From positions 22,307 through 86,306 of IMG/VR virus record IMGVR_UViG_3300042332_001215: 64,000 nucleotides of DNA. One strand, written 5' to 3'. Shown piece by piece: positions 1 to 64,000 of the stretch. Made by a program: the position numbers and the translations under genes. Every line of letters starts with the position of its first letter. The stretch's first letter is position 1. The stretch comes from a virus. The notes below the pieces were generated by a model. That model was not told the origin of the DNA, made no database searches, and saw only the letters and a program-made list of their open reading frames with translations.

Positions 1-939
1 TAATATAGTAGTAATTCTTGCAGCACCTTGACTAGCCACCATTCGTGTTGCAGTATTAGTTCCGTCTGGAGTGACTCCAGCACTACTTGTAAGTGTAGGA
101 GAATTATTTAAATATTTTGTACCAGACCCACCCGCACCATTCGACCAACTATCAGTAAAAGTTTCACTAAATCTTGAAAAATTAGTAGATGGTGGTTCTA
201 TCAATAGACCAGATGATGTTGGTTTTCTTACATTACTTGTAGTTGTATGTACATATTCAGTTACTGTAGAACCTTCTTCTAGCTGTGGTGCCCAGAGAAA
301 CACAGTTCCAGAAGTTTGGAAATAAACTTGAAATCTTAAATAGTCATTCCCTGCAACTGTTCCAGTAAAAGTAAAATAAATTCTGTACCAATCATTTGGA
401 TATCTAACTACAGTATGATTTGATCCTCCATTGGTTGATATAATAGTACCAGTTACTGGATTAAATCTGAAATTAAATCCTTGCTGTTGATCATATAAGA
501 AAAATCCTGATAATACTACAGAAGTTTGAGTTCCTGCCTTTACAAAAATGGATGCAGTATATGTACCATTGCCTCTAGCAAAAACATCCTGATAAATTGA
601 CTCTGCACCAGATCCTCCTGCAGTTGCAGTCACTAAAGATGCAGTGGTAGTTCCATCTGGTGCAGTTGCATTAAACCCAGTGGTAGTTACAGAACCACCT
701 ACTTCAATTTCACTCCAAGGAACAAATGTTTCTGTAAATGGTAATAAATTTCGTTGGGTTCTAAAGTCAAAACAAAACCTTGGAGTATCTGCTGGAAGAG
801 TTTTTAACTGTCCAGTTTCATCAATAAATGAACCAGAAGTACTTCTAGTAAATAATATTCTTGGATCTAATTTTTGAGACTTTGCAAAGTCTATAGACAA
901 AGATGGATATTCGTCTGTGAAATTTTGAGAGATTGCCAT
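1..939 (-). CDS. Tail-fibre / receptor-binding-type protein, 5' part (3' end outside window)
   Basis: An open frame starts at ATG 939 (residues MAISQNFTDEYPS) and runs about 313 codons without a stop to the window edge, so only the N-terminal part is seen. It starts 3 bp downstream of the previous gene on the same strand. Two copies of a module are visible. Each has a T-R/F-ETF-x-W type segment followed by a P-D-G-T-(T/N)-T-A motif about 30 residues later (first near residues 65-105, second near 270-310). This layout is known from phage fibre and spike proteins with tandem jelly-roll or carbohydrate-binding-like domains. It is the last gene of a fibre cluster, so adhesion is the likely role. 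Family identity is inferred from motif layout only. Confidence 0.75.
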   Translation of the reverse strand, partial: MAISQNFTDEYPSLSIDFAKSQKLDPRILFTRSTSGSFIDETGQLKTLPADTPRFCFDFRTQRNLLPFTETFVPWSEIEVGGSVTTTGFNATAPDGTTTASLVTATAGGSGAESIYQDVFARGNGTYTASIFVKAGTQTSVVLSGFFLYDQQQGFNFRFNPVTGTIISTNGGSNHTVVRYPNDWYRIYFTFTGTVAGNDYLRFQVYFQTSGTVFLWAPQLEEGSTVTEYVHTTTSNVRKPTSSGLLIEPPSTNFSRFSETFTDSWSNGAGGSGTKYLNNSPTLTSSAGVTPDGTNTATRMVASQGAARITTIL

Positions 940-942
940 AAT

Positions 943-2241
943 TTACCTCACTAACCACTCTTCTACAGTTGCACTAATATCTCGCATTTTGATCCACCTT
1001 TCTGCTACTGGTTGCCCTTTACGAAGTCTGAGTTTACCAACTAATCCAACTGGAGACCATTCAGGCCTATCTTCTCTAGAAATATATTCCTGAGTTGCAT
1101 CATACTCGGGATTTAATTTGCGATGCATAAATCTTTTTCCATTATCTTCATGAGTTTTAACTATTGCATCTTCTGGAACTATAACACCTTCTGGAATATT
1201 CCAATCTTCAATAGTTTTTGTAACTTCCATTGGAGTTCCAGATTCATCTGTAATAATTTCTTTCCATTCTAAAACATTATGTTCTTCCCAAATATAACAA
1301 TTAAATTCATCTTTTAAATACTTATCTGCCCAGTGATTCCATGCATTATCTGCAAGAACTGCAGGATTTCCAGATACAACTCCAATAATATTTTCATCTC
1401 CTTCAATAGATTTACGAATTTGTGTGCCAACTAAAGTTACACTATATCCTCTGCGGTCTTCATTATTGGGATTGCCATCTTCCCATTCAAACATCTCAGC
1501 ATAGTCTGCAGGACTGGACATGGTTGTGCCACCGTCACTGAAAACTACTCCATCGCCTCTAACTGTAAATTCATTATCTGAATAGGCTCCAGAAGCATAT
1601 AACACAAAAGTATATCCATTACTGGCAGATCTATACACTGTGTTTTGAGATAATGTTGAACCATAACTAAAATTACGATTTTCTACAATTAAACTAGGAT
1701 GTGCAGAATTTGCAACAAATTCATTGGTCAATAATGCACTATTAACATAAGACCCATCAGTAGTTACCTTTAAAGCTCCACCATTCATCAACCTCATTCT
1801 TTCATTGTTATTGCCAGTCCAAACATAAGTTCCAGTAGTATCACTATTTCCAAATCTTAAACGATTTCCACCTTCAACATCAATAAAATATCCTACATTA
1901 CCATTGATATAATCAAATTGAAGTTCTCCACCTTCAGTTGCAGCATTAGGTTTTAATCTAAGTTCTCTTCCAACATGTATTGGGCCAGAAGTTTGACTTC
2001 CTAATGTTAATGGTTGAGCACTCCCAGGTAAAATGGATCCTGCTCTTTCAAATCTTAAGTTAACATTATTAATACCATCACCAATATAAACATCAGCTGC
2101 AGTATTACCGACAGATAAACTACCTCCAGTATTGGTAATGGCTAAATTGCCATTGGCATCTATTCTCATTAATGCCTTTGATGAATTATTATCTTGAAAA
2201 TCTATTTGGCCAGAAGCTGGCGTTATGATTACATCAGGCAT
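943..2241 (-). CDS. Tail-fibre protein with C-terminal Peptidase_G2 (IMC autocleavage) type domain
   Basis: 432 aa. Residues 1-230 are beta-rich fibre sequence with GNTAADVYIGDG-like repeats. From about residue 240 a conserved block begins with SPADYAEMFEWEDGNP, followed by G-Y-x-V-T-L, IIGVVSGNPAVLADNAWN and a C-terminal GLVGKLRLRKGQPV. This matches the intramolecular-chaperone/autocleaving Peptidase_G2 domain known from the phi29 appendage protein gp12 and many phage fibres. In that family the domain drives trimer folding and then cuts itself off. The ATG overlaps the stop of the upstream gene by one base (TAATG), so translation is probably coupled. Expected location is the distal tail fibre of the virion. 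Confidence 0.78.
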   Translation of the reverse strand: MPDVIITPASGQIDFQDNNSSKALMRIDANGNLAITNTGGSLSVGNTAADVYIGDGINNVNLRFERAGSILPGSAQPLTLGSQTSGPIHVGRELRLKPNAATEGGELQFDYINGNVGYFIDVEGGNRLRFGNSDTTGTYVWTGNNNERMRLMNGGALKVTTDGSYVNSALLTNEFVANSAHPSLIVENRNFSYGSTLSQNTVYRSASNGYTFVLYASGAYSDNEFTVRGDGVVFSDGGTTMSSPADYAEMFEWEDGNPNNEDRRGYSVTLVGTQIRKSIEGDENIIGVVSGNPAVLADNAWNHWADKYLKDEFNCYIWEEHNVLEWKEIITDESGTPMEVTKTIEDWNIPEGVIVPEDAIVKTHEDNGKRFMHRKLNPEYDATQEYISREDRPEWSPVGLVGKLRLRKGQPVAERWIKMRDISATVEEWLVR

Positions 2242-4727
2242 TAGATAAACCTCCCTCCGATACGAGTAATTAATGCACCAAATACACTTCTAATACTATA
2301 ATTTAGTCTAGGTTGGCTGCCACAATTGGCAACATCAAAAGCAGAATTTGGATATGTTCTGTCTAGATAAAGTTCGATATTTTTCATCCAGAATCCTTCT
2401 GCAGTATCAGTATTGCTCCCAGCAGTAATACCAACTTGAATATTTCTTGCGAAATTAACTGGGTTAATTGTAATTCGTCTTTCTTCATAATTTGATACCG
2501 ACGCTGCAGTAAATGCAATTGATGTCTGCCCACCTGCAAGTCTTGTACTCCACTGGCCACCAGAGTTACTTAATTGATTTGGTGAAATTGCCAGTTGAAG
2601 ATCTCTTGCTTCTAAAGTTGGATAGTTAGAGCCAGACCAACCAGTTGCAAGTTTAATATTTGCACTAATTCTAAGTGTAGCTCCTGCAGGAACTAATATA
2701 GTTTCTGTAAATGCATATCCGTATTCATTATAATCATATCTGAATAATACTCTCCATGCATTTTCAGTATTATCCCAAAATCTTTCACAACCAGTTGCAT
2801 ATTGTCTGACTGCATCATACTCAAAATTATCTTCAAAAATAGTAAATGAACTATACCCAAGATTGCCACGATCTTGTTGCCTAAGACCAGGACCAGCTTG
2901 AGCAGTTCCTAATTGTGGATTGATTAATCCCGAAAGATATCTACTACTTGAATAGTATATTGAGTTTACAATAGTTTCAAAATTATGTCCGTATCTCAAC
3001 CCAGTAAATTTAAATTTATACCCTCCAAGTGCGGCTTGTTGACTATTAAAGTGTGATACTCCATAAGCACCGGCATCAGCAATGAAATCATGATATCCTA
3101 AACCATATTCATATGGATGTAACCATCTCATATGGTTGTCTGCTCTACTTGAATAATTGTATGCAAATTCTCCAAGTTCATGGAGTCCTTCGGATCTATA
3201 ATTTGTAGATTGATTTCTAGTTGATATGCAGTTATACACAGCTTGTCCTGGTTGATACCAAGGTGCATTAAAACCATTCCAAGTATTTGCACAAAAACAG
3301 TTTCGTAGTTTTACATATCTACAGTCCCAAGAAAATACTCCACCAATATCAATTACTGCAAGAGTTCCATTTACAGTAAATCCTTCAAACCATCCATTTC
3401 TTTGATGATTTCCAATTGTTTGAGAAATAGTTACTGGAAGTGAGTTTGAACTACACCAGCCTCTAAAACTCACTCCTCTTGCATTACCATCTACTGAGTT
3501 TCCGACTCTTCTGAACTGAACATCTTTAATAACTATTTTTTTATTGAAATTGGCAATTGTGTTATAATCTCCAGTACCAACATAATAATCAGTATGAAAA
3601 AAAGCATGGTCACTATCAGTGACTCCTCTAATTTTAATTCTTCTGGTGAGTCTAGTAACTAATGCACCAGACACAACAGTATATGGAAGAGTTGCACTTA
3701 AAGTTATGACATTTCCACTCACCGATGATACTGTACGCATTGTATCATATGCGTTCCATCCAAAATCTGTAGAACCTCCAACTTCACTTCTTGCTTCTAT
3801 CCAAATTTCATCTCCAGCAGCAAACCTAGTAGCATCTGCAACTGTAATAGTAGAAGTTCCTGAGTTTGATTGTGCAGTTGTTACTGTTGCAACCTTTCTG
3901 ATTTTTTCTCCACTATCATGAAATTTTTCTGTACCTGATAGATAAACTGGCAAGTTTGCAATAGTTCCAGTTGTTGTAGTATCAAATGTTAAAGTATTGG
4001 TTGCATAATCAATTGCAGTAATAAGTTCTGTATTTCTGTTTGTACCTGTTCCAAAAATAACTCTTTGACCTACTCTGAAAACTTTAGCATTTGAAACTCG
4101 AACTATATTGGTTCCAGCTACTGCATTAGATGCTATAGTTGCATCTGGAAATACAAATTGTCTAATAAAGATGGTATTTCCACTAATGTCATGAATCCAG
4201 AATCCTTCATCACGCATTGTACCATAATATGCTTCATCTGCAGTTGACCCATATGAATTATTGAAAATACTTATCCATTCACCCGCAGCAAATCCAGTTG
4301 AACTTGCTACAGAAAAACCATATGAATTTTCTGCATGTGCAGAAGTTGTGGTAGTAGATGGCATTCCATCTTCACCCTCTGCAATGAAAGCTGCAGCCGC
4401 CTCATTATATACCCACAATCCGTGGTTATCTGCGTTGGTTCCTGTAAATTCACATATTGCATCTCCTCGCATGTGATAAGTTCCCCCACCCCTTACATGC
4501 AATCTACCATTCATTCTAATAGTGCTTGTACCACTAGAAGTATGTTGAAGAATTCCAAAAATGTTTGAATCTTCAAATCCATTAGTATGTACTGGAGTAG
4601 ATGCGTCAACAGTTACAGTATGTCCAGCATTAATTTGAAACCCATCTCTGTTTGCTGGTACTACACCACCACTCCATGTACTGGTTGCACTAAAGTTTCC
4701 TGATTGTGCTGATTGAATATATGCCAT
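2241..4727 (-). CDS. Beta-solenoid tail-fibre / structural protein (G8-like N-terminus)
   Basis: 828 aa. The N-terminus (about residues 1-110: STWSGGVVPANRDGF, GHTVTVDAS, GILQHTSSGTSTIRMNGRLHV) resembles the short-strand beta-solenoid G8-type repeats found in extracellular and phage adhesins. The middle has strand-turn repeats (TITVADATRFAAGDEIWIEA; NVITLSATLPYTV) and then parallel-beta-helix-like sequence rich in Asn, Tyr and Trp. The C-terminal 170 residues look like a jelly-roll (YPTLEARDLQLAIS). No enzyme motif was recognised. It lies between a 58-aa gene and the Peptidase_G2 fibre gene, with one-base overlaps on both sides, so these are co-translated fibre components. It could be a polysaccharide-binding or depolymerising spike; that is inference. 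Confidence 0.65.
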   Translation of the reverse strand: MAYIQSAQSGNFSATSTWSGGVVPANRDGFQINAGHTVTVDASTPVHTNGFEDSNIFGILQHTSSGTSTIRMNGRLHVRGGGTYHMRGDAICEFTGTNADNHGLWVYNEAAAAFIAEGEDGMPSTTTTSAHAENSYGFSVASSTGFAAGEWISIFNNSYGSTADEAYYGTMRDEGFWIHDISGNTIFIRQFVFPDATIASNAVAGTNIVRVSNAKVFRVGQRVIFGTGTNRNTELITAIDYATNTLTFDTTTTGTIANLPVYLSGTEKFHDSGEKIRKVATVTTAQSNSGTSTITVADATRFAAGDEIWIEARSEVGGSTDFGWNAYDTMRTVSSVSGNVITLSATLPYTVVSGALVTRLTRRIKIRGVTDSDHAFFHTDYYVGTGDYNTIANFNKKIVIKDVQFRRVGNSVDGNARGVSFRGWCSSNSLPVTISQTIGNHQRNGWFEGFTVNGTLAVIDIGGVFSWDCRYVKLRNCFCANTWNGFNAPWYQPGQAVYNCISTRNQSTNYRSEGLHELGEFAYNYSSRADNHMRWLHPYEYGLGYHDFIADAGAYGVSHFNSQQAALGGYKFKFTGLRYGHNFETIVNSIYYSSSRYLSGLINPQLGTAQAGPGLRQQDRGNLGYSSFTIFEDNFEYDAVRQYATGCERFWDNTENAWRVLFRYDYNEYGYAFTETILVPAGATLRISANIKLATGWSGSNYPTLEARDLQLAISPNQLSNSGGQWSTRLAGGQTSIAFTAASVSNYEERRITINPVNFARNIQVGITAGSNTDTAEGFWMKNIELYLDRTYPNSAFDVANCGSQPRLNYSIRSVFGALITRIGGRFI

Positions 4728-4903
4728 TATACCACACTCCTATCAGTAATCAATTGCTCATATACATTTGGCATAGAGTACTCTGGCTTTACAACTTCTA
4801 CCACGATCTCTCCATCATTTTCATAAACTTCATTAATAAGAACTGATGAATCATCACAGGTTACATCCAAAGTTGTTTTGTTTATCGTTAAACGAATATT
4901 CAT
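4727..4903 (-). CDS. Small hypothetical protein (58 aa) in fibre operon
   Basis: Begins MNIRLTINKTTLDV and ends VYEQLITDRSVV. Its TAA stop shares one base with the ATG of the downstream fibre gene. A good ribosome-binding site (AGAGG, 9-10 nt before ATG) and a late-type CATAAATA octamer lie just upstream. Acidic, beta-rich, two Cys-free halves apart from one Cys near residue 16; no family recognised. Spacing and coupling make it a real gene. A role as a fibre connector or assembly factor is only inference from position. Confidence 0.65.
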   Translation of the reverse strand: MNIRLTINKTTLDVTCDDSSVLINEVYENDGEIVVEVVKPEYSMPNVYEQLITDRSVV

Positions 4904-4923
4904 TGATAATTACCTCTTCTTAG

Positions 4924-4931
4924 TATTTATG
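4924..4931 (-). promoter_or_regulatory. T4-type late promoter CATAAATA
   Basis: The minus strand reads CATAAATA about 20 nt upstream of the ATG at 4903, inside the last codons of the upstream giant fibre gene. It matches the T4/cyanophage late consensus (TATAAATA or CATAAATA), read by sigma-gp55 with gp33 and the clamp. It would give the fibre genes 4903-to-1 their own late transcript. Confidence 0.5.
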
Positions 4932-7900
4932 ATTCATATTCAGTAATGAGTTTATCAACATCTTTTCTTTCTGCAAATACAGTGAAGAAACAGTTGATAA
5001 CATCATTAGAAGATTCGATAACAATACTATTATTTGAGATATCAATCACACTATGAATACCTGGATTTCTTCCGATTGGAGTAAGGTTTACTGTGATTGA
5101 GTCTTCAGCTACCAACTCAGTCCAGTATTCTGGAAGTTCAATAGTATTACTTTCAGACAGTCTTCCTCTGATATAGACTCCGTTTTCTGGACCTTCTAGA
5201 GATCCATAACGAAGTTTGAATCCTGGTTTTGTTGGGTGATCAATTACGAATGACTTGGTGGTTGCAGCAAATGAACCGTTGACTTGTAATTTAAATGTTG
5301 GAGATGCAGTATCAATACCAACATTTCCAGTGGTAGCTTTAATTATAATTCCAGTAGCAGACATTGCCTGAAGTCTTAAGTCTCCAGAATCATTCCTGAC
5401 AGTAGCTGTTCTAGTTCCACCATCTGCAGATCTGTTTTGGCTATTGAGGAAGAAATATGCATTCGCATCACCAGTATTTAAATGGAATGCAGAATATGCA
5501 GAAACTCCAGTACTAGCGTTTTGAGTGAATGTATGTATTGCTCCATCAGCATTTGTATAATTTGTAAACCTCTGTCCTGGACTATTTGTGTTGATGCCAA
5601 CATTTCCAGTATTTGCAAATGTGTGAAGTATGTTTGGTGCGGATGCTGTGTCACCAAGAGCAGGCATTCTTGCGAAAATTAAGTTTCCTCCTCCATTCAC
5701 CATTGCCCATGGATTACTATTAGTGGAATCTAAAATACCAATGGCATTATTTCTACTTCCACCAACAATAATATTTGCACCATAGTTAAATGCTGACCAT
5801 TGAGGGGCATTTGTTCTTACATCAAGTGTTGCTACTGGGCCTGCACTTCCAATTCCAATCCTTCCATCACTTGTGATAGTAAATCTAGGACCAACACCAG
5901 CACCCCAGTTGCCATTCCAAAAATTGAAAGATCCGTTTCCTTCAGAACCAAAGTGGAAGTTGTTAGTTGCAGTTGCACTTCTACCTAACTGAATAAATCC
6001 ATATCCACTTGTTTGAGATTGTGCAATTGTTAACTGTGCAGTTGTCGTGGATGGATTATAAATCTGAGTAGGACTATAATCATCCATGAATGCCAACTGA
6101 CCTAGATATTGGTTCAGTGGAATTTGGTTTGGATTGAAACCAACATCTCGTTGAGTTACTACATTATAAAAAGTTCCATCACCAGGATTCTCTGTAATAT
6201 AACCATTAACTGCTAGCGGAGAAGGAGGAGTTGTTAATCCTCCAATTCCTACATGACCAGTTTGGTGATGAATAAAGAATGGACTTCTATTGATATTTGC
6301 TTGATATATAGAAAAATCTTCATTTCCATTACCATTGGCATCAATCAAAATCTGATGAGATGCACCATTGCCAAATGCAATTGAAGCTCGTTTTGAAGTT
6401 GCATGTGAAGTATTTTGGATTCTTAATGAATATGGGAATTGTGAAGTTTCTCCGCCAATATCTAATTTAACTAATGCATTTGTGGTGCCTATGCCAACAT
6501 TTCCTCCAGATGGATTTAATAAAGTTTGTGCAGTGGTAAATCCAGATCCTCTTTTTGCCCATAAAATATAATTTTCAGTAGAAAATGCATCATTAATAAA
6601 TGATATTCTGAAATCATTTGATGTATCATGATAAATTCTAGATTTTTTCTGGTCTGTTCCAGCACCCATGTTTTCCAGAACAATATTAGATTCTCCAGCT
6701 GCAGCTATATGCAATTGTCTGTTTGCATTTGTGGTGCCGATGCCAACATTTCCAGTTGAATTAATTACAAATCTATAAAGAGCTGTTGCATTATCATAAA
6801 TGTAGAATGAATTCGCTGGAGATGATGCAGAACCTCTTGCACCTACTTCCCAATCATTACCATTTGTGAGTAATCTTAAAGTTGCTCTGCCAGTATTTAC
6901 TTGACTTTCTAAAGCAAGTGTATCACCATCTTGAACAACATGTAATTTATATTGAGGATTTGTGGTGCCTATTCCCAGGTTCCCATTGTTATCAATTCTT
7001 AATTTTTCTCCATTAACATCAAATACAATTTTAGAACTTGCATTAATATATAAACCTGCAGGAATAGAACCAGCACCGATAGTTCCTTCAGCTTTTGCAG
7101 AAATGCTAGCAAATGAATTTTGAATAGTATTATTAGAATCTACTCCTCTCCATAATAAAGTGCCTAATGTATCTCCATTCTGAACAGATAGGTTATTTCT
7201 ACTTTTTTCTAAAATAAAATATCCAGAATTTACATCATTTGAATCATTTCTTGAAATAATTTGAGATTCAAATGATGTGCCACTAGACATTCTCAATGAA
7301 CCAAATCCATCAAATGCAAAAGCTGGATTTATATTATTTCCAACTGCAACTCTACCTTGGCGATTAACAAAAAGACCTACAAGTAATTGATTGGAGGAAT
7401 TTAATGTAGGAATAGTTGGTGCAGTTCCTATTGAAAAATCCCCCATATTTGAGATAGTTGTAATATCAAATCTAATGTCATTGATAGTGTTTATTGGAAC
7501 TTGTGCAGCATAAGTATAGTTTACAAACAAATAATAACTATCATTATCAATTGTTTGATGGTGGAAAGTTATTTCTCCAGGTAATGCACCTAAAACAGTA
7601 TTAAGAATTGGAATTGAAGCGGTTCCCCAATCTCTATGTAAAGTTACCTCAAATCCTTCTTCAGCGTTATTTCCTCCAGCATAGATGAGTAATTTAGCAG
7701 TTCCATTAAAAAATCTACCAACATAAAGTGGTTTTGCAGTATCTGCGACACCACCTGCAGTTGCTTTTGCTGGAACTGCAATATATCTGTAAAATCTTGA
7801 TACTGAACCAGCACCACCAACTTTTAGATAAGTTACACTTTCATTATGTACACTATTAATATGCAATTTTGCAGTTGCATTAGTATTACCAATACCTACA

Positions 7901-10900
7901 TTTCCAGCAGCTGTAATACGAACTGCTTGAACATTACCATTACTTGTTCTAAAATTGATATAATTTGTTGAAACTATTGTGGCGTTTGCAGCTCTAAAAG
8001 CTACTTCATTTTCTGGAGTAATTGTGAAAGAAAATAGTCTTGCATCTGCACCACTATAAGTTACTCCGTCTAATGGAGTAGTTCTTGAAAATGTCAGCAA
8101 ACTATGCACATCCATGTTTGCTGGAGACCCACCATAAGTTACAGTAAAGTTTGTTTGTCCGTTGGTAGCTATTGCAAGTCTATTACTTGTACCAAGATCT
8201 GCCCAGTTGTTTGAAATTTTAAATATATCATTATCAGAATTATCAATACCAGCAGACCAACCAATTACACCTCCAATATCAAAAGAAATAAATGGATCTC
8301 CTGAGTTAGCTCCATTTGTTCTAACTGCTACTGTAGAATGTGCAGTTGTAGAATTAGAATTTCCATTAAGTAGATATATTGATGGAGTATTAGTATCTCC
8401 AGGACTTGTAAAAGCAGTATTACTGTTTTCAATATGTATCCTGGCTGATGGATTTGTAATTCCAATGCCAATATTTCCAGAAGAAAGAATTGTGAATCTA
8501 TCTACAAAAGTTGTAGTTCCGCCATGATTAAATGTATAGTGCAATGCAGAAGTGTTTGTACCACCAGTCTGAACAAATTTCATGTCCAACATAGCGTTGG
8601 TAGTTGGAGTACCTGGATTTACTCTAAATCCAAGAATACTCATAGCATTTGTAGTGGCGCTTTCATTTATAAGAGAAATCGTCCTATTAACATCGCCAAC
8701 ATCTGTATTCGTTGCAAATGCAGTGTTAGATGTAAACCCTACTGTAAGGCCATTTACAGATCTAGGAGCAGCTCCACCAATTCTTGCGTTTCCAATTACA
8801 TCAAATTTTGTAGTTGGATTGGTGGTGCCTATACCGACATTTCCATTGGCAAGAATACTAAGTCTTTCTGTACTACCTGTAGCAAATGACATTCTTCCAG
8901 TAGTGGAAGTTCCCCAAATTCCATAGTTATCATTTCCATGGAATATGTCTATATAAGTTGCTACTCCGCCACCTTGCACTCTTATATCGGCATTTCCAAC
9001 AGGTCTGTATATGTGAAGTTCTTGCTGCGGATTTGTTATGCCAATACCAATAAATCCGTCAGAGTTGATAATCAAGTCGTTTGTTCCGCCACCACTTCTT
9101 CTAAGAGCAAATGGAGCATAATCATCCATGAATGCAAGTTGACCAAGATACTGGTTCAGTGGTACTTGGTTTGGATTAAACCCAATATCTCTTTGAGTTA
9201 CTACATTATAATATATTCCATCTCCAGGATTCTCTGTGATGTATCCATTAACTGCAAGAGTTGATCCTGGATTTGTGGTACCTATGCCGACATTTCCAGC
9301 TGCATCAATTCTTACTCTTTCTTGGTTAGTTCCTGTAGAGTCTGCAAGAACAAATCTCATTGTTGCACCAGTTGCATAATAAGATGTTATGGAATATGCC
9401 CCAGTATCGGATACAGAAAGAGTTCCAACCGTAGCAATATTTGCGGAAAGTAAGGAAATATTGCCAACGACTTCTAATTTATTTGATGGATTTGTTCTAC
9501 CAATACCAACATTTCCACTTATATACGCACCACCACTAACTTGAAGAGATTGAGATGCAGTACCCGTTGCAGAACCTGTGTCAATCAATACTGCAGCATT
9601 TGCACCTGGATCCAAATATATATGACCAGATCCATCAGAAATTTGGTTTGTTATGGTAAACATATTTGAATCTGCATTACCAAAACCAGTCCAAGCTTTT
9701 CTTCCCGCAGCAGATCCATCTGGGAACCATTGAATATAACTATGAGTTCCTCCAACTAAATTCAATGTAGCTCCATCAGCTGTAAATTGACCTATGCCAA
9801 CTACATCAAAAGTATTTAATGGATTTGTTGTGCCAATTCCAACATTTCCACCAGCAGGATTTAATACTAAAGACCTGTATGCAATTCCATTTTCAGTTGA
9901 TTGAAGTTGCCATGCAGTATTAGTTAAATTACTAAATGCCAACTCCATAGAGTTTGCATCTGAAGATCTCAGACTCAAATAAGTATTGGATCCAGACTTA
10001 CCTCCAGTCATTACAAAAGCTTGACCTGAGACATGAAGTTTTGCAGATGGATTTGTTAAACCAATGCCGACATTACCACTTGGAGTCCAAATGAGTGCGT
10101 CTGTATTTACTGTATCGGAAGATGTTCGACTTCCAATAGCACCGATATCTGAAGAAGAATCTCCTCGCAAATAAACAAATCTAGAACCAAATGAACTAAA
10201 TGCTCTAATAGATCCTGTTGATTGAATGTTCCCACTAACTTCAAATCTCTGACCTGGATTTGTGATGCCGATGCCAACATTTCCATCAGAAATTCTCATC
10301 CATTCGGTATCAGTAGATTCACCAAATCTAATAGTGTTTTCGGATGTTACTGAACTTGTATTGAAGAAACTAATCCAACTTCTCTTAAAACCATCCTCAT
10401 CTACATTATATTGTATTCTAGTTTCTGATGTAACCCAATTTGATCCATTAGATGTTCTTCTAGATAAAATATCTAAGTTTGATTTATTACCAGTTAAACT
10501 CGTAAATCTTGCAACGGTATCAACATCTCCAGATGTCAAACCTAAACTAGATCCAAAAACATGCAATTTTCTTTCTGGAATTGTGGTGCCAATTCCCACC
10601 GAGTTATGAACTACTATATTTCCATTTCCTTCAATGGATAGTCTTTCCGTTCCGTTAGTTCCAAAAGATATAGGTCTATTACCTTCCGCATCAATATATG
10701 CCCCAGCGAACACACCTGCTCTTCCGCTCCTAGAGACATTTTGAGCTACACCAAAAGAGAGATTTGTTGAGAATGCAGCATTTCCTTTAATTTCTAACCC
10801 TGTGTATGCGCCACCTAGTGCTGTTCCAAAATCAACAGTAATTTTGCCAGTTGTTTTTAAGTCTCCAGATACATCTAATTTTGTCGCTGGATTTGTGGTG

Positions 10901-13026
10901 CCTATACCGACATTACCACCTGGTAAAATATTAACTCTATCATCAACCCCACTTTCTCTAATGACAAAACCATTATCATTGTTAAAGTTTGATGTAAGAC
11001 TCCATTTATCTGTTCCATTTTGTGTCAACCAGAGTGCTGGATATTCAGTTAATGCATCAATTCTTATTCCACCGTATTCTGGTGTTTGCACTTCTAGTTT
11101 AGATGTTGGTTGTGGATTTGCGGTGCCTATGCCAACTATTCCATTTGCAATAATTTTTGTCCCTGTTGAACTTCCTTCTAAGTAAAATGCTCCAGAAGAT
11201 GAAGTATCAGTAAATACTCCATTTGATAATACTCTAAATGCAGTTCTAGAGTTTAGAAAATCTGTGCCAATTCTTTGTGATGAAACTCCGCCAATGAAAA
11301 CTGCATCTATACTTTGATTTAAATTTGTGGTTGCTGAAAACACCATTCCAGAACCAGCAATCGCAGAAGAATTATTGTTCCACATGTTAAGTGGAGAATT
11401 CACTTCTGTAGATGTTGTCTCGATTACAAATCTGCTGGATGATCCTACAACTGCATGAACTTTAGATACTGGGGTTGTTGTTCCGATGCCAAAATTGCCA
11501 ATATTATTAAACCATACATTACCAGTTGATGTATCTTCAATATAAAATTTATCTAGAGAATTTAAATGATCTCGGATTTTAAATCCATCTGCTTCACCAG
11601 TAAATCTCCATGCCCAGGTTCCATCAGATTTACGAATATCAAATCCTGCACCACCAACTCCACTATTTTGAATAAAAATTCTTGGATCACTTGCAGTAGT
11701 AAGGTAAATATCTCCACCTTGTACATCTAATTTTCCTGTTGGATTTGTGGTGCCAATACCAATACTATTTGTAGTAGTAATTTTACCAGTAGTATTAAAC
11801 TCTGCAGTTACACCAGTTCTTGTAGTAGTTGTATGGAGATACTGTAGATGATCATCATCGGTAAGACCAGTGAGTAATCCATGGTCGGATACTGCAACAC
11901 CACCAATACCAACAGAACTTAATTGACGAATATCATAAACGCCTGCAATTCTAGCCTTTGGAGCATTTGCATAGGTAGCATTAGTCTGCCAAATAATCTT
12001 CCAAAGTGGTCTAAATTCTACAACTGGAAAATTAGTTAATGTTAAATCTGAGAATGAAATAGATTCTTGATCACTAATTTTATTGGATTCACTCTGTCCC
12101 ATAATTGCAAGGACAGGATAATTAATATTATTAGTTGCAATAATCCAAGAAGTCGTATAATGAGTATTTGTTGGAACATCAACAGTAGACCAAGTTCCTG
12201 TATTTAATAGGTTATATTGAATTCTTGCAGTTCCTTGTTTCAATGCGTAATCAGTTGGATTATCACGAACCCATCCAGTACCACTGAGATAAAACACTGG
12301 AATTCTTGCTGGACCTTGTAGATCTTGTTGCCAAGTATTTGCAGTTGGAGTGTTGCTGTGAACAATATCTACTTCTAAATCCTCATCAAAGAATGTACCA
12401 CCCCCAAGATCAAATTGAGAATCTGCGTTGGTAGATCCAGTTCCAGTAGTTGTAAAGTTGCCAAGAGAGAAACCATTGGCAATTACTGCACCACGGGTTC
12501 TATGAAGATACTCATGAGTTGCCCAGTCTAGAGTAATCCCGTGTCTTTCATCTGCAACAAATGGAGCAGTGCCTGCAGTTGCATTCCAATACACATATGC
12601 AGTAGGTGCCTCGTTTTCCCAGTCAAAGTAGGTTGTTCTACTAGAAAGAACTCCACTTGCATTGAAGAAAATATAGTAAAGTCCAGTGGTATTTGGAATA
12701 GTTAAAGTTTGGGCAGTAGTAAAATTATATTTTATTCCCTTAACCCACACATTGAAACTTGTTGATGCGGGTTGAATTGTAAAGACTCTAGTTGATGCGT
12801 TAAAAGATATAGTACTTTGAGACTTGTCTTCATGTCCCATAGGCTCACTAGTAGCCTGTAGGTGGGCAGTTACATCAATAATTCTATCCGATGCACTTCC
12901 ATCACCTTTTCTAAGGAACAGTTTACCATCAGCAGTGTTTACTGCTAGTTCTCTTAAAGATAAGTCTGAAAGTGTAGGAGTTTTTCCAGCAACTGAACTG
13001 GACTTTAACTTGATGTTTGTTGCCAT
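4927..13026 (-). CDS. Giant repetitive tail-fibre protein (2,699 aa) with GIGTTNP repeats
   Basis: The N-terminal ~55 residues (KLKSSSVAGKTPTLSDLSLRELAVNTADGKLFLRKGDG) match the phage fibre-attachment segment shared with major-tropism-determinant/hyaluronidase-type fibres. From about residue 410 there are about 21 spaced copies of a motif close to N-V-G-I-G-T-T-N-P-x-x-K-L-x-V-x-G, separated by 70-150 variable residues: a segmented beta-structured fibre. The C-terminal ~105 residues contain HPTKPGFKLRYGSLEGPENGVY, a conserved cap of phage fibres. One module (AVNGYITENPGDG to LGQLAFMDDY) occurs twice. The start at ATG 13026 has a GGAG ribosome-binding site 12 nt upstream. Expected to be a long host-recognition fibre. 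Confidence 0.82.
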   Translation of the reverse strand: MATNIKLKSSSVAGKTPTLSDLSLRELAVNTADGKLFLRKGDGSASDRIIDVTAHLQATSEPMGHEDKSQSTISFNASTRVFTIQPASTSFNVWVKGIKYNFTTAQTLTIPNTTGLYYIFFNASGVLSSRTTYFDWENEAPTAYVYWNATAGTAPFVADERHGITLDWATHEYLHRTRGAVIANGFSLGNFTTTGTGSTNADSQFDLGGGTFFDEDLEVDIVHSNTPTANTWQQDLQGPARIPVFYLSGTGWVRDNPTDYALKQGTARIQYNLLNTGTWSTVDVPTNTHYTTSWIIATNNINYPVLAIMGQSESNKISDQESISFSDLTLTNFPVVEFRPLWKIIWQTNATYANAPKARIAGVYDIRQLSSVGIGGVAVSDHGLLTGLTDDDHLQYLHTTTTRTGVTAEFNTTGKITTTNSIGIGTTNPTGKLDVQGGDIYLTTASDPRIFIQNSGVGGAGFDIRKSDGTWAWRFTGEADGFKIRDHLNSLDKFYIEDTSTGNVWFNNIGNFGIGTTTPVSKVHAVVGSSSRFVIETTSTEVNSPLNMWNNNSSAIAGSGMVFSATTNLNQSIDAVFIGGVSSQRIGTDFLNSRTAFRVLSNGVFTDTSSSGAFYLEGSSTGTKIIANGIVGIGTANPQPTSKLEVQTPEYGGIRIDALTEYPALWLTQNGTDKWSLTSNFNNDNGFVIRESGVDDRVNILPGGNVGIGTTNPATKLDVSGDLKTTGKITVDFGTALGGAYTGLEIKGNAAFSTNLSFGVAQNVSRSGRAGVFAGAYIDAEGNRPISFGTNGTERLSIEGNGNIVVHNSVGIGTTIPERKLHVFGSSLGLTSGDVDTVARFTSLTGNKSNLDILSRRTSNGSNWVTSETRIQYNVDEDGFKRSWISFFNTSSVTSENTIRFGESTDTEWMRISDGNVGIGITNPGQRFEVSGNIQSTGSIRAFSSFGSRFVYLRGDSSSDIGAIGSRTSSDTVNTDALIWTPSGNVGIGLTNPSAKLHVSGQAFVMTGGKSGSNTYLSLRSSDANSMELAFSNLTNTAWQLQSTENGIAYRSLVLNPAGGNVGIGTTNPLNTFDVVGIGQFTADGATLNLVGGTHSYIQWFPDGSAAGRKAWTGFGNADSNMFTITNQISDGSGHIYLDPGANAAVLIDTGSATGTASQSLQVSGGAYISGNVGIGRTNPSNKLEVVGNISLLSANIATVGTLSVSDTGAYSITSYYATGATMRFVLADSTGTNQERVRIDAAGNVGIGTTNPGSTLAVNGYITENPGDGIYYNVVTQRDIGFNPNQVPLNQYLGQLAFMDDYAPFALRRSGGGTNDLIINSDGFIGIGITNPQQELHIYRPVGNADIRVQGGGVATYIDIFHGNDNYGIWGTSTTGRMSFATGSTERLSILANGNVGIGTTNPTTKFDVIGNARIGGAAPRSVNGLTVGFTSNTAFATNTDVGDVNRTISLINESATTNAMSILGFRVNPGTPTTNAMLDMKFVQTGGTNTSALHYTFNHGGTTTFVDRFTILSSGNIGIGITNPSARIHIENSNTAFTSPGDTNTPSIYLLNGNSNSTTAHSTVAVRTNGANSGDPFISFDIGGVIGWSAGIDNSDNDIFKISNNWADLGTSNRLAIATNGQTNFTVTYGGSPANMDVHSLLTFSRTTPLDGVTYSGADARLFSFTITPENEVAFRAANATIVSTNYINFRTSNGNVQAVRITAAGNVGIGNTNATAKLHINSVHNESVTYLKVGGAGSVSRFYRYIAVPAKATAGGVADTAKPLYVGRFFNGTAKLLIYAGGNNAEEGFEVTLHRDWGTASIPILNTVLGALPGEITFHHQTIDNDSYYLFVNYTYAAQVPINTINDIRFDITTISNMGDFSIGTAPTIPTLNSSNQLLVGLFVNRQGRVAVGNNINPAFAFDGFGSLRMSSGTSFESQIISRNDSNDVNSGYFILEKSRNNLSVQNGDTLGTLLWRGVDSNNTIQNSFASISAKAEGTIGAGSIPAGLYINASSKIVFDVNGEKLRIDNNGNLGIGTTNPQYKLHVVQDGDTLALESQVNTGRATLRLLTNGNDWEVGARGSASSPANSFYIYDNATALYRFVINSTGNVGIGTTNANRQLHIAAAGESNIVLENMGAGTDQKKSRIYHDTSNDFRISFINDAFSTENYILWAKRGSGFTTAQTLLNPSGGNVGIGTTNALVKLDIGGETSQFPYSLRIQNTSHATSKRASIAFGNGASHQILIDANGNGNEDFSIYQANINRSPFFIHHQTGHVGIGGLTTPPSPLAVNGYITENPGDGTFYNVVTQRDVGFNPNQIPLNQYLGQLAFMDDYSPTQIYNPSTTTAQLTIAQSQTSGYGFIQLGRSATATNNFHFGSEGNGSFNFWNGNWGAGVGPRFTITSDGRIGIGSAGPVATLDVRTNAPQWSAFNYGANIIVGGSRNNAIGILDSTNSNPWAMVNGGGNLIFARMPALGDTASAPNILHTFANTGNVGINTNSPGQRFTNYTNADGAIHTFTQNASTGVSAYSAFHLNTGDANAYFFLNSQNRSADGGTRTATVRNDSGDLRLQAMSATGIIIKATTGNVGIDTASPTFKLQVNGSFAATTKSFVIDHPTKPGFKLRYGSLEGPENGVYIRGRLSESNTIELPEYWTELVAEDSITVNLTPIGRNPGIHSVIDISNNSIVIESSNDVINCFFTVFAERKDVDKLITEYES
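5280..11780 (-). repeat. Array of ~21 degenerate GIGTTNP-encoding repeats
   Basis: Copies of a roughly 45-bp segment, seen on the plus strand as GGATTTGTGGTGCC(T/A)AT(A/G)CC followed by AACATTTCC, recur every 250-450 bp inside the fibre gene. They encode the conserved glycine turn of the fibre. Many share stretches of near identity at DNA level (for example near 6480, 6725, 6960, 8820, 9270, 10890, 11745), which makes the region a substrate for homologous recombination and length change. Confidence 0.8.
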
Positions 13027-13058
13027 ATGGCTAGAGTCTCCAATGGTATATACCTATT

Positions 13059-13083
13059 AAAAAAGAGGGATAGATATCCCTCT
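13059..13083 (-). terminator. Rho-independent terminator
   Basis: On the minus strand a 9-bp stem AGAGGGATA / TATCCCTCT with a 2-nt loop is followed by T6. It lies 11 bp past the stop of the 158-aa gene and 33 bp before the ATG of the giant fibre gene, separating the two transcripts. Confidence 0.8.
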
Positions 13084-13093
13084 AGTTATTTAT

Positions 13094-13570
13094 TTAATTT
13101 GATGATGGAGGTGCAGCAGACATCATATTTTGCATCATTTGTTCTGCATCAATATTATACTGCATTGTTGGAAGTTGTAATTGTTCAAATGGATTTTTGG
13201 GATCATTCATTAAATCTTGAGTTTCATCTTTAACATCATCTTTAATTACATTTACCAATGTATCTTTTGCATTAAAAGGATCTGAAACATTCTGAGAAGG
13301 ATCAAAAATAACTTCAGATTTATCAGAAATATGATGATGAATATAAACTCTATTGCCATACTCACATGGAGTAAATGAAATGGAATAATATCCAAATCGT
13401 GTATCAAAATAAGGAACTGGACTTCCTGATTCAATTGTTTTTCTAATCATTTCTTTGAACTCAGGTAGAATATCTGGAGATTCTAACTGAGCTTTACAAA
13501 TTTGTTCATTTTCTGTGTTGAGGAACAGATTAATCTGTTCCTCCATTTCTTCAGTCAAAAAGAATGACAT
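13094..13570 (-). CDS. Hypothetical acidic protein (158 aa), possible fibre chaperone by position
   Basis: Begins MSFFLTEEMEEQINLFL. Strongly acidic with a Met-rich, Pro-rich tail (AEQMMQNMMSAAPPSSN). No family recognised. A GGAGAAACC ribosome-binding site precedes the ATG. It sits alone between two giant fibre genes, 14 bp after the 4,637-aa gene, and is followed by its own terminator, so it is co-transcribed with the giant structural gene. In T4 a small gene next to fibre genes is often an assembly chaperone or adhesin; that role is inference here. Confidence 0.6.
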   Translation of the reverse strand: MSFFLTEEMEEQINLFLNTENEQICKAQLESPDILPEFKEMIRKTIESGSPVPYFDTRFGYYSISFTPCEYGNRVYIHHHISDKSEVIFDPSQNVSDPFNAKDTLVNVIKDDVKDETQDLMNDPKNPFEQLQLPTMQYNIDAEQMMQNMMSAAPPSSN

Positions 13571-13584
13571 AAGGTTTCTCCAAA

Positions 13585-16500
13585 TTAAATATAAATTGTG
13601 TTAACTCCAAGGTTTGAGAAATTGGAATTGGAAATAACAGATTCTTCGTTATGAATCTTTCTGTTGTATTTAGTAACCACCAAGTTCATTGGAGACCACT
13701 CAAAGTTACATAGATCACCCATTCTTAGTTTGATAATTCTGTAACCGAACCAGTTTCTTGCAATTGGCTTGGAAATTCCTTCAGTAGACAGTTGAGTGGT
13801 ATTGTTGTAACCTCTTCTATCAATTCTGAATGCGAAGTTATAGTGTCTATTGAATGGAATTCCTCCAGATTGAGTTCCTTGTGCAGACCATCCGTTATTT
13901 CCAACAATATTTTGCTGGTTTGGAGGTAGAACATAAGGAGTTGTAGCACTTCCACCACTTGTACTTGAGAGGAATACTTTGCCACCATTTCTAATTCCTG
14001 ATGCAGTTGTAGCATCAAGTTGCATTTCATCCGAATCTACAGTTGAAAGTAGAATTGAAGCTGCAGGGTGGAATACTCTGAATTCAGCAGTAGTCCAGTT
14101 TGTTGGTAGTTCAGTATTGACTTCCATCAATTCAATATATAGAGCTTCATCATACTTTCTACCATATGGAGCACCCCAGAACCAATCCGCAAAGTGTCCA
14201 ATAAATCTGTTTTGATCATCATAAATTGCACATGATACATCCATATATTGCCATACATCAAACCAGTTAGGAACTCTGATATACTTTCTTCCAATTGCAG
14301 TTTGTGATGTAGTATCTCCAAATCCAACTGGTGAGTTGGAACCAAACTGTGATTGTGATAGAATCATTCTAGTGATCGCTGTATCTGGAGTTCCAGAAGC
14401 CAATTGATCTTTATGTCTGTATGCAGTATTGGTTGTCAGTAAATTATCAACTAAACATGGTCTGTAATGTTGTACATACTTAACACGAACTTGTTCGGAT
14501 GTGATGGTATTATTACCCTTACCCCAGTTTGGCCAACCACTATTGTAGATCTCAAAATCTTGTAGATCACAGCCTAGAATAATTCTAGTTGCAGTTTCTC
14601 TGTCTCCACCTGTTGGCCACCATTCGTTTGCAGTTGATGCTGGTGATGGATATCTATAGTTTTGAATGTCATATGCACCAACTCCACTTCTCCAGAATCC
14701 AGGACCACCCCACCATTCTCTTCTGTTACGAAGAATACTTGTATTGAAGAATGCATATACTGAATCAGAGTCTCTTGAGATATGCTTGACTGGGTTATAG
14801 AACATCCAACCATCTCTCTCAAGATGTGGAACATTCCACCATCTGTTATATGTAATATCATAACCAACTGCATGATATTCTGCAAGAATTGGTTGTAGAT
14901 TAGATACTTGTCTTGCCCAATCCCACTGCCAGAGTGACCAAGATGGTCTGACTGGAGAAGAAACTGCCCAAATTGAGTTGTTTCTTTGTGAGTTCCATGA
15001 TAGTTCTAGTGAACCATTTGATGCAGAACCAACAGTCTTAGAACCGTCTAGTTTGGAACCAAAGTTTCCAGTCCAACCAAGTCTTCCATAAGGACCATAA
15101 CCCTTAGCAATACCGAAGTAATTTCCAAACCAAGTATTATTGATGGAGAAATCTCTGAAGGATAGCTTACCACCATTTCTGGAGTATAGGAATGTATTTA
15201 GTGTAGGACCACCAAACTTGACTCTATCTGATAGGTGTGAAACGATAACATCGGAAACACTGAAGAAGTCTTGCTTGGTTGGGTGTGCAGTATATAGAAT
15301 ATTATTTGGAGTATCTAATGTAATAGTCACATATCCATCAGAGTCAGCAGATGAAACTGATACGATTGAAGACTTAACTTGCTTGAGATCTGGATTTCCA
15401 GATATAGAAATTGGTGATCTTCTACCCAAATCATTTCTAAGTGCAGTAGGTTCAATTTGACCACTTCCACTTAAATTATTCTCATTAAATCTTCCTAATT
15501 GTAGTGTACTACCGTCAATAGATCTAATAATTGTCTTAACTTCAAGCATCATGTAGTCAGGAACATTAGATGGAATTATATCTGCAGCTCCAGTTCCAGC
15601 ATCCCATGTTGCAGTTGATGTTGGCCAATTATCAAGAGAACTTCTCAGATAGAATTGATTTGGATTTGTTGGGACTACCCAAGCATAGTAAATTTTTCCA
15701 TCATTCGCATCTGTAACACCTGTCTTCTGCTGCAATCTTCTGTAAGTAACTGCTTCCTTATCAGTTAATCCATGACCATTAATAGTGAATCTCTTAGAAG
15801 TTGAATTATATACTGCAGTGTCAGTTGCATCTAGAACCAATGAAGCAGTAGAAATTGAATTTCTAACTAATCTTTGATTAGTAAATGTTGCATTGGTAAC
15901 AGTTACACGATTTGCAGTAGTTCTATCATATGCAGAGGTTTGGTTGGTATAAAGTTCAAATTCTCCAGTGCTTAGAGATCTTACAAAATATGCAGTTTTA
16001 TGAGTTAGTCCCGTAACTTGTTGTAAATTATTGGATGCATCTCTACCTGCTACATAGAAAATCTCATCTCCAGTTTGTAGTCCATGACCAGCAATTGCTA
16101 TACTAGTTGCATTTGATAATCCACTTGGAATAGTTAGTAAAGTATAGTTAGAAAGTGCATCCCCAACAGATAGGCCAGATGTATCACTAATATAAATGAA
16201 TGGCTCTCCTGCTCTTGCAATATAATTTTGAGTAGGTAAGTTGGATGATCCAGATTCATATGAGTATGAAAGAATATCACCCTTCTTAATTCTTGAAGAT
16301 CTATTTGGAAGCTTAATTTCATACTTACCATCACCTAATTTAATGTTATTAGTTCTATATGCACTGTAGTTTTGTCTTGGGAATGACCAACCACCATTAT
16401 TAATGTTTAGGAAACCAAAGTGCCTTGCAGTATTATCTGCACTTGCAGTCAATTCAAATGGAAGCTCTTCTGCAAGATAAAGTTTGATCTTGCTATTAAC

Positions 16501-19500
16501 TGAATCCTTCTCAACATCAATAATTCTTGACTTAAAGATTCCAGCCATATGGAATCTTTCTTGAGTAAATCCAGGAACCATCTTAAACTTAGTACCTGAT
16601 GCAATGTTTCCAATAAGAGCTTGGTCAAAGTACAGAGTAATTCCACTAATTCCAGTAGAACCAACAGTAATATAATCAACACCCTGCTTAGATCTAAAAG
16701 TAGATAGTGGGTTAATTGCATTAAATACAGTTGTATCAGCTGCAGTCTCAGACGCAACCATGTGTGGTTGCCAAGCTAGATTCCAGAAAATTCTAACTCT
16801 CTGTAGATTAATGGTATGAGTGCCAGTGCCTTGTGAAGTAATATCAATTGCAATGCCATTTTCCGCATTCTCAAGACTTGTTGCAAGACGGAATGACCAG
16901 TAATCATTTTTGATGATGTAGTAATCTGTTCCAGCGGTCAATCCAGCAGGAATTGTTCCTGTAGATGTAATTCTCACCATATCAGAAGTATGATATGGGT
17001 GGTTTGCAAGGACAAAATTATTGTCTGCAACATTAACCTTACCTGAAACTATCTCCATATTCATATTCATTGGAGAAGTAGCACTAGATGTAATCTTACC
17101 TACAATTTCCTGACTTCCTGCAGTTGCAGCAGAAGTTACTTCAAATGTAATATTTGAATATGGACCATAACCACCATAGTATCTTGCATCTCCATAACCA
17201 TCTCTGAAGATTAGATCACGATATGGAATAGTTACAATTTGTCCAATATCAAATTTCTCAAAGTCTGAATTTACATCTCCAGATGGAACTTCGACAACAC
17301 TAATCTTATTAGTGTAATTACCATAGGGATCCATGTAGCTTCCACCAACCAAAGTAGTATTATAAAGTCCACTTGTAGAATTGGCTAAGGATGGAAGAAT
17401 TCTCTTGAAAGTATTAGCAGAAATATCTACTGGATCTGCAAGTCTGATTTCTGTTTTTTGTAGATCACCAACAGTAACATTAGCATCAGAACTATCAGTA
17501 ATATCAAGACCTTCCCAGTCATGAACATATGATGGATAATACTTAGTATTAGATCTTAATAGAGTTAAAGTATAAGTATCGTTTGCAGATGTTAGAGTGT
17601 AATCACAAGTTTCAAGGTTGCCAATAGTAATTCTACCAGTTGTTGGCCAGTAATCTAGAATATTTTCTTTATCATATAGATCAAATCTTTGGTTTGAAAC
17701 ATATGCAGGTGATGCAGTAGTTTCTTCTAGAATTACTACAATTGCAGTTCTAATATCTGCCTTGTTATTTGGATTTAGATATCTGTAAATGCCAATATAA
17801 GGCTGATTGGTTGAACTTGTAGCAACTTTATAGAAAATTTGTGATCCACCAGCATACTTAATGAATGAACCTGGCTTATAGGTCATCTTAGCACGCTGTA
17901 GTTCAGACTTAATTCCAGAAATTGTTCCAGCATTAATATTATTTAAGATGAAACAGTTTCTTGGTGCGACTGCAAGATATTCGCCAGCTTCAAAGATTGA
18001 TAGATCATCACTAGTTGTTCTATTTACTTTGAATGAATATCCATTTACAGCTGTTCCAATTGCACCAGAACCACTTAGTGTAAGTGTGTCATTTTCCTGA
18101 TGGCCAGATCCAAGACTAATTAAAGCCATTCTGGTGATATTTCCTTGAGAATCTGTGGAGAACCTAATTCTAGCGTTGGTTGTACCAGTTCTGCTATTTA
18201 CTAGTTCTCTTTCGGTTCCGTAGGAAACATTAGCTACACCGTTGCCAACTTTTGAAACAACAACATCAGAATGTTGTGCAATAGTATTAGTATTGCCATC
18301 AGCACTTAGAATTAAATATGAACTTGCAGAGTTTGCAACTGCCTTCTGATATCTTGAGGTTGCTCCACCAGTGTAAGTATATCTTTCACTATCAATAAAC
18401 TGAGTTGAGAACTTAATACTTAATTCTGCAAAAACAGTAGAAAGATCAGTTACATTTTCTGGTTTTGTGCTCGTGTAACCATTGAAGTTTAGATTTCCTT
18501 CATATTCAATTGTAGCAATTTTAGTTGCTCCAGATGTTGTTTTAGTTACTTTAGTCACTGTAGCATAAACAGTAGTCTTGTTATCACTCTTGACAATTGA
18601 TGTGAAGTTGGGGAAGATTTGTGCAACTACAGAATCATCAGTGTAATTAAATTGTAGAGACTTCTTAGGAAGTGCAGCAGAACCAGCTGAACCACCAGCA
18701 GCAATTGCAAATTGAGTATCATTATATCTTAGATTCCAGCCAGATTTTCCAGTTGTAGTTGAGCTATATTCAATATTATTTGCAGTTAGCTCAGTTTCTT
18801 TTAGTTCAACAGAAGAGTTTAAACTTCCATTATCTAATAGTCTTGGAATTCTTTGAATGGTTTTAATTGGAAGTACACGATAATCATAGTCTACCTTCTT
18901 ATTGTCGGCAGTATAATTTGGTTCAAGATAATTTAGACCACTAGGATTATATTCAGAGACATATTTAAATAGTTCATCATTTTTACCTACATTTAACTGT
19001 TTTGCAGGTGCTTCTTCTGGCAGTCTTTCAAAATAGTTACCTTCTTCATGCTGAAGGAAGTCTACAGAGTGACCATATGTAAATCTCTGATTTTCATTTA
19101 ATCTTCTAGCAGATGGAAGAATTCTGGTTACGGTATTGTATGCATCACCACCAACAAAGACTAGTGAACTCCAGTTGGTGCTTATATTACCTCGTATTCT
19201 ATTACCAATGAATCTAATTGAAGAACCTCTTGCCTTAATTAGACCACCGAAATATCCACCTCCATAGGTATTATTTTGTCTATTAAATGGTGAGATTGCT
19301 CCGATGGTTGTATCTTGAATCCAGAGAGGAACATTTGAACCAGGAACTGCATCTACTTCAAAGAATGGAGTGCTAATATTACCAATTGATGGAGAGTGAG
19401 CAGTAGCAATCTTTCTTCTCATAGACTTATAACTATGAGGCCAGTTGATTGTTAGCTTCTTACCTCTAACTTTAACAGCATTTACAAGACCAGCGGGTGT

Positions 19501-22500
19501 AGTATTGATAGTATCAGTTGATTGGGTAGTAGCTCTATAAGGATTATCTGCATTTGCTAGAAGATTTAGATTTTTCTTAGCTGCTACGATAAATGCTTCA
19601 TCAGTGGCAAAGTTGGTCTCTGCATCAAATCCTGAAGTTAGTAAGCCATAGTTTAAAATAACAGAGTTGATACCCATATTATAATTGTCATCAAAATTAC
19701 CAATATCTTCTGGTACAAATTCAATTAGATAGAATCTAGTAGTTGCTTTACCAAATAGTGACTTGAATCCATTAGGGAAGTATGGAAGTGAAACCGCAGT
19801 TTCTTCATTTTGTGTGGAACTATACTGGAATTGTGCAGCAGATTGTCTTCCATACCAAGTAGCAAATGGATATTCAGCTTTTGGAGTTACTGTAATTGAA
19901 GTTCCAGATGGAATAAGTTCAGTATGATTAATGTTTGTTCCCTTCGCATTCTTGATAGTAATTGTGGTATTTGTTCCATCAGTGGTAATATCAGAAATTA
20001 AAGCTTCAAAACCAATTCCACTTCCAGATAGCTTTTGACCTACTCTTATATTGTTGATGTTAGTGTCAGTATTTGCAATTCTAATAGTATTAGTTCCAGA
20101 AGTTTTCTGTTGGTTTAAAATAATTGTGAATTGATTAATTCCAACATCAAGTGGTTGAGTTGGATTGCTATCAATTACTAAGTTCACAGTACCTCTTCTA
20201 TAACCAGCAACTACACCAAAGATTTCTGGAGTATCGAAGTCTTGCTCGTCATAACCATACTTGTCTCCGCCACCATTTAGAGTGTATGATGAAGGCATGA
20301 ACTGAGTTCTATAATATATACCCAGATTAAAGACAAGAGTTACAAACTCATCTCCATCAACATTTGCAAACTTAATAGTATAATCAGTGGAGTTTGAATA
20401 GTTTGATGGTAATACTAGATCTTCAGCCTTGTTTTGCTTGAAGTCATTATCGCTGGTATATAATGCACAAGTGTATGTTAGAGTTTCTACACCTGTAGAT
20501 TCATTCTTATTATAAATTCTGCTTAGAACTTTTGTTTCTTGATCATCTGCACCAAAATACAGTGTAGTACCAGGAATTACATATTCTTTTAGCCAACCAA
20601 ACTTAATTAGATTTGATGGAGTTCCAGTCGCATCAGTGAAGTTAGATGATGTAAATGTGAATTCAATGAATCTTGCGTTGGAACTAGTTGCAGTATTTGT
20701 GACTCCTGCTACAGTTAGTACTTCATCATTTCTAATTTTGAATGAAATGCCTGCCTTTCCAGCTGCGACTGTACCATTTGCAGTAAATGATAGTCTGCCA
20801 TCTGTTGGGAAGTTAGTTTGCTTCTTGACATACCAAGCTTTTCTAACATCTCTTCTAGCTCTTTGAATGAATGGATCACTGCTATAGCTACTATCAAGAA
20901 TTTCATTGACAGTAATTGCCTCATTTAATCCTAGGAAGTTTACATTAGAAATCTTGACACCACCATTAAATTGTGGATAACCATCAGTAGTAATATAAAG
21001 TCTATCAGTTCTTTGTACATACTGTGGGGTATAATGAATAGTTTTATAGAAGTTTACACTATCAGCTCTCTTGGTTAGATCATTTGAATATCCACCAATT
21101 TTTCCTGCAGAAGTATTTGCAGTCTCTTTACCATAAGCTTCATTTGTTCTTTCAATACCACTACCATTGATCTTGATTACAGGAGTAAATTTATGACGGC
21201 TACCATCACTTTCATTTAGTTTATAATATCCTGGTTTAAATAGTAGTTCAACTTCATCAGATGATGTAAATCCAATCTTATTGCAATATTGTGAAATTTG
21301 ACCGAAGCTTGTGAGTGGGGCAAACTTCTTAATTGCTTGCCTGGTTTGTAAGTTAATACCTAAAGCTTTTGATGTAATTGGGTTTGGCACATTATTATTA
21401 ATGTACTCATCATTCACTGTAGATACAAATGGAATTGGCTTCTCATATGGAGTAAATAGAGTTGCACTCTCAAGATCTACATCCTCAGTAATTTGATCTG
21501 TGCTTGGAATAAATGGACCTTCAGCCGCCCATCTGTCGGCATAAGTTACAGAAGTGCTACAGCCAGCAAAGAAAATAGTTGTTCCATTTGGATATGTGCT
21601 GGATGACAATTGCTGATCGGAACTAAATCCAGTTACCTTTCTAATAGCGTTAATTCCATTGTTCTTATAGTATACAAATGTACTATAGTAAACAGTTGTG
21701 TTTACTTTATATCTTAGTACAACAGCTCCCCTATCTGGAAGTTTATTATAAAAATCACTTGCAGTATTTACAGGAATTATCTGTGGAGTGGTTTCATTAA
21801 TAGTTGAGGAAATATTAAATGTATTATTAATAGTTCCTTTTAGGAACTTAGAATCAAATAAAACTCCGTCACTTACAATTCCCTCATTGGATTCAACAAC
21901 TCCATTTCTATTTGGATCGTAGTCAAATGGTGATGACCAATTTGCTACAACTGCTTTATGAGTTCCTGTTGGGAGAATATTGCTGATATATGTAGATAAT
22001 GTATTTGATCCTAGTTTATTTTGATTTGATTTAAATGTGACGGTGTTATTTGTGTAGTCAATAGTATCATATTCAAGTGTTATTGAGATAGATGGATTTA
22101 GATATTGTCTAGCTCCATTTAGAACATAATAAGCATCTTGACTTACTGCCTTCATGGTCATTTCGATATCAATCTTTCCATTTGATGGAATGCCAACTGT
22201 ATCGACAACTTTAATTTGAGATGTTGAAGTAGTTAGTCCAACAGAGCTTGTAGATCCAGAATCTGGAGTTGATAGTGCAGTTCTGTTTAGTGATGAAACA
22301 TAAATTCTGTTGTTGTCAAGATTGATATTTGAAGCAGAAACTAGCTGCCTCTTGAGTCTCCAAGCATCAAGGAATTTAGGTGATACATAGAGTCTATCAT
22401 TAGTATCAGTTGAAATGAAACCAGTTTTTTCTGGTTTTGCACCCTTAGTGAAGCCAAATCCATCTGGGCTACCTTCTGGGAACTTTTCTCCATTTGCAAT

Positions 22501-25500
22501 CTTAGAGTTTGCAATAGCAAAGGTATCACTAATGAATACGCTTTGGATGTTAGCTCTATCAGTAACACTAAGCTTAGAAGTTGTGAAGAAATTAGATAGA
22601 CCCTTGAGGAATGCTTGAGCAGCAGAATTCTTCTTCTCTGATGCAGTTACATTGACAACAGCGTTAGAAATTCTATTTTCAATATTATGAAGAATTTCAT
22701 CAGTAGTTCCATTTGAATTTGTATCGGAATATGAAATAATTTCTAGGAAGTTAGATTCGGAGGACTTACGAACCTTAGGTACATTTAGAGTAAATGTTGA
22801 CTGACCACCTGCCTGTACAACTTGATTTCCTACATACTGGTCTCCGTTGGAGTTAGTACCAGTAGATGCAACGAAACCACCTCCATTCTCATAGCTTTGC
22901 AGAATGAACTGCTCATATCCTTTGAGTACTCTGGTTTGTAGATTTGGGAAGCCAGTTGAATAGTTACCAGAACCTAGACCGATGTATTCCCAGGTATGTG
23001 AAGATGCACGAAGAATAGATGGTCTGTATAGAGGTAGTTTCGGACACTTATCAAGTAGAGATTCTAAAGTTCTTCCAGCAATTGTATTTGCTCCAAATGA
23101 TTCTGCTTGAGGAGAAATTACAGGAATTCTTCTGGAATTAGTTCCATCATTAATACCAAATTGGTTGTTGGCAAATACTTCTTCTAGGCTTGGAGCAGGA
23201 GCACCTTCTCTTGGGCCATATACATATTTTCCATTACCATATACTGGAAGACCTTCCCATGAAGTATAGCCTCTATCATCCCAATAAGTTGTTGGGGCAA
23301 CATTAACTCTGCCAGCAGAATTGAGTTTTGTTGATACATTTTTATCAATACGAACATATCTTAGATCCAATGCTTCCACTAGTCTATGTACTGCTTCTGC
23401 AGTTACAGACAGCATTGATGGAACATCTGCAAATGGTTTTCTATGGACATAGCCCATTTGACCATTAGTTCCTAGTTCTAGGAAATAAACTGTAACTGGA
23501 GTTTCTGGATCGAATGCAGTATTAAAATCTGCAGCATTTGATCCAGTAGCTAGAGTAATGGTATTACCACTTACACTTTGAACTCTTGCAGTGTCTGTAA
23601 TTCCTGCATCTGCAGAAATATATTGTCCTGCTACAATATTAGATGGATCTGATACAACTAATTTATAAGTAGATCCATCTACAATCTTATTGGTTACAGT
23701 TTTTGCAATAAATGTTGATGGATTTGTTACATTGATCTTAAATTGTGTTCTACCACTTACAGTAGTTAAATTATAAATCCCATGAATATTATTGATTATA
23801 TCTCCACTATTTCCAGAAATTTGAATGGAAGAACCATCTTGTATGTTTGCAGTTACATCAGAATCTAATACTACAGTTACATCTATTCTTTCTGAAGTTG
23901 CACTACCTGCAGCGAATGTGCCAGATTCAAATTCGTCTTCATAGATTGTAAATGTAGTAGGAGATGGTACAGTAGAAATATCTCTATACCCATCAATATT
24001 TGAATTAGTTCCTCTTACATAAACTACTGAATCAGTAGTGTAACCATGGGACTGAGATGTAGTTACTGTTACTAGTTGAGTTTGAGTAGAATGTGAAATT
24101 GATTGAATTGTAATTTTTTTGTGAGTTGGATTAGCTGGAGTAATAGAGAAGATATTTGAAATCTTGGATACAAACTCTGCCTTGTTTGGAACAGATAAAT
24201 CCTTCGGTCTGAATCCATTTGCAATTTTCTCTACAAGAACTCTGGAATCCATTTGTGGTGGGTTCCAGATCTGTCTTACTCTATGACTTAAACCTTCCTC
24301 GTCAGTTGATGGATATAGGTAGTTAATGTTTGATGAAGATCTGAAGTTAATATTGTTATTATTAAATTCACTGATACTATCATACTTAGCATAGCTACCT
24401 CTTTGAATATTGATAGCTTTATTAAGATATGATCCCTCATACCAGTCCACAAACTTGTCAACATCAGCTCGGATAACAGTTAGGTAGTAAACACCATTCT
24501 TAGATCCTTTCTCCCAAGCCTGAACTTCTTCTACATCAAGAACACTAAATCTGTAATTAGTAAATGGAACTCCATCTAGACCATTAGATGGTCTAGTTCC
24601 TTTGATAATAAATCTCTTTTCAGGTGGCTTTGGAGTGACTGGACAATTCTTGTCAATTGTATACTCAACTCTCCAGATTAAATCACTTGGAGTAGAACCT
24701 CTAGAGTCTACATACTTTCTAGTTACAATTGGAGCTGGGAATGAAGTTGAATACTCAAGAACCTGAGTAGTTGCTGGGCCACTTACTACAGTAAGAGTTC
24801 CATCTGGTTCTGTTTGAGTGGTGGTTTTGAAGATATTCTTGGTAGTTGTTTTAAATAGGAAATTGAAAATGAAGTTTTTGGTATTTCCAAAAGAGTTATC
24901 TAGAATTAGATAGATTCCTCCATCATCAAAGAAATATCCTTGTCTCTCAGCGTTTGCAGTTCCTGTTTCTCCATTAGAGAGTTTTACAGTTGCACTATAA
25001 GTTGTTTGTCCACCAGATTCGTTATCTACAACTATTTGGATTGTGCAATTGTCTTTCTTGGTGGTGCCAGTTACAGAGTAATAATCCCTGAATAGTGCAA
25101 GATTTCCATTATTGTATAGGAAATATCTCTTAGTCTGTTGAGTTCCATTTAGATTATCTTTAGCAGAAATTTCTAGTTCTGGAATATCATCTTCAGAATT
25201 AATACTAGCAATATCTAGGTATAGTTTGAATTCAGTTTGCTGGTTGTTTACAAAATTATTTCTTGCTTCTGCAGAAAATTCAATATAGTTTAGTGATGGA
25301 TCAATTGGATATCCATTCTTTTGCCAAGTAGTTCTAGCATCAATGCCAGAAATTTCAAATGTTTGTAGAGAATTATCAATACCTCTTGGTGGAACAAGTG
25401 CGGTAATTCTACCTTGATTTGCTGGTTCAAATGATTCAAACTGATGGCCAACTGCTCTGAGTGAAATTTGACCGAAGTTTGAGTTTGAGTTGGTGATAGA

Positions 25501-27498
25501 CATGTCTCCACCAGACTCGGCAAGGAATTGGTCAGCATAACCAACTGCGAAAACAGAAACTACCTGAATGAATGCAGAATCAGTTGCTTTGATATGGAAG
25601 TGTCTGCACCCTTGCTTGTATTCTGCATCTGGGTCTGCATAAATTGGAAGCTGAGTTTTCTCTTCGCCAGTAGTTGGGTTTGTTGTTTGAGTAGCAACTC
25701 CATCTGCAGCTTTTGGTTGCCAGAAGCAATTGGAATCTCTTTGCAGAGAGATACCAGTAAACTGTGCAACAACCATGGACTTGAAGGACTTGGGCTGAAC
25801 CTTACTTCCATCAGCCCACATACCATTAAGACCAAGAACTGAACGAAGTGAACAGTTAAAGATGTATGGTGATGCAGAGTTTACCGTATCAATCTGAGTT
25901 CTTAATGTAGAATTACCTACAATTTCATATTCTTCTCTTCTAACCTGTCTTGGATCACCGTATGCAGTATCCCAAGCATCAATCTTGCTGTAATATGTCT
26001 CTAGTTCTCCTTCTTCAGTTCTCTGGTCTGCATATGTAAATGCAATTACTCTATGGTGAGAATAGTTTACTTGACCTTTATCATTATATTCGGACTGAGA
26101 TAGGACAGAGTGTGTTGGAACTCCGTTACTGAAGCTTGTATTCTTGAAAATTCCAGAATATGAACCTAGGGATCCTGCAGTTGCTTTAGCATCCTTAAAG
26201 GTCATCTGCCAGAAATAGCAACCACCAGTTACCTTAAAGATAGCAGTTGGCTCATATACTCCAAGAGTCTTCTTAATAAGAGAAGAATAATTTGAAGGAT
26301 TGTTGATAATTGTTGTAATAACTGCAGTTAGCTGATTTACTGCAGATGCGGCATCTGCACAATCTCCTACAGTGAAATCTACACCAGATGTAAAAGTAGT
26401 TCTGGAAATAGTGCCAGATCTTTGAGTAAATGTAAATCCTACTGGTTGAGTTGAAGGCCAATTGTAGAGTGCATTGATTGCAATGTTTCTTGCATATTCA
26501 AATGCTGCTACAGTTAGAGGCTTTTCATTTCCTGGTAAATTGATATTAGCAGTTCCATCAGTGTAGAACTGACCTGCATTATATGAATTAGCATTGCCGC
26601 CATTTCTAAGGTCAGCAATGATAGCATCTACAATATATCCGAGATCTCTAACACAAAGATCTTTCTTTTCTTGAGTTAGAGTTGCATAAATTGCACTTAC
26701 AGTAGAACCTGCTAGTGCAGCAGTAGATTGTTCTAGATATAGTCTGGTTTGCTCTTGAATATAACCACGATTCTTTTCAATCATGTTTGCAGAATCAAAC
26801 ATGATTTGAGTTAGTTTATAAGTTCCATCATTAATAATGGAACCATCATCTGAAGTTGTATTGGTTAGATTATAAACTGGCTTGGGTACATACTTTGGAC
26901 GAACTACGGTTTTTCTTAAATCGTAACCGATTACAGAAGTACCTCTAGGAATGATTACACCACCATTTCTTGGGTTAAATCTCCAAAGATTTGACTCAAA
27001 ATTATCACTACCAATTGGGTTGGTTAGTACATCATATCCTGGTCTGTTATCAATGGTGTAATCACCCGGCATTACTAGAACAGTAAATGCCTCAAACTTA
27101 TCGTTTGTATCACCAGAGACATAGCTTCTTCTTGCTGCTTCTAATAGAGCCCTCTCAATGGTCTTAAATGGTCTGTTTAGATTAGTACCATCGTTATCAG
27201 CAGCATCGGATGAGTTTGCATCTGACTGGTTTACATATAACGCAACATTTACTGCACCTGCTGCAGTAGAGTTAGTTACTGGAAGAAATGTTCCTGAGGA
27301 AAGACTTAGCTTTCCAGCTCCATCAATAGAAAGTCTTTTCTGACCTCCTGTAGCGATAGAAATTTCTCCACCTGAGCTAAGAATACCTGAATTGCTATCG
27401 TCAAAACCAATAGCAGGAGTTGCTGGATTATTATTACTATCAAACTTAATTACAACACCTTCCGCAATGCCACCAGATGTAATTCTAGTTAGAGCCAT
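13585..27498 (-). CDS. Giant virion structural protein (4,637 aa)
   Basis: A single uninterrupted 13.9-kb frame. The N-terminus (MALTRITSGGIAEGVVIKF, then GGQKRLSIDGAGKLSLSSG) resembles fibre-trimer starts. Residues ~90-170 (GTNLNRPFKTIERALLEAA, FTVLVMPGDYTIDN) have the 'shared start, P-F-x-T-I, PG-x-Y' signature of pectate-lyase-like beta-helices, and similar helical or Ig-like strand-turn sequence fills most of the chain. The last ~600 residues are unusually Trp/Tyr/Gly-rich (GYGPYGRLGWTGNFG, WSLWQWDWARQ, WWGGPGFWRS) and could be a binding head. Marine cyanomyoviruses encode very large virion proteins of this kind, usually without assigned function. A late TATAAATA site and an AAGG ribosome-binding site precede ATG 27498. 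Confidence 0.75.
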   Translation of the reverse strand: MALTRITSGGIAEGVVIKFDSNNNPATPAIGFDDSNSGILSSGGEISIATGGQKRLSIDGAGKLSLSSGTFLPVTNSTAAGAVNVALYVNQSDANSSDAADNDGTNLNRPFKTIERALLEAARRSYVSGDTNDKFEAFTVLVMPGDYTIDNRPGYDVLTNPIGSDNFESNLWRFNPRNGGVIIPRGTSVIGYDLRKTVVRPKYVPKPVYNLTNTTSDDGSIINDGTYKLTQIMFDSANMIEKNRGYIQEQTRLYLEQSTAALAGSTVSAIYATLTQEKKDLCVRDLGYIVDAIIADLRNGGNANSYNAGQFYTDGTANINLPGNEKPLTVAAFEYARNIAINALYNWPSTQPVGFTFTQRSGTISRTTFTSGVDFTVGDCADAASAVNQLTAVITTIINNPSNYSSLIKKTLGVYEPTAIFKVTGGCYFWQMTFKDAKATAGSLGSYSGIFKNTSFSNGVPTHSVLSQSEYNDKGQVNYSHHRVIAFTYADQRTEEGELETYYSKIDAWDTAYGDPRQVRREEYEIVGNSTLRTQIDTVNSASPYIFNCSLRSVLGLNGMWADGSKVQPKSFKSMVVAQFTGISLQRDSNCFWQPKAADGVATQTTNPTTGEEKTQLPIYADPDAEYKQGCRHFHIKATDSAFIQVVSVFAVGYADQFLAESGGDMSITNSNSNFGQISLRAVGHQFESFEPANQGRITALVPPRGIDNSLQTFEISGIDARTTWQKNGYPIDPSLNYIEFSAEARNNFVNNQQTEFKLYLDIASINSEDDIPELEISAKDNLNGTQQTKRYFLYNNGNLALFRDYYSVTGTTKKDNCTIQIVVDNESGGQTTYSATVKLSNGETGTANAERQGYFFDDGGIYLILDNSFGNTKNFIFNFLFKTTTKNIFKTTTQTEPDGTLTVVSGPATTQVLEYSTSFPAPIVTRKYVDSRGSTPSDLIWRVEYTIDKNCPVTPKPPEKRFIIKGTRPSNGLDGVPFTNYRFSVLDVEEVQAWEKGSKNGVYYLTVIRADVDKFVDWYEGSYLNKAINIQRGSYAKYDSISEFNNNNINFRSSSNINYLYPSTDEEGLSHRVRQIWNPPQMDSRVLVEKIANGFRPKDLSVPNKAEFVSKISNIFSITPANPTHKKITIQSISHSTQTQLVTVTTSQSHGYTTDSVVYVRGTNSNIDGYRDISTVPSPTTFTIYEDEFESGTFAAGSATSERIDVTVVLDSDVTANIQDGSSIQISGNSGDIINNIHGIYNLTTVSGRTQFKINVTNPSTFIAKTVTNKIVDGSTYKLVVSDPSNIVAGQYISADAGITDTARVQSVSGNTITLATGSNAADFNTAFDPETPVTVYFLELGTNGQMGYVHRKPFADVPSMLSVTAEAVHRLVEALDLRYVRIDKNVSTKLNSAGRVNVAPTTYWDDRGYTSWEGLPVYGNGKYVYGPREGAPAPSLEEVFANNQFGINDGTNSRRIPVISPQAESFGANTIAGRTLESLLDKCPKLPLYRPSILRASSHTWEYIGLGSGNYSTGFPNLQTRVLKGYEQFILQSYENGGGFVASTGTNSNGDQYVGNQVVQAGGQSTFTLNVPKVRKSSESNFLEIISYSDTNSNGTTDEILHNIENRISNAVVNVTASEKKNSAAQAFLKGLSNFFTTSKLSVTDRANIQSVFISDTFAIANSKIANGEKFPEGSPDGFGFTKGAKPEKTGFISTDTNDRLYVSPKFLDAWRLKRQLVSASNINLDNNRIYVSSLNRTALSTPDSGSTSSVGLTTSTSQIKVVDTVGIPSNGKIDIEMTMKAVSQDAYYVLNGARQYLNPSISITLEYDTIDYTNNTVTFKSNQNKLGSNTLSTYISNILPTGTHKAVVANWSSPFDYDPNRNGVVESNEGIVSDGVLFDSKFLKGTINNTFNISSTINETTPQIIPVNTASDFYNKLPDRGAVVLRYKVNTTVYYSTFVYYKNNGINAIRKVTGFSSDQQLSSSTYPNGTTIFFAGCSTSVTYADRWAAEGPFIPSTDQITEDVDLESATLFTPYEKPIPFVSTVNDEYINNNVPNPITSKALGINLQTRQAIKKFAPLTSFGQISQYCNKIGFTSSDEVELLFKPGYYKLNESDGSRHKFTPVIKINGSGIERTNEAYGKETANTSAGKIGGYSNDLTKRADSVNFYKTIHYTPQYVQRTDRLYITTDGYPQFNGGVKISNVNFLGLNEAITVNEILDSSYSSDPFIQRARRDVRKAWYVKKQTNFPTDGRLSFTANGTVAAGKAGISFKIRNDEVLTVAGVTNTATSSNARFIEFTFTSSNFTDATGTPSNLIKFGWLKEYVIPGTTLYFGADDQETKVLSRIYNKNESTGVETLTYTCALYTSDNDFKQNKAEDLVLPSNYSNSTDYTIKFANVDGDEFVTLVFNLGIYYRTQFMPSSYTLNGGGDKYGYDEQDFDTPEIFGVVAGYRRGTVNLVIDSNPTQPLDVGINQFTIILNQQKTSGTNTIRIANTDTNINNIRVGQKLSGSGIGFEALISDITTDGTNTTITIKNAKGTNINHTELIPSGTSITVTPKAEYPFATWYGRQSAAQFQYSSTQNEETAVSLPYFPNGFKSLFGKATTRFYLIEFVPEDIGNFDDNYNMGINSVILNYGLLTSGFDAETNFATDEAFIVAAKKNLNLLANADNPYRATTQSTDTINTTPAGLVNAVKVRGKKLTINWPHSYKSMRRKIATAHSPSIGNISTPFFEVDAVPGSNVPLWIQDTTIGAISPFNRQNNTYGGGYFGGLIKARGSSIRFIGNRIRGNISTNWSSLVFVGGDAYNTVTRILPSARRLNENQRFTYGHSVDFLQHEEGNYFERLPEEAPAKQLNVGKNDELFKYVSEYNPSGLNYLEPNYTADNKKVDYDYRVLPIKTIQRIPRLLDNGSLNSSVELKETELTANNIEYSSTTTGKSGWNLRYNDTQFAIAAGGSAGSAALPKKSLQFNYTDDSVVAQIFPNFTSIVKSDNKTTVYATVTKVTKTTSGATKIATIEYEGNLNFNGYTSTKPENVTDLSTVFAELSIKFSTQFIDSERYTYTGGATSRYQKAVANSASSYLILSADGNTNTIAQHSDVVVSKVGNGVANVSYGTERELVNSRTGTTNARIRFSTDSQGNITRMALISLGSGHQENDTLTLSGSGAIGTAVNGYSFKVNRTTSDDLSIFEAGEYLAVAPRNCFILNNINAGTISGIKSELQRAKMTYKPGSFIKYAGGSQIFYKVATSSTNQPYIGIYRYLNPNNKADIRTAIVVILEETTASPAYVSNQRFDLYDKENILDYWPTTGRITIGNLETCDYTLTSANDTYTLTLLRSNTKYYPSYVHDWEGLDITDSSDANVTVGDLQKTEIRLADPVDISANTFKRILPSLANSTSGLYNTTLVGGSYMDPYGNYTNKISVVEVPSGDVNSDFEKFDIGQIVTIPYRDLIFRDGYGDARYYGGYGPYSNITFEVTSAATAGSQEIVGKITSSATSPMNMNMEIVSGKVNVADNNFVLANHPYHTSDMVRITSTGTIPAGLTAGTDYYIIKNDYWSFRLATSLENAENGIAIDITSQGTGTHTINLQRVRIFWNLAWQPHMVASETAADTTVFNAINPLSTFRSKQGVDYITVGSTGISGITLYFDQALIGNIASGTKFKMVPGFTQERFHMAGIFKSRIIDVEKDSVNSKIKLYLAEELPFELTASADNTARHFGFLNINNGGWSFPRQNYSAYRTNNIKLGDGKYEIKLPNRSSRIKKGDILSYSYESGSSNLPTQNYIARAGEPFIYISDTSGLSVGDALSNYTLLTIPSGLSNATSIAIAGHGLQTGDEIFYVAGRDASNNLQQVTGLTHKTAYFVRSLSTGEFELYTNQTSAYDRTTANRVTVTNATFTNQRLVRNSISTASLVLDATDTAVYNSTSKRFTINGHGLTDKEAVTYRRLQQKTGVTDANDGKIYYAWVVPTNPNQFYLRSSLDNWPTSTATWDAGTGAADIIPSNVPDYMMLEVKTIIRSIDGSTLQLGRFNENNLSGSGQIEPTALRNDLGRRSPISISGNPDLKQVKSSIVSVSSADSDGYVTITLDTPNNILYTAHPTKQDFFSVSDVIVSHLSDRVKFGGPTLNTFLYSRNGGKLSFRDFSINNTWFGNYFGIAKGYGPYGRLGWTGNFGSKLDGSKTVGSASNGSLELSWNSQRNNSIWAVSSPVRPSWSLWQWDWARQVSNLQPILAEYHAVGYDITYNRWWNVPHLERDGWMFYNPVKHISRDSDSVYAFFNTSILRNRREWWGGPGFWRSGVGAYDIQNYRYPSPASTANEWWPTGGDRETATRIILGCDLQDFEIYNSGWPNWGKGNNTITSEQVRVKYVQHYRPCLVDNLLTTNTAYRHKDQLASGTPDTAITRMILSQSQFGSNSPVGFGDTTSQTAIGRKYIRVPNWFDVWQYMDVSCAIYDDQNRFIGHFADWFWGAPYGRKYDEALYIELMEVNTELPTNWTTAEFRVFHPAASILLSTVDSDEMQLDATTASGIRNGGKVFLSSTSGGSATTPYVLPPNQQNIVGNNGWSAQGTQSGGIPFNRHYNFAFRIDRRGYNNTTQLSTEGISKPIARNWFGYRIIKLRMGDLCNFEWSPMNLVVTKYNRKIHNEESVISNSNFSNLGVNTIYI

Positions 27499-27531
27499 AT
27501 ATTTACCTTGAGAGAGGCTAAAAACTAGATT

Positions 27532-27539
27532 TATTTATA
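27532..27539 (-). promoter_or_regulatory. T4-type late promoter TATAAATA
   Basis: A perfect TATAAATA on the minus strand about 34 nt upstream of the ATG of the 13.9-kb gene, directly behind the speD stop. It is the probable late start for the longest transcript in the window. Confidence 0.65.
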
Positions 27540-27549
27540 AGATTTATTC

Positions 27550-27885
27550 CTATCTATCGAAGCAATTCATGTTATATTCTGTTGGTTTTAGGAAATTTAT
27601 GATGTGTAAAAGAGCTAAATCTGGCTTAGAATTTCCGCAGGTAAAAACATCTAATGCGGCGTTTCCATCCTCTGGCCAAGTATGAATAGAAATATGACTT
27701 TCTGATAATAGAGCTACAATAGTAACTCCTTGTGGAGTAAATTTATGAGAAGAAATATCTAAAAGAGTTGCTTCAGCAATATCAATAGCTTCTTTAATTA
27801 ATTCGATTAAAGTCTTTTCATTATCGAGAATAGAATGGTCGCATCCGTACAATTCTGCGACACAATGTTTTCCTAAATTTTTCAA
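27550..27885 (-). CDS. speD: S-adenosylmethionine decarboxylase proenzyme (SpeD)
   Basis: 111 aa, class 1B bacterial-type AdoMetDC. It decarboxylates S-adenosylmethionine to give the aminopropyl donor for spermidine. The self-cleavage site is visible: E62-S63 in SESHISIHTWPE, where Ser63 becomes the pyruvoyl group. His68 and Cys83 (DVFTCG) match the processing and catalytic His and Cys of the family. Full length for the short class. The reading frame starts with TTG at 27885; no ATG is available before the conserved K-N-L-G-K-H. It follows tRNA-Leu and is probably driven by the early promoter at 28025-28053. speD is a known cyanophage auxiliary gene; polyamines may help DNA packaging or translation. 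Confidence 0.93.
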   Translation of the reverse strand: MKNLGKHCVAELYGCDHSILDNEKTLIELIKEAIDIAEATLLDISSHKFTPQGVTIVALLSESHISIHTWPEDGNAALDVFTCGNSKPDLALLHIINFLKPTEYNMNCFDR

Positions 27886-27938
27886 TTCTGTATTTGAAGA
27901 AACGATATTTTATTTATTTCTTATTTTTGCCTTGATAA

Positions 27939-28012
27939 TACCCGAGGTGGGATTTGAACCCACGACTGCTCGATTTTAAGTCGAGAACCTCATTCCGCTG
28001 GGTCACTCGGGC
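27939..28012 (-). tRNA. tRNA-Leu (anticodon TAA), short variable loop
   Basis: Cloverleaf on the minus strand: acceptor GCCCGAG/CTCGGGT with discriminator A; a 3-bp D stem ACC/GGT; anticodon stem CTCGA/TCGAG with loop CTTAAAA (anticodon TAA); T arm GTGGG-TTCAAAT-CCCAC. No CCA is encoded. The variable region is only 5 nt (CAGTC), whereas bacterial tRNA-Leu is normally class II with a long variable arm. The early promoter 28025-28053 ends 12 bp upstream. Confidence 0.85.
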
Positions 28013-28024
28013 ATTTATGCGACA

Positions 28025-28053
28025 ATCATAACACATGGTCAGAGGACTGTCAA
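28025..28053 (-). promoter_or_regulatory. Early sigma70 promoter upstream of tRNA-Leu and speD
   Basis: Minus strand TTGACA (28053-28048), 17-bp spacer, TATGAT (28030-28025). Start predicted near 28018, a few bases before the tRNA-Leu 5' end. The -35 box begins directly after the 3' end of the next tRNA. Confidence 0.85.
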
Positions 28054-28054
28054 G

Positions 28055-28127
28055 TGCTGGTTGAGGGGATCGAACCCACCTATCTTGTCTTATGAGGACA
28101 GTGCTTTCACCAGAGAGCTAAACCAGC
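28055..28127 (-). tRNA. tRNA with CAT anticodon (Met, or Ile2 if lysidine-modified)
   Basis: Acceptor GCTGGTT/AACCAGC, discriminator A; TA at 8-9; D arm GCTC...AAGC; anticodon loop CTCATAA; T arm GTGGG-TTCGATC-CCCTC. One mismatch each in the D stem, anticodon stem (27-43) and T stem (50-64), so the fold is imperfect. CAT could read AUG, or AUA if C34 is converted to lysidine. Confidence 0.78.
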
Positions 28128-28132
28128 AGAAA

Positions 28133-28181
28133 ACCCGAAAAACCTATAAAGGCAAAAATTTTGGAGAATTTTTTTTCGGGT
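28133..28181 (-). other. Long inverted repeat in the leader before the CAT tRNA
   Basis: A 10-bp perfect inverted repeat, ACCCGAAAAA / TTTTTCGGGT, encloses 29 nt and ends 5 bp upstream of the tRNA 5' end. It lies between the early promoter at 28225-28253 and the tRNA. The stem is followed by TTTTC on the minus strand, so it could act as a weak attenuator or a processing hairpin. The rest of 28128-28224 shows no gene. Confidence 0.5.
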
Positions 28182-28224
28182 ATTTTGCAATCAGCTACGC
28201 ATTTTCCTTCACACGGACCATGGT

Positions 28225-28253
28225 ATCATAGCACACTGGCTTTGAGTTGTCAA
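28225..28253 (-). promoter_or_regulatory. Early sigma70 promoter upstream of the CAT tRNA
   Basis: Minus strand TTGACA (28253-28248), 17-bp spacer, TATGAT (28230-28225). The -35 overlaps the last codon of the 61-aa gene by a few bases. Confidence 0.85.
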
Positions 28254-28435
28254 TACCTGTATTGAATTCTATCCTCGGTTAAAGTTTCGTTAATAAACTT
28301 ACACATATTAGTGAAGTCTTGTGAATCTGGTTCATGTACTTCAAGATATTCTCCATCATAACCATGTAGATGAATCGTTCTTGATAGGACATCAACCTCT
28401 ACTCGTTCTAGAGTTGAATCGCTTCGGATGTTCAT
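28250..28435 (-). CDS. Small hypothetical protein (61 aa)
   Basis: Begins MNIRSDSTLERVEVDVLSRTI. A beta-strand-rich first half (VEVDVLSRTIHLHGYDGEYLEVHE) is followed by an amphipathic helix (QDFTNMCKFINETL). No family recognised. It has its own perfect early promoter 22 bp upstream of the start codon and no strong Shine-Dalgarno; another promoter begins at its 3' end. An early expressed protein of unknown role, possibly acting on the host at the start of infection. Confidence 0.6.
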   Translation of the reverse strand: MNIRSDSTLERVEVDVLSRTIHLHGYDGEYLEVHEPDSQDFTNMCKFINETLTEDRIQYRY

Positions 28436-28456
28436 TGGCAGGGGCTGTAATGCTCA

Positions 28457-28485
28457 ATCATACCACAGGTCGTGTGGCTTGTCAA
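28457..28485 (-). promoter_or_regulatory. Early sigma70 promoter of the 61-aa gene
   Basis: Minus strand TTGACA (28485-28480), 17-bp spacer, TATGAT (28462-28457); predicted start near 28450, giving a leader of about 15 nt. Third perfect early promoter within 430 bp. Confidence 0.85.
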
Positions 28486-28496
28486 GCACCTCAGTA

Positions 28497-30944
28497 TTAT
28501 GTATCGAAGATCGCTGGTGCTTGTCTCATACATAAAGAACTACTCAAGTCTAACAATGGCCCTTCACTTATTCTTGATTCTGGAGCGGCAACGGTGCAGA
28601 AATTAGCTCCGCCGATAGCTTCAAGTTGAACTGCCAATCTATTTTTAGATGTTGCTCCTACAGTTGTATCATTATTAATTCCCAAACGAGTTGTACTATT
28701 TGTTCCCATAATCGTAGTATTATACAATCCACCTTTCCAAACATTTTCTGCAGTTGCTTGGAATTTATTTGATATTCCAGATCCAATATCTGTATTAGTT
28801 CCTGCACGAAGATTAATTTTATTTCCTCCAACCAAACAGAATTTATTCAGTCCAATGTATTTGTTTTCATATGATGTAAATAAGTTCCAAGATCCAGTGC
28901 AAAGATGATTCTGCTCGGTGCAATATGTACTAAATGAAGGTGAATGTAAATCTAGTTGTCCAGATGCACTGAGTCCTAATTTAGATGCTCCAAGAGCAAA
29001 TCCATTGGCAGCACTTAGTTTGGCATCGTTACTGTAAATAGTTTCATGTTCACCAGCATAAGTTACTTTACTTTCTCTGTTTGCAAATACATTATATTGT
29101 CCATCAACTTCTAAATGATAGTTGCCACCAACTTTTAGATGGTAATTGCCTTTAACATTTAAAAATGCATCTCCTTTAATATTAACTTCTTGTTTTCCAA
29201 AAGTAACTTCGGTTTTATTATTGCTGTTGGTAACACGAATATTTCCGGCATCATCTACCTGAAATCCAGTTCTACTTCCACCAGCCTCAATGACAAGTCT
29301 ATTATTGTATGGAGTATCATCCATGATAATAACATGTCCAGTTTCGCTAGCTTGAACAAACTGTTTTGAATATTCTGGATTCCATTTGCCTTGTATATTA
29401 TTAGTAACTCTGAAATTAAATGGGTTACAATTATTACCTGTTAGAGCACACTCATCCCAGTCAATTTGAATTGGAGATTCTGTAGTTCTATTACATCCTA
29501 CTCCGAGAAGGTTCAAAATAAATGAAACAATGTTTCCAACATTTGCTAACAGATTAGCATTCACATAACCATTTGAATCAAACAATTCACCCATCTCTCC
29601 TATGGATCCTACACCCTTTATCAAGTCAATAATTCCAGTAATTGCACTTGCAATTTCAGTTCCAACTGATACAATTTCAAATATGGATCCAAAGATATTA
29701 TTGATACACTGCTCTGCAAAATTAATATAATTTTCTGCCATACTGATTAGATCATTTGCAAGATTCTCAACAAAATCTGTTATGAATCCTTCAATACCGT
29801 TCATTAAAGCATCTACTAATGCTTCATCTAAAGTGCAAGAAATACTTTTTAGTATTTGAATGATTACTTCAGTTACTGTTTTGACGAAATATGGAATTGG
29901 ACTACTTGATGCTAAGCCAATTGCATTTAATATCTTGGTGACTTCTGCCATCAACCAAGACTTAACTTTATTAACTACATACCAAACTAAATTTTTAATT
30001 ATCTGAATGCACCTATCTACTGCAGATTTTAAATTTACTACCTTATTTGTAAACTTGCCGTAAATTTCAATAGGTGTATCAGTCTTTTTAATATAAGTTA
30101 CCTTAGCTTTGGCCGAATGATTAGCTGGTTTTGTTCCATTCATTCCCCTTTTTAGAAGAATGAGGCTGCTTTCATTCTTTCCATTATATCCTATCTGCTC
30201 ACTTCCAATTTTTATTACGCCAACTGGAGGAAATGAATCGACATTAGCTACAGGAATATAAGCTTGCTCTGACGATATATCATTAGTTAGTGTTGGATTT
30301 GTTGCATTTGGGTCATACACAACACCAGTTTTAAAAATATTTCCAAGCCCTTCAATGCATCTTTTTATGTCTTCAGCTAATGTTTTAGCAGGACCATCTT
30401 TACCATCTGCGATTGAAGTAGTTCCTAAATTTCCAGATGGATTTGATGCAGATGCAGGGAGAGAAGATGCAGCAACAGATTCAGATACTAATCCACCTGC
30501 ATCATTAGTTCTTTCTGAATCTTGAGGTTGTCCAGTTTCAGTCTTTTTAGGGGTGATTGCATTTACTGCACCTGGGGTTGTTGCCTGAGATTGAGTTTCT
30601 GGAATTACTACAGATTTAATTTGACTGTAGAAAGATCCCATCACAACTGGCTGTTGGCAGTCTGGATAGTCCAGAAAAAATCCCATGACAAAACTACCAG
30701 CTTTTAGCCCTCCATTTGCAGCATTTCCAACTCCACTGACTGCAGCGTTTGTAGTTGGTTGGAGAACTAAAGCCCAAGGTAAATTCTCTGGCTTTTCAAA
30801 TGGATCATGGAATCCAAGAATTTTAACACGAACTCTGCCTAACTTAGCATCTCTATCATCAGCATTTTCTACTGTGCCAAGCCACCAAGTAAAATCATTA
30901 TTACCAAGAAATGCAGAGTTCTGTAATGTAGGATTAATTGACAT
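28497..30944 (-). CDS. 5: Baseplate hub subunit, gp5-like (spike base and needle)
   Basis: 815 aa. The N-terminal ~130 residues (NNDFTWWLGTVENADDRDAKLGRVRVKILGFHD, LPWALVLQP) are the gp5/VgrG OB-fold that joins the hub to the membrane-piercing spike. The middle (~330-500) is helical and hydrophobic with four Cys. From ~540 a beta-helical needle is seen: EVTFGKQEVNIKGDAFLNVKGNYHLKVGGNYHLEVDGQYNV, repeats of N-x-K-G/V-x-G. The T4 lysozyme domain is absent; muralytic domains are instead on the two tape-measure-like proteins and in the separate endolysin. It follows the cp12 gene by 3 bp with no obvious own ribosome-binding site, so translation is probably coupled. Confidence 0.88.
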   Translation of the reverse strand: MSINPTLQNSAFLGNNDFTWWLGTVENADDRDAKLGRVRVKILGFHDPFEKPENLPWALVLQPTTNAAVSGVGNAANGGLKAGSFVMGFFLDYPDCQQPVVMGSFYSQIKSVVIPETQSQATTPGAVNAITPKKTETGQPQDSERTNDAGGLVSESVAASSLPASASNPSGNLGTTSIADGKDGPAKTLAEDIKRCIEGLGNIFKTGVVYDPNATNPTLTNDISSEQAYIPVANVDSFPPVGVIKIGSEQIGYNGKNESSLILLKRGMNGTKPANHSAKAKVTYIKKTDTPIEIYGKFTNKVVNLKSAVDRCIQIIKNLVWYVVNKVKSWLMAEVTKILNAIGLASSSPIPYFVKTVTEVIIQILKSISCTLDEALVDALMNGIEGFITDFVENLANDLISMAENYINFAEQCINNIFGSIFEIVSVGTEIASAITGIIDLIKGVGSIGEMGELFDSNGYVNANLLANVGNIVSFILNLLGVGCNRTTESPIQIDWDECALTGNNCNPFNFRVTNNIQGKWNPEYSKQFVQASETGHVIIMDDTPYNNRLVIEAGGSRTGFQVDDAGNIRVTNSNNKTEVTFGKQEVNIKGDAFLNVKGNYHLKVGGNYHLEVDGQYNVFANRESKVTYAGEHETIYSNDAKLSAANGFALGASKLGLSASGQLDLHSPSFSTYCTEQNHLCTGSWNLFTSYENKYIGLNKFCLVGGNKINLRAGTNTDIGSGISNKFQATAENVWKGGLYNTTIMGTNSTTRLGINNDTTVGATSKNRLAVQLEAIGGANFCTVAAPESRISEGPLLDLSSSLCMRQAPAIFDT

Positions 30945-30947
30945 TTA

Positions 30948-31163
30948 TCAAACTTCGTATATACGGCATTCAGGGGCGTCTGGATTTTCATCACAGAATA
31001 GTTCCAATGGACTTGGATTTTTAATTTTAGTTGGGTTATTTTCTTTATATTTTAATAGTGACTCAAGTTCGTTTTCCAGGAAACGACGACGCTGAGAATT
31101 TGTATTTGGATCACAAACCTCGTTACGATTTTTTTCTATGTGGTTGTCTAAAGTGTTATCCAT
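30948..31163 (-). CDS. cp12: CP12-like Calvin-cycle inhibitor
   Basis: 71 aa. The C-terminus SPLELFCDENPDAPECRIYEV is the CP12 signature, with Cys57 and Cys66 forming the C-terminal redox loop. The N-terminal part (KNRNEVCDPNTNS then a helix FLENELESLL) aligns with the CP12 N-terminal loop but keeps only Cys17; the second Cys of that pair is Arg. In cyanobacteria CP12 bridges glyceraldehyde-3-phosphate dehydrogenase and phosphoribulokinase and shuts down carbon fixation. Phage CP12 is known to push flux to the pentose phosphate pathway. Here it lies inside the baseplate hub cluster, between gp5 and the gp27-like gene, with gaps of 0-3 bp. Confidence 0.88.
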   Translation of the reverse strand: MDNTLDNHIEKNRNEVCDPNTNSQRRRFLENELESLLKYKENNPTKIKNPSPLELFCDENPDAPECRIYEV

Positions 31164-32492
31164 TTAGAATGTTTCTCTAGTTTCTACGGAAATAGGATTA
31201 ATTTCATTGCCACCAAAAGAATCTCTAGTTAATGTTGCAATGGTTCTCAATTCAGTTCTATTTAGGATAGTATGCCTAATAGAATGTACTAGATACTTTC
31301 CACTTATTCTTTTATCTTCAACAACTTTATTTGTTTTATCTCTCTTGGGAGATGGAATAGAAACATTAATAACATTACCTGCTCTCAGTTTCAGATCTCC
31401 AGGAATAGCAACCTCCAGTTTATTATACTCCAAGAAATAATATCTGTATATAGATTTTTCAAAAGTCTTATTTACTTCATCAATATTATTTAAACTTTCA
31501 ATTTGAGATGATGACATTGGCTTCCAATTAAAAGTAGAAATAGTAGTAGGTCGGTATACTAATCTGGATGGGTTCTTTAAAAGATCTTCATTTGGAAATG
31601 GAGTCATATTTCCGAGATGAGTCATATCCTTCCAGTAGGTAGATGCATTTGTATTCCAATTCTGATAATTTCTATTATTGATATCCACATATAAAGCATT
31701 ATGAGAGAATGCACCATTCCTCAAGTCTTCAAAAATATCAAATGCTTTTGTTGAAGAATAATCCATGATTCTATAATTGTTAGAATCAGATCCTGTAGAA
31801 CTAGTATTTCCCTGAATAAATGTATACTTTGTATTCTTGTTTGGATATGGAGTTGTATCAAAGAGAACATCTAAAGATTTAAAATTATATCCATCTAGAG
31901 TTTCATAGAAAAGATATCCAACAGAATCTTTATACTTTGTTGATACAGATCTTCTAGACATCCATATAGCAGTATCAAATAATCTCCAATTCGTAACATA
32001 CATATCGAATGGATGTAGAGTGCTATCAACTCTACCTTCAAAAGTTTTATCGCTGATTAATTCTAGTTTTTCTTTTAGAAAATCTTCTGCTTTCTTTCCA
32101 TCTATTCTCTCACGAATTCTGGTATGTTCATTTATCAAAGCTTCTTTACTTACAGCATGAATGACATAGACCTGATTTTTTTCTTTCATCACTCTACCAT
32201 CAATCTTGTAGATGTAGAAGTTTAAATTGTAGTCTGCATAAGAAGTTGATATAATTAATTGAATTCTTTCCTGTCCAATTATAGGCAACTCTCCAATAAT
32301 ATTATTTCCAATATCTTGAATTACTAACTGACAATATAAACTTGTAGAAATAATACTTTCATTGATTGTAACTTCTTGTACTAATTGTTTTATATCAATA
32401 AACTTTCTATTGCCCGCAAGACCACCTTCGTCTTTTACGGGATACAATTTTACTTCTTTGAGAGAAAAATCTCCAGCAAAAAATTGATTCAT
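31164..32492 (-). CDS. Baseplate hub protein, gp27-like
   Basis: 442 aa. The N-terminal 150 residues (FIDIKQLVQEVTINESIISTSLYCQLVIQD, GQERIQLIIST) and the C-terminal block (VAIPGDLKLRAGNVINVSIPSP, RISGKYLVHSIRHTI) have the two tube-like beta-barrel layout of gp27/gpD hub proteins, which form the cylinder that holds gp5. Its neighbours are gp5 (through cp12) and the tape-measure-like genes, and TAATG coupling joins it to the upstream gene. The match is by domain layout and synteny rather than close sequence. Confidence 0.75.
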   Translation of the reverse strand: MNQFFAGDFSLKEVKLYPVKDEGGLAGNRKFIDIKQLVQEVTINESIISTSLYCQLVIQDIGNNIIGELPIIGQERIQLIISTSYADYNLNFYIYKIDGRVMKEKNQVYVIHAVSKEALINEHTRIRERIDGKKAEDFLKEKLELISDKTFEGRVDSTLHPFDMYVTNWRLFDTAIWMSRRSVSTKYKDSVGYLFYETLDGYNFKSLDVLFDTTPYPNKNTKYTFIQGNTSSTGSDSNNYRIMDYSSTKAFDIFEDLRNGAFSHNALYVDINNRNYQNWNTNASTYWKDMTHLGNMTPFPNEDLLKNPSRLVYRPTTISTFNWKPMSSSQIESLNNIDEVNKTFEKSIYRYYFLEYNKLEVAIPGDLKLRAGNVINVSIPSPKRDKTNKVVEDKRISGKYLVHSIRHTILNRTELRTIATLTRDSFGGNEINPISVETRETF

Positions 32493-35341
32493 TATAGTCT
32501 ACGCTGTCCTAAGTAAGATGAGCTATCTATGTGTGCAAATGATCCAACTGAATAGTCTGTCCTTTCTAGTGGAGTGACTACATTCAAATTGGAAATCATA
32601 GTATTTCCTTGGGGTATAATATATGTATCTGATAGAGCCACAGGAAGTTTGGATGCCTGAACAAAATCCATACTGCTTGAAGATAATTGTTCTGAATTAA
32701 CTTTTGGTGTAGATGGTAATAGAAGTTCCGCCAGCTGTTTTAATTGTGATCCAATATCAGTCCAAGATGGAGTGGAATCTTGTGTGGAAGTTTCTGCAGT
32801 TCTTGATTCTTGAGTTTGTGAAGGAGAATCTGATGGCCGAATTCCTTGTCCAACAAATTCAAAGTGGCCTCCATGATCTCTGGGACCACCATATGGAGCC
32901 CAATTCCAACCATACTTAGATCCATTTTTCTTTATCCATTCTTTGGAGGAATTATGAATATCCATTCCAATTCCATATAAATGTTTTGATCTAGTAGCAC
33001 CACCTTCACGGTTGTTTTTTGCGATACTTCTTTTGCTGCTTGCAATATCAGTTCCCTTAACTACTCCACCAGAATCTTTCATCATTTTTGCAAATGCAGA
33101 AGCAGCAGCTTGTGAAAACACTACTGGTCTACCTTGTTGATCTGATGCACCTTGAATTGTATATCCAGGTCCAGTATCGGGAACTCCCTGAGTTGCAACT
33201 ACTCCACCAGTTTGATATCTGTCTCTAAACCAGTTTCCTCCATCAGGTCTTCTTCTTCCACCTTTACCTTTATATCCAAGAAAATATTGAGCACCACCAA
33301 CAAACTTCTTTGCCGATTGAGATAAAGGACCATTTTTCTCAAAGTCTGCAAGAACTTGAGCAGCAACTTTAGGATTTCCAGCTTGGAATCTATTTGTTAG
33401 TTGTTGAATGCCATCTGGTTTTGCAGCCAAATCAAATAATTCCTTTTTAGTTAATCCAAGACCACCATATTTTGAATTTGCATTTTCATCCCCAGGGCTA
33501 CCGCCATGTAATGCTGCCGAATATGGAGTAAACTGTTCCTTGGCAGTAATTACTGCAGGAATCCCCCCACTTTGTCCTGCAGCCCTGTTTAAAATAACTT
33601 GATATACATCAGCAACATGCTGTGGTGCTGTAGCTTCCAGTGTTGCTAGATGGGCAGCAGCTCGTTTGTCTGCAGAAGATGCCTTAATAGCATCCAATTC
33701 TGCCGCAGTTAATGATTGATCTGCTCCAGCTCCTCCACCGCCGTCACCACCAGCTCCTCCACCAGCTCCTCCACCAGTATCGCCAGAACTAAAATCTAGA
33801 TTGATAAAATTGTTCAAGATATCTGCAAGAATTTCACGAACACTAGACCCACTGTTATATCTTTCTTTCTTTTCTTGCTCTTTTCTTTGAATAATATTCA
33901 GTGACAAATCGGATCCTATAATTTTATTTAATTCTTTATCAGTTGATTCAGATACCGATGAAGCTAATATTGAAGGTGACTTTCCAGATTGCTTAGCTAG
34001 ATCTGAAGTAAATGCATAATTAGTTTTTCCAAACTCTCTAGTATATGGAGATAGTAACTGTTGTGCAAATGGCCTAATTGCTATTCCAACTGGACCCATT
34101 GAATTGATCAGTGCATCTATTCCACCAATCATAGAAGACGCAATAATACCAAATGGAGCACTTAATATTCCACCATTGTAAATATGTCCAAGAGGAATTA
34201 CTGCCTCTGGTCCAGCCTCACCAATCAAAGCTCTAGTTGGTTTGGTGACAATACCACCAACTGCAAGTGCAGGTTCTTCTTTTTTGGAAACTGCACTCTT
34301 CATCCAATCATATAAATTTGAAGCTGCCCAATCTCCTACAATTCCACCCAAAGCTCCACCAACAATAGTTCCAGGACCAGGGAATACAGAACCAACAACT
34401 GCACCCAATCCCATTCCTAAAGTAGATCCAACAGTTTTGACAATTGCTTTGTCTATTGGATCACCTAATAATAAATTAATACCTAAATTGAGTAAAGGAC
34501 CTACTACAGGAATTCCAGCAACTGTCTTACTAGCTATTGCTTTTAATGGTCCACCTACAAGTTTTAATATTCCTCCAACTGCAGGTGCGGCAGCTTTAGC
34601 TAGAAACTTAAACCCTCCTTTACCAAATACTTTTAATACTGCTCGGACAAGTCCTTTAGCTAATCCTCTTTTAAAAATACTTGTAGTTTTAGTTAGACCT
34701 TGTGCAAGATTAGCAGCTCCTTCTTTAATGCCAGATTTTTTGAAGGCATTAAATATTTCTCCTATCTTGTCGCCATTTTTAATTACAAATTTTAAATCTT
34801 TAATTAATTTTAAAGGATTTAGTAAATATCGTAATCCAAAAAATCCTACAATAGCAGAAAATAGTCCGAGGATTCTTTCTAATATTGAACCTCCAAACAC
34901 CAGACTATGTACACCATTTAATAAATTATTAACTGAGCCAGTTGCAAACCAGTCTATAAATTTAAATACTCCAGATAAACCTTTGACTATAGCTTGAACT
35001 TTCTTTAAATTTTCAGGATCTCCTAGCCACATTAAAGCTTTCAATTTAATGAAAGTCATTAATAAATTTATTATTGTTGTAGACGCTACATCTTGACCCT
35101 TTTTAATTAGTTTAGATTCTCTGGGTTTTTTCTTTTTTGCTTCCTGATTTTTTTCCCTATCTAAAATTGTTTGCCTGGTGGAAAATTTATCTTTGGTTTC
35201 TTGATATTTCTTTTCTAATTTTAATCTATCTTTTTTAAACTTGAGTAGAGTTATTGACGCACTACGAATTTTGGTAAGCTCCTGAAGTCGCTTACCTTGA
35301 GTTAAAAATGCACCTGTTTTAATTGAAGTGAATGTCTGCAT
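32492..35341 (-). CDS. Tape-measure-like tail protein with two peptidoglycan-hydrolase domains
   Basis: 949 aa. Residues 1-70 are a charged coiled coil. About 80-330 is hydrophobic, Gly/Ala-rich tape-measure-like sequence, followed by the motif GGIVTKPTRALIGEAGPEAVIPLG. About 540-700 (VADVYQVILNRAAGQSG, AVITAKEQFTPY, then a Y-x-G-L-G-L segment) looks like a SleB/Hydrolase_2 cell-wall hydrolase. About 760-840 (EGGATRSKHLYGIGMDIH ... DHGGHFEF) has the His-x6-Asp and His-x-His zinc ligands of an M15 D-Ala-D-Ala carboxypeptidase-type peptidase. It shares its N-terminal half with the next gene (WLGDPENLKKVQ; FKFIDW; RYLLNPLKLIKDLK). Likely a tail-tip or hub protein that locally opens the host wall at injection. 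Confidence 0.75.
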   Translation of the reverse strand: MQTFTSIKTGAFLTQGKRLQELTKIRSASITLLKFKKDRLKLEKKYQETKDKFSTRQTILDREKNQEAKKKKPRESKLIKKGQDVASTTIINLLMTFIKLKALMWLGDPENLKKVQAIVKGLSGVFKFIDWFATGSVNNLLNGVHSLVFGGSILERILGLFSAIVGFFGLRYLLNPLKLIKDLKFVIKNGDKIGEIFNAFKKSGIKEGAANLAQGLTKTTSIFKRGLAKGLVRAVLKVFGKGGFKFLAKAAAPAVGGILKLVGGPLKAIASKTVAGIPVVGPLLNLGINLLLGDPIDKAIVKTVGSTLGMGLGAVVGSVFPGPGTIVGGALGGIVGDWAASNLYDWMKSAVSKKEEPALAVGGIVTKPTRALIGEAGPEAVIPLGHIYNGGILSAPFGIIASSMIGGIDALINSMGPVGIAIRPFAQQLLSPYTREFGKTNYAFTSDLAKQSGKSPSILASSVSESTDKELNKIIGSDLSLNIIQRKEQEKKERYNSGSSVREILADILNNFINLDFSSGDTGGGAGGGAGGDGGGGAGADQSLTAAELDAIKASSADKRAAAHLATLEATAPQHVADVYQVILNRAAGQSGGIPAVITAKEQFTPYSAALHGGSPGDENANSKYGGLGLTKKELFDLAAKPDGIQQLTNRFQAGNPKVAAQVLADFEKNGPLSQSAKKFVGGAQYFLGYKGKGGRRRPDGGNWFRDRYQTGGVVATQGVPDTGPGYTIQGASDQQGRPVVFSQAAASAFAKMMKDSGGVVKGTDIASSKRSIAKNNREGGATRSKHLYGIGMDIHNSSKEWIKKNGSKYGWNWAPYGGPRDHGGHFEFVGQGIRPSDSPSQTQESRTAETSTQDSTPSWTDIGSQLKQLAELLLPSTPKVNSEQLSSSSMDFVQASKLPVALSDTYIIPQGNTMISNLNVVTPLERTDYSVGSFAHIDSSSYLGQRRL

Positions 35342-35342
35342 T

Positions 35343-38300
35343 TTATGGTGCTAGTGGATAGGTTGCTAGTGGAATTGGTGGAGTTGTTCCTCCCAATGTT
35401 TGTGACATTGGTTGAGTTGATGATTCAGTTATAGTTTTGTTTGGAGAAGGTAATGTAATTACATTACCACCAGTAGATCCAGCAGATCTGCGTTGAGCTT
35501 GAATATTTGAATTTTCTTTTTGTGCTGCCTGTAATTGTTGAGATCTAGCTGGAACAGATCCAGTAACTTGTGCTGCTGGTAGTTGTGTAGGAGCTGGAGC
35601 TGGAGCTGGAGTTGCAGAAGCTCCAGTCAACATTTTAGTTAAGTCTGCAAGATGGGGAATTATTGATGTCAAAGTAGGTTCTGATGTAGAGCCTGAAGAT
35701 GATGATGATGTCGATGTATCCGCTCCAGGTCCTACTTCCCCAGATGCACCTAAACGAATTCCAGCAGCAAATGTTTGGCCTCCAGAACTTGTGTACATAC
35801 TAGCTTTTCTAAATCCAGCAGTTCTACCATGATGCCATAAATCATTTCCTTCTCCTTTAATTCCTACATGAGTAATAGCACCTGCAGGATATCCATTTCC
35901 ACCTTTCCACAAAACAACATCTCCAGCTTGAAGATTGGATGCTTGTTTAACCACTGCTCCCATATCACTCCCAGCAAAAGAAGCTGCATATCTTACTCCG
36001 TTATATTTTGTTCCCTCAGAATCTAGGTCTCCTTTCTGAGTAACTTTTCCTGCAGCAGGATGTCCAGCAGCTCTCAATGCAGCTCTAGTTGTTACTGCAC
36101 ACATGTCTCCCTGACCTTTACCCATACCAACTATTTTTTTAGCACCTTCTAATATCGCAGCTCCTCCAATTTGAAACTTTGTTCTTGGTCTTCCATCTCC
36201 ACTAGCTTTATTTTCGTTCCTTGTAATTTGAGACATTTTTGAAGAACCAAATCTAGGGAACATTCCAAAATTAATTTTATCTAATTCTTTTGCTCCCCCC
36301 ATACCTGCAACTGCATTTCTATTCAATACATATTCATTATTTTCCAATACTGCAGGATACTTGTCTCCAATCCCAGAACCATGTACATTCCCTCCACCAA
36401 TAATAAACTTTGCAGGTTCCCCATATTTTCCATTCTGTGGAGTCTCCCATGCATCCTTTGTATCAGTTCCCCTTCCACTCACTCCTTTAGATTTTAAAAT
36501 CTTATTCATCTGATAATTATACATTCCAACTGCAGTTTGATCTCCACCAAACATTCCCTTCAGAATTTTGACCTCTCCACTTGAAGGTATTCTAACTAAT
36601 GTGCCACCTAGAGTTTTAGAATCAAATAATCTGTTTGTAGTAATGTCAGTTAATGGATCTCCTGGTTTTTCCCATCTAAATACATCTCCATGAGAATTAT
36701 ACCAGTATTTCTTGTTTCCGTTGATGACTGGTTTTAATCCTGCCCCTGGAGAATGTTCTTCTATAGTTCCCCCTCCACGAGTATTTGATACTACTTGAGT
36801 AGTTCCTTGAACTCCCTTGAGAGTTCCATCTTCTCTAAATCCACCTACTTTTCCAATAGATTGTTTTGCAGTATCTACTGGTGCAGCTGCTCCGTTTCCA
36901 TTTCCAGATGCAGAAGGAGAACCAGTGGCTCCAGGATTTCCAGATGCAGCAGGTGAAGTATTAGTTGATTGAGTATTACTTGAAGCATTCTTGCTAATTA
37001 ATGCACTTAGAATATCTCCAAGTAATCCTCTAACAGAAGTATCTCCAGATGGTTTAAACTCATCAGCTTTTGATTTTGTAATTTTTGGTTCTTCCATTCC
37101 AAATACTTCTTTCACTGCAGACATTCCTTGCCCCACAGATTTAACTGCAGTTTCAGCAAAATTTGTCATTCCTTTTACCAGTGAGGGAGGAATACCAAAC
37201 ATTGAAGCCACATTAGAAATCAATGGCATCAGCATGGGGCCAATCCCAGGAATTTTAGATACACTGGAAGATATTAAAGCTACAATTCCAGCACCTACAA
37301 TTTTAAATGGAAGAGTAAGTAATTTTATAAAACTTGGAATTTGTTTATCTACTCGACCTTTAAACTCATTAACTCCAAAAGATCCAAGTTTATCTAATGG
37401 AAGAATAGCTTCTGGTCCGGCTTCCCCAACAATAGCTTCAGTTGGTTTAGTAACAATTCCTCCCTTTGCAAGCATTGGAAGACCTTGATCCTTTGCAATA
37501 TCTCTTCCAATTAAAGCTGCATCAATTCCAAGAGATGCCGCAGTTCCCCATCCAGGAACTAATGATGCAACTCCTGATAATACTTCTCCACCAGCACCAA
37601 GCCAATCTCCTTTGGATGCTCGATCAGCTGCAAAAAATGCACTTGAAACTGCACCAATTACAGGAAGTGCTTTTAATAAAGATTTACCAGTAATCTTAGC
37701 TCCTCCTTTAGCAGCAGCTCCAGCACCTCTAACAGCAGCACCAGCACCTTCAGTAGCAGCTCCAGCACCTCTAGCAGCAGCTCCCGCACCTCTAGCAGCA
37801 GCTCCAGCACCCTCAGTAGCAGCCCCAGCGCCTTCAGCAGCAGCTCCAGCACCTGCTGAAATCTGTCTACCAGCTTGAGATAAAGCCTCATCTGCAGCTT
37901 CTCCTGCTGCCTTAGGAATCAAATTAGAAAAGAAATTAATTACACCATTAATTGCGTTTGGAATTACCTTTGTAAAAAGGTTTCCAATCATTTTAATATC
38001 TGAAATAATTTTAGTTGGATTCAGTAACCATTTTAAAGTGAAGAATCCAACTACAGCTTCAAGAAATCCAAATACTCTAGTTACACCTTCTCCGCCAACT
38101 AGTTTAGATAATCCACTAAACAATTTATCAATTCCAAACCCAACTATGGCATTTAGAAATTTAAATATATTCCCAAAAAGATTGACAAAATCTTGAATTT
38201 TTTTTACATTCTCTGGATTTCCTGCCCACTCAAGAAATTTATATGCAATGAATGTTTTTATTAAGCCTTGGAAAAAATTTCCTATGCCTTCAAGAGTTTT

Positions 38301-38654
38301 AGCCCCTTGCTTAACTATAGGATTTTTTGATTCATTTTTTCTATTTCTATCTGGTCTTCTTTCTTGCTGAGCTTCTTCATCTCTTGCCTGCTTTTTCTGT
38401 TCAGACAAAACAAATTCTTTGATGGAATCTGTGACCATCTCGTAATGTCTTTTCTCAAGAGTAACGAGAGTTTCAAGTGCTCTTCTAATATAACTTAATT
38501 CTTTTACTTCTTTAATTGCAGTTGCTTTTTCAGCAACCTCACTCCTTAGTGGTTTTCTTGCACCAGAAACAGTCCCACCAAACTTAGTTGGGTCTACGAA
38601 AGATGATACTTTCTGTGTGGGAGATTTCTTTAAACTAAAGAGTGAGATTGCCAT
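35343..38654 (-). CDS. Tape-measure-like tail protein with C-terminal NlpC/P60-CHAP-type domain
   Basis: 1,103 aa, paralogue of the downstream gene: EWAGNPENVKKIQDFV, FKFLNAIVGFG, KWLLNPTKIISDIK and GGIVTKPTEAIVGEAGPEAILPL align with it. About 265-310 is a heptad Ala repeat (GAGAAAE/TEGAGAA, seven copies). Around 750-800 is a second motif, GSGIGDKYPAVLENNEYVLNRNA, seen in phage tail proteins. About 860-980 (GQGDMCAVTTRAALRAAG ... LQAGDVVLWKGG ... ITHVGIKGEGNDLWHHGR) is a papain-like NlpC/P60-CHAP endopeptidase with Cys and His visible. The C-terminus is Pro/Ala-rich. It lies directly behind the gp26/gp51 frameshift pair, as tape measures do behind G/GT chaperones in other tailed phages. Confidence 0.75.
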   Translation of the reverse strand: MAISLFSLKKSPTQKVSSFVDPTKFGGTVSGARKPLRSEVAEKATAIKEVKELSYIRRALETLVTLEKRHYEMVTDSIKEFVLSEQKKQARDEEAQQERRPDRNRKNESKNPIVKQGAKTLEGIGNFFQGLIKTFIAYKFLEWAGNPENVKKIQDFVNLFGNIFKFLNAIVGFGIDKLFSGLSKLVGGEGVTRVFGFLEAVVGFFTLKWLLNPTKIISDIKMIGNLFTKVIPNAINGVINFFSNLIPKAAGEAADEALSQAGRQISAGAGAAAEGAGAATEGAGAAARGAGAAARGAGAATEGAGAAVRGAGAAAKGGAKITGKSLLKALPVIGAVSSAFFAADRASKGDWLGAGGEVLSGVASLVPGWGTAASLGIDAALIGRDIAKDQGLPMLAKGGIVTKPTEAIVGEAGPEAILPLDKLGSFGVNEFKGRVDKQIPSFIKLLTLPFKIVGAGIVALISSSVSKIPGIGPMLMPLISNVASMFGIPPSLVKGMTNFAETAVKSVGQGMSAVKEVFGMEEPKITKSKADEFKPSGDTSVRGLLGDILSALISKNASSNTQSTNTSPAASGNPGATGSPSASGNGNGAAAPVDTAKQSIGKVGGFREDGTLKGVQGTTQVVSNTRGGGTIEEHSPGAGLKPVINGNKKYWYNSHGDVFRWEKPGDPLTDITTNRLFDSKTLGGTLVRIPSSGEVKILKGMFGGDQTAVGMYNYQMNKILKSKGVSGRGTDTKDAWETPQNGKYGEPAKFIIGGGNVHGSGIGDKYPAVLENNEYVLNRNAVAGMGGAKELDKINFGMFPRFGSSKMSQITRNENKASGDGRPRTKFQIGGAAILEGAKKIVGMGKGQGDMCAVTTRAALRAAGHPAAGKVTQKGDLDSEGTKYNGVRYAASFAGSDMGAVVKQASNLQAGDVVLWKGGNGYPAGAITHVGIKGEGNDLWHHGRTAGFRKASMYTSSGGQTFAAGIRLGASGEVGPGADTSTSSSSSGSTSEPTLTSIIPHLADLTKMLTGASATPAPAPAPTQLPAAQVTGSVPARSQQLQAAQKENSNIQAQRRSAGSTGGNVITLPSPNKTITESSTQPMSQTLGGTTPPIPLATYPLAP

Positions 38655-38657
38655 TTA

Positions 38658-38846
38658 TTAAAGCGGCTGTGAAGTTTTATTCCGATTATTTTCTTCTTCA
38701 ATAAAGTCAATTAACATTTGAATGTAAATATCTCGTTCCCAAGGAAGCATTATTTCAACCTCAGTCAATGACCACTTATGGTGTTGCAATAATATAAAGT
38801 TAGTCCGAAAATAATTTTCTAGCGTTTGGTGAGCTAGAGCTATGCG
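38658..38846 (-). CDS. 51: gp51-like frame, probably made only as a gp26-gp51 frameshift fusion
   Basis: A 62-codon frame, in the -1 frame of the gp26 gene, from the slippery site to TAA 38658. It encodes R-I-A-L-A-H-Q-T-L-E-N-Y-F, then HHKWSLTEVEIMLPWERD and IQMLIDFIEEENNRN. The L-P-W-E-R-D-I-Y and E-E-E-N pattern resembles the short gp51 baseplate-hub catalyst found after gp26 in T4-like phages. No ATG or GTG exists in frame before the conserved block; the first ATG is at codon 33, inside it. A T TTT TTC heptamer in the gp26 frame lies at the right place for a -1 shift. The next gene starts 3 bp after its stop. Confidence 0.72.
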   Translation of the reverse strand, partial: RIALAHQTLENYFRTNFILLQHHKWSLTEVEIMLPWERDIYIQMLIDFIEEENNRNKTSQPL

Positions 38847-39550
38847 AAAAAAGATGCAAGACCCTCAATAACAACTTCATTTTCCTTCTTTGTATTTGGA
38901 TTCATAATAGTTACAGTATGACTCAGTTTAGGCATAGTCTCAAAGAACTTCTGAACTTTCAAGAATTGACTGGTATCAAGACTATCCAAAAATTCATCAA
39001 TCTCTTTTTTACTAAAGCTCTTAACTTCAAATACATCTTCGCCTTCAATAACTTGATCAATGCAGGAAGTAGCAAGATCAAATACATCTTCAGATTTCAT
39101 GTTTCCAGTAAAATTATTCTGGACAAACATTTCCATACTTGGATATTTCATAACCAAAGAAATAGAATCAGTAAGTGAAATAATTCTTTCATGATCATCT
39201 GACTTCTTAATTTGAATATCTTCAACATTAAGAGTAACTGGAACTGCAGTCTCACCATCATCTGGACAAGTAATATTCAGTTCGATTTCTTCCCCAACTG
39301 ATTTAGCACGAATATTCAGAAACAAATATTCAATATCAAAAACAGCTAGGTCATCAACTTTTAATTTAGTTTGAATGCAATTTTTCAAAATAGCTTTGAC
39401 TGCATTGATCATCTGTTTTTCATCTTCAGATTCCATAGCAAGGAGAAGAATTTTTTCTTCTTTAACTAGGAATGGACGATACTTAATTTTTTGACCAGTT
39501 GAAGGAAGTTCCAACTCATATGTCGGTGCAACTAATTTAGGTAAAGGCAT
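38840..39550 (-). CDS. 26: Baseplate hub protein gp26-like (tail-assembly-chaperone type)
   Basis: 236 aa. MPLPKLVAPTYELELPSTGQ, KYRPFLVKEEKILLLAMES, then DLAVFDIEYLFLNIRAKSVGE: the T4 gp26 family layout. In T4 it is a hub-assembly protein. The C-terminus ...EGLASFFA ends at TAG 38840. Codons TCT-TTT-TTC just before the stop form a slippery heptamer that lets ribosomes enter the gp51 frame. The order gp26, gp51 frame, tape-measure-like gene is like G, GT, H in lambda. The N-terminal 60 residues, a strand pair then helices, also fit a tail-assembly chaperone fold; that is inference. Confidence 0.85.
   Translation of the reverse strand: MPLPKLVAPTYELELPSTGQKIKYRPFLVKEEKILLLAMESEDEKQMINAVKAILKNCIQTKLKVDDLAVFDIEYLFLNIRAKSVGEEIELNITCPDDGETAVPVTLNVEDIQIKKSDDHERIISLTDSISLVMKYPSMEMFVQNNFTGNMKSEDVFDLATSCIDQVIEGEDVFEVKSFSKKEIDEFLDSLDTSQFLKVQKFFETMPKLSHTVTIMNPNTKKENEVVIEGLASFFA
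38846..38852 (-). promoter_or_regulatory. Probable programmed -1 ribosomal frameshift site (T TTT TTC)
   Basis: In the gp26 reading frame the minus strand reads ...GCA TCT TTT TTC GCA TAG. The seven bases T-TTT-TTC fit the X-XXY-YYZ rule exactly and lie two codons before the gp26 stop. A -1 shift continues as CGC ATA GCT CTA and stays open for 62 codons. Confidence 0.72.
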
Positions 39551-39582
39551 ATTAAATTATAATATAATTTTGAATTATTTAG

Positions 39583-40419
39583 TTAATCAACAACAGTACG
39601 CCATTCACTACTAGCTTTAACACTTCCTCCAGTTTGAGATGCAGGGACTGCCATATCATATTCAAAGGTAACTTGAATTTTGACTAATTGAGAAGATCCA
39701 CTACTCAAAGGAATAGCAGAGATAGTAGTTGGAAATGCGTTTTTTAATCTTACCGAATACTTCTGGATTGCTTGACCAAAACCAGATTCTACAATATCAA
39801 ATTTAGAAAGGTCAGTTCCAGGAAAAATACTACTGATAGGAACTTGTTTAAATGCTTTTGGTTTATTTGGATCTGATAAATCTCTTATAGAATTTTGCTT
39901 ACTACTAGAAAATCTTTCCAATTTTATTACCACAATATCCAAAGTATAATCATCTTTATATCTTGTTCTTCCTAGGTCATTTATAGCATTAATGTTTGGA
40001 CCTCTTCTATTTACAGTATTAGATGATACTCCACTATAAATGTAGTTACCCCATGAATCAAATATCTGTCGTATCTCAGAATCTGCATCCGAGATAAAAG
40101 ACATTGTAATTTCATTATTTACAATTCCATATGCATATTTCATATTAGGACTATTTGTAATTCTAAAGTCTCCAGTAGAAATTGAATATCCTGGAATTGT
40201 ACACTCATCTGCATATAATCTTAGTAGATTAGTAAGAGAATAAGGTGAGTTTAAATTATTAGAATAGTTTCTAGTAAATACACTTGTCAAAAAACTAGAA
40301 CCTGAGTTTCCAATTAGAAACTGAACATCATAAAAATTTGTTAGCGAGAAGCCGTACTTTGCTACATGAGATCTAAATTGTTGAAAATTATTAATGTCTC
40401 TATTGATAATATCACTCAT
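39583..40419 (-). CDS. 54: Baseplate tail-tube initiator, gp54-like
   Basis: 278 aa from ATG 40419 (MSDIINRDINNFQQF), which has GGAG 9 nt upstream and overlaps the upstream stop by ATGA; an earlier in-frame ATG would overlap the upstream gene. The C-terminal half (RYKDDYTLDIVVIKLE; GTDLSKFDIVESGFGQ; YSVRLKNAFPTTIS; LVKIQVTFEYD) carries the tail-tube fold signature shared by gp19, gp48 and gp54: a central Y-x-V-x-F/L-x-N-x-(F/Y)-P strand and a final V-x-F-x-Y-D strand. gp54 nucleates tube polymerisation on the baseplate. It is next to gp4 and opposite gp48. Confidence 0.8.
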   Translation of the reverse strand: MSDIINRDINNFQQFRSHVAKYGFSLTNFYDVQFLIGNSGSSFLTSVFTRNYSNNLNSPYSLTNLLRLYADECTIPGYSISTGDFRITNSPNMKYAYGIVNNEITMSFISDADSEIRQIFDSWGNYIYSGVSSNTVNRRGPNINAINDLGRTRYKDDYTLDIVVIKLERFSSSKQNSIRDLSDPNKPKAFKQVPISSIFPGTDLSKFDIVESGFGQAIQKYSVRLKNAFPTTISAIPLSSGSSQLVKIQVTFEYDMAVPASQTGGSVKASSEWRTVVD

Positions 40420-40979
40420 CTTTTTGAATCTCCCCAAACATAGGATTTACTTACTTGCTTATATGATCCTCTTTGCCTACTAACAAAACTTTCCAATGGC
40501 AGGAAGATAGATTTTATCCAATCTTCACTATTTATTTTAAATAATGGTGTTTCAAGACCTTCATAAACATAATTATGAAAGCACTGTTTAGGAATTGTTG
40601 GTCGTCCATCTATAATACTTTGTAATACTTTATACCTAGTAGGATAATTTAGATAATGAAGATTTGCTCCGAAAAATTTTCGCCCCCCTTGTAACATATA
40701 GACTAAAGGAAACTCATCATAATACGGAAGTTTCTTTGCCCATGTTGCATTGTATTCAAACAGATATAGATTTCCTCCAGATGGAATTAAAGTTTCATCT
40801 AGAGTAACCAGAGTCTTATAGATATCATTTTTTCTCGCTATTTCAGCAACAGTATCCTTATACCAGCTATAAGATAATGTATAAAAACCTTTTTGTTTTT
40901 TCTTTGCTATCTCATCTACTTGTTCAAATATACTGAGATTTGAATCTCTTTTTGTTCTAGCCGATACTTCTCTTCTCAT
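40416..40979 (-). CDS. Conserved-type phage protein of unknown function (187 aa)
   Basis: Begins MRREVSARTKRDSNLSIF. Motifs visible: LYLFEYNATWAKKLPYYDEFPLVYML, then GANLHYLNYPTRYKVLQSI and a basic C-terminus (GSYKQVSKSYVWGDSKR). I believe this pattern recurs in T4-like cyanophages but cannot name a T4 counterpart. It lies between gp4 and gp54 with 4-bp overlaps on both sides, so it is translated with them and is probably a head-tail or baseplate completion protein. A DNA-end or neck function is possible but not shown. Confidence 0.65.
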   Translation of the reverse strand: MRREVSARTKRDSNLSIFEQVDEIAKKKQKGFYTLSYSWYKDTVAEIARKNDIYKTLVTLDETLIPSGGNLYLFEYNATWAKKLPYYDEFPLVYMLQGGRKFFGANLHYLNYPTRYKVLQSIIDGRPTIPKQCFHNYVYEGLETPLFKINSEDWIKSIFLPLESFVSRQRGSYKQVSKSYVWGDSKR

Positions 40980-41413
40980 ACTTTTAACTCCGATTCTGTG
41001 AGGATTTTAAATTTCCACATTTTATCATCACAGAATTCTTTAGCAGCTTTCCATTTAGCTTGGTTTTTTACATACTCAGTAACTTCATAGATGTAACTTT
41101 TGGTTTGTCTCTGAGGTTTTTTGGGAGGAACAGTCTGCTTGCTAGGTTTGATTTCGATCAAATACTTTGTTATATCGCCATTTGAATCTTGAATTTTCAC
41201 ATAGAAATCTACATAGTATCTATGAATTCTGTTGTCCAATGGAGACCTATATGGAATAACAATTTCTTCAGATCCCCATTCCAGAACATTTGGTCTTGTG
41301 TCACAATACTTCATAAACTTTAGTTCCCAGGAAGACCTATAGATTATATTTCTATAGTTTCCTTTGTACTTATGAATATTCTTTGGGATAAATTTTCCCT
41401 TTAAAGTATTCAT
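40976..41413 (-). CDS. 4: Head completion protein, gp4-like
   Basis: 145 aa from ATG 41413 (MNTLKGKFIPKNIHKYKGN). The upstream ATG 41434 lies almost at the predicted late transcription start, so the shorter form is preferred. The pattern Y-R-S-S-W-E-L-K-F-M-K-Y, VLEWGSEEIVIPY, HRYYVDFYVK and KYLIEIKPSKQ is T4 gp4/gp50. The E-W-G-S-E-E-x-V-I-P-Y, D-F, E-I-K-P layout is that of a TnsA-like PD-(D/E)XK nuclease fold. In T4 it is needed to complete DNA-filled heads before tail joining. Confidence 0.88.
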   Translation of the reverse strand: MNTLKGKFIPKNIHKYKGNYRNIIYRSSWELKFMKYCDTRPNVLEWGSEEIVIPYRSPLDNRIHRYYVDFYVKIQDSNGDITKYLIEIKPSKQTVPPKKPQRQTKSYIYEVTEYVKNQAKWKAAKEFCDDKMWKFKILTESELKV

Positions 41414-41418
41414 AAATA
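41411..41418 (+). promoter_or_regulatory. Late promoter CATAAATA for gp48/gp53
   Basis: CATAAATA on the plus strand 31-38 nt before the ATG of gp48, overlapping the start codon of gp4. It is half of a divergent pair; the other octamer is at 41445-41452 on the minus strand. Confidence 0.55.
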
Positions 41419-41444
41419 TTATTATAATGGGCATATCATAAAAT

Positions 41445-41452
41445 ATTTATGT
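41445..41452 (-). promoter_or_regulatory. Late promoter CATAAATA for gp4 and downstream genes
   Basis: CATAAATA on the minus strand, 32 nt before ATG 41413, overlapping the first codons of gp48 on the other strand. The two octamers face away from each other across 41 bp. Confidence 0.55.
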
Positions 41453-42441
41453 CAACTAGAGCAAGTAAAGACTATAATACAGAAGATGCCTACAGTTCCA
41501 CTGATTTTAAAGAGGGATTATATTGGCCTGATGTAAACAACATGCATGACATGTTAAAAATTAACATTGTTGAATATTTGCCCATCGCAAAATCTACTGT
41601 TGGTGCTACAAGTCAATTCACAAATATTTCAAATATTCAAAGTCAAACTCAAGTATTTGAAATCGGAACTAATGCAAATAAAAGAAATAAAAAAACATTA
41701 TCTACTGTAATGCTTCCAGTTCCAAATGACATTAACTATGCAGATCAATTACAGTGGGGATCTGAGGCATTAGGAATACTTGGAAAAATGGCACCAGCTC
41801 TAGCTAAAGGTGCATTGACTGATTCTTCTGGAATGGGAGATAAACTTAGTAAATTGGCGGGAGCAGGAACTCCAGAATTCCTTCTAAATCAAATCGGAAA
41901 AACATCAGTATTTTCACCACAAGCTGTACAAGCTTTGACTCAAGGAATTGGAGGAGTTATTCTAAATCCTTATGAGGAACAAATCTTCAAAGGAATTGGT
42001 ATGAGAGAATTTACATTCTCTTGGAAACTTGTTCCTAGAAGTTCATCAGAGCAATCAAAAATTCATAAAATTATCAAAGCACTTAGATACTACTCACTTC
42101 CTAATTACAGTGCAAGAGTAGGAATAAATGATGGAGTAGATCAAAATATTGAAACTAATAGACTACAAGATAGATGGTTGACAGTTCCAAATATTTTTGA
42201 ACTCAATTGGGTTCAAGCTGGAACTGATAATACAATCATACAATCACTTCCAAAAATTAAACCTTGTGTACTCAAAGCTATTTCTGTAAACTATACTCCA
42301 GATAATGTTTGGGCAACTCACTTAGCTAATGGCCCTGGATTGAGTGGTCCTGCACCTGTTGCATATGATGTCAATATCAATTTTGCAGAGACAGAAATTA
42401 TAACTTCATCAGATGTATTAAGCACTGGAGGAGGATACTAA
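41449..42441 (+). CDS. 48: Baseplate tail-tube cap, gp48-like
   Basis: 330 aa. The middle and C-terminal part (EEQIFKGIGMREFTFSWKLVP; IHKIIKALRYYSLPNY; FELNWVQAGTDN; CVLKAISVNYTPDNVW; YDVNINFAETEIIT) is the gp48 pattern: a tail-tube-like barrel in which F-x-F-x-W-K-L and the final V-N-I-x-F strand are typical. gp48 caps the baseplate and, with gp54, starts the tube. First gene of a two-gene plus-strand island; the next gene starts after 1 bp. Confidence 0.88.
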   Translation: MSTRASKDYNTEDAYSSTDFKEGLYWPDVNNMHDMLKINIVEYLPIAKSTVGATSQFTNISNIQSQTQVFEIGTNANKRNKKTLSTVMLPVPNDINYADQLQWGSEALGILGKMAPALAKGALTDSSGMGDKLSKLAGAGTPEFLLNQIGKTSVFSPQAVQALTQGIGGVILNPYEEQIFKGIGMREFTFSWKLVPRSSSEQSKIHKIIKALRYYSLPNYSARVGINDGVDQNIETNRLQDRWLTVPNIFELNWVQAGTDNTIIQSLPKIKPCVLKAISVNYTPDNVWATHLANGPGLSGPAPVAYDVNINFAETEIITSSDVLSTGGGY

Positions 42442-42442
42442 A

Positions 42443-43126
42443 ATGTTTTTCGATTCTCAACCAAATTTTTACTATCCTTATAAAGGTGGAATAAAGTTAT
42501 CTAAAAATTTATTTCGTAGAGTTAGATTTAGAGATAACATTAATGCATTGTATGTTGCATCTACTAGATATACAATTCAAACAGGAGAAACACCAGAAAT
42601 AATCTCAAATAAAAAATATGGATCTCCTGAGTGGTATTGGACTATATTAATTTTAAACAACATTATAGACATTCATAATGATTGGCCAGTATCTGATTAT
42701 GAATTAGATACTGCTATAGAAAAGAAATATGGAGATGCTCAAAACGACATTCGTTTTTGGGAAACTAAAACAATCTATGATGGAGATAATTTAGTTTTGG
42801 AAGGAGGTATAATTATAGAGTATAATGAAGGAAGATCAGAGCAACAAAATGTAAATTATTATCCATCATATTATAATGAACAAAATCAATTAGTTGATGT
42901 ATTTACATTAACTACTGCAAATGGTACTGTATTAACTCGATCTCAAATTATGACCCCAGTTACCAACAGAGAATTTGAATATAGCCAAAACGAAAATAAA
43001 AGAGAAATATTTTTAATTAAACCAGAGTTTCTAACCATAATGAAGGAAGAGATTGAAACTCTATTTGCATACGATACCAAATACAAGATAGATTCTGCAG
43101 GAGTTAGATTCTCAGAAGACCCATAA
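42443..43126 (+). CDS. 53: Baseplate wedge protein, gp53-like
   Basis: 227 aa. Family signature: YVASTRYTIQTGETPEIISNKKYGSPEWYWTILILNNI then D-W-P-V-S; this LysM-like fold of gp53 holds neighbouring wedges together in the baseplate. The C-terminus (NENKREIFLIKPEFLTIMKEEIETLF) also matches. It follows gp48 by 1 bp on the plus strand and converges on the gp32 transcript. Confidence 0.9.
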   Translation: MFFDSQPNFYYPYKGGIKLSKNLFRRVRFRDNINALYVASTRYTIQTGETPEIISNKKYGSPEWYWTILILNNIIDIHNDWPVSDYELDTAIEKKYGDAQNDIRFWETKTIYDGDNLVLEGGIIIEYNEGRSEQQNVNYYPSYYNEQNQLVDVFTLTTANGTVLTRSQIMTPVTNREFEYSQNENKREIFLIKPEFLTIMKEEIETLFAYDTKYKIDSAGVRFSEDP

Positions 43127-43147
43127 AAAAGGGGGGCTTTGCCCCCC
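43125..43147 (-). terminator. Rho-independent terminator behind gp32
   Basis: Minus strand GGGGGGC-AAA-GCCCCCC followed by T6. It lies between the convergent ends of gp53 and gp32; the T-run is on the gp32 (minus) side only. Confidence 0.9.
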
Positions 43148-43156
43148 GTTGAACTA

Positions 43157-44062
43157 TCAGTCCTCTTCAGCTAGACGAGCAAAGTAACTTAGAGTGTCGT
43201 CTTCATCTTCATTGCTAGTAGAACGAGAAGAGAAGGAAGGAGCGGAAGAAGCAGCAAAAGAAGCGACATTTTCATTTACTTGAGACTCCTCATCTTCATA
43301 GGTTTCACGATCAATCTTTTGTGTTGGACGAGTGTTTAGAACCATATCCAGACGCTTTTGAAGTTCTTCAAAAGTCTTGAAGTTATTCTCAGCAGTAAAC
43401 TGAGTAAGGCTATGAGTCTTAGAATAGATCTGCTCTAGTTGATCATCATCAAAATCTCCTAGTGTACTAGGGCTAGAGAACTCAGACTTGTCATAGTTCC
43501 AGTAACCTTCAACTTTACGAAGCTTTAGTTTGAAATCAGCACCAGTCCAGAAGTCGAATGGATTGATAGGAGTTTCATCTGCAAATGCAGGTTGCATAGC
43601 TTCAGTAATCTTGTCGAAGATCTTCTTGCCAAACTTGTAAAGGAATACTTTACCTTCGTTTTCGGGGTGTGCTGGATCTTTGATTACATAAATGTTGGTG
43701 TAGTATGATAGCTTACGCTTTTGTTTGCGAGCAATCTCTTTATCCTTCTCACTACCACTGTTCCAGAGTTGGCGATTCAGTTCTCCTACTGGATCTTTCT
43801 TGTTTAGAGTGGTGAGTGAGTTTTCGATGTACCAACCACCAGGACCTTGAAAAGCATGACTCCAGACTTTGGCCCAAGGAACATCTTCGCCTTCAGGTGG
43901 GGGTAGGAAGCGGATTACAGCGTAGCCGTTGCCTGCTTTGTCCATTTCTGGCTTCCAGAGACGGTCATCAGCACCGCCTTCAGTGGAAGACATTTTTTCG
44001 ATTTCTTGTGTTAGCTTGTCAAAGGCATTGCCAGAGTTACGCTTGAGAGTTGCAAAAGACAT
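43157..44062 (-). CDS. 32: Single-stranded DNA-binding protein gp32
   Basis: 301 aa from ATG 44062 (MSFATLKRNSGNAFDKL), chosen because GGAGAATCC lies directly upstream; a frame extension to 44113 would leave no ribosome site. Recognised by the N-terminal basic LAST-like segment (LKRNSGNAF), the OB-fold core (GYAVIRFLPPP, WSHAFQGPGGWYIENSLTT, KKDPV), and the acidic Ser-rich tail (STSNEDEDDTLSYFARLAEED). In T4 this tail contacts gp59, polymerase and gp33. The usual zinc-finger Cys/His set is not seen, as is common in cyanophage gp32. It has an early promoter just upstream and a strong terminator. Confidence 0.92.
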   Translation of the reverse strand: MSFATLKRNSGNAFDKLTQEIEKMSSTEGGADDRLWKPEMDKAGNGYAVIRFLPPPEGEDVPWAKVWSHAFQGPGGWYIENSLTTLNKKDPVGELNRQLWNSGSEKDKEIARKQKRKLSYYTNIYVIKDPAHPENEGKVFLYKFGKKIFDKITEAMQPAFADETPINPFDFWTGADFKLKLRKVEGYWNYDKSEFSSPSTLGDFDDDQLEQIYSKTHSLTQFTAENNFKTFEELQKRLDMVLNTRPTQKIDRETYEDEESQVNENVASFAASSAPSFSSRSTSNEDEDDTLSYFARLAEED

Positions 44063-44124
44063 GTGGATTCTCCGTATTAGTTGTATTAGATGGATTTGGC
44101 TTGTGGACCCCAACCCATGAAACC

Positions 44125-44153
44125 ATGGTAGCAGGGTCAGACAGATTTGTCAA
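44125..44153 (-). promoter_or_regulatory. Early sigma70 promoter of gp32
   Basis: Minus strand TTGACA (44153-44148), 17-bp spacer, TACCAT (44130-44125). The -35 lies in the 3' end of the DUF1825-like gene; predicted start near 44118, leader about 55 nt. Confidence 0.7.
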
Positions 44154-44472
44154 GTCTTTCTTTGGCCTTGGAAATGTCCTTCTTCATCTGGGCAAAGATT
44201 TGTGACACATCAGTATCAGAAGAGACTCCTAGGAATACTGCTGATGCACGAAGCATTTCTACAAACTCTTCAGCATCGTTATCACTAGAATATTTTGCCC
44301 TAAAATATAATAGTTCTTGAAGTTCTACAAGTCGTTCTAGTTTTTCTAGACATTCTTTGCGATCATCTTCAGACTTTTCGTGTGGACTATACATCAAGAA
44401 AGAAATTTCTTGATACAGTTTTGTCATTTCTTCCAATTCATCACGAATTAATTCTTCTTCAAAAAAAGACAT
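44137..44472 (-). CDS. DUF1825-like protein of cyanobacteria and cyanophages
   Basis: 111 aa, all-helical and acidic: MSFFEEELIRDELEEMTKLYQEI, then a middle helix LEKLERLVELQELLYFRAKYS and the C-terminal block VSQIFAQMKKDISKAKERLD. Start MSFF-E/D, the spaced helices and the final Q-M-(x)8-K-x-x-L fit the DUF1825 family, conserved in cyanobacteria and many cyanophages, function unknown. Its ATG overlaps the end of gp59 by one base, placing it in the gp33-gp59-gp32 replication cluster. Confidence 0.7.
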   Translation of the reverse strand: MSFFEEELIRDELEEMTKLYQEISFLMYSPHEKSEDDRKECLEKLERLVELQELLYFRAKYSSDNDAEEFVEMLRASAVFLGVSSDTDVSQIFAQMKKDISKAKERLDKSV

Positions 44473-45059
44473 TAGGTTTGTACCTTAGACAAAAGTATCT
44501 GTTTGTATTTAGGTTTATCTACTGAAAGGAAAGGTTCGTATTTTACTACCTTTCTTTTCAGCTCTGGCCATAATACTGGATCTATTATTGACTTGTCGAA
44601 GTCTTTAACAAAATTTAATAATTGGTTAAATATAACCAATGTTTCCAAATTTATTGATTTGGATAGATATTTTTTTATGAGGGGAGGGTGAGTTCCCGAA
44701 GTTTTGAATATACCTTCAAAGTCAGTATCTTTCAAAAGTACATCAACATCATTAGAAAATACAAAACTCATACTTTGAATTTTTTTGAGCCAGTCGGAAT
44801 ACACAGAAAAGTTTTCTATTCTAGAAATGTCTCCTATCCAAGTATCTCCGTTTTGTGCAAAATGAGCTACAAAATATTGAATCAATTCTTCTCTATCAAA
44901 TTTTGTAGCTAATTTTTTAAAAAAGTATTTATCTTTTCTTTTTTCAAAAGACTCTAAAGTAGTTCTAGTCTTTCCATTAAAAGTAAAGAAATTGTATGAG
45001 TCTGATGTAAAATGTAGTTTTATAGCAAGATATAACTTATATACATCAAAGCCATTCAT
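44472..45059 (-). CDS. 59: Helicase loader gp59
   Basis: 195 aa, helical. MNGFDVYKLYLAIKLHF, KYFFKKLATKFDREELIQYFVAHFAQN, then KYLSKSINLETLVIFNQLLNF and DPVLWPELKRKVVKYEPFL. This is the gp59 family pattern: Y-x-x-Y-L-A-x-K-x-H-F start and a late D-P-x-x-W-P. gp59 loads the gp41 helicase on gp32-covered forked DNA. It overlaps gp33 by ATGA and lies two genes upstream of gp32, as in other T4-like cyanophages. Confidence 0.88.
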   Translation of the reverse strand: MNGFDVYKLYLAIKLHFTSDSYNFFTFNGKTRTTLESFEKRKDKYFFKKLATKFDREELIQYFVAHFAQNGDTWIGDISRIENFSVYSDWLKKIQSMSFVFSNDVDVLLKDTDFEGIFKTSGTHPPLIKKYLSKSINLETLVIFNQLLNFVKDFDKSIIDPVLWPELKRKVVKYEPFLSVDKPKYKQILLSKVQT

Positions 45060-45400
45060 AAAGGAAGTCTTGCACGAGAAGTTCTTTTCATAAAGTTCAT
45101 GCGTTGTGCATCAACTTTAAGCTTCTCCTTCAGTGGTTTTGAAATCAGTTTAGAAACATTCTCTAGTTGAATGTCATTCTCTTCACAGTAAACAAGTACT
45201 GCATCAATGTAGTTGAGGCCGCCATGATTATTCTTGACAATCTCTTCTACTTCCATGGAAAATTTAGCTGCTGTCATAAATTTATCTTCAATAAGTTGAT
45301 CAAAACACTCAGATGCATATGGAGAATTTTTGTAACAATGTTTGTCTTGTACTGGATCTTTACCAGACTTTTTTAGTCGTTTACTAGAATCCATATGCAT
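45056..45400 (-). CDS. 33: Late-transcription coactivator gp33
   Basis: 114 aa. The C-terminal two thirds (AAKFSMEVEEIVKNNHGGLNYIDAVLVYCEENDI, LISKPLKEKLK, TSRARLPL) is the gp33 core of cyanophages. gp33 bridges the RNA polymerase beta flap to the sliding clamp and is needed for sigma-gp55 transcription from the TATAAATA octamers seen in this window. The start is either ATG 45400 or 45394; no clear Shine-Dalgarno precedes either. Confidence 0.87.
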   Translation of the reverse strand: MHMDSSKRLKKSGKDPVQDKHCYKNSPYASECFDQLIEDKFMTAAKFSMEVEEIVKNNHGGLNYIDAVLVYCEENDIQLENVSKLISKPLKEKLKVDAQRMNFMKRTSRARLPL

Positions 45401-45406
45401 CTAAAA

Positions 45407-46069
45407 TTAGTGGGTGTTATTCCAATGGTCAATATATGTCATGAGAACTTTCATGTACTTCATGATATCATACTCCTGGAAGACTTGGATTTCTCCATCT
45501 TCACAAGCGATTAGAGTTACAAGTTTCTTTACTTTAATGCCAGTACGCTCATAATACATCATTGCATATGCACATTCTTGGGCAATATAGTTTTCAATCC
45601 ACTCTCTTTTCTTTGGTTCAGTGGAAGATTTAAAGTCTATGATTGCTAGTTCATTTTCGTATTCTGCAATACAATCAACTCTTCCAGCAAGTTTTAATTT
45701 ATCGCTATACAAAGCACCTTCTAGAAGATGAATATTGTTGATTTTATCTAGATAGGGCTTTAAATGTTTGAACATGAATAGAGGAAGTACTTTGGCTTTA
45801 TACTTCTCTTCATTGAATATATTATTTAGGTAATCTTCATTCATAGAATGAAGAGATGTTCCTCTAGAAGCTGCTCTTGAGGAAATGCGATTGGCTTCTT
45901 TTTCGCCAACTCGTTTCCTCCATTCTAAAATAGATTTTTTTGACTTGGCCCCAATAACAGTAGTAACGGAAGGATACTTACCCCCAGTCGGGGTGATATA
46001 GAACCTTCCGTTATCTGTTGTTTCAGCTTCAAGTTCAATTACAGGTACATTATTTAGATGAACAAACAC
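45407..46069 (-). CDS. PD-(D/E)XK exonuclease, RecB/MGME1-like
   Basis: 220 aa. Motifs in order: GKYPSVTTVIG near 30, a helix with RGTSLHSMNEDYL near 70 (motif I helix), GRVDCIAEYENELAIIDFKSSTEPK (Asp and D-x-K of the catalytic core) and QECAYAMMYYERTG (the Q-x-x-x-Y of RecB-type nucleases). A single-domain PDDEXK_1 exonuclease of the kind common in T4-like cyanophages. Possible substrates are host DNA or recombination intermediates. It lies 2 bp downstream of phoH and ahead of gp33. Confidence 0.82.
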   Translation of the reverse strand: MFVHLNNVPVIELEAETTDNGRFYITPTGGKYPSVTTVIGAKSKKSILEWRKRVGEKEANRISSRAASRGTSLHSMNEDYLNNIFNEEKYKAKVLPLFMFKHLKPYLDKINNIHLLEGALYSDKLKLAGRVDCIAEYENELAIIDFKSSTEPKKREWIENYIAQECAYAMMYYERTGIKVKKLVTLIACEDGEIQVFQEYDIMKYMKVLMTYIDHWNNTH

Positions 46070-46071
46070 TA

Positions 46072-46827
46072 TTAGAATCCCAAATTAAGTTTACTAATTA
46101 GATAGCTTCTGATTAGACCAGAACGAACAATATCAGCAATTCCAAATTCAATCATTGAAAATTCTTCCATTGTATTTAGAATACTCATGAAATTGAGAAT
46201 TCCATTCTTTTCATTAGTTTTGATTAAGTCAGTTTGTTGGACATCTCCACAAAAGATAATCTTAGTATCTTGGCCAACACGAGTAATGATTGAATCAAGT
46301 TCATGGAAATTTAGATTCTGACTTTCATCAACAATAATGATAGCATTATCAAGTGTAGTTCCACGAATGAATGAAGTGCTCCAGAAACTAACAGTTCCCT
46401 GATTCTTTAGATTGCCATACAACATTTCAAAGGAAGCGTCATCAGGCATTTCAAACATGTACTTTACCATATTCTTATACGGAATCTGATAAAGACTAGA
46501 CTTATCTTCATGATCACCTGGGAGGAAACCAATCTCTCGGGTAGAAACTAGAGAACGAACCATATAAACTTTATCATATGGAGTTCTATCATTTAGAACA
46601 TCTTTGAGAGCAAGATATAAGCTAACAAAAGTTTTACCAGTGCCAGCAGCACCATAAAGGAATAAATTCTTTTCCTGGGCATATTCTTCAAATACTTTTT
46701 CTTGAGCTGGAGTCAATGGTTGAATATCAACCATAAGATCTAGATCAATTGGTTTTTTCCTTCTTACTTTTTTAGCAGATAGATCTGCAAAGGAGCTTTC
46801 ATTCTTTTTTCTACGGGAACTTGTCAT
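46072..46827 (-). CDS. phoH: PhoH-like P-loop ATPase
   Basis: 251 aa. Walker A GAAGTGKT (residues 59-66), Walker B AIIIVDESQN, sensor segment KIIFCGDVQQTDL and a late IVRSGLI arginine. This is the full PhoH ATPase domain with a short basic N-terminus. PhoH is a phosphate-starvation-linked ATPase of unclear RNA-related role and a marker gene of marine phages. It overlaps the upstream small gene by 4 bp. Confidence 0.93.
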   Translation of the reverse strand: MTSSRRKKNESSFADLSAKKVRRKKPIDLDLMVDIQPLTPAQEKVFEEYAQEKNLFLYGAAGTGKTFVSLYLALKDVLNDRTPYDKVYMVRSLVSTREIGFLPGDHEDKSSLYQIPYKNMVKYMFEMPDDASFEMLYGNLKNQGTVSFWSTSFIRGTTLDNAIIIVDESQNLNFHELDSIITRVGQDTKIIFCGDVQQTDLIKTNEKNGILNFMSILNTMEEFSMIEFGIADIVRSGLIRSYLISKLNLGF

Positions 46828-47057
46828 ACTTCAAAAGTTGAATTTGGGTAAGATTTTTTAATGCGACCTAGAACATCTTTAAATGAGCCAGGGACTTTGG
46901 TGTTTTTCCAGTCTCCGACTTCACTAACAGAAGACATTCCAGTAGGAACCTGAGAGATATGCGGATTCTCTTTCAGGTAAGGTTCCCTTTCTGCCATGTA
47001 CATCCATTTTTCAAAAATCTCACCTGTATTATTGTCTCGGAATTTATAAGTTGGCAT
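46824..47057 (-). CDS. Small conserved-type protein (77 aa), FmdB-like N-terminus without zinc ribbon
   Basis: The start at ATG 47057 (MPTYKFRDNNTGEIFEKWM) was chosen over a long extension that would run 150 bp into the upstream gene. The first residues M-P-T-Y-x-F/Y-R match FmdB-type zinc-ribbon starts, but the Cys residues are absent. The pattern of a helix AEREPYLKENPHISQV and a C-terminal VLGRIKKSYPNST recurs in phage proteins annotated as unknown. Overlaps the upstream gene by 14 bp and phoH by 4 bp. Confidence 0.65.
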   Translation of the reverse strand: MPTYKFRDNNTGEIFEKWMYMAEREPYLKENPHISQVPTGMSSVSEVGDWKNTKVPGSFKDVLGRIKKSYPNSTFEV

Positions 47058-47592
47058 GTGTTTTAAACCATTCAGGGATAATAGCTGGAGATTTCCATTT
47101 TGCAAAGGAAACTTTTTCTCCAATATAATAGTTACGATATGACTGAATTGAATCAGCTTGCTTGTATTTATCGGGCATTGCTGGAGGGGGTTCTGTCCAC
47201 CCAAGCTCTGGAAGATTGTTGGGGATATTCTGAAGGTATCCTTTTAGAGATTCAGTAGCATGAAACTTGCCATATCTCCTGGTGTATTCAATGCAGCACT
47301 GCTCAAAGAGTTCATAGAGCCACTTGTAATGTGATCGAGAACTCCTAGCCCAGACAGCAGAAGGGTGGTTAATATGACAAGCTTTATAGAGATTTGATTC
47401 CCTGGGCTCATCGAGTTTGAACCTTTTGACTTTACGATTCTTTTCAGAAAGTTCAAGATAACCAATGCCGTCAAGAACTCGATGAGCAGTTGATAGAAGT
47501 TGTGCATACTCAACAATCATTTTGACAACATGTTTATCACAATGCTCTTGAGCACACACAACTGGATTATAGTTCAAATAAAAGATGTTCAT
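47044..47592 (-). CDS. Conserved-type phage protein of unknown function (182 aa)
   Basis: MNIFYLNYNPVVCAQEHCDKHVVKMIVEYAQLLSTAHRV, then HINHPSAVWARSSRSHYKWLYELF and MPDKYKQADSIQSYRNYYIGEK. The N-terminal C-D-K-H-V-V-K-M and A-Q-L-L-S-T-A-H-R block is highly characteristic and I believe it is shared by many T4-like and other phages, but no function is assigned. The M-N-x-F start and K-x-x-x-E layout recall small pyrimidine-dimer glycosylases only faintly. Located between thyX and phoH in the nucleotide and replication cluster. Confidence 0.7.
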   Translation of the reverse strand: MNIFYLNYNPVVCAQEHCDKHVVKMIVEYAQLLSTAHRVLDGIGYLELSEKNRKVKRFKLDEPRESNLYKACHINHPSAVWARSSRSHYKWLYELFEQCCIEYTRRYGKFHATESLKGYLQNIPNNLPELGWTEPPPAMPDKYKQADSIQSYRNYYIGEKVSFAKWKSPAIIPEWFKTHANL

Positions 47593-47611
47593 AATATAAG
47601 GGGGGATCAGA

Positions 47612-48274
47612 TTACCAGTCTAACGCCTCGGCAAGGTCAGGGAAAGCAGTCTTAAATACTTCTTTACATTCGTTGGCAATGTCCATGTGCTCCTTCTGAG
47701 TGCCGTGGGCAGAGCGAAGATTAATATAATGAATCCATGACCTGGCTGAGCCCTTCATATAGATTCTAGTTGGAGTTGATAGTGGAAGTACAAACCTTGC
47801 ACATTCCTTAGCAACACCTTGGCTGAGAAGACTATCGTAAAGTTGTTGACCTTTCTCAAAGTATTCTTGGATTTCTCCTTGCATCTTGAGCTTTACATAA
47901 TCACCAAAATCATCAATAGAGTTTTGACGATTCTTGTCATCCTGTCTACGAAGATCAGGCATCACAGGACGGTCAGAAAGAAGTTTGGTGTCAGCATACC
48001 TCTGTGAAAATTCTTGAAATGTGAAGCTCCTATGTCGAAGCACTTGGGCTGCGATTCCTCTAGTAGTATTGATCTCTAGAGTCATATCAGCTTGTTCAAA
48101 GATTGACCAGTGATTCTGACGAATGCAATAGCGAAGAAGTTTAGCTGCAGTATCAAAATTTTCTTGATTTGCTGGATTACTTACACGAGCAGTATAAGTA
48201 ATCACTTCTTGGGCAGATTTACCTTCTAGTTTACCTGCACCTTGACTAAGTGAAATCAAATAAACATTGCTCAT
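47612..48274 (-). CDS. thyX: FAD-dependent thymidylate synthase ThyX
   Basis: 220 aa, full length. It methylates dUMP to dTMP using methylene-tetrahydrofolate and NADPH through FAD. The ThyX signature RHRSFTFQEFSQRYA (R-H-R-x7-S) is complete, preceded by the NHWSIFEQADMTLEI segment; the C-terminal SARSWIHYINLRSAHGTQKEH contains the second conserved Arg and His set. Supplies dTMP for phage DNA. It follows the upstream gene by 2 bp; an internal early promoter lies about 140 bp upstream. Confidence 0.95.
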   Translation of the reverse strand: MSNVYLISLSQGAGKLEGKSAQEVITYTARVSNPANQENFDTAAKLLRYCIRQNHWSIFEQADMTLEINTTRGIAAQVLRHRSFTFQEFSQRYADTKLLSDRPVMPDLRRQDDKNRQNSIDDFGDYVKLKMQGEIQEYFEKGQQLYDSLLSQGVAKECARFVLPLSTPTRIYMKGSARSWIHYINLRSAHGTQKEHMDIANECKEVFKTAFPDLAEALDW

Positions 48275-48276
48275 AA

Positions 48277-48534
48277 TTACTTTTTCTTTTTGGTTTCTTT
48301 TGGTGGGTTTCCCCAGAGTTTAGGATTGACTTTGCCATCAGTCCAGCGGATGTCTTTCAGACCCTCTCGGTACTGGTCCCAGTACATGTCGAAGATCTGA
48401 GCCCGCTTGTTACATACCACTATATCATGTTTTTTCTGGTTGTCAACCTCATAAGTGACAATATAAGAATTGAGTGGTAAAGTTTTATCTTTTGCTAAAC
48501 TTTTATCGCAGTCTTGATGTACAATTTTACACAT
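48277..48534 (-). CDS. Small hypothetical protein (85 aa)
   Basis: The start ATG 48534 (MCKIVHQDCDKSLAKDKTL) is taken because it lies right behind the upstream stop; a longer frame from 48582 would overlap that gene. Beta-rich (SYIVTYEVDNQKKHDIVVC), then YWDQYREGLKDIRWTDGKVNPKLWG and a basic K-E-T-K4 tail. Three Cys. Not recognised. Codirectional with thyX, 2 bp spacing, so one operon. Confidence 0.62.
   Translation of the reverse strand: MCKIVHQDCDKSLAKDKTLPLNSYIVTYEVDNQKKHDIVVCNKRAQIFDMYWDQYREGLKDIRWTDGKVNPKLWGNPPKETKKKK
48419..48446 (-). promoter_or_regulatory. Possible early promoter inside the gene upstream of thyX
   Basis: Minus strand TTGACA (48446-48441), 16-bp spacer, TATAGT (48424-48419). 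It would start transcription near 48412 and serve thyX. Spacing is one base shorter than at the other early promoters. Confidence 0.45.
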
Positions 48535-48535
48535 G

Positions 48536-48988
48536 TCAAGATCTATTACCCCACTTAATTTCTGGATAGGCTTCTTCAACACAAGCTTTAGTGATCTTGT
48601 ATTTTTTACCTAGGGTTTTGTCCTTTACCATACAAAGGATTTTTGCTTCATCTTGATGAAGACTTTCTATAAGTTGAATGAACATAGTCTCTCTTTTGTT
48701 ATTTGCGAGACCGTCATTTCCACCCTTCACAAAGTTATACAGAATTCTATATTCATGAAGGAGTCTTGTGTGCTCGGTATCTTCTGGAGCTTCATTGGGA
48801 GTGTATGGAACTTCTCCATCTGGAAGAAGTGATACTACACTTTCATCAAAATTCCAAATTAGAATTGATTGTAGTGCTGGAGTCTTATACTTGTTGAGCA
48901 GCTCAATCTTTTCTTTTTTCGTTTTTGCATTTGAAACTTTTTGTAGGACTTCTGATAACAGAAGTCTTTCTACTGGTAATTCAGCCAT
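48536..48988 (-). CDS. DUF6433-like cyanophage protein (150 aa)
   Basis: Helical: LLLSEVLQKVSNAKTKKEKIELL, then TPALQSILIWNFDESVVSLLPDGEVPYTPNEAP and LLHEYRILYNFVKGGNDG, KRETMFIQLIESLHQDEAKIL, KYKITKACVEEAYP. This order (an N-terminal helix pair, a L-P-x-G-x-x-P-Y-x-P-N segment, E-x-R-x-L-Y-x-F-V-x-G-G) fits what I recall of DUF6433, found in T4-like phages beside replication genes; function unknown. It starts 4 bp downstream of RNase H. Confidence 0.65.
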   Translation of the reverse strand: MAELPVERLLLSEVLQKVSNAKTKKEKIELLNKYKTPALQSILIWNFDESVVSLLPDGEVPYTPNEAPEDTEHTRLLHEYRILYNFVKGGNDGLANNKRETMFIQLIESLHQDEAKILCMVKDKTLGKKYKITKACVEEAYPEIKWGNRS

Positions 48989-48991
48989 TGT

Positions 48992-49873
48992 TTAAAAATC
49001 CTCCATTTCATTTAATAGTGATACTAGCTTATGCTCAATAAAATAATTTATCGAAACCTTAGTTGGCTTACTACTATTTAACAAGTTATATTCTGATATA
49101 ATTTTTTCTTGTATAGTTTCTGGTATACAAGTTAGATCAATTAGTTTTAAGTTTCTATGATAATTGATAAGCTGTTCTTCATTGCAATATGATTCTGGTT
49201 CACAATGAATCCACTTCTCAATGTTCTTTTTACTGATAGGTTTTTGTCTTTTGCCAGAAACAAAAGTATCGGATGCAGATAAAAAGTTTGGAATTCCATC
49301 CGATCTATCGCCTTTAATTACATGCTCTCTGATGTACAGTTTTGGATCAATACCATCAGTTACATATTTTTTCTGAACTGGATTATACTGAGTGACACAA
49401 GGATATTTTGATAGTTGAATAAAATCCTTGTCACCAGATAAAATTAAAACCTTTTCGGTCTGCAGATTTTCTTTCTGCTTTTTAATATTCTGTGTAGTTA
49501 CATGTTTGGATAGAGTTGCAATAATATCGTCTGCTTCTGCTCCATATACTTCCATAACAATATATGGAAAGTTAGAACGAATTTCATCTCTGATTTTATT
49601 GAGAATCTCAAAAATTTGATTCCAATCAAATGATGATTTCTCTCTATCCTTTTTCCTATTCTGTTTGTAGTATGGAAAGAACTCTTTTCTCCAATAGTGC
49701 TTACTATCGTAACAAAGAATTAAATTGCCATACTCTGCATGAAATTTTTTCTTGTATGATTTGAGTGAGGTTAAAACCATGTGACGGACCATATTTTCAT
49801 CAAGTCCGTCACTCAGTCTAGTTTGCATCATCAAATTACTAATCATGCACTGATTCATATCGACCAGTATCAT
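48992..49873 (-). CDS. rnh: RNase H, T4 Rnh-type 5'-3' exonuclease
   Basis: 293 aa. FEN-1/5'-nuclease family: MILVDMNQCMISN (first Asp), LILCYDSKHYWRKEFFPYYKQNRKKDR (helical-arch entry), VYGAEADDIIATL (E-A-D-D metal site), KVLILSGDKDFIQLSKY (D-K-D-F site) and the H3TH-like GDRSDGIPNF. T4 RNase H removes RNA primers from lagging-strand fragments. Belongs with gp32, gp59 and gp33 nearby. Confidence 0.93.
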   Translation of the reverse strand: MILVDMNQCMISNLMMQTRLSDGLDENMVRHMVLTSLKSYKKKFHAEYGNLILCYDSKHYWRKEFFPYYKQNRKKDREKSSFDWNQIFEILNKIRDEIRSNFPYIVMEVYGAEADDIIATLSKHVTTQNIKKQKENLQTEKVLILSGDKDFIQLSKYPCVTQYNPVQKKYVTDGIDPKLYIREHVIKGDRSDGIPNFLSASDTFVSGKRQKPISKKNIEKWIHCEPESYCNEEQLINYHRNLKLIDLTCIPETIQEKIISEYNLLNSSKPTKVSINYFIEHKLVSLLNEMEDF

Positions 49874-49876
49874 AAA

Positions 49877-50113
49877 TTAATCCTCTTCGTCTTCTTCTTC
49901 GTCGTCTTCTTCAAAACGCACAGCAATTAATTCTTCGGTAATATAGTTTCCATTTTCATCATACATTTCTGGGTGAGCAGAATTAGTATGGTTTGAAACT
50001 GGATTGAAATATTCATTTGCGAACCATCCAAAAACCATTCCGATTAAAAAACTCAATCCTATCAATACAAATCCCACTGCAAAAACAGTAAGTAAAATTA
50101 GTAGATTCGCCAT
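49877..50113 (-). CDS. Small membrane protein (78 aa)
   Basis: Residues 3-32 (LLILLTVFAVGFVLIGLSFLIGMVFGWF) form one or two hydrophobic membrane helices; the rest is polar and ends in an acidic run (EDDEEEDEED). Not recognised. 3 bp before the RNase H start, so same transcript. A membrane anchor or host-envelope effector is possible; nothing shows which. Confidence 0.65.
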   Translation of the reverse strand: MANLLILLTVFAVGFVLIGLSFLIGMVFGWFANEYFNPVSNHTNSAHPEMYDENGNYITEELIAVRFEEDDEEEDEED

Positions 50114-50134
50114 TGTTCTTTTTCCTCTAGAGTG

Positions 50135-50293
50135 TTAGTCTTGGTGATCTTCTACGAAGATTTTAACTTCCACTCTGTAGTTTCTTTTGAAAATAGAAAC
50201 TATTTTATCGAAGTGGAAGTCAGGCTTTTTCAAGTCTTTTTTCCTCCCACTTATCATTGCTCTTACATTTTTATTTAGTAACTTTTCATTCAT
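50135..50293 (-). CDS. Small basic protein (52 aa)
   Basis: MNEKLLNKNVRAMISGRKKD ... FDKIVSIFKRNYRVEVKIFVEDHQD. The ATG overlaps the TGA of the upstream gene (ATGA), and the gene ends 22 bp before the membrane-protein start, so it fills what would otherwise be a gap. Basic N-terminal half, amphipathic C-terminal strand. Not recognised. Confidence 0.6.
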   Translation of the reverse strand: MNEKLLNKNVRAMISGRKKDLKKPDFHFDKIVSIFKRNYRVEVKIFVEDHQD

Positions 50294-50991
50294 GCAATAA
50301 CTTTGATTAGAATATGTTTGGAAGTCATTCTTCCTGATGGAGCCTTTGGTTTAGTAGTTAGATGAGTGCCAATAGATTCAGCATTAAACTTACTACAAGA
50401 AATAACCTCTGTCAAAAATTCTTCTGGTTTTCTCAGAGTACGAACCCAAGATTTTTCTGCATCAAACCCATCAACCATTGTACGACGAACTGTGAGAGAC
50501 CTACCAGTATAGTAACAAAGTTCCCTCTTTTCTACATTGTAGAGGAACACATGCTTTGCACCAATGATCTCTGTTGCAGGAAGAGGTTTGTAAGTTGTGT
50601 CTCCAAATGAAATTGACTTGTCATATAGAGTCACATATTTGACTAGCTTTTCAGGAGTAATCTTACGCCGCTTGCGAACAATCTTTTTGGAATCTTTATA
50701 TGCATAAAGATCATCAAGGATTTGATTTAATAATTCTTTGAAGTCACGAAGTTCAGGACGACGAAAATGAGAATACCCTTCTTTTACAACTTCATCTTGA
50801 TTGTTGAGAGCAATATCTATTTCTTCAATTTGCTCATTTACAAATCCAAGTTTAGTCTCAATAAAATTATTGATTGTCCTGCGGTCAATATCCTCAGACT
50901 TTAAAAACTGCATAAAGCTCGCTTTAGGTTTTTTGCGAGTAATTACAAAGTCATCAATAACGGAATCAATAAAAGCTGCAATTTCGCTCAT
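50290..50991 (-). CDS. Conserved-type cyanophage protein of unknown function (233 aa)
   Basis: Begins MSEIAAFIDSVIDDFVITR. N-terminal helices, a basic segment KKIVRKRRKITPEKLVKYV, then beta-rich C-terminal half (AKHVFLYNVEKRELCYYTG, SLTVRRTMVDGFD, SWVRTLRKPEEFLTEV). The basic stretch suggests nucleic-acid contact. No T4 counterpart recognised. ATGA overlaps on both sides link it to glutaredoxin and to the 52-aa gene, and all three would be read from the early promoter at 51248-51276. Confidence 0.65.
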   Translation of the reverse strand: MSEIAAFIDSVIDDFVITRKKPKASFMQFLKSEDIDRRTINNFIETKLGFVNEQIEEIDIALNNQDEVVKEGYSHFRRPELRDFKELLNQILDDLYAYKDSKKIVRKRRKITPEKLVKYVTLYDKSISFGDTTYKPLPATEIIGAKHVFLYNVEKRELCYYTGRSLTVRRTMVDGFDAEKSWVRTLRKPEEFLTEVISCSKFNAESIGTHLTTKPKAPSGRMTSKHILIKVIA

Positions 50992-51224
50992 AGTAGATTC
51001 TGCTCCTTTAGATAAGCAATAGTTTCAGAAGATCCTCCAGTCAATTTACCATCAATGACCACTCGTGGAAATGTAGAGTTCTCTCCAAATTCAGAGATAA
51101 AATTCTCTCTCGTAAAATCATTGCCAAGGGTATACTCAATGAAATCTACATTAAGTAAATTGAATACTGTTTTAATTTTTTCGCAATAGGGACAATCCTC
51201 TTTACTGTAAATCGTAACCTGCAT
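50988..51224 (-). CDS. grx: Glutaredoxin
   Basis: 78 aa. Active site CPYC (Cys11, Cys14) after VTIYSKED, cis-Pro loop TFPRVVIDG and the GGSSETI glutathione-binding end: a complete monothiol/dithiol-type glutaredoxin domain. It reduces disulfides with glutathione; in T4-like phages it usually feeds ribonucleotide reductase. First gene after a combined terminator-promoter element. Confidence 0.93.
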   Translation of the reverse strand: MQVTIYSKEDCPYCEKIKTVFNLLNVDFIEYTLGNDFTRENFISEFGENSTFPRVVIDGKLTGGSSETIAYLKEQNLL

Positions 51225-51247
51225 AAGTGCCTTTGAATCGCTTTGGT

Positions 51248-51276
51248 ATCATAGCAGAAAAAAGGGGGCCTGTCAA
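51248..51276 (-). promoter_or_regulatory. Early sigma70 promoter of the glutaredoxin operon, -35 in a terminator loop
   Basis: Minus strand TTGACA (51276-51271), 17-bp spacer, TATGAT (51253-51248); start near 51241. The six -35 bases are exactly the loop of the terminator hairpin at 51264-51283, and its T-run forms part of the spacer. Confidence 0.85.
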
Positions 51277-51283
51277 GGCCCCC
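51258..51283 (-). terminator. Rho-independent terminator overlapping the glutaredoxin promoter
   Basis: Minus strand stem GGGGGCC / GGCCCCC, loop TTGACA, then T6. It ends the transcript of the four small genes at 51290-52013 and at the same time carries the next promoter. Confidence 0.88.
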
Positions 51284-51289
51284 GTAGGA

Positions 51290-51448
51290 CTAAAATTTTT
51301 TGAACATCCACTTAAGCTTAATGTATCTTAATTGTAGATCTGTCCACAAATGTTTTACTTTAATGCTGATCCAATCTAATACATTTGGATCAATCACACA
51401 AACATAAGTAAATACCATTGCAAATAAAATAAAATATAGCTGCATCAT
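51290..51448 (-). CDS. Small membrane protein (52 aa)
   Basis: MMQLYFILFAMVFTYVCVID gives one N-terminal membrane helix, followed by an amphipathic basic tail (WISIKVKHLW, RYIKLKWMFKKF). Start ATG 51448 overlaps the TGA of the RHH-like gene (ATGA), and the stop lies 7 bp before the terminator stem, which supports a true gene. Not recognised; inner-membrane location inferred. Confidence 0.62.
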   Translation of the reverse strand: MMQLYFILFAMVFTYVCVIDPNVLDWISIKVKHLWTDLQLRYIKLKWMFKKF

Positions 51449-51630
51449 TCTAGTGGATCATCTGTAGTTACATTTTCAGCATTATCAAAATACCCACTTT
51501 CAATTGCATCAGAAAGAAGTTGCTGTAATAAATTTTCTACAGAAACTCCTTTTTCTTTCGCAAGTGCCTCTGCGATTGCTGCAGTCTCATCATCTAGTTC
51601 AATTTGAAGTTCTTCAGTTTCAGTTGCCAT
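51445..51630 (-). CDS. Small ribbon-helix-helix-like protein (61 aa)
   Basis: E-E-L-Q-I-E-L-D-D-E-T (strand), AAIAEALAKEKG (helix), VSVENLLQQLLSDAIE (helix): the strand-helix-helix spacing and the K/R-G-V-S turn are those of CopG/Arc-type regulators. The whole protein is acidic, unusual for a DNA binder, so it could instead be a protein-binding antitoxin-like or anti-repressor factor. No toxin-like partner is evident; the neighbour downstream is a membrane peptide. Confidence 0.5.
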   Translation of the reverse strand: MATETEELQIELDDETAAIAEALAKEKGVSVENLLQQLLSDAIESGYFDNAENVTTDDPLE

Positions 51631-51632
51631 AG

Positions 51633-51833
51633 TTAATTAAAAGGTAAAGGTAGTTCATCATATCCTGGGGGATAATTATGCTCATCATTGTAGCATGGAT
51701 TTATACATGGAGAATCAACTTTTCGATATTGACATACTCTTTGTGCCAAGTAATTTAAATCTCCAGGTTTGCCAAAAGAAAATTTGGCCATTCCGTCTTC
51801 AATAATTACCCCACATGCAGGACATTTTTCCAT
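51633..51833 (-). CDS. Small Cys-rich, probably zinc-binding protein (66 aa)
   Basis: MEKCPACGVIIEDGMAKFSFG has a C-P-x-C knuckle; later VCQYRKVDSPCINPCYNDEHN gives three more Cys and a His. The layout fits one or two small zinc sites. Not recognised by family. 2 bp upstream of the RHH-like gene, so co-transcribed. Confidence 0.58.
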   Translation of the reverse strand: MEKCPACGVIIEDGMAKFSFGKPGDLNYLAQRVCQYRKVDSPCINPCYNDEHNYPPGYDELPLPFN

Positions 51834-51857
51834 ATCAACCTCAGTTTAAAGGTGATA

Positions 51858-52013
51858 CTATTTAGTCTCAGCTTGATATTTGTGTTTTAATTCATTGACA
51901 ATCATAATTGATTTTTTCAATCCAAGTGCATACTCATTGTGTCCATGCTTGACGGAAATTTGTATGCTGTGTTGAATTCGTTCACATAGTTCTTTGTAAA
52001 ATTGTTCATCCAT
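51858..52013 (-). CDS. Small hypothetical protein (51 aa)
   Basis: MDEQFYKELCERIQHSIQIS ... YALGLKKSIMIVNELKHKYQAETK. Two amphipathic helices, no membrane segment. It fills the space between tRNA-Ser and the Cys-rich gene and is in the same direction. Not recognised; codon use and helix pattern look protein-coding. Confidence 0.55.
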   Translation of the reverse strand: MDEQFYKELCERIQHSIQISVKHGHNEYALGLKKSIMIVNELKHKYQAETK

Positions 52014-52030
52014 AATGTAATTGTGAACAA

Positions 52031-52117
52031 CGGAGGGAGGGGGAGTCGAACCCCCAAGGGCTTTAACACCTCAACTGTTTTCAAGACAGGTTCCGTCGCC
52101 AATCGGATTGCCCCTCC
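52031..52117 (-). tRNA. tRNA-Ser (anticodon TGA)
   Basis: Class II cloverleaf on the minus strand: acceptor GGAGGGG/TCCCTCC with discriminator G, anticodon stem CTGT/ACAG around TTGAA (TGA), long variable arm (GTTGAGGTGTTAAAGCCCTT region), T arm GGGGG-TTCGACT-CCCCC. Reads UCA. Confidence 0.92.
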
Positions 52118-52140
52118 AAAAAAGTAACCAAAGGTTACTT
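52118..52140 (-). terminator. Rho-independent terminator between the 76-aa gene and tRNA-Ser
   Basis: Minus strand AAGTAACC-TTT-GGTTACTT followed by T-run (T6 in all). Separates the 52149-52379 gene from the tRNA. Confidence 0.8.
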
Positions 52141-52148
52141 ATTATATA

Positions 52149-52379
52149 TCAAGAATTTGATTGAGTCCTAGCGTCCATTTGCCTTACAGCATGAATAGGA
52201 CTCTTCATGTATCGTTTAATTTTCTTCAATTGTCTATTCAATTGTTTCAAATGTTCTAAATCTCGTTTGATCTCTGCAGGACTTTTAATCTTGTCTTCAT
52301 TCAAACTAATCTCTGGAGTTAGAACTGTTTCTTCTTCAACTACTTCAGTTGATTCAACATCAATAATTTGTTCTTCCAT
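52149..52379 (-). CDS. Small hypothetical protein (76 aa), acidic head and basic tail
   Basis: Acidic N-terminus (MEEQIIDVESTEVVEEETVL) and a basic coiled-coil C-terminal half (EIKRDLEHLKQLNRQLKKIKRYMKSPIHAVRQ). Not recognised. 3 bp downstream of the HNH gene and followed by a terminator; likely last gene of the transcript that starts at the promoter 52774-52802. Confidence 0.58.
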   Translation of the reverse strand: MEEQIIDVESTEVVEEETVLTPEISLNEDKIKSPAEIKRDLEHLKQLNRQLKKIKRYMKSPIHAVRQMDARTQSNS

Positions 52380-52382
52380 AAT

Positions 52383-52745
52383 TTAACTTCTTGTTTTTAA
52401 ATACTCTACTGCCTTATATAGGCCACTAAGATTATCTCCAAGATTTCCTAATCCAACATTACATGGATCGCAAATCCATCCACGAAACTTTCCAGTTTTA
52501 TGACAGTGATCAAGGACAATCTTTTTGTTATGTGGGGGTATCTTTCCACACAAATCACATACATCTGGTTTTGGTGGTGCAGTTTTTTTCAATTGATACC
52601 GAAGTTTACTTTGTTCACTAATACATGTTCTACACCTAGTATCATGCCTATCCTTATGTCCACGATGTCCAGGAAACTCAGATAGTTTTTTTGTTTCATT
52701 ACAATAGACACATGATTTAGTGTTTAGTTCATCAATAATCTCCAT
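52383..52745 (-). CDS. EndoVII/HNH-type endonuclease
   Basis: 120 aa from ATG 52745 (MEIIDELNTKSCVYC), the first start downstream of the predicted early transcription start; a frame extension to 52886 runs back through the promoter, terminator and psbA remnant. Two Cys pairs (CVYC, then CRTC) and CDLCGK with KIVLDHCHKTGKFRGWICDPCNVGLGNLGDN: the recombination endonuclease VII fold, D-H-C-H catalytic core with zinc Cys. A probable free-standing homing endonuclease next to psbA, related to the one at 53823-54251. Unlike that one it has an early promoter. Confidence 0.82.
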   Translation of the reverse strand: MEIIDELNTKSCVYCNETKKLSEFPGHRGHKDRHDTRCRTCISEQSKLRYQLKKTAPPKPDVCDLCGKIPPHNKKIVLDHCHKTGKFRGWICDPCNVGLGNLGDNLSGLYKAVEYLKTRS

Positions 52746-52773
52746 AGGCACCGGAGGCTTTGGTTGCTCTAGC

Positions 52774-52802
52774 ATCATAGCATGGTTTTCAGGGCTTGTC
52801 AA
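52774..52802 (-). promoter_or_regulatory. Early sigma70 promoter of the EndoVII/HNH gene
   Basis: Minus strand TTGACA (52802-52797), 17-bp spacer, TATGAT (52779-52774), 10 bp past the psbA-remnant terminator. Start near 52767. Confidence 0.8.
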
Positions 52803-52811
52803 GTCATGGAT

Positions 52812-52837
52812 AAAAAAAGAGACCCTTTCGGGTCCCT
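52812..52837 (-). terminator. Terminator of the second psbA 3' end
   Basis: Minus strand GGGACCC-GAAA-GGGTCTC followed by T7, 21 bp after the stop codon of the psbA-like fragment at 52858. A GNRA-type loop and long T-run make it strong. Confidence 0.9.
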
Positions 52838-52857
52838 GAAAACTTATAAAGTTTTTA

Positions 52858-52932
52858 TCAACCGATGGCTGGTGCAGTGAGAGCAACAGGAGTGCTGTCA
52901 GCAGCAGCTAGATCAAGAAAAAAGTTCTTTTC
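52858..52932 (-). pseudogene. Orphan second psbA 3' end (about 23 codons)
   Basis: Minus strand codes [24 protein letters not shown]-stop, the C-terminus of D1, in a frame different from the GIY-YIG gene that ends on its first bases. The true psbA exon 3 encodes [22 protein letters not shown]. The two share 20 identical bases at the T-P-V-A-L-T-A segment but differ at many other positions, so this is a different allele, not a recent copy. No upstream psbA sequence precedes it. It keeps its own terminator. Confidence 0.85.
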
Positions 52933-53830
52933 AATTGTTAATTGAATAATAATTTGTTTGATCAAAATTATGTTTATTCAGTTTTTTAATTGCAATTAAA
53001 TTATTTTTCTCTAAAGTTTTAACCGCTCTATTTACTGTCTTTTCACTAATTTTACATTCTTCTTTAAAATCAGACATAGATATTCTCAAAAATTTATTAC
53101 CATTATACTCAATCAATTTTTCACTTTCACTTTCTATATTAGATTTAATATAATTAAAGAGAACTAATATAGATCTTTTAGATACCGATCCATTTCTGCT
53201 TTCTATTTTTACATCTATGTGATTATTATCACATTTATATTTTAATATAAAATCTTTTTTGATTAGTTCTATCTCATCACTTGTTTTTTTAGTTATATTG
53301 TAATAATACCACCCACAAGTAGTTGGAGTTTTTGAACCTCTTTGTTTCTTTTTTCTTATTGCTTCATATGGAATATTTTTACTCTTACAAAATTTATCAA
53401 ACCCATCATCAACAATATAAGATTCTCCAGTTATATTAACTACCAAATATTTTTTTAAGTTAGGATTTCCATTTTTCTCAATATATGTTTTCATTCTTTT
53501 GGATATATCTTTTTTTCTGGGTTCGGATAACTTAAATCCACTAAATCCTTCTCCTCCATTAGTAAGATTTAACAAGATACCATTATTAACATCCTTTCTT
53601 CCAAAAACAAAAATTAGATATTTTTCATTCTTAAAAGCGTCGTCTTCAGTAAGATTATCTTTCAATATAAGAACTCTATTTTTGGGAGGAACTGGAACCG
53701 AATGTTTCCCATAAAATGCCCTATGATATTTTCTATAATTTTTATTTTTAGATAATTTATGTTTTCCTTTTCCAATATAATAAGGTGTTCCATTTTCACG
53801 AAGATATGCATAAGTATAAAAATCATTCAT
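52931..53830 (-). CDS. GIY-YIG homing endonuclease with NUMOD3 and C-terminal winged helix
   Basis: 299 aa. GIY-YIG nuclease at residues 5-95: YTYAYLRENGTPYYIGKG, the catalytic-region NRVLILKDNLTEDDAFKNEKYLI with its Glu, and NLTNGGEGFSG. NUMOD3-like motif SGFKLSEPRKKDISKRMK near 93-115, then an IENR1-like middle (VVNITGESYIVDDGFDKFCKSKNIPYEAIRK) and a C-terminal winged helix like those of replication or plasmid proteins (SVSKRSILVLFNYIKSN; ISMSDFKEECKISEKTVNRAVKTLEKNNLIAIKKL). More A+T-rich than its neighbours. It overlaps the HNH gene by 8 bp, and its stop abuts the psbA remnant. Confidence 0.85.
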   Translation of the reverse strand: MNDFYTYAYLRENGTPYYIGKGKHKLSKNKNYRKYHRAFYGKHSVPVPPKNRVLILKDNLTEDDAFKNEKYLIFVFGRKDVNNGILLNLTNGGEGFSGFKLSEPRKKDISKRMKTYIEKNGNPNLKKYLVVNITGESYIVDDGFDKFCKSKNIPYEAIRKKKQRGSKTPTTCGWYYYNITKKTSDEIELIKKDFILKYKCDNNHIDVKIESRNGSVSKRSILVLFNYIKSNIESESEKLIEYNGNKFLRISMSDFKEECKISEKTVNRAVKTLEKNNLIAIKKLNKHNFDQTNYYSINN

Positions 53831-54251
53831 AATTTTTCAAATACTCAATCATTTTTTCAAGGGTGTTAATATTATCCCCAACAAGACCTAAAGCAGTATT
53901 GCAGTGGTGACATAGAAGTTTTCTTACTTTACCTGTGGTGTGGCAGTGATCAACACATAACTTCTTCCACTTACCATTTCCTTCATTATTGCAAATAGCA
54001 CATCGACCATTTTGTTCCTCGTACATTTTAGTGTGCTCATCCAGAGTTATGCCATATATTCTCTTTAAATCATTATTTTTGGTGCGTTCTGGATTTGCTT
54101 GATGTCGTGCCTTTACCCTTGCTTTATCACACTCTTTGCAGGCAGAATGTCTTCTACCAGTTTTTTTATCCCGTATATAAAACTCTATGATCTGTTTTTC
54201 AATCCCACAGGTCATACAAATTCTATACAAATCGGAGTATAGTTTAGTCAT
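53823..54251 (-). CDS. EndoVII/HNH-type endonuclease downstream of psbA
   Basis: 142 aa. ICMTCGIEKQIIEFYIRDKK with a first Cys pair, ACKECDKARVKARHQ, then RCAICNNEGNGKWKKLCVDHCHTTGKVRKLLCHHCNTALGLVGDN and LEKMIEYLKNYE: endonuclease VII fold with D-H-C-H core. It starts 67 bp after the psbA stop behind a late TATAAATA octamer. Position directly 3' of psbA resembles the psbA-linked endonuclease of phage S-PM2 (F-CphI), though that enzyme belongs to another family. Likely cleaves psbA alleles without the insert; inference. Confidence 0.83.
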   Translation of the reverse strand: MTKLYSDLYRICMTCGIEKQIIEFYIRDKKTGRRHSACKECDKARVKARHQANPERTKNNDLKRIYGITLDEHTKMYEEQNGRCAICNNEGNGKWKKLCVDHCHTTGKVRKLLCHHCNTALGLVGDNINTLEKMIEYLKNYE

Positions 54252-54276
54252 TTCATGCTTTCTTTCGTGCTTAATT

Positions 54277-54284
54277 ATTTATAA
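54277..54284 (-). promoter_or_regulatory. Late promoter TATAAATA of the HNH/GIY-YIG pair
   Basis: Perfect octamer on the minus strand; its first bases overlap the last T's of the psbA terminator. Start near 54271, about 20 nt before ATG 54251. Confidence 0.65.
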
Positions 54285-54311
54285 AAAAAAGAAACTCCGA
54301 AGAGTTTCTTT
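54283..54311 (-). terminator. Terminator of psbA
   Basis: Minus strand GAAACTC-TTCG-GAGTTTC followed by T7, 10 bp after the exon 3 stop. The UUCG tetraloop makes it very stable; flanking A/T pairs extend the stem. Confidence 0.9.
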
Positions 54312-54317
54312 GGTGAA

Positions 54318-56330
54318 TTAACCGATTGCGGGAGCAGTGAGAGCAACAGGAGTTGCTTCTACGCTAGCAAGGTCAAGAGGGAAATTATGGGCATTCTTTT
54401 AACCCTCTTGAAATCTGGTATTGCTACCAGGATTGGACTATATCATCACCATTTCTGGTGTCGGAAGCTCTAGCCTGTTATTAAGGAAACTTTATTCCTC
54501 AGGTAGTCTCTGAACCTTTCCAGAGTGTACTCTGGACTTGGCTGCTGATTGCCCTCTTGGGGTTTCCAGCAATTCATCCGATTTAAAGAGCGCAACACCC
54601 AAATCTACGCTCATGCATAACTTCCATACCCAGACCACCACGATTCAGAATGTCTGCCCATGTATTAATTACATGACCCTGACTATCTTGAATTGATTGG
54701 TTGAAGTTGAAGCCGTTCAGGTTGAACGCCATGGTTGACACGCCCAGAGCAGTGAACCAAATACCGACAACAGGCCAAGCTGCCAAGAAAAAGTGAAGAC
54801 TACGAGAGTTATTAAAACTAGCGTACTGAAAAATAAGGCGGCCAAAATATCCATGAGCAGCTACAATGTTGTAGGTTTCTTCTTCTTGTCCAAACTTGTA
54901 TCCGTAGTTCTGGGACTCATTTTCTGTCGTCTCACGAACAAGACTAGAGGTGACGAGAGATCCGTGCATAGCAGAGAAAAGAGAACCACCGAAGACACCA
55001 GCAACTCCCAGCATATGGAAAGGGTGCATAAGAATGTTGTGTTCCGCCTGGAAAACAAGCATGTAGTTGAAAGTTCCTGAAATCCCCAGAGGCATTGCAT
55101 CAGAGAAGGATCCTTGACCGAAGGGATAGACCAGGAAAACTGCACTAGCAGCAGCAACGGGTGCAGAGTAGGCAACACAAATCCAAGGACGCATACCCAG
55201 TCGGTAAGATAGTTCCCATTCACGACCCATGTAGGCATAGATACCAATTAGAAAGTGGAAGACGACCAATTGAAATGGTCCACCATTATATAGCCACTCA
55301 TCGAGAGAAGCAGCTTCCCAAATAGGATAGAAGTGCAGACCGATAGCATTGCTAGAAGGAACAACAGCACCAGAGATGATGTTGTTTCCATACATTAGAG
55401 AACCAGCAACTGGTTCTCGGATCCCGTCTCTTATCCCAGTAAAACAGTCATATCTTGCGACTTAGACCGTTTCAGTTGACCTATTTGATTTGCTCGTTTT
55501 GCGTTTTCTACTCTTCCACCATTTTCTACCCACTCTTTCCACTCATTAATATAAGAAATACATTCTTTAATTCTTTCACTTCTTCTATTTCCCATATGGG
55601 GAAGTATTTTTTCCAAAATGAAAAGAACTTTTTCTCTATTTCCTATATGAAGGACATAGACTGGTTTTCCTTTGAGTGTTTTTCTATTGGGTACAAAATA
55701 GGGTTTGTCTACAAAATTACTTAGTTTAGCAACCACATCTTCATCAGTCATAACAAGACGAATATATGGTGCTGGTGGTGCTTTAGAAGAGTCATAACGG
55801 TCTTTAGAACGATTATCTATTCCAAAGTATCCTTCACCTTCTAAAATTCCCGCAATCCAAGTAATTTGTGATTCCGTTAAATCGAGCATTTTGTTTTCGC
55901 ACCTACTGTTATATTTATACAACAAGTGCGAATAAAAGTCAACTGTGAGATTTGGACTATATCTTCACCCTTTAATTAGATTAAAGGGGCTGGGCACTCT
56001 AGCCTGTTATTAAGGGGACTAAACCCCTCAGGTAGTCTCTGAACCTTTCCAAAGTGTACTTTGGACTTGGCTGCTGATTGCCTTTCGGTTTCCAGCAATT
56101 CACCCAGTTTTAACATCATCCTTACGGATGAAGGACACAGATTAAAGCAGTATGTCTACGGGAGGAGCAGCAATGAAAGCAACAATGAAACAAATAGTAG
56201 CAGCGAGAAGGGTTGGAATCATTAGAGTTCCGAACCAACCGACATAAAGACGATTATCGGTAGAAGTTACCCACTCACAGAATTGTTCCCAAGTGTTACT
56301 TCCACGCTGTTGAGCGATGGATGCGGTCAT
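54318..56330 (-). CDS. psbA: Photosystem II D1 protein, three exons
   Basis: Exons 56330-56152, 55429-54607 and 54395-54318 join to 1,080 nt, giving a 359-aa D1 of normal length with no frame break. Exon 1 carries [24 protein letters not shown] and ends in PPVD-AT; exon 2 runs from A-GAC (D-G-I-R-E-P-V) through the five-helix core including [15 protein letters not shown] and [12 protein letters not shown] to MEVMHER; exon 3 is [10 protein letters not shown] to the stop. Each 5' exon ends in T and each intron in G, as group I splicing requires. Phage D1 replaces photodamaged host D1 and keeps PSII running. Promoter: overlapping early and late sites at 56395-56428. Confidence 0.96.
54396..54606 (-). 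ncRNA. Group I intron 2 of psbA (211 nt, no ORF)
   Basis: Conserved core elements in order on the minus strand: P AATTGCTGGAAA (54574-54563), Q AATCAGCAGCCAAG (54550-54537), R GTTCAGAGACTA (54515-54504), S GATGATATAGTCC (54447-54435). It begins after ...GAG CGT and ends TTAAAAG, then AAT GCC. Size and site near the psbA 3' end match what is reported for the psbA intron of phage S-PM2. Confidence 0.92.
55431..55889 (-). CDS. LAGLIDADG homing endonuclease of psbA intron 1
   Basis: 152 aa from ATG 55889 ([14 protein letters not shown]), which has an AGTAGGTG ribosome-binding site; a frame extension to 55925 lies before the late start site. One LAGLIDADG motif, [14 protein letters not shown] near residue 9-22, so it probably acts as a homodimer. 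Later segments ([52 protein letters not shown]) fit the single-motif family found in organelle and phage introns. Its TAA stop lies one base before the 3' splice site, so it uses nearly all of the intron 3' end. Expected to cut intron-less psbA near the insertion site. Confidence 0.9.
55912..55919 (-). promoter_or_regulatory. Late promoter TATAAATA inside psbA intron 1
   Basis: Perfect octamer on the minus strand, 23 nt before the endonuclease ATG, downstream of the intron S element. Same arrangement as the late promoter of I-TevI inside the T4 td intron (established for T4). Confidence 0.65.
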
Positions 56331-56364
56331 AGTTTTAAAAGTTCGTAAGGTTTATGAAAACATA

Positions 56365-56392
56365 TGTTAAGGAATGTTTCGATTCCTTAACA
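56365..56392 (-). promoter_or_regulatory. Hairpin at the 5' end of psbA mRNA
   Basis: A perfect 11-bp inverted repeat TGTTAAGGAAT / ATTCCTTAACA with a 6-nt loop. Both predicted starts lie at or next to its first base, so the stem would be the extreme 5' end of psbA mRNA. No T-run follows, so it is not a terminator. A 5' stabilising stem is a reasonable guess. Confidence 0.7.
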
Positions 56393-56394
56393 CT

Positions 56395-56428
56395 TATTTA
56401 TAGTAGCACAGGTTGCAAAGCTTGTCAA
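56395..56428 (-). promoter_or_regulatory. Overlapping early and late promoters of psbA
   Basis: Early: TTGACA (56428-56423), 17-bp spacer, TACTAT (56405-56400). Late: TATAAATA (56402-56395). They share the bases TAT, reading TACTATAAATA, so the starts differ by only a few bases. Confidence 0.82.
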
Positions 56429-56438
56429 GGGGTCTTTG

Positions 56439-56446
56439 AATAAATA
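56439..56446 (+). promoter_or_regulatory. Possible late promoter AATAAATA for the plus-strand small genes
   Basis: AATAAATA on the plus strand, 17-24 nt before ATG 56463; a second octamer-like TATAAATT at 56449 is too close to the start. Weak match. Confidence 0.35.
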
Positions 56447-56462
56447 CTTATAAATTGTTCTT

Positions 56463-56660
56463 ATGGACGAGAGAAGAACATTTAACACTCCTATTAGGGA
56501 ACCTTGGAATGCACCTATTCATAATATATTAAAAGCTATAGATAATCATACAAGACAATATTTGAAAACTGAAGATCCTTGGCATGAAGAGAAAGCTAAT
56601 ATGTTAAGAGAATATCTACACGAATTAAAAACCTGGATACACAAAGAAGAAAATGAATGA
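56463..56660 (+). CDS. Small hypothetical protein (65 aa)
   Basis: MDERRTFNTPIREPWNAPIH ... EDPWHEEKANMLREYLHELKTWIHKEENE. Helical, charged; not recognised. One of two small plus-strand genes in an otherwise minus-strand region, divergent from psbA. Its end overlaps the next start (ATGAATGA), which supports both genes. Confidence 0.6.
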   Translation: MDERRTFNTPIREPWNAPIHNILKAIDNHTRQYLKTEDPWHEEKANMLREYLHELKTWIHKEENE

Positions 56661-56778
56661 CTTTCCATGGGGAGTTTCAATAGGACTCGGAATAATACTA
56701 TTGGGCACATTAAGTTTTTTAATCTACATTATGATGTTAGATCACTTAGAAGGCAATGACAAAAACAATACTCATTGA
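56653..56778 (+). CDS. Single-span membrane peptide (41 aa)
   Basis: MNDFPWGVSIGLGIILLGTL then SFLIYIMMLDHLEGNDKNNTH: one clear membrane helix (about residues 7-28) with a short polar tail. Overlaps the upstream gene by 8 bp. Lies opposite the lysozyme gene's 3' side; small size and a single span would suit a holin or spanin-like partner, but no family evidence exists. Confidence 0.58.
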   Translation: MNDFPWGVSIGLGIILLGTLSFLIYIMMLDHLEGNDKNNTH

Positions 56779-56836
56779 GTTGTTGATCATAGCTAGATTA
56801 TTAACTAATGATGGAATGATGCTGGAAAATAGAAGA

Positions 56837-56864
56837 CCTCAACCGAAAAGACAATCGGTTGAGG
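56837..56864 (+). terminator. Probable bidirectional terminator hairpin
   Basis: Perfect 10-bp stem CCTCAACCGA / TCGGTTGAGG with an 8-nt loop, followed on the plus strand by TTCTTCGTTTTATT. It lies between the convergent ends of the plus-strand genes and lysozyme. The T-run is interrupted on both strands, so strength is uncertain. Confidence 0.6.
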
Positions 56865-56905
56865 TTCTTCGTTTTATTCGTAGACCAGCTAAAAAAGGCA
56901 GAAAA

Positions 56906-57538
56906 TTATTTAAGTTTACCTAATCCATTTTCCCATAAAGAACCCTCTGCTCGCCTTCTTCTAGCTAATCCTTTCTCTACAGATGATCCTGGATTACGAT
57001 AACGATAAAGTGCTTCTGGAACAAGATGCCAAGATTTATCTTTTAATACTTTGGTAATGGTATTAAACCCATCTGATCCATAAAAATTTGCACCAAGATT
57101 ATATGCAAATGAAAGTAGTGCTCCTCTCATTTCTTCATTCATTTCATTCCAATATGGAATCTTGGTTAGTGGAGGAAGAAACTGATTCCTAGCTTGATAC
57201 TCAAGTAATTCATCTGCCTGTAATTGAGTAATCTTATCAGTGATCTTAAATGGCTTTCCATTCATATCTCTGGTACTTCCCCATCCGATGGTAATTGGAA
57301 GTCCACCAGTATGAGGATCATAATATGCACTCAATTTACATCCTTCAAATTCTTTGATTAAATCCAATCCACATGTTGGAACTATAGATGGGTTGGATAT
57401 TTTATATTCGTTTCTAAATCTTTTAGCAAATTCTTCTAGTACATTGGAAGGAATATTTTTTTGAAGGTATTCCCAAGCATCCATTTGATGCATATATCCT
57501 TTTGTATGTGTAGCAGCATCAATGAGTTTTATAGTCAT
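56906..57538 (-). CDS. Endolysin, GH24 lysozyme
   Basis: 210 aa. Lysozyme core from residue ~57: LDLIKEFEGCKLSAYYDPHTGGLPITIGWGST gives the catalytic Glu-(x8)-Asp-(x)-Thr triad of T4-type/GH24 muramidases; LLSFAYNLGANFYGSDGFNTITK and ALYRYRNPGSSVEKGLARRRRAEGSLW are the C-terminal family blocks. No signal peptide or membrane helix, so release needs a holin. The N-terminal 50 residues are a helical extension. Free-standing, consistent with a gp5 that lacks lysozyme. Behind the hli gene but separated from it by a terminator. Confidence 0.92.
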   Translation of the reverse strand: MTIKLIDAATHTKGYMHQMDAWEYLQKNIPSNVLEEFAKRFRNEYKISNPSIVPTCGLDLIKEFEGCKLSAYYDPHTGGLPITIGWGSTRDMNGKPFKITDKITQLQADELLEYQARNQFLPPLTKIPYWNEMNEEMRGALLSFAYNLGANFYGSDGFNTITKVLKDKSWHLVPEALYRYRNPGSSVEKGLARRRRAEGSLWENGLGKLK

Positions 57539-57539
57539 A

Positions 57540-57563
57540 AAAAAAGGAGGTATTGAACCTCCT
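57540..57563 (-). terminator. Terminator behind hli
   Basis: Minus strand AGGAGGT-TCAAT-ACCTCCT then T-run, 20 bp past the hli stop and 2 bp before the lysozyme ATG, so lysozyme must be made from read-through or a promoter inside this short region. Confidence 0.85.
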
Positions 57564-57582
57564 GTATTTAGGAATTAATAAT

Positions 57583-57702
57583 TCACCAAACTCCTGGAAT
57601 AATCTGCCCAGTAGTGAGATAGGTTCCGACTGCGACTACGAAACCAAGCATAGCGAGGCGACCATTAAGTGTTTCTGCCTCAGGTGTCCATCCAAATTTC
57701 AT
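57583..57702 (-). CDS. hli: High-light-inducible protein (39 aa)
   Basis: MKFGWTPEAETLNGRLAMLG then FVVAVGTYLTTGQIIPGVW. The E-x-x-N-G-R-x-A-M-x-G chlorophyll-binding helix is complete; the P-E-A-E-x-L-N-G-R start and T-G-Q-I-I-P-G end are typical cyanophage Hli. Binds pigment in the thylakoid and protects photosystem II. AGGAG lies 8 nt before ATG. Ends the hli-petF transcript. Confidence 0.95.
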   Translation of the reverse strand: MKFGWTPEAETLNGRLAMLGFVVAVGTYLTTGQIIPGVW

Positions 57703-57719
57703 TTTGTTTCTCCTAGTAA

Positions 57720-58010
57720 TTAAAGGTTTTCTTCTTGTTCAGTTAGAATTACACAATCAGATTTAGGATATGCTACACAAGTGAGCACCCATCCATCTGC
57801 TAGTTGATCATCATCAAGGAACGATTGTTCCTCATTATCAACTTCACCTTGAATCAGTTTACCAGCACAAGCAGAACAGGCACCAGCACGACATGATGAA
57901 GGAAGATCTACTCCTGCTTCCTCAGCAGCTTCAAGGATGTATTGATCCTCAGCACACTGAATAGTTTGTTCAGTTCCATCAGGGGAACGAAGAGTAATTT
58001 GATAAGTCAT
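57720..58010 (-). CDS. petF: Plant-type [2Fe-2S] ferredoxin
   Basis: 96 aa. Cluster ligands Cys40, Cys45, Cys48 (C-R-A-G-A-C-S-A-C) and Cys78, with the [17 protein letters not shown] segment. Complete fold. Accepts electrons from photosystem I and can feed ferredoxin-dependent enzymes. Sits between two hli genes with TAATG coupling to a 28-aa membrane peptide. Confidence 0.95.
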
Positions 58011-58096
58011 TAGTAAGTTTCAGATAATTGATTTACAGCGTATGCCAACAGTACAAAGAAGGCAACACTAGTAATTGTAAACAGAAGTTCAGTCAT
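58010..58096 (-). CDS. 28-aa membrane peptide between hli and petF
   Basis: [20 protein letters not shown] then VNQLSETY: one membrane span, short polar end. TAATG overlap with petF and 13-bp gap to the hli upstream argue for translation. Size and position beside photosystem genes recall the small single-span subunits of photosystems or the b6f complex, but no specific match was recognised. Confidence 0.5.
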
Positions 58097-58109
58097 TGTC
58101 AATTATTTG

Positions 58110-58304
58110 TCAGAAGATCCCGAAAAAGAACTTGCCAGTGCCAATATAAGAAATGAACCCAGCAATAATACCGACCATTGCCCAGCGCCCATTGTACTTC
58201 TCCTTTACTTGATTTGGAGTATCCATTCCGTAATTTTCATAATACATTACAGGTTCTTTGGCAAACATATTTTGTTGGCCGAACTCATTAGATGTTACAG
58301 TCAT
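58110..58304 (-). CDS. hli: High-light-inducible-type protein (64 aa)
   Basis: Start ATG 58304 (MTVTSNEFGQQNMFAKEPVM), chosen because the predicted early transcript begins near 58322. The C-terminal part VKEKYNGRWAMVGIIAGFIS then YIGTGKFFFGIF has the E-K-x-N-G-R-x-A-M-x-G pigment-binding helix. The N-terminal ~35 residues are an extension compared with the 39-aa Hli. Leads a perfect-consensus early transcript with the membrane peptide, petF and hli. Confidence 0.92.
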   Translation of the reverse strand: MTVTSNEFGQQNMFAKEPVMYYENYGMDTPNQVKEKYNGRWAMVGIIAGFISYIGTGKFFFGIF

Positions 58305-58328
58305 TTTGTTGTTACAAATTGTTACAAT

Positions 58329-58357
58329 ATTATATATGAAAAAGGGGGTTTTGTCAA
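58329..58357 (-). promoter_or_regulatory. Consensus early sigma70 promoter of the hli-petF operon
   Basis: Minus strand TTGACA (58357-58352), 17-bp spacer, TATAAT (58334-58329): full consensus. The -35 sits in the hairpin of the terminator at 58341-58362 and the T-run is in the spacer. Confidence 0.9.
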
Positions 58358-58362
58358 CCCCC
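58341..58362 (-). terminator. Terminator behind the porin gene, overlapping the hli promoter
   Basis: Minus strand GGGGGTT-GACAA-AACCCCC then T5, 13 bp after the porin stop. It shares its loop with the -35 box of the next promoter. Confidence 0.85.
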
Positions 58363-58375
58363 AATTGTCAGAAAA

Positions 58376-59257
58376 TCAGAACTTGAATCCCAGACCCGTG
58401 GTGAACACAGGAGAATAGGTTCCGTTGGTAGCACCATAGCTGTTAGCAGCATTGGTGGTAGGGAACTTGAGATCAGCAAAACCAACTAGTGAATTGGTTA
58501 GACGACCTTCAATGCCTAGAGCAAGTACAACCTGACCCTTCTCACCAACAGCAGACTGGAAATTAGCAGCAGTGTTGTTCACGAAAGGAATCTGATAACC
58601 AACACCAGTGTAGATGTTAGCACGACTCACACCAGAAGCAGCCTTAGCGATACTCCAGTCATAGGCAACTAGAGCACCACCTGCAGCACCAATCTCACCA
58701 GCAGGAGTGCCTACTAGGTTAGCATAGGGACGAACAGAAACAGCATTCTGATTAGCAAAGGTCTTTACAGCATAACGACCTTGAACAGTAGCACCAGAGA
58801 TAGTACGGTTCTCAGTGTAACCATTACCATCAACGCCTTGCTTGTTTAGAAGAACACCGGCACCTAGGTAGTTACCTACACCCTGAGCCTTTTGAGCAGC
58901 AGCTACTTCTAGTGCAGTTACACGGGCATTAGTAGCACCGAGTTCCTTAGCAAATTCTGCACGAAGAGCAGCAGCTAGTTGTGCATCTGCAGCAGTTTGG
59001 AATTCGCTGATACGATCCAGACATGCATTAGTGAGTGCAGCAAGTTGAGCACGAGTAGCAGGTTCACCAGGACGGAAAGTGCCATCAGGGAAACCAGCAA
59101 CACAACCATAACGGGATACTAGGTTAGAGATAGCCTGATATGACCACTCGGTTGGTTGAACATCACGCAGTTGTGAAACACTGGTGACTTGTGCCATGGC
59201 AGGAGAGATTGCAGTTGCAGCAACAACACCAGCAGCAATAAATGAACGAATCATCAT
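58376..59257 (-). CDS. SLH-domain outer-membrane porin-like protein, host-type
   Basis: 293 aa. A signal peptide (MMIRSFIAAGVVAATAISPAMA) with A-M-A cleavage; an S-layer homology domain at ~27-85 (LRDVQPTEWSYQAISNLVSRYG, FPDGTFRPGEPATRAQLAAL); an Ala-rich coiled coil at ~88-120; then ~165 residues of amphipathic beta strands ending in the C-terminal Phe of outer-membrane barrels (VFTTGLGFKF). The N-terminal part is that of cyanobacterial SomA-like porins, but the barrel is much shorter than theirs (host proteins usually exceed 450 aa). Visibly richer in G+C than its neighbours, which suggests host origin. Late TATAAATA and early promoters lie upstream; a terminator follows. Possible roles are uptake, envelope change or receptor masking. 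Confidence 0.85.
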   Translation of the reverse strand: MMIRSFIAAGVVAATAISPAMAQVTSVSQLRDVQPTEWSYQAISNLVSRYGCVAGFPDGTFRPGEPATRAQLAALTNACLDRISEFQTAADAQLAAALRAEFAKELGATNARVTALEVAAAQKAQGVGNYLGAGVLLNKQGVDGNGYTENRTISGATVQGRYAVKTFANQNAVSVRPYANLVGTPAGEIGAAGGALVAYDWSIAKAASGVSRANIYTGVGYQIPFVNNTAANFQSAVGEKGQVVLALGIEGRLTNSLVGFADLKFPTTNAANSYGATNGTYSPVFTTGLGFKF

Positions 59258-59283
59258 AATTTTAAATGATTAACTACAGATTT

Positions 59284-59291
59284 TATTTATA
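59284..59291 (-). promoter_or_regulatory. Late promoter TATAAATA of the porin gene
   Basis: Perfect octamer on the minus strand 27 nt before ATG 59257 and 3 bp after the tRNA-like element. Confidence 0.6.
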
Positions 59292-59294
59292 TTT

Positions 59295-59364
59295 GGGAAG
59301 TGGTTGGAATCGAACCAACTACTGTGTGGATTGTCTCCGTGCCGATCCAGTTGGCCTCACTTCC
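59295..59364 (-). other. tRNA-like element without a foldable anticodon arm
   Basis: 70 nt on the minus strand. Acceptor stem GGAAGTG/CACTTCC (7 bp), T arm GTTGG-TTCGATT-CCAAC (5 bp, perfect loop) and a D arm GCC/GGC with G-G in the loop are all present, but the 21 nt between D and T arms contain no 5-bp stem and no T at the usual position before a plausible anticodon. Either a decayed tRNA or a tRNA-mimicking RNA in the leader of the porin gene. Confidence 0.7.
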
Positions 59365-59374
59365 ATGAAATCCT

Positions 59375-59403
59375 ACTATAGCAGGAGTTGTGGGGGTTGT
59401 CAA
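59375..59403 (-). promoter_or_regulatory. Early sigma70 promoter of the tRNA-like element and porin, -35 in a palindrome
   Basis: Minus strand TTGACA (59403-59398), 17-bp spacer, TATAGT (59380-59375); start near 59368, 4 nt before the tRNA-like 5' end. The -35 is the centre of GGGGGTT-GAC-AACCCCC, here without a T-run. Confidence 0.82.
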
Positions 59404-59470
59404 CCCCCCTTTGCAGGCTCGCCACCAGTTTTGATTACGAGAAAACTGGAAACTCGGCAGAGTAAAAAAC

Positions 59471-59517
59471 TCCTCATCCGCACCAGTCGGCATATTTTAT
59501 GTCCATCCGACGAGGAC
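59471..59517 (-). repeat. Repeated RNA-like element, copy C
   Basis: Stem GTCC/GGAC around a 9-nt loop containing TCGGAT, then ATAAAATATGCC, CTGGT and GGATGAGGAG. Same order of conserved blocks as copies A and B with a different but still paired stem. Part of a 190-bp stretch (59404-59559) without a convincing gene. Confidence 0.5.
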
Positions 59518-59536
59518 TAAATTGGGTCATACTTGA

Positions 59537-59572
59537 CTCCACCAGGGCAAATTTTTAAGTCATTCCGAGACT
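59537..59572 (-). repeat. Repeated RNA-like element, copy A
   Basis: Stem AGTC/GACT, loop TCGGAAT, then TTAAAAATTTGCCCTGGT and GGAG. It overlaps the last three codons of the 65-aa gene. The GGTGGAG at its end could serve an 18-codon frame starting at 59530. Confidence 0.55.
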
Positions 59573-59757
59573 TTCATATCATTGTATATTTGCCAAATAT
59601 ACTTTTTATGTTCTTCAAGTTTGTCAATTGTTTCTTGAATTTTGATATAATTTTTCAAGTCCATACGGTCTTGAATTTGTTTAAGTGTAGTTATTACACA
59701 TTGAATTTCACTAGAAACATTTTGAAGTTTTAAAGAACAGTATTCGTTGTTATCCAT
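59560..59757 (-). CDS. Small hypothetical protein (65 aa)
   Basis: MDNNEYCSLKLQNVSSEIQC ... IQETIDKLEEHKKYIWQIYNDMKVSE. Mostly coiled-coil helix; not recognised. It is flanked by copies A and B of the repeated element, copy B lying in its leader. Confidence 0.55.
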   Translation of the reverse strand: MDNNEYCSLKLQNVSSEIQCVITTLKQIQDRMDLKNYIKIQETIDKLEEHKKYIWQIYNDMKVSE

Positions 59758-59774
59758 TTGTTTAAAGGGGGTTG

Positions 59775-59813
59775 CTCCCGACCAGGGCAGAGTTTAAAGT
59801 CTACTCCGAGACT
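59775..59813 (-). repeat. Repeated RNA-like element, copy B
   Basis: Stem AGTCT/AGACT, loop CGGAGT, then TTTAAACTCTGCCCTGGT and GGGAG, between the stop of the 59819 gene and the start of the 59757 gene. Best paired of the three copies. Confidence 0.55.
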
Positions 59814-59818
59814 AATCA

Positions 59819-60262
59819 TCAAGGTTCTAGAATTGTTTCGTCAGAAACTTCTTCTTCTTCAATTACTGGAGTAGGCTCTACTACTTCGGGTTCAGTAGTA
59901 GCATTTGTAACTAACCAGCTAACAGATACTCTATCTTCTTCTTGAAGTGCATCAATTCTATTTTGAATGTTTTCAACAGAATATTTTACATATGAAAATT
60001 CATCTACTGATTCAACACCTTCTTTTGTAAGTAGCCAACCAAGAACTGTTTCTTGAGTGATTTCGTCAAAAGGAATAAATGCATCTTCATCAATTTCAGA
60101 AATATCAAATGAAATATTTCCACCACAACTATAGGTAAATTGTGGATACTCTTCAGAAGATGCGTTTACAGAAACTGCAACTTCATATACTACATTGTTT
60201 AGGTTTCCTACTGATAGCTTTCTTCCAAGACTACCAATAGTTAGATTGTAATTAATTGCCAT
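59819..60262 (-). CDS. Conserved-type cyanophage protein (147 aa), unknown function
   Basis: MAINYNLTIGSLGRKLSVGN, NNVVYEVAVSVNASSEEYPQ, GNISFDISEIDEDAFIPFDE, ITQETVLGWLLTKEGVESVDE, then an acidic tail with P-E-V-V-E-P-T-P. The start ATG 60262 is preferred to a nearby upstream ATG. Beta-strand-rich N-terminus with an acidic C-terminus; I believe similar proteins are common in T4-like cyanophages without known function (DUF7936-type). Followed by element copy B. Confidence 0.65.
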   Translation of the reverse strand: MAINYNLTIGSLGRKLSVGNLNNVVYEVAVSVNASSEEYPQFTYSCGGNISFDISEIDEDAFIPFDEITQETVLGWLLTKEGVESVDEFSYVKYSVENIQNRIDALQEEDRVSVSWLVTNATTEPEVVEPTPVIEEEEVSDETILEP

Positions 60263-60298
60263 ACTGATCAAATGGTTTATTTGTATTTAGTACTGTTA

Positions 60299-60976
60299 TC
60301 AGATCACCAAAGTTTTTTCGTGACCTACTCGACAAGTTGGATCCATCCAAATTTTAAATCCTGCATCTCTAGCATCATGACAGAAAGCAACATCTTCAGA
60401 ACAAACATCTTGAATGTCTTTGTCAATGTGCATAAGTTTTGGAGCAAACCAAGGATATTCGATACTTTCAAATACACCTTGTTTAATAAGTACCCAACCA
60501 AATCCAATATAATCTACTGTAAGTGGTTCAGTCTTTTTGGACATATCTTCTGTAGTTAGAAATTGATATGTACCATGTTGTTTGAAAAACTCATCATCCA
60601 TGGTTTCCACTACTGGAGTATAGAATCCTCCAGATGAAGCACCTCCAGGTTGTGCATACCAACCAGAGGCAATGTCTTTATCCATGTCAACAAGTTTCTG
60701 AAACATTTCATTATTAAAACGAATGTCAGAATCAATCCACAACATGTAGTCATATTCCATGCCACCGAAGGGTTTTTGATTCTTTCCTTGATTGACATCT
60801 GCACCTGCACATTTGCATCGTGCATAGTTTACCATACTTGAATACTGTTGGGAAACTTTAAATATTGCACCCTGAGAGGAAACATATGATAGGAGTTCAA
60901 TAAAACTCATCATGAAAGACCCACTGTAGGTATTTCCTGGAAGACAGAAAACAATTGTTTTATCCTTTAAAATCAT
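60299..60976 (-). CDS. Glycosyltransferase-like protein (GT-A type)
   Basis: 225 aa from ATG 60976, 2 bp behind the upstream stop (a TTG two codons earlier would overlap it). KTIVFCLPGNTYSGSFMMSF start, QYSSMVNYARCKCAGADV, MEYDYMLWIDSDIRFN with the D-x-D metal motif, YIGFGWVLIKQGVFESI, CSEDVAFCHDARDAGFKIW and DPTCRVGHEKTLVI. This is the layout of family-2-like transferases that add sugars to proteins or glycans. Possible targets: virion proteins or host glycans; not shown. Confidence 0.78.
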   Translation of the reverse strand: MILKDKTIVFCLPGNTYSGSFMMSFIELLSYVSSQGAIFKVSQQYSSMVNYARCKCAGADVNQGKNQKPFGGMEYDYMLWIDSDIRFNNEMFQKLVDMDKDIASGWYAQPGGASSGGFYTPVVETMDDEFFKQHGTYQFLTTEDMSKKTEPLTVDYIGFGWVLIKQGVFESIEYPWFAPKLMHIDKDIQDVCSEDVAFCHDARDAGFKIWMDPTCRVGHEKTLVI

Positions 60977-60978
60977 AA

Positions 60979-61185
60979 TCAATCTTTAGGTTTGGGTTTA
61001 TTGCACTCATTGCAATAGTAGGAAAATCCTGACTTGAAGTATTTTACCACTTGGTAGTGGTCTTTGTCAAGAGGGTACTCAGTGTGACATTTTGAGCACT
61101 GTCTAGTCCCACCACCAACAGAGGTTTTCAAGCGTGTTGATGAACTGTTCGTGATAGACTGTACGGCTCGGATTAGGTTTACCAT
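60979..61185 (-). CDS. Small zinc-finger protein (up to 68 aa, start uncertain)
   Basis: The C-terminal 40 residues QCSKCHTEYPLDKDHYQVVK and SGFSYYCNECNKPKPKD have a C-x2-C / C-x2-C zinc knuckle pair like those in front of HNH or EndoVII domains, but no nuclease core follows. The frame from ATG 61185 overlaps the upstream gene by 83 bp; a shorter form starting at a TTG near the end of that gene is equally possible. Confidence 0.55.
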   Translation of the reverse strand: MVNLIRAVQSITNSSSTRLKTSVGGGTRQCSKCHTEYPLDKDHYQVVKYFKSGFSYYCNECNKPKPKD

Positions 61186-61684
61186 CTTTCATGTCTTGGA
61201 GATACTGTATAATACCACGAACCACAGGGGTGTCCTGGAAGTATTCGTGCATTTTGTAACAATCAAACTTCTCAATGTATTCAACGAATCCATGCAGAGG
61301 TGCCATGTTACGACGATAGGCATAGATGAATACATCTTCATCTTTGATACCTTCTTTGTTTAGAATTTGAAGTGGAGTATATTTTTCTCCATCATATTCT
61401 TCTTCAAGTTCTATTGGATCATCAAATACAAAATGAAGACCGTCATAATACTTATCATGAAGTTCTTTATCTGGTGATACACGAAGCTTTTCATTTTCTT
61501 CCAGATAATAGTTCATGCGGGATTTGGCGTCTTCATTCGTCAGGCGAAACACGATGTTACCAATGTAGTAATCTACAGGACCTCCATACATGTTTTCGGA
61601 TGTTCTTTTTCTGAATGACAGATGAGTAATCTCAAATCCAGGTTCTTCGTATTCAGTTTCAACGAGTCCTTGTGAAATAGTCAT
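61103..61684 (-). CDS. Hypothetical protein (193 aa)
   Basis: Begins MTISQGLVETEYEEPGFEIT. Mixed alpha-beta, many Tyr and Glu (GGPVDYYIGNIVFRLTNEDA; YDGLHFVFDDPIELEEEYDG; DEDVFIYAYRRNMAPLHGF) and ends ENLCWWWD. Not recognised. ATGA overlap with the upstream 67-aa gene. Codon pattern and coupling support it as a real gene. Confidence 0.62.
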   Translation of the reverse strand: MTISQGLVETEYEEPGFEITHLSFRKRTSENMYGGPVDYYIGNIVFRLTNEDAKSRMNYYLEENEKLRVSPDKELHDKYYDGLHFVFDDPIELEEEYDGEKYTPLQILNKEGIKDEDVFIYAYRRNMAPLHGFVEYIEKFDCYKMHEYFQDTPVVRGIIQYLQDMKDGKPNPSRTVYHEQFINTLENLCWWWD

Positions 61685-61884
61685 ACTTCAAAAGTGTCAA
61701 GGTCTTTACCAGATTTGATGGATTCTTTGCGGAGTTTCTTCAAATCCTTCATCATGGATTTAATTTCTTTGTATGCATCATCGGCATTCATCTTACCACC
61801 GATTTCCAATCCGACGATAAGATCTACCTTATCACCGAATCTAGCAAGTGCTCTTTCAAATTCAGTAAGTGATTCGTAACCCAT
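61681..61884 (-). CDS. Small hypothetical protein (67 aa)
   Basis: MGYESLTEFERALARFGDKV ... EIGGKMNADDAYKEIKSMMKDLKKLRKESIKSGKDLD. Helical; the D-A-Y-K-E-I-K-x3-K-x-L-K-K-L block repeats a basic-hydrophobic pattern. Not recognised. 22 bp downstream of tRNA-Thr; 4-bp overlap with the next gene. Confidence 0.58.
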   Translation of the reverse strand: MGYESLTEFERALARFGDKVDLIVGLEIGGKMNADDAYKEIKSMMKDLKKLRKESIKSGKDLDTFEV

Positions 61885-61905
61885 AATAAGTTAATTAATT
61901 AACTA

Positions 61906-61979
61906 AGCCCAAGGTCGGACTTGAACCGACGACCTACGGTTTACAAAACCGTTGCTCTATCCAGCTGAGCTACTCAGGC
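61906..61979 (-). tRNA. tRNA-Thr (anticodon TGT)
   Basis: Acceptor GCCTGAG/CTTGGGC, D arm AGCTC...GAGC, anticodon stem ACGGT/ACCGT with loop TTTGTAA, T arm GTCGG-TTCAAGT-CCGAC. Bases 8-10 (TAG) are the stop codon of the upstream 86-aa gene. Confidence 0.92.
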
Positions 61980-62230
61980 ATATCTTCTGGATTTTCCAAG
62001 TCCACTGGAAACAAACAAGGATGACACTCTTCATCAATCAAATAGAATGAAGTTTTGTATAGATCTTCTGGACTATACTCTTCATTATTTGAAGCATCAA
62101 TTTGAATGTAAGGATCATCCTGCATTATCTGAGGAATCTCTTCAAATGTAAATGGAACATTATTAATGAAATACATCTCAACAATTTCATTATTGTAAAA
62201 ACAATACTTTGATGAGATTTTGTATTTCAT
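61970..62230 (-). CDS. Hypothetical protein (86 aa) ending inside tRNA-Thr
   Basis: MKYKISSKYCFYNNEIVEMY ... QIMQDDPYIQIDASNNEEYS ... CHPCLFPVDLENPEDMPE. Acidic C-terminal half. Not recognised. The last codons ATG-CCT-GAG-TAG run through the acceptor stem and bases 8-10 of tRNA-Thr, a 10-bp overlap. Processing of the tRNA 5' end would remove the stop codon from the mRNA. Confidence 0.62.
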   Translation of the reverse strand: MKYKISSKYCFYNNEIVEMYFINNVPFTFEEIPQIMQDDPYIQIDASNNEEYSPEDLYKTSFYLIDEECHPCLFPVDLENPEDMPE

Positions 62231-62359
62231 GACTGTATCCTTCGATACAAATATTTAGTGGTAGGAGAGGAGACAATCACCAGCGTCTCCTTCTTTACAT
62301 TACCTAGCCAGTGACCAGGAAGAGGTTTTGGTTCCTACATTTGATACAAGATGCATCAA
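62231..62359. other. Short spacer without a gene
   Basis: No open frame of note. A GGAGAC/GTCTCC hairpin (near 62270-62295) is visible behind tRNA-Asn in the minus direction, without a T-run. Confidence 0.4.
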
Positions 62360-62431
62360 CTGGAGTGGCAGGGATCGAACCTGCGACAACTTGATTAACA
62401 GTCAAGCGTTCTACCGCTGAACTACACTCCA
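62360..62431 (-). tRNA. tRNA-Asn (anticodon GTT)
   Basis: Acceptor TGGAGTG/CACTCCA, discriminator G; anticodon stem CTTGA/TCAAG with loop CTGTTAA; T arm GCAGG-TTCGATC-CCTGC. Confidence 0.93.
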
Positions 62432-62437
62432 AAGAAA

Positions 62438-62602
62438 TCACTGTTGACTTAACATATATTCAACAGTATTTGCAATGTCATTCATTGCTACCCGAAGATC
62501 TGATTGTTGACCAGACTCCATTTTAATTATTGGGCGATGATCATCTACTAGAGTCCATCTCCATTGATTTAATTCAGTACAATACCAAAGATTAATTTTC
62601 AT
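62438..62602 (-). CDS. Small hypothetical protein (54 aa)
   Basis: MKINLWYCTELNQWRWTLVD ... ESGQQSDLRVAMNDIANTVEYMLSQQ. Strand-rich first half, helical second half. Overlaps the upstream small gene by 11 bp and ends 6 bp before tRNA-Asn. Not recognised. Confidence 0.58.
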   Translation of the reverse strand: MKINLWYCTELNQWRWTLVDDHRPIIKMESGQQSDLRVAMNDIANTVEYMLSQQ

Positions 62603-62750
62603 TTTTAAAGTGTTCTAATTCTATCCATCTAAGGAGAGTGTTAAAAGCATAAATTGATGCTTCAGTGCAATTGTCAGCTTCAAGCCTTTGAATATAATAC
62701 TCAAGTGCTTCAATAACCATTTCTCTGTCTTTTTGAGAGATAAGTGACAT
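62592..62750 (-). CDS. Small hypothetical protein (52 aa)
   Basis: MSLISQKDREMVIEALEYYI ... TEASIYAFNTLLRWIELEHFKNEN. A helix pair with clear heptad spacing. Located between tRNA-Gly and the 54-aa gene; 11-bp overlap with the latter. Not recognised. Confidence 0.58.
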   Translation of the reverse strand: MSLISQKDREMVIEALEYYIQRLEADNCTEASIYAFNTLLRWIELEHFKNEN

Positions 62751-62772
62751 AATAACCTCAAAGAGTGAGGGA

Positions 62773-62843
62773 AGCGAATGACGGGGATCGAACCCGTGAC
62801 ACCAACTTGGAAGGATGGGATGTTACCGCTACACCACATTCGC
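62773..62843 (-). tRNA. tRNA-Gly (anticodon TCC)
   Basis: Acceptor GCGAATG/CATTCGC; anticodon stem CCATC/GTTGG (one T-T mismatch) with loop CTTCCAA; T arm ACGGG-TTCGATC-CCCGT. Confidence 0.9.
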
Positions 62844-62908
62844 AGGGACCCCTCTGTTTGAGCATCATTCGGCGTCCCGAGATAGGCTTGAGAGGTAGAT
62901 GATTTTAT

Positions 62909-63178
62909 TTAGGTAGTAAAATTAATCTTTGGATTTGGATTAATACCACTAAAAGTAATTACATCATCATAGTTAGTTGCAAAAGGAATACCACCTTCTA
63001 CACTAAAATCTTCTTTTGGAGTCTGTACTCTGTTCATGATAATAATGTAACCTAGCTTTTGTAGAGCTTCTGCAATAGAATGAAGAGTATAAGGATCTTC
63101 ATGCATAGCACCTAGTTCTAGTGCAGAACGAAGTGCATGTTCAGCTTTTTCAATTTGATACTTAACTGAGTCTCCCAT
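62909..63178 (-). CDS. Hypothetical protein (89 aa)
   Basis: Start ATG 63178 (MGDSVKYQIEKAEHALRSAL) chosen because a longer frame would run into tRNA-Ala. Helical N-terminal half (LELGAMHEDPYTLHSIAEALQKLGYIIIM) and polar C-terminus (SVEGGIPFATNYDDVITFSG). Not recognised. Confidence 0.62.
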   Translation of the reverse strand: MGDSVKYQIEKAEHALRSALELGAMHEDPYTLHSIAEALQKLGYIIIMNRVQTPKEDFSVEGGIPFATNYDDVITFSGINPNPKINFTT

Positions 63179-63198
63179 AAAAAATAATATAGTGGGAA

Positions 63199-63269
63199 TG
63201 GAGAATACCAGAGTCGAACTGGTGATTGATGCTTGCAAAGCACCCGTTTTACCACTAAACTAATTCCCC
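63199..63269 (-). tRNA. tRNA-Ala (anticodon TGC)
   Basis: Acceptor GGGGAAT/ATTCTCC with one G-T pair, discriminator A; anticodon stem GGTGC/GCATC with loop TTTGCAA; T arm ACCAG-TTCGACT-CTGGT. Confidence 0.92.
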
Positions 63270-63274
63270 AGATG

Positions 63275-63302
63275 GATTAGGTGTGAGACCAGGGACCTAA
63301 CC
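63275..63302 (-). other. Hairpin in the spacer between tRNA-Pro and tRNA-Ala
   Basis: Stem GGTTAGGT / ACCTAATC (8 bp, one G-T) with a 12-nt loop, 5 bp upstream of the tRNA-Ala 5' end. The rest of 63303-63408 shows no gene. Confidence 0.4.
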
Positions 63303-63408
63303 TCTATCCGTATGCTGACTTTGCAGTTCAACGACGAAGTTATAGCAAACATCTGCCTGCATATAACTTTTTGGTTTACCGTCAGAAGGAAAGTTCTGTT
63401 AACGGTAA

Positions 63409-63480
63409 TCGGGGTGACTGGGATCGAACCAGTGTCTTCTTGCTCCCAAAGCAAGCCGTCTACCGCTGACTTACACCCCG
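63409..63480 (-). tRNA. tRNA-Pro (anticodon TGG)
   Basis: Acceptor CGGGGTG/CACCCCG, discriminator A; anticodon stem CTTGC/GCAAG with loop TTTGGGA; T arm ACTGG-TTCGATC-CCAGT. Bases 8-10 (TAA) are the stop codon of the HNH gene upstream. Confidence 0.92.
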
Positions 63481-63836
63481 TTATAATGTTCAATTTGATG
63501 ACAATTTGCACATAAGACTTCACATTTGTTTAGTTCTTCCATTACATTATCCCAAGATTTATATCTTGCAATTACAGAAGGAGTTCCTTCTTTATTGTCA
63601 TCTGTATGATGAAATTGTAATGCCCGATAGTCATCATAACCACAACGATTACACTTTAGAGTTTTTTTGTATTCTCTAAATTTTTGCATTCTCTCTTTAG
63701 ATTTATTTGTCTTCTGAGAAGAATAACATGAAGTGCAAAGATGTCTATAATACTGAATTCCATTTACAACTCCAGCGTTTGGAAACTGCTCAATAGGAAA
63801 AGTAGATTTACATTCTCTACACTGTCTAATAGTCAT
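63471..63836 (-). CDS. HNH endonuclease ending inside tRNA-Pro
   Basis: 121 aa from ATG 63836 (MTIRQCRECKSTFPIEQFPN); the frame is open to a GTG at 63902, but a late octamer at 63863-63870 favours the shorter form. CRECKSTFP and HLCTSCYSSQKT form a first zinc site; LKCNRCGYDDYRALQFHHTDD ... LNKCEVLCANCHQIEH is the HNH core with Cys pairs. A free-standing homing endonuclease beside tRNA genes, which are common homing sites. Ends N-G-V-TAA in the first 10 bases of tRNA-Pro. Confidence 0.82.
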   Translation of the reverse strand: MTIRQCRECKSTFPIEQFPNAGVVNGIQYYRHLCTSCYSSQKTNKSKERMQKFREYKKTLKCNRCGYDDYRALQFHHTDDNKEGTPSVIARYKSWDNVMEELNKCEVLCANCHQIEHYNGV

Positions 63837-63862
63837 TTGGGAGTAACAGTAATGTTCCCAAA

Positions 63863-63870
63863 TATTTATG
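63863..63870 (-). promoter_or_regulatory. Late promoter CATAAATA of the HNH gene
   Basis: Octamer on the minus strand 27 nt before ATG 63836. Late expression would match the other two late endonuclease genes near psbA. Confidence 0.5.
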
Positions 63871-63902
63871 TTGGGTGAATGGTGGGAATCTGTCATACCC
63901 AC

Positions 63903-64000
63903 AACTGGAAGGTTACACTGACAACCGTATTCCAGAACCTAGATTCTTCTTGGTGAGAAGTTCTATACCTTTGATTTCTCAACGATACAGCGGGCACCAC
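63903..64000. other. Window end without an assignable gene
   Basis: A minus-strand frame is open from the edge to a stop just before the HNH leader (about 33 codons, Arg/Ser-rich), but nothing recognisable is coded and no tRNA arm was found. It could be the 3' end of a gene lying outside the window. Confidence 0.3.

Follow-up and report, generated by a model that had tools for sequence, protein, structure and literature searches.

The slip site of phage lambda is GGGAAAG, and the −1 frameshift of the P2 pair gpE/gpE+E' takes place on the heptamer T TTT TTG. A 2016 review (PMC5009743) names T4 as the exception to conservation of the G-T frameshift, and the initial annotation of the DNA studied here likewise described T4-type phages as lacking such a pair. 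That view is outdated according to Vladimirov, Gautam and Davidson (Virology 2022, 566:9-15), who identified T4-like tail-assembly chaperones, as cited in passages of PMC10885494 and PMC12846349. PMC10885494 summarises this study as finding a short gene alongside a longer, fused one in some T4-like phages, and PMC12846349 summarises it as finding poly-T slippery sequences in T4-like TAC-N genes. A frameshifted chaperone is not new in kind, being known from many phages and already reported for T4-like ones. Frameshifting is reportedly conserved in several T4-like groups, and T4 itself is said in the abstract of the 2022 study to use genes 26 and 51.

Here we analysed a 64,000-nt window of a viral genome fragment (IMG/VR record IMGVR_UViG_3300042332_001215). 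We propose that a programmed −1 ribosomal frameshift at T TTT TTC, to which we assign a probability of about 0.93 on sequence grounds, yields two products from one gene, a major short gp26 and a minor gp26-gp51 fusion.

The gp26 end and its surroundings

The minus-strand gp26 gene (Table 1) ends ...GAG GGT CTT GCA TCT TTT TTC GCA TAG, with the T TTT TTC heptamer in frame as the initial annotation had read it. A −1 slip at this heptamer would append 62 further codons, RIALAHQTLENYFRTNFILLQHHKWSLTEVEIMLPWERDIYIQMLIDFIEEENNRNKTSQPL, up to a TAA stop at 38660-38658, and the junction peptide is predicted to read ...SFFRIALAHQTL...; translation of this frame to its stop reproduced both the 62 open codons and the LPWERDIY motif noted earlier. 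Counted from the gp26 stop, the start candidates of the −1 frame are TTG at +53, TTG at +74 and ATG at +92, the earliest corresponding to codon 20 of the extension with none before it. The first ATG had correctly been placed at codon 33, and the view that the gp51 frame has no usable start of its own agrees with the position of all these candidates, including the TTG codons preceding the ATG, within the conserved domain.

The gp26 protein matches PF12322 over residues 9-236 of 236, as well as phrog_150, while the −1 extension matches phrog_634 ('baseplate hub assembly catalyst', E 1.4e-26) and the C-terminal end of the phrog_150 profile. The predicted fold of gp26 is confident (pLDDT 88) and is strongly matched by predicted gp26 structures of other phages. 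Among the PDB matches listed by Foldseek for the gp26 model, the HK97 tail assembly chaperone 2OB9 had the highest probability (0.44, E 3, not significant); a Foldseek search of the PDB with a T4 gp51-type model gave nothing significant, and a PDB sequence search with the gp26 profile gave zero matches.

The gene order tail tube, gp26/gp51, tape-measure-like gene corresponds to the V-G-T-H order of lambda, and the location directly upstream of tape-measure-like genes claimed in the initial annotation was borne out. The S-PM2 gene at the same place is similar to the 1103-aa gene of the window and matches the tape-measure family phrog_9570 (E 5e-21), so that a role of the downstream gene as tape measure is moderately supported by sequence. 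No BLASTP similarity was detected between T4 gp29 and the ValKK3 gene following gp51. The adjacent tape-measure-like genes at 35343-38654 and 32492-35341, both on the minus strand, are related to each other (BLASTP E 8e-15) and show weak peptidase matches, to NlpC/P60 in the former and to M15 in the latter. Two very long minus-strand open reading frames also lie in the window, at 13585-27498 (4637 aa) and 4927-13026 (2699 aa).

Table 1. Features of the gp26/gp51 locus and flanking genes (window coordinates).
Feature	Coordinates	Strand	Remarks
Tail tube-type protein, directly upstream of gp26	39583..40437	-	PF23849 E 3e-12, phrog_45 E 4e-28
gp26, short tail-assembly-chaperone form (TAC-N, 'G')	38840..39550	-	236 aa; PF12322 E 2e-75, phrog_150 E 6e-83
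SD-like GAGGG, probable upstream stimulator	38862..38866	-	9 nt 5' of heptamer; best anti-SD pairing at that offset, 63 loci
Slippery heptamer T TTT TTC, proposed −1 frameshift site	38846..38852	-	In frame at gp26 end, 241/242 comparable loci
Stem-loop UCUAGC-9 nt-GCUAGA, probable downstream stimulator	38818..38838	-	7 nt 3' of heptamer; family-wide structure excess there
−1 frame extension (gp51 domain, TAC-C, 'T')	38658..38855	-	phrog_634 E 1e-26; T4 gp51 200-244 match
Predicted frameshift fusion gp26-gp51 (TAC-NC, 'GT')	38658..39550	-	297 aa predicted; same architecture single-frame in T4 gp51
Tape-measure-like gene	35343..38654	-	1103 aa; starts 3 nt past gp51 frame; weak tape-measure family matches

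Conservation, probable stimulatory signals and predicted translation across the junction

In the AT-rich window TTTTTTC occurs at chance frequency (37 observed vs 36 expected), and a chance heptamer was therefore judged by conservation in relatives rather than by window statistics. The combination GAGGG-N7-11-TTTTTTC occurs a single time in the window, at the gp26 end (0.07 expected). Our sample from IMG/VR and phage records comprised 257 loci with a readable gp26-type gene end, 16 of which carry no in-frame T TTT TTN: 12 T4-type loci, three of Ackermannviridae type (Kuja, CRW-SP2 and D495) and locus L157. Setting aside the T4-type and those three Ackermannviridae-type loci leaves 242 that we term comparable, and 241 of these have an in-frame T TTT TT(C/T/G) at the gp26 end, the sole exception being L157, whose gp26 frame stops early, probably through an indel. 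The 241 heptamer loci form 168 clusters at 90% identity, 63 at 70% and 23 at 50%; over the 90% clusters the heptamer is TTTTTTC in 160, TTTTTTT in seven and TTTTTTG in one. Carriers include Kyanoviridae (S-PM2, P-SSM2, S-WAM1, S-BM3 and Pelagibacter phage Mosig), Straboviridae outside the T4 group (Vibrio ValKK3 and Aeromonas AS-zj), and Emdodecavirus, Pootjesviridae, Menderavirus and Busanvirus. In every one of the 241 heptamer loci (three of them cut by contig ends) the −1 frame is open, and heptamer and frame are kept in families distant from one another. Elsewhere in gp26 genes only 2 of 153 FF codon pairs are written T TTT TTY, and this conservation rules out a chance heptamer. A sequencing error splitting one gene, for which nothing speaks beyond the split itself, is likewise ruled out by the identical split with the same heptamer in all these loci.

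Many relatives have an ATG at +2, +5 or +14 from the gp26 stop, and gp51 has a gene entry of its own in database records. Both observations would suit a separate small gp51 protein made by termination-reinitiation at a start overlapping or just past that stop, an explanation that we nevertheless regard as improbable, although reinitiation may occur in the relatives with such an ATG. Ten of the 168 clusters, namely those of this window, of Aeromonas phage AS-zj and eight others, lack any ATG, GTG or TTG up to +50, so that the start-less gp51 frame of the initial annotation recurs in several relatives. The −1 codons upstream of the possible starts are conserved: an Arg between the slip site and any start is kept in 149 of 168 clusters, and codon 5 of the −1 frame encodes a small residue (A, G, S, V, C or T) in 138 of the 141 loci with a first start at codon 6 or later. 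Of 168 clusters, 82 have M and 78 have L at +5, which marks the +5 ATG as a hydrophobic residue position rather than a start. Moreover, TAG is the gp26 stop in 107 of 156 cases but ends the −1 frame in only 26 of 167, a preference explained by its G serving an Ala/Gly codon in the −1 frame. The kept pre-start residues and the TAG preference are expected from ribosomes reading across the junction, not from gp51 starting anew, and reinitiation would also leave the heptamer, the SD-like element and the stem-loop unexplained. GenBank records (those of our loci L003, L005, L006, L008, L012 and others) begin gp51 at a downstream start or omit it, and a gp26-gp51 join is absent from all the records inspected; on the frameshift reading, such records misplace or leave out the gp51 start.

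Two signals flank the heptamer. Pairing with the anti-SD sequence peaks in the 12-nt window starting 18 nt before the heptamer (mean -6.6 kcal/mol over 63 loci), most other windows of the scan giving +1 to -3 kcal/mol. At this upstream site GAG is chosen in 117 of 146 Glu-Gly codon pairs vs a background of 31% in the same genes, and at 70% clustering in 33 of 45 (p 2e-8, a value that, like those of the other signal tests, ignores shared ancestry, an effect that clustering lessens only partly). Downstream, the window's own stem-loop is modest by itself (z -1.2), and across 63 loci the 45-nt windows whose first base lies 9 nt downstream of the heptamer start give a more stable fold than synonymously shuffled versions (mean z -1.58, t -7.1). 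This excess is strongest right after the heptamer and falls to zero at +36 to +45, with weaker ones beyond. A common register for the downstream hairpin was not found across the loci, the stem offsets differing; pair covariation was accordingly not counted and synonymous-shuffle energies were used instead. Judged by these sequence comparisons, the SD-like GAGGG and the downstream RNA structure are under selection beyond coding; the slip site, its conservation and both signals are thus directly legible in the genomes. The layout of GAGGG, heptamer and stem-loop resembles that of dnaX-type bacterial −1 sites.

The same fusion could arise from a mixed mRNA pool produced by transcriptional slippage on the T run, which has six T's here and seven in a few relatives. 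Six T's are short for polymerase slippage, most relatives have no lengthened run, and ribosomes are the target of both the conserved SD-like element and the structure downstream; we consider this route even less probable than reinitiation.

Under programmed frameshifting, the SD-like GAGGG would pair with 16S rRNA behind the ribosome while the stem-loop blocks it ahead, holding ribosomes on TCT TTT TTC. A fraction of them would then re-pair one base back, skip the TAG and append 62 residues. By analogy with lambda gpG/gpGT, the part shared by both products may coat the tape-measure protein and the extension may recruit the tail tube. That ribosomes slip, how often they do so and what the two parts bind are what we infer. 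The proposal that gp26 and gp26-gp51 are the T4-lineage equivalents of G and GT gains sequence support from the conserved heptamer and −1 frame, the homology to T4 gp51 and the gene order.

One gene or two in the chaperone family

T4 has separate genes, gp26 and gp51, for the short and the long form, where in this virus there is a single gene containing a slip site. The short form is matched by T4 gp26 (E 2e-17). T4 gp51 matches PF12322 over residues 1-201 (E 4e-52), which makes it a paralogue of gp26. In an hhalign alignment (E 5e-6) the −1 extension is paired with residues 200-244 of T4 gp51 from the junction onwards (FKLLVNPDEIF... for T4 gp51 vs FRIALAHQTLENYF...). The comparison of the fusion C-terminus with gp51 proposed in the initial annotation thus came out positive; the accompanying notion that gp51 equals this C-terminal part only did not hold, T4 gp51 being equivalent to the whole gp26-gp51 fusion. 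A single PF12322 gene was found in each of 11 complete heptamer records (S-PM2, P-SSM2, S-WAM1, S-BM3, Mosig, phiN3, YB07, ACP17, ValKK3, AS-zj and RHph_I1_9) and in the window's own 86-kb record, which is a fragment, while T4 and four relatives have two such genes and no heptamer.

In the T4 group gp26 either encodes its FF as TTC TTT or has lost it, and no heptamer is left. T4-type gp26 proteins (loci L256-L260 and L001) end in FFKVL, FIRIL or FFELL, like the first residues of −1 extensions (FFRIA, FFRVS); from their sequence, these ends look as though a stop had been put just past an old slip site. In our tree the T4-type gp26 and T4-type gp51 sequences each form a clade and the two group together (95/84), with long branches and an unknown root, a topology compatible with one gp26/gp51 duplication within the T4 lineage. 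The gp51 match of one T4-type locus (L259:3001-3746) has a length that is not a multiple of three, with stops in frame, reflecting either a sequencing indel or a real frame break. A slippery site in some viruses and a duplicated gene in others explains the long listing of T4 as an exception. According to a review (PMC3004832), assembly needs T4 gp51 but the final particle lacks it. Cited there is Snustad 1968, the title of which sets catalytic against stoichiometric functions; a catalytic role would suit a long form that is the minor product.

The four Ackermannviridae searched have one PF12322 gene each. Gene ends of this type (loci L016, L261-L265, L013 and L014) keep a gp51-like −1 frame and have no canonical heptamer, gp26 ending GAA ATT TTC ATT TAA or similar. 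TAATG occurs at the gp26 stop of LIMEstone1, CRW-SP2 and D495, and the first start of the gp51-like frame comes no earlier than +32 in FEC14, Menlow and KNP4. Judging from these gene ends, Ackermannviridae may slip at a weaker, non-canonical site or take another route. Tentatively, and at somewhat below even odds, one chaperone family may hold three solutions for a short and a long form: the canonical heptamer with two stimulators (cyanophages, KVP40-type phages and others), duplication (T4-type), and, in Ackermannviridae, entry into the −1 frame at a T-rich, non-canonical site adjoining the stop, several members lacking a start codon.

Comparison with known systems

To the described frameshifted chaperones, those of Vladimirov et al. 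(2022) among them, our analysis may add the wide conservation of the site, the signals on either side of it, the division into one-gene and two-gene phages by whole-record search, and the exception formed by the Ackermannviridae. An abundant aquatic virus group very probably uses the standard tail-length machinery, and gp26 and gp51, which most records call 'baseplate hub' and 'assembly catalyst', would gain a concrete role.

P2 gpE/gpE+E' resembles the present locus in belonging to a contractile-tailed phage and in a −1 frameshift on a T-rich heptamer; the searches made gave no relationship to gp26/gp51. Lambda gpG/gpGT shares a minor −1 fusion at the end of the chaperone gene, and its products act on the tape measure and tail tube according to a passage of the 2016 review (PMC5009743); it differs in that no sequence similarity is shown, the binding roles proposed here being drawn by analogy. 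T4 gp26 is a homologue of the short form and T4 gp51 of the fusion, but the two are encoded as separate genes on opposite strands, with no slippery site.
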